From the NCBI GenBank assembly GCA_030153385.1, contig JASKJN010000010.1:1-36048 (forward strand): a DNA stretch of 36,048 bases, in the 5' to 3' direction. Numbering within the stretch: position 1 is the first letter of the stretch; the number at the start of each line of letters is the position of its first letter. The DNA comes from Archaeoglobaceae archaeon. GTDB taxonomy: Archaea; Halobacteriota; Archaeoglobi; Archaeoglobales; Archaeoglobaceae. Of the stretch, positions 1 through 36,048 are shown piece after piece. The notes under the pieces were generated by a model. The model saw only the letters and a program-made list of their open reading frames with translations, was not told the DNA's origin and did not search any database. The position numbers and the translations under genes are program-made.

Positions 1-293
1 ATCACCTGATATATCTCGGGATACGTGAGTCCAGCGGAGTTTTCTGGATGATAATGGCCATAGGTTTTGATGCTCTCTCCACCAATTTCCGCTGGTGGAA
101 TTATCGTGAGGTCGTATCTGAGCCTGGCATTCAGAATTCTCTGCCTGTCTTTTTCGCTTTCGTATATGTCTCTGAACATGTAATAAGCATCGAAATCATT
201 CTTAAGCTCCTCAGGAAAGGCCAAAACGGGCTTAAGATCACTTGCCCTCCTTATCTCTGCCGTGAAGAGAAACTCGCCAAACTGGTATTCCAT
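1..293 (-). CDS. pgiA: Glucose-6-phosphate isomerase, archaeal cupin type (N-terminal part; continues beyond window)
   Basis: Not in the supplied ORF track. Reverse strand from ATG at 293 reads MEYQFGEFLFTAEIRRASDLKPVLAFPEELKNDFDAYYMFRDIYESEKDRQRILNARLRYDLTIIPPAEIGGESIKTYGHYHPENSAGLTYPEIYQV; the (I/V)IPP..GGE.(I/V)KTYGHYHP..LTYPE motif is typical of cupin PGI. Confidence 0.85.
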   Translation of the reverse strand, partial: MEYQFGEFLFTAEIRRASDLKPVLAFPEELKNDFDAYYMFRDIYESEKDRQRILNARLRYDLTIIPPAEIGGESIKTYGHYHPENSAGLTYPEIYQV

Positions 294-346
294 GAAGAGA
301 ATCGATTGAGAATATTAAAATTTTTTGGATTGAGAAAAATACAAGC

Positions 347-1375
347 TCAGAGCATTTTCTCCTTAACGAGAAGTTCTGCATTCAATATGCTTGCTCCCGC
401 AGCCCCTCGCACCGTGTTGTGTCCGAGAACTATGTATTTTATGCCCCATGCATCCTTCCTGATCCTACCAACCACAACGCTCATACCTCTGCCAGTGTCC
501 CTGTCAAGTCTTGGCTGTGGGCGATCTGGCTCGTTTCTGATCACGATCACCTTCTCCGGCGAGGATGGCAGCTCAAGTGGCTTTAGAGAGTTGAAAGCAT
601 CCTTTACCTCCTCCACGCTGACATCTCGATCGAATTCAACCCAAACCGCTTCTGTATGACCGTCTATTACCGGGACTCTATGGCATGAGGCGGAGATCTT
701 GAGCTTGGCAAGCTCAACTCTATCGCCCTTGAGCGTTCCAAGTATCTTGAGTGGCTCGGTTTCGCACTTCTCCTCCTCGTTCTTGATGAAAGGAATTACG
801 TTATCCGTTATTGCCAAAGAAGGCACCCCCGGATAGCCGGCACCACTCAAAGCCTGCATTGAAGCGATTCTTACGCTCTTCAATCCGAGATCCATCAGTG
901 GCTTTAGCGTGATTACGAACATCGTTGTTGTGCAGTTCGGATTTGTGATTATGAATCCATCCCAATTCCTTCTCCTTTTCTGAACCTCGATTAGTCTCAG
1001 ATGATCCGCATTCACCTCTGGAATCACAAGTGGGACATCTTCTTCCATTCTAAAGGCTGATGCGTTGCTTGAAACGGCAAAGCCCGCTTCCGCAAACTTC
1101 GGTTCAACTTCTTTTGCTATGTCTGCGGGAAGGGCTGAGAATACTATGTCCGCGTCCACATACTTTGGGTCAAGCGGAACCATTTCAATGTCTCTTGCAT
1201 ACTCTGGAAGGTTTGCAGAGATAAGCCACTCGACTTCACTGCCATACTTCTTCCCGATCCTCCTTTCAGATGCTGCAAGGCTTTTTACCTCGAACCACGG
1301 GTGATTTTCCAGTAGCTGAACAAATTTCTGCCCGACCATTCCTGTAGCTCCAAGGACGCAAACGCTGTAGTGCAT
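347..1375 (-). CDS. asd: Aspartate-semialdehyde dehydrogenase
   Basis: 342 aa; N-terminal [16 protein letters not shown], catalytic NPNCTTT motif, archaeal ASADH-like. Confidence 0.93.
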
Positions 1376-1461
1376 GCCTTCAGAACTCCAGAGGTATTAA
1401 AAACTTATCGAATCCTTTATTAAGCAAAATTTATAAGCAGTTTTACCTAATCGATTTAAGA

Positions 1462-1532
1462 GCGGTCGTAGTCTAGTGGCAGGACACGGGCTTCCCGAGC
1501 CCGTTGCCCGGGTTCAAATCCCGGCGACCGCA
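1462..1532 (+). tRNA. tRNA-Gly (anticodon CCC)
   Basis: Acceptor stem GCGGTCG (1462-1468) pairs with CGACCGC (1525-1531), discriminator A; anticodon stem CGGGC/GCCCG with loop TTCCCGA; T arm GGTTCAAATCC. Confidence 0.95.
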
Positions 1533-1566
1533 TTTCTTATGTTTTGAAGTTTACGAAAAGCTTGCT

Positions 1567-2436
1567 TTGATCCTTTTAACTCTTTTTCTTTGTGGCTGCG
1601 CCCAGCCAGCATCGATTGGCAAACCAGAAATTAGAGAGATAAGTCATAGATGGGGAGAAGTAACGCATTCAACGACTGAGATAGTTACAGAAGTCAAAGT
1701 TTTCAATCCAAATCCAATTTCTCTGCCATTAAAGGATGTTCTGACTGAAGTTTATATAAACAACTTAAAAATTGGCCAAGGATCTGCGTTGAAGGCTGAG
1801 ATAAAGGCGAGCTCTGAATCAGATATTGTTATCTCAACAAAGCTTGAGAATGGAAAGATTCCAGAATGGTGGGTAAGCCACATAAAAAGTGGTGAGAAAT
1901 CAACAATGGCTTTGAACGGTTTCTTGGTCTTTGATTTAAAGGTTACAGAATTCAGATATCCTTTTGAGCTGCGAAATTCTATCGAAACAAACATATTGGA
2001 AGGATTGAGCTCAGACAAAGAAGAGAAAGTTAACTTAGGGCCTATTGGCTTGACAATCAGATCTGTTAAGTCCTACTGGGGAGAAGTGAACGAAGATTAC
2101 ACAGAAATCGTAACTCTCGCAACGATTCGCAACGATAACCTTATTCCAATAACTTTGCCCAAGTTTTATTGTTTAGTAAAGATGAACGAAGTTACGCTTG
2201 CTGAAGGTTCAAGCAAAATTGCAGCTATTATAGAACCAAGATCCGAAGCAACAGTTACGCTAATCACAAAGCTTGACAACAAGATGCTCGATGAGTGGTG
2301 GGTAAGCCATGTAAAGAATAGTGAGAGAACGAAGGTTAAAATATTTCTGCAGCTTTTTGTTGAAGCTCTTGGTAAAGATTTTAAATTTACGCTGGCTGAA
2401 AAGGAATCTGAGCTTAGAACGAACTTACTGGGGTAA
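1567..2436 (+). CDS. Putative lipoprotein with two LEA14/WHy-like domains
   Basis: ORF 1504-2436 begins inside the tRNA, so a downstream start (TTG 1567?) is more plausible. LFLCGCAQP lipobox-like motif; two internally similar halves each with ..VTxxTTEIVT..(N)P(I)..LP.. and EWWVSHVKNSE/EWWVSHIKSGE. Confidence 0.7.
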   Translation: MILLTLFLCGCAQPASIGKPEIREISHRWGEVTHSTTEIVTEVKVFNPNPISLPLKDVLTEVYINNLKIGQGSALKAEIKASSESDIVISTKLENGKIPEWWVSHIKSGEKSTMALNGFLVFDLKVTEFRYPFELRNSIETNILEGLSSDKEEKVNLGPIGLTIRSVKSYWGEVNEDYTEIVTLATIRNDNLIPITLPKFYCLVKMNEVTLAEGSSKIAAIIEPRSEATVTLITKLDNKMLDEWWVSHVKNSERTKVKIFLQLFVEALGKDFKFTLAEKESELRTNLLG

Positions 2437-2502
2437 ATTAAGAATTTTTTATTTTTTAATGTAAAAGCAAAAAAATAAATATCTCTTGTAAAACATGCTT
2501 AT

Positions 2503-5329
2503 ATGTGGTGGATAGTTTTGGTTTTACTTTTGATTCCACCAGCTTCAGCACAATTAATAGATGCGGGAGCCCTTAAAATCCATGCACCAGATTCTGCGAA
2601 GGTCAACGAAGAAGTGGAGATAACAGTAACAAATCTGAGAGGCTCGCCAGTGGAGGGTGCAAGCGTTAGCTTCGTAAAGCTCAAGCTAGGGGAAACAATT
2701 GATTCTGTGAAAGACGCTCTTGAATCAGGAAAGATTGGGACAAAAATTGGCTATACGGATTCGAATGGAAAAATCAGATACGCTTTTGGTGACTGGGGTT
2801 CTTATGTAATCTATGCAAGCAAAGAAAGATACGTTGGAGCCTTTACCTCAATAACAGTTGTACAACCCTCAATAACAGTTGTGCCACCTTCAACAACAGT
2901 TGTATCACTTGGAAAATTGTACGTAGCATCCGCTGTTTTGGAATGGACTCCAGGTGTTTGCAGTTTTGAAGATCTTGCACGGATGAGCGTTGAAGAAGCT
3001 CTTGAAAAATGCAGCCAAAAGGTAAAAGTTCTGATAAAGGTTACGGATGAAAAAGGGAAACCAATAGACGGGGCAAAGGTAACTGTTAGAAAAGGTTTAG
3101 AGTCTTTAGAGACCACAACAAACTTGAATGGAGAAGCAACTGTTGAGCTTCAGGCTGGAGTTTATTTCATAGTCGCAGAGAAAAAGGGATATGCTTGGGG
3201 AATTGAAGCGGAAAGTTACAGATTTGAAATATCAGCTGATGAGATAAGAGAAAGAGTTAGAGAAAAAATTGAGGAAGCAGAGAGTAAGGTATCCCGGGAG
3301 ATAGAAGGAGTCGTAATAAGACCTTCTGGATATCTTAAGGAAGTAATAAATGAGTTTGTTAAAGAAAACGCTGCTGTAGAAACATTACCACCAGATTTAG
3401 ATTCAATCTACATTCTTCTATCAAAAGATCTGAAAGCAATTGTCATCTCAAGCAAGACAATACCTGAGGCAAAAGTTAAACTTAAAGGTTTTGGCTTAGA
3501 AATTAGTGGCCAGAAGGGAGAATGGGCTGTATTTTATGCTAAGGATTTTGAAATAATAGACGATAAGGGAATTTACGTAACAGTTAGCGATGTCTTGAGA
3601 GATCCGGAGAGATACAAGTTTGAGCTGCTGAACTTTTCAACCCACTGCAGATCCATAGCCTTAACGCTAGTTTATGAAGAAACAGGCCTGCCAATACCTA
3701 TAAGCGTCGGATACGTCTCAGATACTGAGAGAACAAGCTTCTCATTCATAGAAAGACTTGTGGAAAAAGCAGGAGAATTTAACAGGAGTGAAAGATTTAC
3801 CAGATCGTTTATTGAAGAAAAACTGGAATTTGGTAGCAAGGAAAGAATTGCCACTTTCAGACTCAAAACAAGTTACTGGTTCGATTCAGACAGCTTTGTT
3901 AAAGGAGTTTTGATAGATCTTCCAACAGCCCGTGCCTTAAAAGCTTTCATACCTGCTAAGGCAATCGATATTATTGCACCAGAAAAGGAAAGATTCTTTG
4001 TTCTGGAAATTGAGAGAATTCCAAAAGCCGAATTTGTCAGCATAGAGGAGATAAGAAAGAATCCTGAGAAGTTTGAAGGAAAGCTTGTTGCTTTCTATTC
4101 TGTAGGAGAAGGTTTCAATGTGAGCACGAATCAAGTGATAGAAAAGGCTGCCAAGCTAGCTGCAGCTGCATTTCCAGCATTGGAACCAGTAGCAGCTACA
4201 GCGGAAGCAAACCCAGTAGACGTGATCATACAGGCAGAAGCAAGATGGTATCCAGTTGTCCCAAGCAACAGATTCCAAATCTTGCCTACTGTTGCTTAAC
4301 TATGACGGTAAGCCTAAATTGGAACCAGTAGAACCGGTAAATGAAGTTAGGGTAGACAGCACAATTTATGGATACGTAATAACAAGAGAAAGAGCTGGAT
4401 TTGAGTATCCAATAGTTGTGATCCAAGACAAGAAGTTCAATAGGTATATTGAAGCAAAAGAGATTGCAGAAGAGTTGAGAAAATCATTAGAAGACATAAA
4501 AGAGAGGATAAAGGAGAGAGTTGAGAGGCAGATAAAAACTGGCGCAGGCTTAAAAATTCCAGAAAATATCTGCATAAACAACGTATGCGAAATTGAGCAA
4601 ATGGCCAAAATCAGGCCTCCAAGGCCAGAGCTCTGTCCGGCAGTTTACAATCCAGTTTGTGGAGTTGATGGAAGAACGTATTCAAACCTGTGCGAGGCTT
4701 GGAGGAGTGGAGTTTTTGTTGCATGCAAAGGGGAGTGTCCATGCAGTAAAGCCATAAATCTGACTATCCAGCATTTCGTTGAGATAAAGCCGGGAGAAAG
4801 TGTTACTGTACAGCATCTGAAGGAAATGACATTGACTCTAAAACCAAAAGAAATTGCGAAGAACGTTCAGATTGTGATTTCAAAGCTTGAAGAAATTCCA
4901 GAGGAAGTGAAGAGAGCTCCGGGACTTGTTTACGCCTGCTACGATATCTCTCCGATTTCAGATGACACCTTGAAGGTTGAAGGAAAGATAAGCTTTAGAG
5001 TGGAGAAGTCTTGGATAATTGAGAACAATGTAGATGCGGAGAAAATAAGGCTTGCAAGATATCACGAAGACTGGGAAATTCTTGCAACTGTTAAGATCTC
5101 GGAGGATCAAGTATATGTGTACTATGAAGCGGAAGTTCCGGGATTTTCGATCTTTGCTGTTGTTGCTGAATCTGGAGAAGCTGTAACTCCAACTGCAACA
5201 CCCGCAACTACACCAATTAAAGAAACTCCAACACCCACTCCTGTAGTAACTCCAAAGCCAACACCTGGCTTTGAGGCAATATTTGCAGTAGCCGGATTGA
5301 TTGTAGTGGCTTACCTGCTTAGAAGATAA
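2503..5329 (+). pseudogene. Large secreted surface protein (carboxypeptidase-regulatory-like repeats, Kazal-like domain, PGF-CTERM-like anchor) split by a frameshift near 4291-4297
   Basis: ORF 2503-4299 has signal peptide MWWIVLVLLLIPPASAQ; ORF 4256-5329 carries CPAVYNPVCGVDGRTYSNLCEAWRSGVFVACKGECPC (Kazal-like) and ends TPKPTPGFEAIFAVAGLIVVAYLLRR. Removing one base at GTTGCTTAAC gives continuous ..PTVLNYDGKPKLEPVEPV.. Confidence 0.7.
2848..2910 (+). repeat. Three tandem 21-bp units encoding (S)I/TTVVxP repeats
   Basis: tcaataacagttgtacaaccc / tcaataacagttgtgccacct / tcaacaacagttgtatcactt. Confidence 0.85.
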
Positions 5330-5452
5330 AATCTTCTTTTTTTTGGTTGATACTCTTTGATGCATCGAAGAGCTTACTGTTGGAAAGGTAATTCTCAATG
5401 GCTCCACAAGATCCATAGGAAAAGCTTAAGTCTATCAAAATTAATAAAAACT

Positions 5453-6289
5453 ATGGTGTACTACCTCAACGAGGTTGAACTGAAGTATCTCACTCTAAAC
5501 CTTCGCCCGGCTTCAAGGCTGAATCCAGTTCCTGAAGAACTTCGTGGCTGGAACTGGCATTCTCCTCCTCTAAAGCATTACTACGATGTCAAGCTTCCAA
5601 TGTATCTGATATGCGGAAATTATTGCTCAAGCGGGAGGGATGTTTACTTCACAATGGTTGAAAAGGTTAAAGGAGAAGAGCTATTCCCGCTGTCGCTTGG
5701 AAAAGCCGTTCACAATGCGGTAGCTGGTGCAATAAGGGAAGCCAAGAAGCTAAACTTCGATGCAAAACCTTTTGAATGCGGAGATGAAAGAGTAAATAAA
5801 GCAGTAAAGCTTGTCTGGGATTACACGATTACAGCTTGCAAATCCGCATTTTTAAAGGCGAGAGCTGAGCAACCCTATGCAAGCGAAGAAGATGTGGTTC
5901 TGACCTCAATGCCCTTTCTTGTTGAGCACAGGCTTGATGGTTCGCTTCTTGGCTGCAGCGACATAATTGCTGTCGATTGCTACGATTACCTGCACAACAT
6001 CGTCTTCGATTTGAAGGTTGGAGAAGTTAAGGGGAGAATGTACACAACAGGCTACGCACTTGTCATGGAGAGCATTTACGAGACACCAATCGATATTGGC
6101 TGCGTTGTGACATTGAATTTTGGAGATAGCCTGACAATAAAAAAGGATCTGCACTACATAGACGCAAATCTCCGCAGCAGATGGATAGAAGAAAGAGACG
6201 GAAAGGCTGAGATCGTTTTCAAGGAGCTCGATCCAGGAAAGGCTGAGAACTGCAGCAAGTTCTGCCTTTTCAAAGATTTGTGCCTATGA
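5453..6289 (+). CDS. csa1: CRISPR-associated Cas4-like exonuclease Csa1 (type I-A)
   Basis: ATG 5453 MVYYLNEVELKYLTL..; C-terminal cysteine cluster CSKFCLFKDLCL; immediately upstream of and overlapping cas1. Confidence 0.8.
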   Translation: MVYYLNEVELKYLTLNLRPASRLNPVPEELRGWNWHSPPLKHYYDVKLPMYLICGNYCSSGRDVYFTMVEKVKGEELFPLSLGKAVHNAVAGAIREAKKLNFDAKPFECGDERVNKAVKLVWDYTITACKSAFLKARAEQPYASEEDVVLTSMPFLVEHRLDGSLLGCSDIIAVDCYDYLHNIVFDLKVGEVKGRMYTTGYALVMESIYETPIDIGCVVTLNFGDSLTIKKDLHYIDANLRSRWIEERDGKAEIVFKELDPGKAENCSKFCLFKDLCL

Positions 6290-7314
6290 GGCTTATAATT
6301 GACGGATTCGGAAAATTTGTTGGAGTCGAGAATGGAATGATAGTGGTTAAAGAAAAGAAGCAAGTTCTCAGAAAGATAAAAGCAGAAGAGCTGAAACAGC
6401 TTATAATTGCTGGAAAGTCTGCGATAAGCAGCGACGCTCTAAGATTGCTTGCAGAAAACGGTGTTGACGTTGTTATTTTAAGCGGTAATGAGATCGTTGG
6501 AAGGCTTAGCCATCCGCTCATCGGAACTGTAAAAACCCGCAGAGAGCAATACCTTGCTTACTACGACAGCAGAGGAGTTTTTATTGCGAAAGAATTTGTT
6601 AAAGCAAAGTTGAAGAATCAGAGCAACTTTTTGCTTAATCTGGCAAAAGCAAGAAGAGAAAGTAATCCAACGTTAGCTGAAAAGCTTGTTAAAGCAAAAG
6701 AAGCGATAGAAGAAAAAATTGTCGCTCTTAATTCAATTGATGGCAATAAAATTGATGATGTTCGGGATGAGATCCTTGGAATTGAAGGAGTTGCTTCAGA
6801 AATCTACTGGAATGCAATAGCTTCAATCATTCCACAAGAATACCTTTTCTATGGAAGGAGAGGCGATTATAGCCCGAGATTTGCACACGACATTGTCAAC
6901 GCAATGCTGAACTATGGCTACGCAATTTTGCATGCGGAATGTCTTAAAGCAGTTGAGCTTGCTGGGCTCGATCCTTACGCTGGATTCCTGCATGCAGACA
7001 GGTCAGGAAGGACTTCGATTTCGATAGATCTCATGGAATGCTTTAGGCAGGTTGTAGTGGACAGAAGCGTCCTAAAGCTTGTAACGCTGTCTAAAGTGAA
7101 GCCAGAAGATTGCAGAATAGAGAACTTTGTCTGCATGCTGAAGGATGAAGCCAAAAAGAAGCTAATTTCAGAAGTTATGGAGAAGCTAGACACCAAAACG
7201 CAGTATAAAGGAAGGAATATGTCCATTTCTGCTGTGATCCTAAGCCAAGCTCGAGAGATTGCCTCATATCTGAGAGGCGATGGCACGTATGAAGCTTTTA
7301 CACAGAAATGGTAA
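6286..7314 (+). CDS. cas1: CRISPR-associated endonuclease Cas1
   Basis: Cas1 motifs: ..GVASEIYWNAI, GFLHADRSGRTSISIDLMECFRQVVVD; starts MRLIIDGFGKFVGVENGMIVV. Confidence 0.95.
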   Translation: MRLIIDGFGKFVGVENGMIVVKEKKQVLRKIKAEELKQLIIAGKSAISSDALRLLAENGVDVVILSGNEIVGRLSHPLIGTVKTRREQYLAYYDSRGVFIAKEFVKAKLKNQSNFLLNLAKARRESNPTLAEKLVKAKEAIEEKIVALNSIDGNKIDDVRDEILGIEGVASEIYWNAIASIIPQEYLFYGRRGDYSPRFAHDIVNAMLNYGYAILHAECLKAVELAGLDPYAGFLHADRSGRTSISIDLMECFRQVVVDRSVLKLVTLSKVKPEDCRIENFVCMLKDEAKKKLISEVMEKLDTKTQYKGRNMSISAVILSQAREIASYLRGDGTYEAFTQKW

Positions 7315-7846
7315 GCTTGATGTGAGCGATGTCGTGCAGTTTCTGTACTGCCCAAGAAAGGTTTACTTCATGAAGATCGCTGGCTTCAGAATTACGAAGC
7401 CAAAGATGGAAGAAGGAAAGGTAGAGCAGGAGAAAGCTTTGGAGAAGCTTGAAAAAATTGCTGAAAAACTTGGAGGAAAGCTTTTGAAAAACGTTCCACT
7501 TGAAAGCGAAAAATACGGGCTGAAAGGTATTCTTGATGCCTTAATAGTTGCCGAAGAGCTTTTGCCCGTAGATGTTAAGCTCTCAAAGTTCAGCTCGATC
7601 TCATACGCTTGGAAAATGCAGATGACAGCCTACAGCCTTCTTGTCGAAGAAAAGTTTGATAAGATCGTCAAGAAGGCATGCATATTCTTAAACGGAAAGC
7701 TTAAGGAAATTCCAATAACGCCAGAAGACAAAAAGAATCTTGAAAGAGTTCTTGAGCAGATATGGCTGCTGCTGGAAACTGAAAAATATCCCACAGTTAT
7801 CAAATCAAAAAAGTGCGGATACTGCGAGATGCAAAGGTTCTGCTAA
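7289..7846 (+). CDS. cas4: CRISPR-associated exonuclease Cas4
   Basis: VSDVVQFLYCPRKVYFMKI, PVDVKLSKF.., C-terminal KKCGYCEMQRFC iron-sulfur cysteines. In-frame ATG at 7280 also possible. Confidence 0.93.
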   Translation: MKLLHRNGKLDVSDVVQFLYCPRKVYFMKIAGFRITKPKMEEGKVEQEKALEKLEKIAEKLGGKLLKNVPLESEKYGLKGILDALIVAEELLPVDVKLSKFSSISYAWKMQMTAYSLLVEEKFDKIVKKACIFLNGKLKEIPITPEDKKNLERVLEQIWLLLETEKYPTVIKSKKCGYCEMQRFC

Positions 7847-8127
7847 AGTATTTCGAGCTTTTTCTCTTTAACAAGCTCAACTCCAGTATTGCTTATCACG
7901 ATCGCAGATGAGGAGCATCGCTGGCAGAGCGGAATTATGAAGATGCAGTCGTGTTCATCCTTGATAAACTTCAAAACCTGTCTCGCAAGAACATCTCTAT
8001 CATTCGGATTCAATTCTCCACGAAAAGCAGAATACTGAACTCTTGTAAGTCCAAATTTTTCAAGAAGCTTTGAAAGTCTCGTGCGATTTCCATCATCTGT
8101 TATATCGTAAACAACGAGATGAAGCAT
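7843..8127 (-). CDS. cas2: CRISPR-associated endoribonuclease Cas2
   Basis: MLHLVVYDITDDGNRTRLSKLLEKFGLTRVQYSAFRGEL; typical Cas2 size and fold motif. Stop codon overlaps cas4 stop tail-to-tail. Confidence 0.95.
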   Translation of the reverse strand: MLHLVVYDITDDGNRTRLSKLLEKFGLTRVQYSAFRGELNPNDRDVLARQVLKFIKDEHDCIFIIPLCQRCSSSAIVISNTGVELVKEKKLEIL

Positions 8128-8130
8128 AAG

Positions 8131-8871
8131 CTAAACTCTATAAAGTTCGACGAACTCATCAACTACCTTGCTGAACTCCGTTTTCTTCCCCTTCGCCCCT
8201 CTATAATCGCAAACAACAAGTGCTGTTGTAGTTGCGACCATCATCTTCCTAAAATTCGCATCTTTCTGAAATTTGTCCCATATTCGTTTGTTTAACCCCT
8301 TGTTTAATCCTTCGAACTCGAAAATCATTTTAGAACTTTTTACCCTTCCCTCTACGACAAATTTCTCGAGATCCGAATTCACACATTTCAAAGCTCTCTC
8401 AACACCTTCTAGTCCAAGAAATTCGAGATTTTTCAGCATTATTTCTTCATGTTCTGCCAGAATTTTCTTAAATTCTTCTTGCTTGGAAAACTTCAGCTCA
8501 AGTCTTTTCAGATTGTTAAGCCTACTCTTCACACCCATGGCATGGTGGTGGTAAAGAACTGCAGCTGCTGAAAGAAGATCTGAAATTCTCAAATTTTTCT
8601 CAAATTTTCCATAGTGCCATATAAACCTATCCAATATATAGGCTGAAAAAACTTCATGACCCGAAAAGCTTAGCTTACCCTTCTTTAAATTGTTTTGGTA
8701 GAATATTTTTCCGGAATCGTGGAAAATCGTAGCAACTTTGAGGTCTAATTCGGCTTTTGAAACTATTCGCCAAAATCTCGTATTCTTTAGCTCTTCCAAC
8801 GACTTCAAACATTCTTCGATATGCTCTTCAAGGCTCTGCTCAAATTCTTCGCTTTTCCTTGCGTATATCAT
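8131..8871 (-). CDS. Cas3'' HD nuclease
   Basis: HD signature ATIFHDSGKIFYQ, AAAVLYHHHAMG; adjacent and overlapping Cas3' helicase. Confidence 0.88.
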   Translation of the reverse strand: MIYARKSEEFEQSLEEHIEECLKSLEELKNTRFWRIVSKAELDLKVATIFHDSGKIFYQNNLKKGKLSFSGHEVFSAYILDRFIWHYGKFEKNLRISDLLSAAAVLYHHHAMGVKSRLNNLKRLELKFSKQEEFKKILAEHEEIMLKNLEFLGLEGVERALKCVNSDLEKFVVEGRVKSSKMIFEFEGLNKGLNKRIWDKFQKDANFRKMMVATTTALVVCDYRGAKGKKTEFSKVVDEFVELYRV

Positions 8872-10550
8872 TTCACCACCAGTCCAAATTCAGAACTGTA
8901 GCTGGCATCAACAAGAAAAGCGATCACTCTTTTTCTGAGCATGAATTCCAGAAGCTTTTCAGCTTCCGTATTGCGATGGAGAAACTTCAGCTCTTCTTTA
9001 CCCATAAACTGCATTCTCTCGCTTACTGCACCGCTCAGCGATGGTATTATTTTCAGAAATGTTTCGTAAGCCATAGAAACCACAAAATTCCTCGAAAACT
9101 CTGAAGTGCTGACTTCCGATATCTCTTCTCTTTTCAAAAAGCTCACGGGTATCTGAAGTCCTTCTCTGACAAAGCTTCCACCCATCTTAAAAAGCAAACC
9201 CAAAGCTTTCTTCGGAGCAGTTTCAAGGTTAAGGAAGATTCTTTCAAAACTTTCAATAATTCTTAGGTCAAATTCAAAGTCTTCTGGCCTGTAAACTGAA
9301 TTTATCATTGCTGAGAATCCATTATCACCTATGGGAAGATGGACGTTCATCTTGGGATTGTCATGAAGCCATGTAAGAGTTTTCTTTGTCAACTCAGCAT
9401 CGTATACTGTGTAATACTCCGAATTAAAATCTTCCTCAAACCAGACGTGAATTCTTCCTTCTTTTTCATCGAAGAAGCGTAAAAACCTTCCAAATCGCTG
9501 GATCATGGAATTTGCTGGAGAAATTTCAGTTATCATCAGATCCGAAGATAAATCTACTCCCGCCTCTATAACCTGCGTCGAGACTATCACAAAATCCCTC
9601 TCTTTCTGCAACTTCCTAATCTCCTCAATCTTTCTTTCCCTGTCCCTTTCAGTAAAGCGAGAATGTATTAGAAGGGTGTTCTTGGAGACATTTTTAAGAT
9701 CGTCCAAGTTCTCTCGGTAAAATTCTATGGCATCTGCTACGGTGTTGAAAACTATTAAGACTCTTGAAAACTCCGAACTCTTTATCCAACCCATTATTTT
9801 CCCGTATTTATCATCTTTGCAGTCTTCAACGCGGATCTCGTATTTCTTGCTCATCCTTTCACTGCAGAAATCTGGATCATGCCTTTCATCGAACTCAACG
9901 AATTCAATCTTCTCTCTTCCAACTTCTTCAAGCCTTTTCTTCAGCGCATCTGGCAATGTTGCAGACATGAATACCGCTCTTTGCTCAAAATCCCTGGAGA
10001 TCTTCATCAGCGATGCGAGAAAGCTGAGAGACTTTGTTGAATCTGCAAGCAAGTGCACTTCATCGAGAACAAGATTTGAAAGCAAAACAGAAGCCCAAGA
10101 AAAGAAGTAATGACCCAGGCTTCTTTCTTCAGCAACCTTTTCAATCGTTTCTGGAGGTATTCCAAAGATGTTCAAAGCCAAGGTATCAACAGTTGTGAGC
10201 GTTATCGGTTTTATAAGGTATGGCGAGTCGGGATTGTGCATGTACCTCTTTCCCAAAATTTCTTTCGTCGCTTTGCTATCTAAAAGCTTTTCAAACTTTG
10301 CAAACTGATCTTCGATCAGCGTTCTAAGCGGGAATGCAACTATGCATTTAAAGTCATTAACAAGAGAGTTTAGAGCTATAGTTGCTGAGATCGTGGACTT
10401 CCCATATCCCGTTGGAGCTTCTACAACAAAGAAATTCTTACTATCCCAATTCCTTTCAATTTCGTTGATCGCATGCTCTACGAAAGGTCTTGGCTTGCCC
10501 TTAAACCATTTCTTCGAAACTTCGTCAAGACGTTCCAACAACATATTCAA
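8868..10550 (-). CDS. Cas3' helicase
   Basis: Walker A APTGYGKST, DEVH box (LVLDEVHLLADS), SATLP, STQVIEAGVDLS, QRFGRFLRF. Confidence 0.93.
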   Translation of the reverse strand: MNMLLERLDEVSKKWFKGKPRPFVEHAINEIERNWDSKNFFVVEAPTGYGKSTISATIALNSLVNDFKCIVAFPLRTLIEDQFAKFEKLLDSKATKEILGKRYMHNPDSPYLIKPITLTTVDTLALNIFGIPPETIEKVAEERSLGHYFFSWASVLLSNLVLDEVHLLADSTKSLSFLASLMKISRDFEQRAVFMSATLPDALKKRLEEVGREKIEFVEFDERHDPDFCSERMSKKYEIRVEDCKDDKYGKIMGWIKSSEFSRVLIVFNTVADAIEFYRENLDDLKNVSKNTLLIHSRFTERDRERKIEEIRKLQKERDFVIVSTQVIEAGVDLSSDLMITEISPANSMIQRFGRFLRFFDEKEGRIHVWFEEDFNSEYYTVYDAELTKKTLTWLHDNPKMNVHLPIGDNGFSAMINSVYRPEDFEFDLRIIESFERIFLNLETAPKKALGLLFKMGGSFVREGLQIPVSFLKREEISEVSTSEFSRNFVVSMAYETFLKIIPSLSGAVSERMQFMGKEELKFLHRNTEAEKLLEFMLRKRVIAFLVDASYSSEFGLVVK

Positions 10551-11728
10551 AACCTCGCCAGTATACGCCTATATCTTCCTGCTCTATGAGTTTCTCTTTT
10601 ATCTTTACTGTTCTCGAGTTTTCTTCGAGCTTCTTCAAGCCCTCTAAGAAATCCGAAGAATCCCTGAGCATCACCAAGCATGACGAATCTGTATAAGCTC
10701 TGAACTGCTGAGAGAACATTTTCCGCCTCGCTGTATCTGTTTCTTTTGTTGAGCGACGATAGAGCTTCCATGAGGATTTTATCTGGAGATAACGCATCAG
10801 ACAGATTCTCTATAAACTTATCCGCATCTTTGAAGTATTTTCCCGCAATTTCGTAAAAAGAAATGCTTTCGTAAATCTCCAGCGGTATCGTTTCGTATAT
10901 TTTGTAGGTCTGACCTTCTGGGGCTATCTTGAATAGAAACAGAGAAAATTTATCGAGATTTTCAGAATCCATCAGTCTTCTAATTTCAAGATTTGTTGCT
11001 AACTCGATTGCCATAAGCTCATTTAGCGGATATTTTTCGATTATTTTTCTCAACTCATCCGTTGCAATTTTTTTGAGCTTGAAATACCTGTCAACCAAGT
11101 CCTTGCTTCCTTCAACGAGCAGTTTTAGAACTTCATCTGGGGAGAAGAAGAGGAAATAATTATAGTTCTGATCCTGCTGTCGGACGTTGAGAATGAAAGA
11201 AGAATAAATACCAAGGAGAGATATTAGAGCAACTTCTGGAGAAATGTAGAAGGTTAACTGCTTGGATGTGTATGGCGTTTCAAGAGAAGAGAAGCCAGTA
11301 TATCTGTCTATCTTAAACAGCTGTGGAGCAGCTATTCCTTCGCTCTTTCTTTTTAAATCAAGTAAATTGTCTTTACCAAAAATCCTAAACTGTAGCTCGA
11401 CAAGCTCTTTCTCTCTGATTATGCCAGAATTGTCTTTCAGCATCTTGATCAGATCGTAAAAAGTTTTTCTGCTCTTCAAGTTTGATCCAAGTTTTTCAAA
11501 GAGCTTGGAATTAAGATTGTCATTTCCAGCCATTGCAATGCGAACGTTTTCGATCTTCTCATATTCCAGCTCAGAGTAAGCTTTCGAAAGGAAATTAGGC
11601 TTGAAATCTATCTCTCTTAAATCAAATCGCTGTGCATGATCCTTATGAATGAGATAAAGCAATCCTTCGTAAATCACAGAGCTTAGAAAGGTTGAATCTG
11701 CTGGCATCAGAAGCTTCACTTTCGGCAT
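10547..11728 (-). CDS. Type I-A large subunit Cas8a-like (Csa4-like)
   Basis: Position between cas3' and cas5-like remnant in a type I-A operon; MPKVKLLMPADSTFLSSVIYEGLLYL. Family assigned mainly by context. Confidence 0.55.
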   Translation of the reverse strand: MPKVKLLMPADSTFLSSVIYEGLLYLIHKDHAQRFDLREIDFKPNFLSKAYSELEYEKIENVRIAMAGNDNLNSKLFEKLGSNLKSRKTFYDLIKMLKDNSGIIREKELVELQFRIFGKDNLLDLKRKSEGIAAPQLFKIDRYTGFSSLETPYTSKQLTFYISPEVALISLLGIYSSFILNVRQQDQNYNYFLFFSPDEVLKLLVEGSKDLVDRYFKLKKIATDELRKIIEKYPLNELMAIELATNLEIRRLMDSENLDKFSLFLFKIAPEGQTYKIYETIPLEIYESISFYEIAGKYFKDADKFIENLSDALSPDKILMEALSSLNKRNRYSEAENVLSAVQSLYRFVMLGDAQGFFGFLRGLEEARRKLENSKDKRETHRAGRYRRILARF

Positions 11729-11970
11729 CCGATCACCACTTCCCCATTAGCTTCGTAACCAACAAAATCTAAAAGCTGAACCTTGCTCTCTGGCGGAGTA
11801 GCTTTTAGAACTGGAATTCTGAAGGGAATTGCCTTATTTCCAGAAAAGTAATTTGAAAGCGGATCTGGAAGGCTTGGTTCATATGGATTTATGTATACTT
11901 CAAATTCCCATCTCCCACGCCAGTCCAATTCTTTGACACCTTCCAATGGATAGCTGTAGCTCGTGTAAAC
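11716..11970 (-). pseudogene. C-terminal remnant of a Cas5-like (type I-A) gene
   Basis: Reading ..VYTSYSYPLEGVKELDWRGRWEFEVYINPYEPSLPDPLSNYFSGNKAIPFRIPVLKATPPESKVQLLDFVGYEANGEVVIGCRK overlaps the cas8a-like start; no intact N-terminus. Identity inferred from operon position. Confidence 0.5.
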
Positions 11971-11982
11971 AACGTCGTCTTC

Positions 11983-12086
11983 CTAGCAAAGTAAGACCCC
12001 TGAAAACGGGGATTGAAAGTGTAAACGTACATCCATTCACGTAACAATGGTAAAAGGTTGAAATCAGATCAAAATGGTATTGAAAG
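11983..12086 (+). CRISPR. CRISPR scar: 37-bp repeat-like element (11983-12019), 37-nt intervening segment, degenerate 30-bp Archaeoglobus-type repeat (12057-12086)
   Basis: GTTGAAATCAGATCAAAATGGTATTGAAAG at 12057-12086 differs at 2 positions from the A. fulgidus repeat as I recall it (GTTGAAATCAGACCAAAATGGGATTGAAAG). CTAGCAAAGTAAGACCCCTGAAAACGGGGATTGAAAG at 11983-12019 has a CCCC/GGGG stem and the same ATTGAAAG 3' end. Confidence 0.65.
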
Positions 12087-12293
12087 GATCAAAATCCTTC
12101 CTTGCAAGCCCAACCAAAGAACCATGGTTGCGACATAGTTCTTCGCTTCTTTATCAACACTCTTGGATAGTAAGATCTCATACCTAAAAACTATTGACTC
12201 ATGCACAGAAAACGAAAGCGTGTAATAGCCTTCTTTAAAGCCAGCTATTGCCAAGAAGCTTGCTGTAACTGCACCCTGCTCTTCCTCTCCCAT
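12087..12293 (-). pseudogene. Short truncated ORF, possibly Csa5 (type I-A small subunit) remnant
   Basis: ORF 12069-12293 MGEEEQGAVTASFLAIAGFKEGYYTLSFSVHESIVFRYEILL..; GAGG a few bases upstream of ATG; its 3' end runs into the CRISPR repeat. Csa5 suggested only by gene order. Confidence 0.35.
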
Positions 12294-12447
12294 GAAACTT
12301 TACCTCGACCAGAATCTACCCAAATTTTACTGCTTTTAGATTATTTGTTAAATTAAAAAACTTTGTGTAATATAACAAAGAGCCCTGACTTGCAAAACTT
12401 ATTTTAAATTTTTCTGTGATTATTAAGACTCAAATGTCTAAGTGACT

Positions 12448-13665
12448 TTACTGCACACTTTTTATCAGTTCCTTTAACTGCTGCAAGATTTCTTTTGCAT
12501 CTTCCTGCTTAATTCTTTTAACGTCTACAGCATGCCTGCTCATCCCGCAATGGGCTAAGTCATTACGAAGCTGAGATATTTGGCTCCACAATTCAGCAAC
12601 ATCATCGCTCTTGGGCAACTTCTCAAACCATACTGGCACTTCCGCTGGATTCTGTTGAACTCTCTGACCAGCTGCGCCGAGTGCCTTTTCCACTTCTTGA
12701 CGATGATCTCTGTTAAGCCAATCGAAATCGCCTTTCTGCAATATGACCCAGCTAACAACCCACTCTCTCGCCAGCAAAATCGCCTGAACAAGCAAACCTT
12801 TCTCAACGAGGTGCTCAATTATCATCAGTTGCTTCTGGCAGTTTTCACGATCTAAGCGTTCGGGTTCATCGTAAGCGAATCTTGCAACTTCTGAACGAAC
12901 CTGCTCCAAGATGACAGCAAACGGTTTAGCCCATCGCTGAACTTCTGAAGTTGTTTCTTTCAGCTTTGACTTCAATTCATCAGCAAAGTGCATAACATCA
13001 CGTGGATGGGCAAGATGCAGAGCCTGAGAAAGATTTTCTAACTTTTTAGCAACAGACTTTAACTGCTTCGGCAAATCGCTGCTTGCTTGCGTTTTCCATG
13101 CCTGCTGGTGGATGCTTCGCAATCGATCTGCAAGCAAGGTTGCATCGCTGCGCTGAAGGAAAAACTCCGCCCCATTGAGCCAGTCAAGCAGATCTAAAAG
13201 CGGTGTAAGATCAAAGATTGGAGCTTTACCATTTTCCCGTGCCTCGTAAGCGCCATAGATTATGCGTTCAATCGTTACGCTTTTCGTTCGCCTGAGGTAA
13301 GCAGCAACGGCGAAAACGATCATTGGGATAGAGCGGAAAGCATGGGTGATGTCTAAAAGCACCGCATCGTTCTCCTCAACCGATGCTGCCACGTGGTCAA
13401 AAATTTCCCAAAGTTCCGCTTCAGACTTACCTTCAGGGATGTCCACAGGCTGTAGCAGGTCACCCAATTGCTGAGAGAGTACTTGAAAATGTTCATGCGT
13501 CTTTGCCTGCGGTGTTACGAAAACCAGCACCTTCTCAGGCTTAAAAATGCGAGCAACGGCTTCAGGGAAAAGATGAGATGTGTAAGAGCGTTCTCCTCGT
13601 TCATCCCGCCAGACGTAAGTTACTGGCTCATATCTTCCCGTGCCAAGAAAAGTTAACACCTTCAT
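12448..13665 (-). CDS. Csx1/Csx2 (TM1812-like) CARF-HEPN ribonuclease
   Basis: N-terminal MKVLTFLGTGRYEPVTYVW.., LLDITHAFRSIPM; C-terminal HEPN motif RNDLAH (R-x4-H). Confidence 0.8.
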   Translation of the reverse strand: MKVLTFLGTGRYEPVTYVWRDERGERSYTSHLFPEAVARIFKPEKVLVFVTPQAKTHEHFQVLSQQLGDLLQPVDIPEGKSEAELWEIFDHVAASVEENDAVLLDITHAFRSIPMIVFAVAAYLRRTKSVTIERIIYGAYEARENGKAPIFDLTPLLDLLDWLNGAEFFLQRSDATLLADRLRSIHQQAWKTQASSDLPKQLKSVAKKLENLSQALHLAHPRDVMHFADELKSKLKETTSEVQRWAKPFAVILEQVRSEVARFAYDEPERLDRENCQKQLMIIEHLVEKGLLVQAILLAREWVVSWVILQKGDFDWLNRDHRQEVEKALGAAGQRVQQNPAEVPVWFEKLPKSDDVAELWSQISQLRNDLAHCGMSRHAVDVKRIKQEDAKEILQQLKELIKSVQ

Positions 13666-13668
13666 GGC

Positions 13669-14688
13669 TTACACCTCCCAGTAGCCGTAATCAGCACTCG
13701 TCTTAGCGCCAATGCCTAAATCGCTTAATGCGCTCTTTAGCCACCTTTCGGCGTCATCAAGCAAGTCATCAGCTTGTTTGGTGCGTGCAGCGATGGCGAA
13801 CAAATAGGGCGTTTCGCTCACCGTCAGGAAAAATACGGGATTGGGTGATTCCCAATCAGCGGGGGGTGTCTCGCCTTTCGTGCGATAATAATTCGGGTAA
13901 TGCGGGTTCATGATGTCCAGTTGGAACTTTGGTGTCTCAGTCGGGATAGCATCCAGAAAAATAACACCACCTGCCTGCTTTGTCGTCCCAAAAACTTTCA
14001 CAAATGGCCGACATTTTTCCTTAAACTCTTCAAGGCTCAGAGATCTTATCTGTGCATCTTGAGGTAAGGATTGGTTTTTGAGCAATTGTTTATGTAATTT
14101 TGATTGTTGATTTTCATCCTCAAGGTTCAAAAGCAACGCTTCAAACTCAGCCAGTGGCGTGGGTTTTTTGTTTGCCTCCATTTTTGCCGCTTCAGCGGGA
14201 GAGAACATTGGAATGCCCAACTCCTGTGCCAGTTCAAAAAGAGCATAAGCCCGTGCTGCGCCTTTCAAAGCGCTACCAGGGATGATTGGCAAACCAAACA
14301 GGCGATGCAAGGTGATGCTTGTCTCCAACACATGCGCTGCTCCTAATCCAACGACAAAACGCCAAAAAGGTTTGGCTTCAATGCGTTTCATAACAAAACC
14401 CTGTCTCTCAAACCACTGTAGCATCGCTTCGTGACGCTGTTTTAAAGCATCAACGTACTCTTGCAAGTAAGGTTCTTGGGCCAGCTGCATTATCCGTTTG
14501 CGGCGCTTGGCATCTTGTGTGAGTTCCCAAGTCCGTGAATTGACAGGCAGAAAGCGATCCAACCACAGCCCAATGTTATCGCAGAGATTGCCGTTGGCCG
14601 ATACTTGAATCACCTCACGAGGCAAAGGCACGAGTTTTTCTGGTTCCCCTTGTCTTCGTGTTCCCCGCTGTTTTCTCTTTTCCATCAT
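13669..14688 (-). CDS. cmr6: Type III-B RAMP protein Cmr6
   Basis: FVVGLGAAHVLETSITLHRLFGLPIIPGSALKGAARAYA; last Cmr gene of the operon. Confidence 0.88.
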   Translation of the reverse strand: MMEKRKQRGTRRQGEPEKLVPLPREVIQVSANGNLCDNIGLWLDRFLPVNSRTWELTQDAKRRKRIMQLAQEPYLQEYVDALKQRHEAMLQWFERQGFVMKRIEAKPFWRFVVGLGAAHVLETSITLHRLFGLPIIPGSALKGAARAYALFELAQELGIPMFSPAEAAKMEANKKPTPLAEFEALLLNLEDENQQSKLHKQLLKNQSLPQDAQIRSLSLEEFKEKCRPFVKVFGTTKQAGGVIFLDAIPTETPKFQLDIMNPHYPNYYRTKGETPPADWESPNPVFFLTVSETPYLFAIAARTKQADDLLDDAERWLKSALSDLGIGAKTSADYGYWEV

Positions 14689-15182
14689 TCTTCACTCCCC
14701 TTCGGCAGTTCCGCTTCGACGAAACGCTTGAGCCATTGAAGTAGCGCCAAAGCTTCCATCGTCGCCAAACGATATTGCTGGCTTGTAGCGGTTTTGACGA
14801 GCCAGTCCAGAAAGTCACCGTTGATGCTGAGTTGCTTTTGCAACCAACCCGCAAGATGCTGGTAAAGGATTTCATGCTCGCTATCAGGTTCCCCCTTTCC
14901 CTTCGCTTTCAGAAATGCCAGCGTCTGCCCCAAGCCATTGGTAAGAATGTAGGAAGGGAGTCTGCGCACCACTGAGCCGTATTTGCCTTTCCACTCGTCC
15001 CCACTCTTTTGAAGATTTTGCAGGCGTTTTGCCAATTCCTTCTTGCGTCTTTGGTCTTGCTCTTTTTCGATCGCCATCTTTAATTGCTTAATAGCGTGGT
15101 CAAGACATTGCTGAACACATTCCCATGCATACTTTGCTCGCTCCTGCTCTAGTGTTCTCAAGGCAGATGGCATGATGTTCAC
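14685..15182 (-). CDS. cmr5: Type III-B small subunit Cmr5
   Basis: LEQERAKYAWECVQ.., YILTNGLGQTLAFLKAKG; between cmr4 and cmr6. Confidence 0.88.
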   Translation of the reverse strand: MNIMPSALRTLEQERAKYAWECVQQCLDHAIKQLKMAIEKEQDQRRKKELAKRLQNLQKSGDEWKGKYGSVVRRLPSYILTNGLGQTLAFLKAKGKGEPDSEHEILYQHLAGWLQKQLSINGDFLDWLVKTATSQQYRLATMEALALLQWLKRFVEAELPKGSEE

Positions 15183-16153
15183 CTCCTCACAATTGAAGGA
15201 ACATTCAACCGAACCTTCACGATGCCTCGTCCGATCGTTTCATCGCCGCCGATTTGTAGGCGGTCAAGATAGGGTTCTTCATCACACCTCTTCGTCAATC
15301 CCTCAAGGAACTCCAACACTTTCTGTGCAGACGGTTTGCCGTTTTCTTTGAATTCGTCGGGCACTATATCCTTTGGTGCTAACGGTTTGCTAATGAAGAT
15401 GGGAGCGTAAAGGAGGGTTTCGCTGGGTAAGTGCTCTTCAATCCACGGACCTTCAGCAACGCTCTTGGTTTCTTTATCTAATTGCACACGGGTCTGTATC
15501 TCCGTCGCCAACTGTGTGAAATCACGAAAGGCATCGTCAGGCAGTATGACGAAGCGTTCGGGAAGCCATTCGCGGAAGGGCTTGTATTCATCGCTTTGTG
15601 GGAAAGCGTTATCTGCAAGCCATTTGGCAATCTTTTCCACATTTTTGTCAACCTCTGCATCGAAGGCAAACTCTTCCAGCACTACTTTGCCATTGGCAAC
15701 TATTGTGTTATCACTGGCAATGAGAGCTTGGTTGTTATCTACTTTCGGTACGTTCCAGTCCACTTTAAACCCGGCAGCAGTCATCTCACGCTTGAGCCTT
15801 TCCAACACCAATGGGCAAGTTGTCCATGCGAAGACGCCGACAAGTGAACGGACAGGGAACAGCAGCAAGCGGGCATCATGAGGGCTGACACATCCAGTAT
15901 GCTCACTGGCTTTCTCTGTCTCGGGTCCGAACAGAACTTTGACTTTCTCCTCAGCCGTTGCATCTCGTTTTCGTTTCAGAATGCTCAAAGTTTCCTTCCG
16001 CAAAACTCCCTTTAGGCTGGATGCTTGAACAATTGGCAATCCCGTGATGCGCTCCCTTTGGATTGGCAAATCTACAATACTCAAACTTGTACCTGCCCCT
16101 GCATGGATAGGCGTTTCGCAATACATAAACAAAATTGCCGCTTTTTCAAACAT
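15179..16153 (-). CDS. cmr4: Type III-B backbone RAMP Cmr4
   Basis: ILFMYCETPIHAGAGTSLSIVDLPIQRERITGLPIVQASSLKGVLR; QIGGDETIGRGIVKV glycine-rich loop. Confidence 0.92.
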   Translation of the reverse strand: MFEKAAILFMYCETPIHAGAGTSLSIVDLPIQRERITGLPIVQASSLKGVLRKETLSILKRKRDATAEEKVKVLFGPETEKASEHTGCVSPHDARLLLFPVRSLVGVFAWTTCPLVLERLKREMTAAGFKVDWNVPKVDNNQALIASDNTIVANGKVVLEEFAFDAEVDKNVEKIAKWLADNAFPQSDEYKPFREWLPERFVILPDDAFRDFTQLATEIQTRVQLDKETKSVAEGPWIEEHLPSETLLYAPIFISKPLAPKDIVPDEFKENGKPSAQKVLEFLEGLTKRCDEEPYLDRLQIGGDETIGRGIVKVRLNVPSIVRR

Positions 16154-16163
16154 CTATACCACC

Positions 16164-17350
16164 TCACCATAAACCGATCAAAGCAACACCCAAACCAATT
16201 TGCGCCCAAGCATTAGCGCCACCGTTTTGCTGTCTTACTTCATCTGGCGTTTCTGTGAAGGCAAAGTCATCGGCAAATGTAATGGGTTCATCAGCTTCAA
16301 AGAAATAGACGGCACCAGCTGGAACAAACGAGCGCATTGGTTTGGGAATTTTCTTAGCAACGTCAAAGCCGCCAAAGCGTTGAGCACGAGGAATGGCGGC
16401 TCCAATAAGGCGAACCGGTGCATTAAAAATCTTTGACCAGTCACCATCCTTTGGCTGCCAGCCGCCGGAGAACCAAGCAGGTGTCAAGAGCACGACTTTG
16501 AAGCGTTTCACGTTGAATTGTGCGATTGGTGGCAGTGGGTGAATAACCTCGTAAGTCGCTGCCTTACCTTCACCACCAAACCTCAGGAAGCCTTTCTCAG
16601 TCATTTGCACGCCATTTACTTCCGCCCAGAGTGCCACATCATCTTTGAGCCGAACGAATTTTGCCTGATAAAGCATTCCCTCTTGCGTTGTGCCTCTCTC
16701 TCCAATAGCGATGCCAAAGCGTGGCTCAAATGTGAATAACTCGCTTGACGAGACAACTTGGTTTGGTGGCTGACCTTGTAAGTAACGCATCCACTCACTT
16801 TCTGGTAACCAACCCTCCGCCTCCTTAATACGGTGATCCGTTTGCATCCAAAGAAGTTTCAAGCCTTTCGGCAAATTCGTTGCAAAAGGTAAATCTTCGG
16901 GGTGCAACAATCCGAACTCAACCTTAGGACGAGTAGATTCATCATTAGACCATACGAACTCTGCACCGCACTTCTTACAGGACTTTGTTTTAGGCGGATT
17001 TTTGTGCCCACATGATCGGCATACGAGTGCCACTTCCATGACATCGGCAGGCATCGGGATTAGCCGTTCCCACTTGCCATCTTTGTAGCGCATCAACAAT
17101 GGTCCGCAAAGTCGTAACTTTCCGAAGTTGTCGCCATAACCGACATCGGGGTCAGGTTTGCCAAGCAGAGCGAATTCCGTTGGATGATGCCTTTATCAAC
17201 AAGCACCCTTGTACGGATAGCGCCTTGGAGCGTAAAGGGGGAAGGAGGAAAGATAGAACCAGCAATGTGGTCTTCTTTAGCATTAAAAGGCTTTCCATCA
17301 CGAAAAAGCCAAACATCTACAGGCTTAATTGCAATCTGCACTTTGCTCAC
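16164..17350 (-). pseudogene. cmr3: Type III-B RAMP Cmr3, with a single-base frameshift near 17165-17182 and an internal zinc-ribbon insertion
   Basis: ORF 17093-17350 (MSKVQIAIKPVDVWLFRDGKPFNAKEDHIAGSIFPPSPFTLQGAIRTRVL) is the Cmr3 N-terminus; ORF 16164-17099 the remainder. Shifted reading across the junction gives EFALLGKPDPDVGYGDNFGKLRLCGPLLMRYKDG. Confidence 0.85.
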
Positions 17351-17762
17351 CCCTCAAAAGAGAATGACATTTTTCTAATACGAACTCAGCTTTCTTAAGT
17401 GCTTCATCGGCGTCATCAGCGCTGTAAAGCGTTTCTGGCGGAACTCCGCTCTCTTCATCTCCGTAAAAACTCAACTCCCTCTCAGCCCTCAAAGCACGAG
17501 ATATGGAAGCAAGTTGGGGTATGAACTTCCTGAAATCTGGTGGAAACTTTTCAGCGTGCTCCTTCAGCGTTGGTCCAACGTCATGGATTCGAGGCGGTTG
17601 GATGCCGACAAAAATCAACGCACTTTTCAATGCCAGCTCAACCGCTTCTTGGCAACGTCTCATAACCAAGTTCCAAATGCCCCTCTTTCTAAAATTCCTC
17701 GCTTCATCAAGGATAACTTCTGCACGCTGAAGCATGAGTTGAGCATTTTCCTTGTTCTTCAA
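17325..17762 (-). CDS. HEPN-domain protein (PF05168-like)
   Basis: 145 aa; LMLQRAEVILDEARNFRKRGIWNLVMRRCQEAVELALKSALIFVGIQPPRIHDVGPTL, AERELSFYGDEESGVPPETLYSADDADEALKKAEFVLE; no R-x4-H-x-Y motif seen. Confidence 0.85.
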   Translation of the reverse strand: MKNKENAQLMLQRAEVILDEARNFRKRGIWNLVMRRCQEAVELALKSALIFVGIQPPRIHDVGPTLKEHAEKFPPDFRKFIPQLASISRALRAERELSFYGDEESGVPPETLYSADDADEALKKAEFVLEKCHSLLRGEQSADCN

Positions 17763-18268
17763 AGTTCAATCACCTCCCCTGCTTTCAAATCTGGTTTAAG
17801 GTCGTAGTAGCGGATTTTGCCGATCATCTTTCTTTGCGCTCCAAGTTCTTTCAACCGCTTCTGCAGCCTTTCAAAAACTCCACGTAAAAAGCCGTCATCA
17901 TAAAGTAGCACCGCATCTTCAAGCATGTCAAGGTAAACCCAGCGGAACTTATCAGCTTCATCCTTCGTGTAAACAAGTTCGGTGAAGTCAGCGTAAATTC
18001 CCTGTTTCCAAAGCCTTTCCAATTCGCTTTGGAGTTTCTCCCTTATTGGCTCAAGCAAAGCGTGGCGCTTGAACATTCCTTTGGGCAACTCCTTGCAAAC
18101 TATGAGTAAATCAATGTCTGACTTCGTCGTCGCCTCACCTCTCGCAACTGAGCCGAAAAGAGCAATAGAGACAAGATTTTCGCCCAGATACTCCTTTGCC
18201 AACTGAGCGTATCTTTCAGCAAGACTTCTTAAAACCCTATTAAGTTCCGCTTGATCCATACTCACCAC
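17759..18268 (-). CDS. MNT-type nucleotidyltransferase-domain protein
   Basis: IALFGSVARGEATTKSDIDLLIV = GS-x10-D-x-D nucleotidyltransferase motif; 4-nt overlap with HEPN gene; start overlaps the cmr2 3' end (ATG 18259 also possible). Confidence 0.88.
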   Translation of the reverse strand: MVSMDQAELNRVLRSLAERYAQLAKEYLGENLVSIALFGSVARGEATTKSDIDLLIVCKELPKGMFKRHALLEPIREKLQSELERLWKQGIYADFTELVYTKDEADKFRWVYLDMLEDAVLLYDDGFLRGVFERLQKRLKELGAQRKMIGKIRYYDLKPDLKAGEVIEL

Positions 18269-20999
18269 CTGCCAAAAACCGCAGGAAGGTTAGCCATTTC
18301 GCCAACTCCACAATACCTGCCTGTGGACGTGTCATATCAAAGGGATCTTTACTGTCAGCATGGGTGTCAAGAGCATTTGCAAGGCAAGCAAGTTTCTTTG
18401 CCCAGTCTTCAGCTTCTTTTTCGGAAAGGCCTGGTTTCTTCCGTCTCAAAAGTAAACGCTTGATTTCTGCTTCTTGGGCCTTTCTCTCCAATTCTGCCAA
18501 CATAAACGATTCTCTCATCAAGTCACTTGCAAACCCACGTGCAATTTTATCTCGCATCAATTCCGCAAAATCCAGCAACAATTGCAGGGTGTCATTGATA
18601 CCTTGTTCAGGATAAGAAAACTTTGCACCCATCTGCACTTGCTCTCCTGAGCGCTTGAGCCATCTTATGCAAATGGCGTTGCGACCATAGTGTTTTTTGG
18701 CATTTTTCTCAGCCTCTTGTCCTTGACGGAGCACATCATGAAGCGGGTGCAAGCGGTGGGCGACAACAATGCCAACACTGGCTGTTGCTCTGTTTCCCAT
18801 TGTGAGCAACTGCCTTCCTTGCCAGTCCACCCAACCTGTCCACTTTTGACCACCAAGCTCTACAAAGACGTCTTTGTCTCGCAATTCCGCTTCACCTGAG
18901 AACAACGCTCGCAATTTGTGAGCAGCAGGCAATGCATCCCTAAGGGGTAAGAGAGCGAGCACATCATCCCCGCCAGCATAAACGAGCCTTCCAGCATAAA
19001 GTTCCTCAACGACGAACGGCACAAAGTTCAGAGCGAAGTTAGCAAGTGCCATACTTATGGATGCGTGAAGGGAAGGCGACATCAACCGTCTTGTTTCAAG
19101 CATTTGTTGCCGTTGAGAGTCGTGAGCAAGTTGTTCACGAACCTCTGCGTGCAAAATTTCGGCGAATTTGGGTAAGCCCTCATGCGTTCCACTCAGCCAT
19201 TTACCCATCTCGTCACCATCCATGAATAGAACAGCGTAGTAATCGGTTGGTTGAATTCCGACGGCTTCGTAAAGCTTTCGTAAAATCTCTTTTAGTCCTT
19301 CTGCCCCCTCTTTTCTCAACCCGATGCCATGCACTCGTTTAAGGCGCTCTGGATCATAACTTTCGGTGAACAACCATTCACCATCGAATTCCAACAGCTT
19401 TTCTGCCACTCCATCTACTGCTGTTTTCTTCAACTTAGGAATATCCATGCCTCCGCGAGCAATCTTTTCCAGATCTTTGTTTTTGTCGATCCTTTCCAGC
19501 AATTCAGCAACAAATGCTTTTGCATATTTCCATCTCTCAAATAGCGTTTCCACAAAATTGGCAGCGGCGATGCTGTCAGTGGATGGGAATTCAGTGGGGA
19601 TATTTAGATCTTTTTCGAAGACGAACTTTGCAGCGAAACGCTTGATCGTGCAGATAGCGCATAGCCTTTCACGACCATCGGCGGCTATATCACCAGGGAA
19701 GTTCTTCGCCACTTTCTGCCAGAATTCCTTTTCTTTGTTCCACCAGTCATGCTCAATCTGCTCTCCTAAATCGCTCAAAACCTGCCGTTCACCACAAATT
19801 GAGCATTTTCCTGCAGGCTCTTCGATTGCATTGAAATTTCGCAATGCTTTTCGTGCCCCCAGTGCTTTTTCAGTCAATTCATAGCACGCATCATAGACAG
19901 AACCAAGATTGGGCTCATAAGCACCCTTTGCTTCTTTAAGCCACTTTACAAATCGATCGCTGCCCGTCAGTTGTTGATAACGCTCAGCGATTTTTTGAGC
20001 GGTTTCATCCCACTTGTAAATCGCCCAGTAAACTTCTGGAAACTGCTCCAATTGACGCTCCCAAATGGTCTTTGAAGCTTCAAATTCAGGAACTTTTTGG
20101 CGAATTTCTTCCCAAACTTGCTCTGCCAATCGTCGCCATTCGTTACGTACCGCTTCTTCTGCTTGTTTTGCCAAATCTTCTGCCTGTTCAGCTGGCACGA
20201 TGGCGAAGAAGCGGTTGGGTAAAGTGGCAAGACGAAGTTGTTCTGGTGAAGGTTTTTCAGATAGCACTCGTTTTTCATACAACCAATAATCAACAAGTGG
20301 TTGGTAAAGCAGCGATGGATAGATCACGTGATCAGGTCCGAGTTTTTCAGCGATAACCTTGATTGCATGCCAGGTTAAGTAAGAAAGCAGAAAACTGCCC
20401 ATCCAAAGGTCACGGGTTTTACGAGCTGAAGAGATGAAACTTTGAACTGGTCCGATTGTGAACACAAGTGTTGCGGGCTCAGGACAGTTGGCAAAAGCGC
20501 TCGTAACACGGGCATGATGGAGCAGTGGATGATCAGGAATGCGGGTATCGGCGGGAAGCAAACTCCAAGGCACGCTTGCATCATTTTTGGCGAGTTCCTC
20601 TTCCAAGCATCGCCAGAAGAGCAGAAAACGCTTTTTCGGGTCATTGGTTTTTTGGCTTAAAGCCTTGACAACTTCGGCTTGAGCCTTGGATGATTTTTGC
20701 GATTCAACATGGAGCGAAGCCTTTTGAGCAGATAGCGGGTGGATGATGCAATCGCTGGGTGCAAGAGTACCCTTGGGGAAATTCAGCCTATCTGCAGCCG
20801 ATGCAATGGTGTCTGCCCGTTTAGCAGCATCCACCCATTTTGATGGTATGTTTGTCGGCTGGACATCTGGTAATCCATGCAACGCAAATTTCCTAAGCTC
20901 CTTAGATCGCTCTTCATGGCCTGGAATGTCCAGCACCTTATCAGGAGGATCGTGAAGCAGGGCTACTAACTTTCTTTGCCACCAATGAGCGTTCACCAA
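18240..20999 (-). CDS. cmr2: Cas10/Cmr2 with intact GGDD palm motif
   Basis: LVALLHDPPDKVLDIPGHEERSKE (HD-like), FTIGPVQSFISSARKTRDLWMGSFLLSYL, zinc-binding CSICGE..CAICTIK, YAGGDDVLALLPL. Confidence 0.95.
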   Translation of the reverse strand: MVNAHWWQRKLVALLHDPPDKVLDIPGHEERSKELRKFALHGLPDVQPTNIPSKWVDAAKRADTIASAADRLNFPKGTLAPSDCIIHPLSAQKASLHVESQKSSKAQAEVVKALSQKTNDPKKRFLLFWRCLEEELAKNDASVPWSLLPADTRIPDHPLLHHARVTSAFANCPEPATLVFTIGPVQSFISSARKTRDLWMGSFLLSYLTWHAIKVIAEKLGPDHVIYPSLLYQPLVDYWLYEKRVLSEKPSPEQLRLATLPNRFFAIVPAEQAEDLAKQAEEAVRNEWRRLAEQVWEEIRQKVPEFEASKTIWERQLEQFPEVYWAIYKWDETAQKIAERYQQLTGSDRFVKWLKEAKGAYEPNLGSVYDACYELTEKALGARKALRNFNAIEEPAGKCSICGERQVLSDLGEQIEHDWWNKEKEFWQKVAKNFPGDIAADGRERLCAICTIKRFAAKFVFEKDLNIPTEFPSTDSIAAANFVETLFERWKYAKAFVAELLERIDKNKDLEKIARGGMDIPKLKKTAVDGVAEKLLEFDGEWLFTESYDPERLKRVHGIGLRKEGAEGLKEILRKLYEAVGIQPTDYYAVLFMDGDEMGKWLSGTHEGLPKFAEILHAEVREQLAHDSQRQQMLETRRLMSPSLHASISMALANFALNFVPFVVEELYAGRLVYAGGDDVLALLPLRDALPAAHKLRALFSGEAELRDKDVFVELGGQKWTGWVDWQGRQLLTMGNRATASVGIVVAHRLHPLHDVLRQGQEAEKNAKKHYGRNAICIRWLKRSGEQVQMGAKFSYPEQGINDTLQLLLDFAELMRDKIARGFASDLMRESFMLAELERKAQEAEIKRLLLRRKKPGLSEKEAEDWAKKLACLANALDTHADSKDPFDMTRPQAGIVELAKWLTFLRFLAGGEYGSSGT

Positions 21000-22171
21000 T
21001 TTTTCACCTCCAAAAAAGGCGCAATCTGATGCTCTAAATGACTCAGAAAATTATTCAACAAATTATCGCTCGGTTGCTCAGTGAAAACCTTTTGATCATC
21101 GTAACGTAGTTGCAAGCGTTCGTTTTCAGGCAAAAATTGCGAATGGAAGTGGATTAGAACAAGCACAAATTTGCCGTTAGCAAGTTTTGTCACTCGCACG
21201 ATAAGCGGGGATGCTCTCCGATTATGTTTTTCACCTTCTAATGTCGCACGCTTTTTAAGTGAGCTGAAGTAAAAGACGATAGGCAAGCCGAAGACAGCCC
21301 GCTGAACGGATTCCAGTTCGTCGCTACCTTGAAGGACGGCTTTCACATTGCTGTAATCAGGTTGACGACGATTGCGGAATTGCTGCATCACTTGACCGAA
21401 AGTGTCAAGAGCTTCTGCCCAGTTGTTAAATTCGTGATTAATGATATTTATTCTGCAATAGTTGGGATGCAAGATATCAAAAGAGGGGGTTGCTTGAAAA
21501 CTCAATGATAATGAACCGTTGAAAGTTTCGGCTGCCCATTTTCGCAACTTGTGCAATCCATCTTGCAATGTCTCTTGAAGTTGCTTTGGTGTTTGAGCTT
21601 GGACAGTCAATGATGGTAACGATGGCTCGTTCCAGTCGGTAGAAACTACTTGTAAATTCCCACCTCCTTTCCTCGACCGCATCCCCAAACCGCCTAAGTG
21701 TGTGAGCAACCAAAGCGCTGCGTAAGCAGCTTGCAAGGCCTTTGCGTCCTGAACTCCATTCCTCTGGCGGATAGTGCAAGTGAATCGAAGACCATCTGCA
21801 ACGGCTTGACGCTCTCGTTCACTGCCAACTCCGCGTGCCCCGAAGAACAGGTAACCAATGCCTTTTCGGTCGCGACCTTTTCGGTCACGAGAAATTTGAG
21901 AGTAACTAACTTTGCTCAGGTAAGGGTGAGATAATTGTAACACAACTGATGAAGCATGTTCGGTGCTGCCAAAGACTTGACTTTCATAGCGAAAGATATC
22001 ATCTGGCTTATCGCCCAAAACTCCGCCAAGCAACGCTCGGAACCAGAAACGCAGTGCTCCACGAAAAGATGCTGCCCTTAGCTCTGGCTCGTCTCGTGGG
22101 TCTCGTGGATTAGAGCCACCTAAAAACAGCGGTGTGACAGTTTCCAAAGTAGCTCGAAATTTTGAAATCAT
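20993..22171 (-). CDS. cmr1: Type III-B RAMP Cmr1
   Basis: MISKFRATLETVTPLFLGGSNPRD..ELRAASFRGALRFWFRALLGG; GMRSRKGGGNLQVVS; first gene of the operon (ATG 22171; upstream in-frame GTG 22174). Confidence 0.93.
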   Translation of the reverse strand: MISKFRATLETVTPLFLGGSNPRDPRDEPELRAASFRGALRFWFRALLGGVLGDKPDDIFRYESQVFGSTEHASSVVLQLSHPYLSKVSYSQISRDRKGRDRKGIGYLFFGARGVGSERERQAVADGLRFTCTIRQRNGVQDAKALQAAYAALWLLTHLGGLGMRSRKGGGNLQVVSTDWNEPSLPSLTVQAQTPKQLQETLQDGLHKLRKWAAETFNGSLSLSFQATPSFDILHPNYCRINIINHEFNNWAEALDTFGQVMQQFRNRRQPDYSNVKAVLQGSDELESVQRAVFGLPIVFYFSSLKKRATLEGEKHNRRASPLIVRVTKLANGKFVLVLIHFHSQFLPENERLQLRYDDQKVFTEQPSDNLLNNFLSHLEHQIAPFLEVKNW

Positions 22172-22190
22172 CACTTATAAGTAAAAAATA

Positions 22191-22395
22191 CTAATTTAAA
22201 AATTTTGTGTCTAAAGCTTCAAAGTGAACTATCGTTGAGCTGCCATATATCTTTCTTAACACATCCGAAAGTTCATCTCTGCTTTTGAAGCTGACTTTGC
22301 ATCTTGGTCGCTCAATACAACTACTTTTTTCTTCTCTTTTTAAATCTCATCTTCTGCGTACTTGCAAACTGCTCATATAGGATTATAGCATCGAA
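22191..22395 (-). pseudogene. Short degraded coding remnant of unknown family
   Basis: Reverse-strand reading FDAIILYEQFASTQKMRFKKRR (frame A) then SSCIERPRCKVSFKSRDELSDVLRKIYGSSTIVHFEALDTKFLN* (frame B), separated by a frameshift in an A-rich run. Confidence 0.3.
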
Positions 22396-22497
22396 CAGCT
22401 ATTGTGGGGCGCATGGAATACGGTTTACTTCTAACCAAAAGTATATGCCATAGGTTCCATATCGAGAGCTAATTATTTCCAGACAAGAAAGATACTC

Positions 22498-22812
22498 TTG
22501 CAGGACGTGATTTCCGTTGGTTCAGCTGGCTTCAAAAGCAGGGGATATGGCGAGGTAGAGATAAAAATTGAAAAGCTGAGATTTATACTACCTTCATGCC
22601 CGACAAAGGGTAAATTTGAAGTAGAAAGGCTTTTAGGGCCAGATGGTGAAGAAAAGGTGGAATTTGAGCTTTTAGATAATAAAGTGAAAATAAATGGTGT
22701 TGAAGTTTCAGCAAAAATCTCAGAAAATCCAGCCTTTTTTGGTGCAGAGATCTCAATAGAAGGAGAGAAAATAAATGAAATTTTCCAGAAACTGCTGGAG
22801 GGACTGAAATGA
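22498..22812 (+). pseudogene. C-terminal part of a Cas7-like RAMP protein, 5' truncated
   Basis: LQDVISVGSAGFKSRGYGEVEIKIEKL resembles the C-terminal glycine-rich RAMP loop; no ATG start, no N-terminal RAMP half; stop overlaps ATG of the next gene (ATGA). Confidence 0.55.
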
Positions 22813-23974
22813 GCTATTACGAATTCTTAAGAGTAGATTCAACAAGAAGAGCATGTGAATATAAGGGAAAAAATTCTGTGAAAGTAGAGCAGTAGTTAAA
22901 ACAATTCATGAAATAGAGGTAAAATTCAAATCTATAAGCGAGATTCACGTTGGAAGTGGAAGAAAGAGGTTTCAGGATGGAAAGATCTTGTTGGTCCACA
23001 TTAAAGATTCCAATGGTTTTCCTGTTATTCCTGCATCGAGCTTTAAAGGTGCTGTTTCAACAAACTTCTTAGCTCTATCTGGCGATTCAAAACTCACATC
23101 AAACCTTTTTGGTGCCCCAGGATACCTATCCAAGGTTTTCTTTCACGATATTAAAGCATCTAATCCAAAGACTGTCTTCAAAGAAGTTCTGAGACTATGG
23201 CAACCAAATATCAGAAAACAAAACCATGTGAAATTTTATATAAGAAGGGCACTAAAAACAAAATTTTTTGGAATTGCAGAATGCATACCAAGAGACACTA
23301 TATTGAGCGCGAAAATAGTTGGGCATAATTTAAACGATGTTGAGATGGGGGGCATACTTTGCTCTCTTGGCTATGGCTTTGAAGATGCCACATTCAAAAT
23401 TGGTTACGCTAAGCCACAAGGATTCGGCCAGATGATTCTAAATGATTTGAAAATCTACAGATACAACTTTAACGGCTTCAAATTAGAAAAAATAGAAGAG
23501 GAGAGAGATGCATTTGTTGAAAAGTTCAGGGAGCATGTAGAGAGGAGAGGATTTAGATGCAAGAGCCAAGATAGTATTTGCAAAGGTGATTTGATGGACC
23601 CAAAAAAAGCTGCAAAGGACCTCTACAGCGAGCTTTTTGGAGTCTCCAGCAATCCAGAAATAAAAAGCAGAATTCACGGTGCTGTAGCCAAAGCGATAAG
23701 GTATGCAAGCTATGATCTGCGTATAGCAAAAAACTATGAAGTGATATTAAAAGAGTGTTTGCAGATGGCTTTTGTGGATGGGAGAATAGTTGACAGAGCT
23801 GGATTAGGCGAATCTTCAAAGGTAATAGATGATGTCATATCAAAATTGATGCCCAGAATTAAGGGCAAAGATCTGGACTGGATATACAGGTTCTTTGGAT
23901 ACTATATCATGATCGAAGAGATCGAGAAGAAAAAGAAAGAAGAGAGCGAAAAAGGAAAAGATAAGGTGGGGTAA
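22809..23974 (+). pseudogene. Type III RAMP-superfamily protein with a frameshift in an A6 run (22868-22873)
   Basis: ATG 22809 MSYYEFLRVDSTRRACEYKG..; adding one A joins to KKFCESRAVVKTIHEIEVKFKSISEIHVGSGRKRFQDGKILLVHIKDSNGFPVIPASSFKGAVSTNFLALSG (RAMP N-terminal motifs). The supplied ORF at 22988 starts on an internal TTG. Confidence 0.72.
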
Positions 23975-24721
23975 ATGAAGACTGCAGTTATAGCTCCTCT
24001 CGGCCTAAGTCCACCGGTTGTAACAAGCTTTATTGAAGGAATTGGTGTGAAAGTAAATGATCTCGTAGTTCTAACTACCGAAAATGAGGATGTAAAGGCT
24101 GGATTTGAGCTTATAAGAGTGGGAATGAGCCTGAAATATCCAAAAATCAGAGTTCATGAAGTAACGCTTCCATTTGAAGATGTGAACACAACTGAAGACA
24201 ATCTCAGATTCATGTCGATATGTGCAAAGGTTATCAGAGAAGAGAGGGAAAAATACGGATGCGATAAAATCATTCTTAACATTGCTGGTGGCAGGAAAAA
24301 CATGTGCATAACCCTTTCATTGCTCGGGCAGATAATGGGCGTTGATGGAGTTTACCATGTTGTAAGCAAGGATATCAGAGTCGTAAACGAACTCCTTGAG
24401 AGGCTGAGAGAAGATATAAGGATGATCGCAAAAGTAGAAGAGAAGGAAGAGAAGATAAAAATTTACAGAGAGAAGGAAAGGTACTTCAACAGTCTTCTTT
24501 TCCCGGATAGAAAGGATTACGAAATAGTCAGAATCCCCACGCTACCTTATCCAAAAGACTACTTGGCAAGAATTGTAACACTTACACTCCAAGATGTTGA
24601 AAGTCTTTCGAATGAAGAGAAGAGAATGCTTGAATCCCACGGAATTTTAGAGAAAGTTGGTACAAAGTTCAGGATTACGGAGTATGGAAGAAAATTTTTG
24701 GAAGTGCTGATCGGGCGATGA
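23975..24721 (+). CDS. CARF-domain protein (Csx14/NE0113-like) with C-terminal winged-helix region
   Basis: MKTAVIAPLGLSPPVVTSFIEGIGVKVNDLVVLTTEN.., KIILNIAGGRKNMCITLSLLGQ; C-terminal MLESHGILEKVGTKFRITEYGRKFL wHTH-like. Confidence 0.72.
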   Translation: MKTAVIAPLGLSPPVVTSFIEGIGVKVNDLVVLTTENEDVKAGFELIRVGMSLKYPKIRVHEVTLPFEDVNTTEDNLRFMSICAKVIREEREKYGCDKIILNIAGGRKNMCITLSLLGQIMGVDGVYHVVSKDIRVVNELLERLREDIRMIAKVEEKEEKIKIYREKERYFNSLLFPDRKDYEIVRIPTLPYPKDYLARIVTLTLQDVESLSNEEKRMLESHGILEKVGTKFRITEYGRKFLEVLIGR

Positions 24722-25917
24722 TCGTCCAAATATGTGGCGATCCAAAGCAGTATTCCAAAGTGAATTTCAAAATAGGAGAAAAAGAGGTTGAAAGTTGTTT
24801 TTGCTCAGAAGTTCTCAGGGAACTCAGAAATGAAGAAGTCGTACTTTTTGCACCAAAAAGCCTGATAGAAAAGAATGAAATAGGGAGCATCGAAGTTCTG
24901 AAAGATAAAATCTCAGAGAAGGGGCTTAAATCTTTTGAAATCTTCGAAATACCTTCAGTTGGAATTTATGGAGAAAGAAGATACTACGCAAAGTTCGACG
25001 ACGTTTTAGCTTCGATTTTTCTAAAAATCTTTGAGAAGAGACCAAAAAGCATTCTTGTAGATCCATCCACTGGCCAAAACTTTTACAGCATAGCTTTGCT
25101 CGAAGCTGTTAGAAGTTACGCAACATACAGAAAACTCGAAAGAATTCTTCAAGACGGGGGCGATTTTGAAGCTAAAATGGTCTCCTATCCGCCCATAATC
25201 AGAGATCTTACAAAAACTGCAGAAGTTGAGTTTCATAAAATTCCAGCCAAAGCATTCTTTTCTTTTCCAGAAAACACAAATTTGGACGAAATAATCATCA
25301 GCAAAAATGCAAAAGCTAAAGAAGAGATTGGAAAAAAGTACCATAATTCAAAATCTGATTTCAGAAAATTGCTTATAGAAACAAAGATAGCTTTCAATGC
25401 AATCCGCTACAACGTGCCTCTCGCTTTTTATGAGCTGGTAAACTTCGAATTCAAAATTGATGACATCGAGAGGAGCATATTTGAGATGGCAAAAGAGGTC
25501 GTGGAGAGAGAAGTAAACCTGAGGTTCGTCGTTCTTTCAGAGGTTTTCTACGTCACGGCAATGGCGAAGAGCTTCCAAGAATTCAAGAAATCTTTGTCTG
25601 AGCCATGCACAGATGAGATAAAGGAGAAATTTTCAGAAGTTTATAAAAAAGTAGGATTAGATGTCAATGGGCGCTTCCTTGAGAGGGATATTTCGGAAAT
25701 AAAGGGGGAGCTGAAGAACAAAAAGGTTGGAGAGAAAGGAAAACTAAAAGAAATTAAAGGAACTAAAGGAAGCAGCGATATAGAAAGAAACTTCTTCGCT
25801 CACAGCGGATTTTTATATGAGTATACTGAGTTCGAAATCAAAGAACAGGAAATTTGCCTTTACTGGATAAAAGATAAGCATAGAGAAATAAAAAATTGGT
25901 TTAAAAAATTGGAATAA
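24718..25917 (+). CDS. Csx1-family CARF-HEPN ribonuclease
   Basis: ILVDPSTGQNFYSIALLEAVRSYATYR (CARF-like) and C-terminal ERNFFAHSGF (R-x4-H HEPN motif). Confidence 0.75.
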   Translation: MIVQICGDPKQYSKVNFKIGEKEVESCFCSEVLRELRNEEVVLFAPKSLIEKNEIGSIEVLKDKISEKGLKSFEIFEIPSVGIYGERRYYAKFDDVLASIFLKIFEKRPKSILVDPSTGQNFYSIALLEAVRSYATYRKLERILQDGGDFEAKMVSYPPIIRDLTKTAEVEFHKIPAKAFFSFPENTNLDEIIISKNAKAKEEIGKKYHNSKSDFRKLLIETKIAFNAIRYNVPLAFYELVNFEFKIDDIERSIFEMAKEVVEREVNLRFVVLSEVFYVTAMAKSFQEFKKSLSEPCTDEIKEKFSEVYKKVGLDVNGRFLERDISEIKGELKNKKVGEKGKLKEIKGTKGSSDIERNFFAHSGFLYEYTEFEIKEQEICLYWIKDKHREIKNWFKKLE

Positions 25918-25935
25918 AAATCAACCCCAAATAGA

Positions 25936-26434
25936 GAGTTTTTCAATCCAAAAAATGGATGTATACCTTTAAGTATTCTCAATAAGTTCAAAGAGCTATG
26001 GCCATAAGGAGGGTTTATGATGGCTGAAAATGGTAACAACGGAAATAAGAAATTAATCCGGGGTTTTATTTTTGCAACCACGAGAAGAACAGAGGATAAA
26101 AGCTTAAACAGGCTTATTTTTAGAACTGACAGGGTTTATGGCCCAATAGTTATTAGAATGAGAAGGGGAGACCTCTTTTTTAAATAATGTGGAAACAAAC
26201 GTTCTAAATGGAGTTTTTAAAGCTGTCTCGGACGGGATAATGAGGCTAAGAGATGCGGAAAGGATATTGAAAAATTTTGAGATAAAGAGAAATGCACCGT
26301 TCCTTGGAGAGAGCTTTTAGATTTTTCTGGACTTGTTTATCTCTAAGTCCAAGACTGAAAAGATCGAGGATGAAACTGAATTAATTTTGCGAGAAATAGA
26401 AAAAATTAAGAAAAGAATCGGCGAGAGATATTGA
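25936..26434 (+). pseudogene. DCD (development and cell death)-like domain protein, multiply disrupted
   Basis: Conceptual reading KNGCIPLSILNKFKELWP*GGFMMAENGNNGNKKLIRGFIFATTRRTEDKSLNRLIFRTDRVYGPIVIRMRRGDLF/FLNNVETNVLNGVFKAVSDG..; in-frame TAA 26005-26007, frameshift in T6 26176-26181, TAG 26318-26320. Confidence 0.55.
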
Positions 26435-26760
26435 AGAGGAGATTCCGTTCGTTGAAAGCACAACTCTTTGGGATTTTACGAGACAGAGTTATGGAATGGC
26501 TCCTAAGGGTGATAATAAATATCCTGGAGTCACACCAGCGCTTGTTATACACAACATGATCTGGAGATATACCGATCCCGGCGATCTGGTCGTGGATCCG
26601 ATGGCGGACGCGGGACAACTTACGATGTTTGTAAAGAGGAGAAACGCAGATGTATTTGCTACGAAATAGTCCCGAAACTGCTAGAGGTTATAAAAAATGA
26701 TTCGAGGAAAATACCGCTCAAGGACAACTCGGTAGACATTGTCTTCGTCGATCTTTCTAC
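26433..26760 (+). pseudogene. DNA methyltransferase (N4/N6 type) remnant, frameshifted and truncated
   Basis: EEIPFVESTTLWDFTRQSYGMAPKGDNKYPGVTPALVIHNMIWRYTDPGDLVVDPMA / G.GTTYDVCKEEKRRCICYEIVPKLLEVIKNDSRKIPLKDNSVDIVFVDLST; frameshift near 26605; catalytic DPPY position reads DLST. Confidence 0.75.
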
Positions 26761-26864
26761 TTGTAAATGGCTTTTCAAGGACTTCCTTTGCACTCGCTTG
26801 GATTAAATCCTTCTCTTTGATCAAGTGGGCGGTTATTCCCTTCAATCACTCCCATTTTATAATC

Positions 26865-27542
26865 CTATCGAAACTCAGGTTTTCTGAATTTTGCGGAAGA
26901 ATCACTACCAACTATGACCGCATCGATAAGTTCCGAGGTAAATACACCATTTTCAACTATACCAGCGATCGAATTCAGCTCCGCCTCAATGGCCTCGGGA
27001 TCGCTAAGCACACCAAAATCGCAGTCTATAATGAAATTTCCGTTGTCTGTTATCAATGGGCCAACCTTTCCTTTTCCTTCTCTCAGCTTGGGCTTGCAGA
27101 TCGAAGAAAGCTTTTTAAAAACGTATCCGTAGGCAAATGGCAAAACCTCGATGGGAACTGGCATTGAAAGCTTTTCAACGAGTTTTGACTCATCCACTAG
27201 TATGAAAACCTTTTCGCTTGCATGAGCCAAGATCTTTTCCCTTGTCAAGGCTGCTCCACCGCCCTTTATGCAGTTAAGCTGTGAATCGACCTGATCCGCG
27301 CCATCGATGCAAATATCTGGCTGTCTCTCCGCAAGATCCGTGAGTATTATACCATTTCTAAGCCCGACGAGCATTGCTTGGTATGAACTCGGAATTCCGT
27401 ATATTCTCAGCCTCTCATTCCTTATCTTCTCCCCCAAGAGGTTAAGAAAAACTTCTACGGTGCTCCCACTTCCAATTCCAATAGTCATCTCATCCTTTAT
27501 TAGACTGAGCGCCAGCTTAGAAGCATTATATTTTCCATTCAT
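26865..27542 (-). CDS. rpiA: Ribose-5-phosphate isomerase A
   Basis: IGIGSGSTVEVFL, DICIDGADQVD, CIKGGGAALTREKI. Confidence 0.95.
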   Translation of the reverse strand: MNGKYNASKLALSLIKDEMTIGIGSGSTVEVFLNLLGEKIRNERLRIYGIPSSYQAMLVGLRNGIILTDLAERQPDICIDGADQVDSQLNCIKGGGAALTREKILAHASEKVFILVDESKLVEKLSMPVPIEVLPFAYGYVFKKLSSICKPKLREGKGKVGPLITDNGNFIIDCDFGVLSDPEAIEAELNSIAGIVENGVFTSELIDAVIVGSDSSAKFRKPEFR

Positions 27543-28296
27543 CCACCCAACACCTTAAAGCCTCGCAATCCGAAGTTGCATTTAAGGATATCGGTGTGAT
27601 CGAAACAAATCCGTTTCTGAGCGCATGGATGTCTGTGCCAGGTTCAGCATTTTCAATTTCGATCCCATGGATCCAGTAGTATTCCCTTCCCCTAGGATCA
27701 AGCCTTTTCTCAACCCTTGTCTGATACATCTTTTTTGCAAGCCTTGTTATGGCCATCTTGCCATTGAAATTCCTCGGAACGTTAACATTCAGAACATCAA
27801 CGCTTTCAGGCAGTCCTTTGTCAAGAACTTTTCTTGAAATCCATTTCAAAACTTTCTTTGCATTCTCAAAGTCAAAATCACAGCTGAGCTCAAATTTCTG
27901 GAGTTCATGCATCTCCATCGAAATCGCTATTGCCTTGCTTCCATGGGTTGCAGACTCAAGAGCTGCACAAACAGTTCCAGAAGTCGTAACCGCTTCAGTT
28001 GACAAATTCTCGCCTAAATTGATACCGCAAACTGTTAGATCAGGAATCTCTTTTATGATCTCGTAGATCCCTATGATTACAGCATCCGTAGGTGTTCCGT
28101 CTATTGCGTAAACCTTCATACCGTCTATTTCAATCTCGAAAAGTCGAACCGGGCGCATTATGGATATGCTCCTACCAACTCCACTCATCTGCGTTATCGG
28201 AGCGACAACAACGACTTCGTCGAGCTCGTTCAGTGCAGAGTAAGCGGATCTCAGACCCTGAGAGTATATTCCATCATCGTTGGTCAGCAAAATCAT
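27526..28296 (-). CDS. surE: 5'/3'-nucleotidase SurE
   Basis: [39 protein letters not shown]. Confidence 0.95.
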
Positions 28297-28367
28297 CCTT
28301 ATTTCGAATACCCTGGACTATAAATTCTTTTAGAAAAACTTTTTTAATTTCTGGAGAGAGTTTTTTT

Positions 28368-29450
28368 ATGAATGAAGTTGAGAAGAGATGCCTCTCCTCC
28401 CTTCTCGGAATTCTCGAAAATTTCTACGAGCAGATGAAAGCGGGAAATATTCCAGAACTTGGTATCTCTACAAGGACGAAGTATAACATCGAATTTGATG
28501 AAGATTCTGGCGTATGGGTTTACGGAGACAGGAAATCGGTGACTTCCGCAAAAACGATTAAGGGTGCACTCAAAATTCTCAAGATGGCATATGTAATAGG
28601 ATTTTTAAAAGAGCAGTTGGCTGTGAACAAGTCTTCAACGCTCAGAGAGCTTTATTACATTACTGAAGGCTGGGGATATGCGAAATTCGATGAACAGGAT
28701 GAGAGCGACAGATTGATCGAGGATCTCGAAATACTTTCAGGTTATCAGAGAGAACAGTTCCACATTCGACCAGAGGAAGATGGAGCGACAATAGTTGGAC
28801 CTATAAGGATCAGGGAAGAGACGAGAAGGGGGGTGAAGGAGATACACTGCCAGGATGACGTTGGTGAGGGAGGATATCAGATACCAGTAAACGTGGACAA
28901 GCTAGAGTTCGTGGAGCACGATGCGAAATTTGCAATAGCCATTGAGACTGGTGGTATGAGAGACAGACTCATCGAGAATGGCTTTGATGAGAAATTCAAT
29001 GCGATAATAGTACACCTTAAAGGTCAACCCGCAAGGAGCACAAGGCGACTCTTGAGAAGGCTTAACACCGAGCTGAACATTCCAGTTGTAGTCTTTACAG
29101 ATGGAGATCCCTGGAGCTACAGAATATATGCAAGCATAGCGTATGGAAGCATAAAATCCGCACATCTCTCTGAATATCTGGCGACACCGGAAGCGAAGTT
29201 CCTCGGCGTTACGCCTTCCGATATCGTAAAATATGATCTGCCCTCAGACAAACTGAGCGATGAGGACATAAGGGCTCTGAACGCGATTCTGACAGATCCG
29301 AGATTTGATACTGAATTCTGGAAGAAGGAAGTAAAGCTTCAGTTGGAGCTTAATAAGAAGTCAGAACAGCAGGCATTGGCTAAATATGGCCTAGATTATG
29401 TTACAGACGTCTATCTGCCTGAAAAACTCAGTGAAATGGGAATAATATAA
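28368..29450 (+). CDS. top6A: DNA topoisomerase VI subunit A
   Basis: ATG at 28368 inside longer [59 protein letters not shown]. Confidence 0.95.
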
Positions 29451-29574
29451 AATTTTTCACTCGTATGACTCAGCTCCACGATTTTCTAGCCTCTTCGTGC
29501 GTTCCAAATATCAGCGATTTATACAAAACTTAGTTACTTGCAAGAACTTTAAAAATCGAATGTAAATTTCCGCT

Positions 29575-30546
29575 ATGGATATTGAGAAAAAGATCTCCAT
29601 TGCAACGAGGAATACCGAGGAAGTTGTCACGGTTGATGAGCTGAGAGCCCTTCTCGAGGAAAAGGAGAGACCAAGGGCTTATGTTGGCTATGAACCGAGT
29701 GGCGAAATTCATTTGGGGCACCTTATTACAGTTAACAAACTCAAAGACTTGCAAAGCATCGGATTCGAGATAGTTGTCCTCCTCGCGGACATTCATGCTT
29801 ATCTAAACGAAAAGGGAACCTTTGAGGAAATAAGAAGGCTTGCGGAGAGGAACATGAAGACTTTCATAGCCTTTGGACTCGACGAAAAGAATGCGAAATT
29901 CGTTCTTGGGAGCAGTTATCAGCTGAACAAAGATTATATGCTTGACATCCTTAAATTGGCGAGGATCACAACGCTAAACAGAGCGAGAAGAAGTATGGAT
30001 GAGGTTAGCAGGAGAAAAGAAGATCCAATGGTTTCTCAGATGATCTACCCTCTGATGCAATCCCTGGACATCGCATATCTGAACATCGATGTCGCTGTCG
30101 GTGGAATGGATCAGAGGAAGATCCACATGCTTGCAAGAGAGAATTTACCCGCTCTTGGATATAAAGCGCCGATCTGCATTCACACACCGATAATCTCTGG
30201 ACTCGATGGGGAGAAGATGAGCAAGTCCAAAGGGAATTACATTTCAATAAGCGATTCACCTGAAGATGTTGAAAAGAAGATCATGAAGGCATTCTGTCCG
30301 TCGAAGGTAGTGGAAGGAAATCCGATAATAGATCTCGCAAAACACTATATCTTTCCCGCTTTTGGCAAAATCAAGATAGAGCGTGACCAAAAGTTTGGTG
30401 GAGATGTAGAATACGAGAGCTTCGAATCTCTTTTAGAGGACTTCAAAAGCGGAGCCTTGCACCCCCTGGATCTAAAGAGGGCTGTTGCCAGATATCTGAA
30501 CTCCTTCATTGAAGAGGCGAGGGATAGACTCAGAAAACTCTCTTGA
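29575..30546 (+). CDS. tyrS: Tyrosyl-tRNA synthetase
   Basis: AYVGYEPSGEIHLGHL, YPLMQSLDIAYLNIDVAVGGMDQRKIHMLARE, GEKMSKSKGN. Confidence 0.95.
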   Translation: MDIEKKISIATRNTEEVVTVDELRALLEEKERPRAYVGYEPSGEIHLGHLITVNKLKDLQSIGFEIVVLLADIHAYLNEKGTFEEIRRLAERNMKTFIAFGLDEKNAKFVLGSSYQLNKDYMLDILKLARITTLNRARRSMDEVSRRKEDPMVSQMIYPLMQSLDIAYLNIDVAVGGMDQRKIHMLARENLPALGYKAPICIHTPIISGLDGEKMSKSKGNYISISDSPEDVEKKIMKAFCPSKVVEGNPIIDLAKHYIFPAFGKIKIERDQKFGGDVEYESFESLLEDFKSGALHPLDLKRAVARYLNSFIEEARDRLRKLS

Positions 30547-30600
30547 TTTTGCAAGATCTAAAATTCCAAACTTTTTTAAGACCGGGAGAAAACCAGAGAT

Positions 30601-31383
30601 ATGCAAATTGCAGTTGCAGGAGCTGCGGGAAGGATGGGAAGACTTGTTGTAAAGCATGCGGTTAACGAGGGATTGAGAGTTTCTCAGGCTTTTGATATCG
30701 CTGAACTGGGAAAAGACGCGGGAGAGCTCGCTGGAATAGGAAAAATAGGTGTTGAAATAATCAGCGATATCGAAAAGCTCTCTGCGGATGTTCTTGTTGA
30801 CTTCACTAATCCGAGTGCCTGCCTTAAGAATGCAAGAGTTGCTGCTAAGAAAGGGGTAAAACTTGTAATCGGGACAACCGGATTCAACGAAGAGCAGAAG
30901 AGAGAGCTTGAAGAAATATGCAAGAACATTCCTGCGGTGATCTCGCCAAATTTCAGCGTGGGTGTAAATGCATTCTTCAGAATTGTTGAATTTGCGGTAT
31001 CTTTCCTTTACGACTATGACATCGAGATCTTCGAGATCCACCACAAGATGAAAAAAGATTCTCCAAGTGGAACCGCGATAAAGACTGCAGAAATAGTAAG
31101 GGAATTCTTGGCAAAAAAGGGTAAAAAGTTGGAGCTAAAATTCTGCAGAGAAGGTAAAAGAGGAGATGAGATCGGCGTATTTGGGCTTCGAGGTGGCGAT
31201 GTTGTTGGCGAGCACACCGTGTTATTCTTTGGAGACGGGGAAAGAGTTGAAATAACCCACAGAGCGACAAGCAGAGATTGCTTTGCGAAGGGGGCAGTTA
31301 TGGCGGTGAAATGGATATCGAAGATGAATAAGCCGGGAATGTACAGTATGCTCGACGTGCTATCTGAAGATATGCCTCCCTGA
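30601..31383 (+). CDS. dapB: 4-hydroxy-tetrahydrodipicolinate reductase
   Basis: IAVAGAAGRMGRLVV, VDFTNPSA, VIGTTGFNEEQ, EIFEIHHKMKKDSPSGTAIKTAE. Confidence 0.95.
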   Translation: MQIAVAGAAGRMGRLVVKHAVNEGLRVSQAFDIAELGKDAGELAGIGKIGVEIISDIEKLSADVLVDFTNPSACLKNARVAAKKGVKLVIGTTGFNEEQKRELEEICKNIPAVISPNFSVGVNAFFRIVEFAVSFLYDYDIEIFEIHHKMKKDSPSGTAIKTAEIVREFLAKKGKKLELKFCREGKRGDEIGVFGLRGGDVVGEHTVLFFGDGERVEITHRATSRDCFAKGAVMAVKWISKMNKPGMYSMLDVLSEDMPP

Positions 31384-32610
31384 AACGTTCATTCTTATGA
31401 GTGGTTTGCTTAAATGCCTTCTAGCACACGGTGGGACTTCATAGTAACCAGTTTCAATTTTTCTCGGAACTTCCACTTTAATCTTTTCAAAATACTTCGT
31501 CTTGCAGTTTCTGCATCTGAAACCCTGCCCTTTGCCAGAGGATTCCATTCTCTTTCCACAGATCGGACAGATTGGGTTTAAAAGTAAGAATTGCTTTTCA
31601 AGTTCCAGGATTCTGATCTTTTCGAGATTGAGCGTTTCGTTCTTCACAGAACCGTAAACTTCAACCAAATCCCCTGGAATTAAGGCTCTTATAATGTTTC
31701 TGAACTGCTTTGTGGGTTCAAAGGCTGCGCACTTCAGGTTTCCGGAATTCGTTTTGATCTTGAAAAATATGTGGCCTCCCACAATTTCATATGGCTTCTC
31801 TATCAGCCTTCCGACGACTCTGTATGATCTGAAGTTTTTTATCTCCTCATCACAAATTATGTGCATGTCAGTGGCGTGATTAGTCTGGAAAATTTGAAAT
31901 CTATCAAATGGCTCTGTTTTAATGATGCTAAGAGCTTTTTTAAGCAAGTCCGGGTCTTCTCCTCTGAGCCCAAATAAGACAGGGCAGGGTGTTCCTGGGA
32001 CCGCCATAACGACATCGTTGCACCAATCCACTGTGTCAAAGATCGTGGGATAAAAGAGAAAGTCAAGCTCGTAAAAGCTCTCCTTGTCAAACTCTCTTGG
32101 CTTTCCAATTCTTTCAGGCAGTCGATAAGCTATAAGCTCGTAAACGAAATCTTCAAGCACCGCACCCACTGAAGCCAAAGCCCCTATCAGCCCCCGACCG
32201 TTTTTGAACTTCAAATGCTCGATCCTGAGCTTTTCCAGGACATCTATTGCGTCCTCGATACTGAGAACATCAGTTATCGCTCTCCTAGCGAACTCTCTAA
32301 GCAGGGAAACTTTTGCTTCGTCTACAAAAACAACCCCTGGATTCGTATTCGGATCGTCGAGCTCCGCATATTTTCTAACAACCTCCTCAGCAATTTCAAC
32401 AGCTTTATCGAGATCGTCAATTTCCGCAAGGAAACTTACAGCGCCATTGCCCCTCGTTTTGTACGGGATCGTCGGATTAAGCCTTATAAGCCGTGGAAAT
32501 CCTACTACCTCGCCGACCTCTTTCAGCCTATCGATCAAAATAAGCGCGAGATACGTAGTGCACATCCCCTTTCTGCTGTCCGTGTCATCTATTCCGATCC
32601 AAACTCGCAT
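31360..32610 (-). CDS. tiaS: tRNA(Ile2) 2-agmatinylcytidine synthetase TiaS
   Basis: MRVWIGIDDTDSRKGMCTTYLA, GNGAVSFLA, C-terminal zinc ribbon CPICGKRMESSGKGQGFRCRNC. Confidence 0.93.
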   Translation of the reverse strand: MRVWIGIDDTDSRKGMCTTYLALILIDRLKEVGEVVGFPRLIRLNPTIPYKTRGNGAVSFLAEIDDLDKAVEIAEEVVRKYAELDDPNTNPGVVFVDEAKVSLLREFARRAITDVLSIEDAIDVLEKLRIEHLKFKNGRGLIGALASVGAVLEDFVYELIAYRLPERIGKPREFDKESFYELDFLFYPTIFDTVDWCNDVVMAVPGTPCPVLFGLRGEDPDLLKKALSIIKTEPFDRFQIFQTNHATDMHIICDEEIKNFRSYRVVGRLIEKPYEIVGGHIFFKIKTNSGNLKCAAFEPTKQFRNIIRALIPGDLVEVYGSVKNETLNLEKIRILELEKQFLLLNPICPICGKRMESSGKGQGFRCRNCKTKYFEKIKVEVPRKIETGYYEVPPCARRHLSKPLIRMNVSGRHIFR

Positions 32611-33172
32611 AAAGCTTTGCGGTGATCAAATCAGATTTTGTTCTTTCAATTCCTGCTCTTGCGACATCAAGCTTTTGCCTTAAGTTAGGAATGAGCTTTT
32701 CGGGGAATGATACGAAGGACAGAAGCTCAGAGTATATTCTCTCCATGACTTCGAGGATTTCTTCAGCCTTCTCCAGATCATTTTCGATCATCTTTGAAAG
32801 TGCAAATCTTCGGAGTTCTCCAATGGCATCAGCCAAGCCTGTTATGAAAGCGGAATGCGAAATTTCGAAATCGAGTGTGAAATCAAAGTCCTCTTTTACA
32901 GCTTTTTCAAAAAATACTGCTTCTGCAAACTCCTGCATCGATTCAAAGCTTAGAGAGTAGAATATCTCGGGAAATCTTTGAAATTCATTAAGTCTCGAGA
33001 GTATCTCTTTCCCCTTCGAAATTCTCTCTTCCGCAAGCTCCAAATTGCCCTCATGAATTGCTACAATGGCCTTTGAAGCCAAAATTCTTAGCTCTCTCGA
33101 AATCTTCAAAAGCTCTTCACGAGCCTTTTCCAGTTCCTCAAGCCTTGCTCTGCAATCTTCAATTTTCATCAT
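32585..33172 (-). CDS. Translin family protein
   Basis: REELLKISRELRILASKAIVAIHEGN, QEFAEAVFFEKAV, ITGLADAIGELRRFAL. Confidence 0.82.
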   Translation of the reverse strand: MMKIEDCRARLEELEKAREELLKISRELRILASKAIVAIHEGNLELAEERISKGKEILSRLNEFQRFPEIFYSLSFESMQEFAEAVFFEKAVKEDFDFTLDFEISHSAFITGLADAIGELRRFALSKMIENDLEKAEEILEVMERIYSELLSFVSFPEKLIPNLRQKLDVARAGIERTKSDLITAKLYASLDRNR

Positions 33173-33179
33173 GACTCCC

Positions 33180-33897
33180 TCATAGTCTCAGAAGGCATAC
33201 CCTGCTCTGCTCAGATTCGTCTAAAATCTCGTAGCCCCTTCTCGCCAAAATTCTGCTAAATTCCAAAACATCACGATGTTCTGGCATGTTCTCAGCTTTA
33301 AGTCTGAGCCTTGAATAGCCGAGAAACATATAAGCCTTTGCCTCGATGTAATCAGGTTCTGCAACCCTTATAAGCCTATCAAAACCCTCAATCGCTTTTT
33401 CATCCATGTTCAGACCTTTTATGAGTGTCAGTCGTAGCACTGTTCTTGACTCTGAATCCCCCAGCAATTTTAGGCTCTCCAAAATCCGATCCCAGTAGCT
33501 TTTCGGTGGACGATTTAGTACATTCGTTACGAGAAAAGTTGTGAAGCCTAAATTCTTGTAGCATTCTATGAGCTCGGGCAGATGCGGGTACAGCGTTGGC
33601 TCACCGATTAGACTTATTGCAACCTGATTCGGCTTCTCCGCTTCCTTAAGCTTCTTCTTCTGGTGCATCCCAACCTCTGAAGTCCTTGAGCAGTTCAAGA
33701 GGGCGCCAACAGTAGATACATGACTGATTGCAGACTAGTGCCGGTGTCATCTGAAGACAGCGATGAGACTGGATACCGTAGAATTTCTGCTTGTAGCAGA
33801 AACCCTCGTCTTTAAGCGATTTTTTCAGCCATAAACAGGTCTTGACCGCGGAATGGTTGAATATATGGTAGCCCTTGAGATCTGAAAGCTGTTTCAT
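33180..33897 (-). pseudogene. taw1: 4-demethylwyosine synthase TYW1/Taw1 with internal deletions and a frame disruption
   Basis: ORF 33646-33897 (HSAVKTCLWLKKSL, CYKQKFYGIQSHRCLQMTP, CNQSCIYCWRP) plus ORF 33180-33698 (QVAISLIGEPTLYPHLPELIECYKNLGFTTFLVTN, RLTLIKG, EAKAYMFLGYSR). Confidence 0.8.
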
Positions 33898-34487
33898 ATC
33901 CCCAAATATCTGTTTACGAGATCAATAAAATCTTTTGCCCTTTCATTCACAAGAGCGGAAACAACCGCAACTCCAGAAACACCTGTCTCCAGCACAGGCT
34001 TGACGTTATCCAAGCTTATCCCACCAATCGCAAAAACAGGCAGATGAGTTGCGGAGACTATTTTTCTTAGCCCTTCTATACCTATTGGATCCTTAGCGTC
34101 TTCCTTTGTCATTGTTTTAAAAACAGGCCCCGCTCCGAGGTAATCCGCTTTCTTAGCCCTCTTAGCCTCTTCAACGTCATGAACAGAAATACCTATGATC
34201 CCATCGAAGATCTCCCTTGCGATATCCAAAGGTAGATCCTCCTGGCCTAAATGCACGCCATCCGCATCGCATGAAATGGCTATGTCGATTCGGTCGTTTA
34301 TGAGAAGAAGAGCATTATAGCTTTCCGTAAGCTCCCTTAGCCTCTTGGCTGTAAAAAGTAGCTCTCTATCCTTCATCCTTTTCTCCCTAAGCTGTATGAT
34401 CCTAACACCCAATTCGAGAGCTCTCTTTGCCATCTCCTCGTGTTTTCCAAACTTCGAATCTGTGATGCAGTAAACCCCTCTAAGCAT
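33894..34487 (-). CDS. thiE: Thiamine-phosphate synthase
   Basis: YCITDSKF.., RIIQLREKRMKDRELL, LLINDRIDIAISCDADGVHLGQEDLP, DYLGAGPVFKTMTK, FAIGGIS. Confidence 0.95.
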   Translation of the reverse strand: MLRGVYCITDSKFGKHEEMAKRALELGVRIIQLREKRMKDRELLFTAKRLRELTESYNALLLINDRIDIAISCDADGVHLGQEDLPLDIAREIFDGIIGISVHDVEEAKRAKKADYLGAGPVFKTMTKEDAKDPIGIEGLRKIVSATHLPVFAIGGISLDNVKPVLETGVSGVAVVSALVNERAKDFIDLVNRYLGI

Positions 34488-34520
34488 CGTAAAGATTTAT
34501 TGCAGTCTGCATAAATCATT

Positions 34521-35351
34521 TTGGTGTCCCTAAAGGAAATGCTGAGGGAGAAGCTAAGCGAGGAGGAACTGAAACTTCTGCGCAGAAGTTTTGAAATAAT
34601 CGGAAATATAGCGATAATCGAGATACCGGAAGAACTCATTGGGAAGAAGGAGTTGATAGTTAATGCAATACTGCAGAAGCACAAGAACATAAAAACAATC
34701 CTGAGAAAAGTTGGAGAGGTTGAGGGAGTTTACCGGGTTGCGAAATACGAGAAGGTCTACGGTGAGGAAACGGAGACAATTGCAAAAGAGCATGGCTGTC
34801 GATTTCTTGTAGATCCAACAAAGGTTTACTTCTCCTCAAGACTTTCAACTGAAAGAGAAAGAATAGCGAGGCTTGTAAAAAATGGTGAGAGAGTTTTGGT
34901 CATGTTTGCGGGTGTTGGACCATTTGCAATAGTTATTGCGAAGCTTTCAAAACCAAAAGAAGTCGTGGGTGTTGAGCTCAACAGCATTGCTGTTGAATAT
35001 TTCAGGAAGAATGTGAAGCTGAACAAAGTGGAGAATGTGGTGCTCATGGAAGGAGATGTGGCAGAGATAGTTCCAAAACTTGATGGAGAGTTCGATCGAA
35101 TCCTCATGCCCGCGCCATACTCAGCGGAGAGCTTCGTTCACCTTCTCAAAGGAAAAATTAAAAAAAGCGGTTTCATTCACTACTATACCTTCGAAAGCGA
35201 GAACTTCGAAGATCAGTTAAATAAAAAGGTTGAAGAGCTTTTCATGAAAAATGGAATGCTTGTAAAAGCGGTTTTCATGCGCAGATGCGGAAGCTTCGCT
35301 CCTTATGTGAACAGATACGTTGTCGACCTTGAGTATATCGGCGAGATTTAA
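34521..35351 (+). CDS. tRNA (guanine37-N1)-methyltransferase Trm5-like
   Basis: FEIIGNIAIIEIPEEL, VYRVAKYEKVYG, DPTKVYFSSRLSTERERIA, VMFAGVGPFAI, MPAPYSAESF. Confidence 0.87.
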   Translation: MVSLKEMLREKLSEEELKLLRRSFEIIGNIAIIEIPEELIGKKELIVNAILQKHKNIKTILRKVGEVEGVYRVAKYEKVYGEETETIAKEHGCRFLVDPTKVYFSSRLSTERERIARLVKNGERVLVMFAGVGPFAIVIAKLSKPKEVVGVELNSIAVEYFRKNVKLNKVENVVLMEGDVAEIVPKLDGEFDRILMPAPYSAESFVHLLKGKIKKSGFIHYYTFESENFEDQLNKKVEELFMKNGMLVKAVFMRRCGSFAPYVNRYVVDLEYIGEI

Positions 35352-35421
35352 GCATTGTCAGTTTCTCCCATAAACGAAATTTAACAGAGTTTAGAAAAAT
35401 CTAAAAAATTAGGAAAACAAT

Positions 35422-36039
35422 TCAGTGAGGCGTTGTGGTATATCCGTAAAGCGATTGCATTTCATCAAGCCAGTCTCCGATCTTCGGGAAGACCTCGCTT
35501 GGAGCCTTCAAGCCGAATGGAAGTTCGAGATGTCCTGTGTTGCTTATTCTATACGTTCTATCAAGCGGATGAGGAGTTTTTGCCTGCATCAAATCCTTCT
35601 CGATCTGCTCAGCCTCAACCAAACCCGGGAGATCTGAGAGGATCGTTATGAAGGGCACCTTCACCTTCTGCATGTTGTGGATGTAGTAATAGTATCCGTC
35701 CTTTCCGGGTCTTGGCTCGGGTGGTGAGATCAGGTAGTATCTTCCCCCATTCTCAAAGTATTCCCTTGCAGTAAGCCTTAGGCCAAAGTCCGCATACTGA
35801 ACCAACGTTGGAGTGTAGATACTATCCATTACAAACCTCGTTGCGAAATCTCCGAGTGCGTCGTTCATATCTTCAGTAGCATACATCGCAAGGGCCTTTA
35901 CGAGTTCACATCTATCCCCATACTGATAATACGCCTCTTCAATCACAGCGAATAGGAAGTTCATCGTCAGAAGGGTTGTGTTCCATAGATTCTTGTTCTT
36001 GGCGGTAAGCTCGATCAGGCTTCTCAGATCTAAATACAT
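35422..36039 (-). CDS. Alpha/beta-hydrolase-like protein, C-terminal part (may continue past window)
   Basis: VPFITILSDLPGLVEAEQIEKDL...RTYRISNTGHLELPFGLKAPSEVFPKIGDWLDEM resembles the catalytic-His end of an alpha/beta hydrolase; no nucleophile elbow in the visible part. Confidence 0.45.
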   Translation of the reverse strand: MYLDLRSLIELTAKNKNLWNTTLLTMNFLFAVIEEAYYQYGDRCELVKALAMYATEDMNDALGDFATRFVMDSIYTPTLVQYADFGLRLTAREYFENGGRYYLISPPEPRPGKDGYYYYIHNMQKVKVPFITILSDLPGLVEAEQIEKDLMQAKTPHPLDRTYRISNTGHLELPFGLKAPSEVFPKIGDWLDEMQSLYGYTTTPH

Positions 36040-36048
36040 CGGCTTATC

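Follow-up and report, generated by a model that had tools for sequence, protein, structure and literature searches.

What an MNT-HEPN gene pair is doing inside the Cmr (type III-B CRISPR) operon of an archaeon is the question raised by this locus. The window, i.e., the whole stretch of DNA analysed here (36,048 nucleotides), is a complete 36-kb contig belonging to a 1.4-Mb archaeal draft genome, and the Topo VI A, TiaS and PGF-CTERM genes present on it show that the contig itself is archaeal. Open reading frames together with Pfam and PADLOC gave the minus-strand order cmr1, cmr2, MNT (minimal nucleotidyltransferase), HEPN, cmr3, cmr4, cmr5, cmr6 and a Csx1-type CARF-HEPN gene (Table 1), with a GC content of 46-48% in the Cmr operon versus 38-39% in the adjoining flanks.

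Table 1. Genes of the Cmr operon in the window, with the evidence for each assignment.
Feature	Position	Strand	Evidence
cmr1	20993..22174	-	RAMPs PF03787 3e-25; PADLOC Cmr1
cmr2/cas10	18240..20999	-	Cmr2_N 1e-39, Cas10 palm2; HD motif (HDPPDK) and GGDD present
MNT (minimal nucleotidyltransferase), 169 aa	17759..18268	-	PF01909 NTP_transf_2 2.5e-11
HEPN, class II, 145 aa	17325..17762	-	PF05168 1.7e-21
cmr3, 5' part	17093..17350	-	Cas_Cmr3 profile 2-49; alignment with intact relatives
cmr3, 3' part, different frame	16164..17099	-	Cas_Cmr3 profile 79-367
cmr4	15179..16153	-	PADLOC Cmr4 3e-78
cmr5	14685..15182	-	PF09701 6e-37
cmr6	13669..14688	-	PADLOC Cmr6 2.5e-54
Csx1-type CARF-HEPN effector, operon end	12448..13665	-	PADLOC CARF_HEPN 4e-153; RNDLAH (R-x4-H) present

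The initial annotation had placed the pair between cmr2 and cmr3 on the minus strand with overlaps on both sides, and this was borne out by the reading frames and the Pfam matches. The MNT begins with a GTG codon and overlaps cmr2 by 29 nt (20 nt when counted from an alternative ATG at 18259), the HEPN begins with TTG and shares 4 nt with the MNT stop, and the start of cmr3 overlaps the end of the HEPN by 26 nt. In the sister genome G007 all three junctions around the pair are clean 4-nt overlaps. The proposed translational coupling of the pair inside the operon is supported. The arrangement of two small overlapping genes with the MNT first is that of a toxin-antitoxin (TA)-like module. An intact in-frame cmr3 was also considered for the window; however, alignment with relatives confirmed that a frameshift, missed by the initial annotation, is real in this assembly, the frame being broken at about 17170-17195 with the two halves in separate frames. 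G007, G009 and G397 have the gene in one uninterrupted frame, no second cmr3 copy was found in the window's assembly, and the shift represents either a pseudogene or an assembly error.

Other genes of the window were recorded as well. Type I-A cas genes lie at 7280-11728 (cas4 on the plus strand; cas2, HD cas3'', cas3' helicase and cas8a on the minus strand), and a short RAMP gene (Csm3/Cas7-IIId-like), a Cas_NE0113 CARF gene with an HTH and a Csx1 gene lie at 22988-25917 on the plus strand, divergent from the Cmr operon. Two adjoining genes for secreted or surface proteins occupy 2503-5329 (plus strand), one of them with a Kazal-type domain and a PGF-CTERM anchor, and a 21-nt repeat is found in this gene pair at 2846-2904. 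No CRISPR repeat array was found within the window.

To what kind of module do the two proteins belong? The MNT is of a long form (about 165 aa) and carries the GSx10DxD motif that had been claimed for it (G39 S40, D51, D53). Its AF2 model (pLDDT 88.5) found its best PDB matches by Foldseek in the MntA antitoxins 7bxo and 7ae9, which come from solved HEPN-MNT complexes; HalB was also among the structural matches. The GSx10DxD motif is kept in all compared members of the subfamily but one, the MNT of G397, where the first Asp of DxD is replaced by Val. A third catalytic Asp was dropped as a required feature, since this position varies across the whole subfamily and is Asn in the MNT of G007 and G009. 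The HEPN had been described as PF05168-like and devoid of R-x4-H-x-Y, correctly so, as a regular-expression search found no R-x4-6-H across its 145 aa, and the RX4HXY RNase motif that marks class I HepT/MntA is thus absent. A PF05168 HEPN without this motif but with a retained tyrosine, next to a PF01909 partner with GSX10DXD, places the pair in the class II group of PMC7641770. No biochemical study of this group was known to the authors of that paper, and the HEPN of the window is therefore only a putative toxin. In Foldseek, its AF2 model (pLDDT 92) groups with the archaeal and Thermus HEPN proteins 1wol, 1ufb and AF0298/2hsb. Tyr100, within ERELSFYGDEE, is present in every aligned sequence covering the site and aligns with the position of the AMPylated tyrosine. 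Pfam and PADLOC scans found no CARF-like or SAVED domain in either protein, that is, no cyclic oligoadenylate (cOA)-sensing domain of the kind that marks type III CARF/SAVED accessories, and the HEPN had no match in the plasmid collection PLSDB.

The component parts thus belong to known families, and the pair was compared with each of them. It resembles HepT/MntA (class I, type VII TA; PMC7641770, PMC11586414) in the MNT lying upstream of the HEPN, the gene overlap, GSx10DxD, a HEPN tyrosine conserved at the equivalent position and an MNT fold closest to the MntA structures; however, it differs in its PF05168 HEPN without RX4HXY, in its position inside a cas operon and in the long MNT with a conserved C-terminal LKPD..GE tail. 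With class II HEPN/MNT pairs (PF05168/PF01909; COG2250-type, HEPN_T) it shares the Pfam pair, the lack of RX4HXY, the conserved Tyr and the archaeal/thermophile distribution, but the motif R-x2-R-E-x-S-[FM]-Y-G of the window subfamily replaces their TRYPD, and two clades of this subfamily are confined to cas operons, which is not so of ordinary class II pairs. The Csx1/Csm6 CARF-HEPN effectors likewise combine the HEPN superfamily with a type III operon, but the HEPN of the window has no CARF, belongs to another HEPN family and has no R-x4-6-H, and the true Csx1 is the separate last gene of the operon.

The same slot was then found occupied in relatives. Cmr3 was surveyed with PF09700 over 397 genomes of the phylum and was present in 27. 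The pair fills the cmr2-cmr3 slot in G007 and G009, sister species of the same genus, with 66-68% identity. In G397, a MAG labelled Candidatus Poribacteria, the order MNT-HEPN-cmr3-cmr4 was recovered at 50-69% identity on a 3-kb contig (QNBQ01000415.1) whose binning is uncertain, and a separate contig of this MAG holds cmr1 and most of cmr2; a scan of genome contigs with a single protein returned one locus only, in this same MAG. Synonymous sites between the window and G007 are saturated in most genes, hence dN was compared rather than dN/dS, with values of 0.26 for the MNT, 0.24 for the HEPN, 0.24 for cmr4, 0.30 for cmr2, 0.38 for Csx1 and 0.55 for cmr1. The pair is under purifying selection comparable to that on the backbone protein Cmr4, the pattern expected of selection on function. 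A single C-to-A change has created a nonsense codon at Tyr113 of the G009 HEPN (L043:9612-10031), the sole difference from G007 in 423 nt of this gene, compared with up to 7% in other cmr genes. The pair is dispensable, as the Cmr operons of at least two genomes of the same family, G028 and G139, do without it. A class I HEPN (RNWLVHRY)-MNT pair was also observed in G007 and G009, directly 3' of cas1-cas2 (L174:3825-5207, L175).

With a profile built for the HEPN subfamily of the window, we scanned the phylum, its family and the G397 phylum, and classified 40 loci by their neighbouring cas genes. Ten of the 40 lie in cas operons and fall into two groups of the tree. Clade A, whose monophyly is obscured by the long-branch sequence G400_C175, comprises the window, G007, G009 and G397, all in the cmr2-cmr3 slot; it is one lineage, and its shared position may reflect passive co-inheritance. 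Clade B (UFBoot 98) has all six of its loci inside cas operons: a III-B operon after cmr3 in G115, a genome of another family; a Csx11 type III operon between a RAMP gene and cas3 in G161; an I-A-like operon in G013 (cas7a-cas5a / Cas8b2-like fragment-cmr1); and I-B operons between cas6 and cas8b in G183, G018 and G288. These operon types were checked with PADLOC and NCBIfam, save that of G018, for which home-made profiles were used. None of the remaining loci (0 of about 30, several with flanks of only 1-1.5 kb) is embedded in a cas operon, and among control pairs of ordinary PF05168 type, mostly from the same family, about 3% are (1 of about 31, in the Csx11 operon of G161). Fisher's test for the confinement of the clades gave P = 2e-11, a value overstated since the clades were defined after the tree had been seen, and the pre-defined test of the subfamily against the others gave P = 0.018. 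Recurrence in cas operons is thus beyond chance in a sample of one archaeal and one bacterial phylum. The initial annotation had held that a functional link would lack support if the arrangement were unique to this genome or if homologs lay at random loci; neither is the case, the slot being conserved in relatives and clade B occurring only in cas operons, and the proposed link to the CRISPR effector operon is real.

Further small modules were seen around these loci. The Csx11-type III operon of G161 holds two different MNT-HEPN pairs, before csx11 and before cas3 (L157:4146-4864, L133:5149-6046), and in the same genome an MNT with an adjoining degenerate HepT-like match directly follows cas5a of a type I-A operon (L176:4642-4938). 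A second small MNT stands beside the clade B pair in G018, G013 and G288 (L106, L128, L130), in the cas6-cas8b interval or downstream of cas5a; it is accompanied by a TRYPD-type HEPN in G018 and by a HEPN in G013.

Class I pairs have entered Cmr operons too. In G012, G026, G161 and G178 the cmr3-cmr4 interval holds an MntA-HepT pair with the HepT motif RDKLIHAY (RDKLIHTY in G012), preceded by a CARF gene after cmr3 and in G161 additionally by a Csx3-like gene; these pairs were captured by Cmr operons independently of the class II pair. In G115, a 447-aa frame between two cmr1 genes (L050:12311-14046) fuses Cmr1 to MntA with GSx10DxD kept; the next gene, which overlaps this frame by 4 nt, encodes a HepT-like PF08780 HEPN bearing RNELVHIY. 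The 27 Cmr-bearing genomes gave 199 matches to MNT-HEPN genes in 60 Mb, about 3.3 per Mb, from which about 0.8 would be expected within 27 Cmr operons; 9 were observed. This count excludes the pairs of G148, G286 and G390, which stand 4-6 kb downstream of cmr6 and are not embedded. The 9 represent at least 4 apparent independent insertions, and on events the Poisson P is about 0.009-0.02, which is modest evidence of enrichment in Cmr operons.

The reading we favour, with a probability of roughly 0.45, takes the pair for a class II MNT-HEPN module that is dedicated to CRISPR, from a lineage now carried stably in CRISPR effector operons, and that is putatively an AMPylation-controlled guard or addiction device. 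The MNT, translated just ahead of the HEPN from the same message, would use ATP to nucleotidylate Tyr100 of the HEPN, as MntA does to HepT (AMPylation precedent in PMC7641770), and this modification would keep the HEPN harmless. If the operon were lost, silenced or attacked, or if the nucleotide supply fell during infection, unmodified HEPN would arrest the cell. Since the HEPN has no canonical RNase site, the harm would come from non-catalytic binding of RNA or the ribosome, or from some unknown site. The module would in this way act without cOA, either as a guard of the CRISPR operon or as an element addicted to it. A TA module guarding CRISPR has a precedent in CreTA of type I-B (reviewed in PMC12737573), likewise a two-component module in a cas locus that is proposed to penalise CRISPR loss; however, CreTA consists of a pair of RNAs that Cascade represses, whereas both partners here are proteins and dependence on a Cas complex is only putative. 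Class I pairs with the RNase motif and class II pairs without it stand in equivalent places, so the operons seem to recruit a TA-like pair as such, and this, together with the lack of a general dependence on cOA (see below), favours a guard or addiction module. Counted against such a guard are the HEPN nonsense codon in G009, the loss of DxD in G397, the variable third acidic residue, the Cmr operons without the pair and the possible passive co-inheritance of clade A.

The main rival, which we consider doubtful, sees the pair as an addictive hitchhiker functionally unconnected with CRISPR: mobile MNT-HEPN modules of thermophiles would land in tolerant slots of defence operons and persist by cell addiction. 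MNT-HEPN genes are indeed abundant in these genomes and known as mobile two-gene modules (PMC2701414), the cmr3-cmr4 interval holds further variable genes such as the CARF and Csx3-like ones, and clade A is partly decayed. However, random landing fits poorly with the confinement of clade B to cas operons of four architectures against the low embedding of the controls, and the clean overlaps in G007, the low dN and the Cmr1-MntA fusion also speak against it. The fusion can be read in another way, namely that the MNT transfers nucleotides to a Cas protein or to crRNA, the HEPN serving as the subunit that binds the substrate, and so tunes the effector complex as a non-toxic regulator. The missing RNase motif and a HEPN fold akin to NTase substrate-binding subunits would suit such a regulator, and exaptation of inactive HEPNs as substrate-binding partners has been proposed (PMC3710099), but we regard it as improbable, because equivalent slots also hold class I pairs whose RNase motifs are intact, which makes TA rather than Cas modification the likelier common property, and because there is no Cas target common to types I and III and DxD is lost in G397.

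A cOA accessory that would react to, produce or eliminate the second messengers of Cas10 is very unlikely, despite an adjoining cas10 whose HD and GGDD motifs are intact, a Csx1 effector encoded in the same operon and HalB among the MNT matches (oligoadenylates are products of NTase folds in other defence systems), since neither CARF nor SAVED was found by Pfam and PADLOC and a cOA effector was rejected on the finding of clade B in type I-B operons. Type I operons, including I-B, are without Cas10, and the role of the pair therefore cannot generally depend on cOA. Of the original proposal of a type III accessory or addiction module, the addiction or TA-like part is the best fit, but a type III-specific or cOA-linked effector is not upheld.

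In the literature searched we found no description of MNT-HEPN pairs embedded in Cmr or cas operons; the accessory-gene surveys of 2018-2019 (Shah; Shmakov) lay outside its scope and may hold one. Beyond the guard or addiction reading of this one locus, a wider and rather tentative idea, which we think somewhat unlikely, is that this protein MNT-HEPN lineage may guard archaeal CRISPR-Cas operons in general, moving among I-A, I-B, III-B and Csx11-type III and killing or arresting cells that lose CRISPR or its control by means of an AMPylation switch on an RNase-dead HEPN. The two-gene module makes the older idea of a coupling between CRISPR immunity and dormancy directly testable, and through it one could find out the actual function of class II HEPNs, which are abundant in thermophiles and were biochemically unstudied as of PMC7641770.
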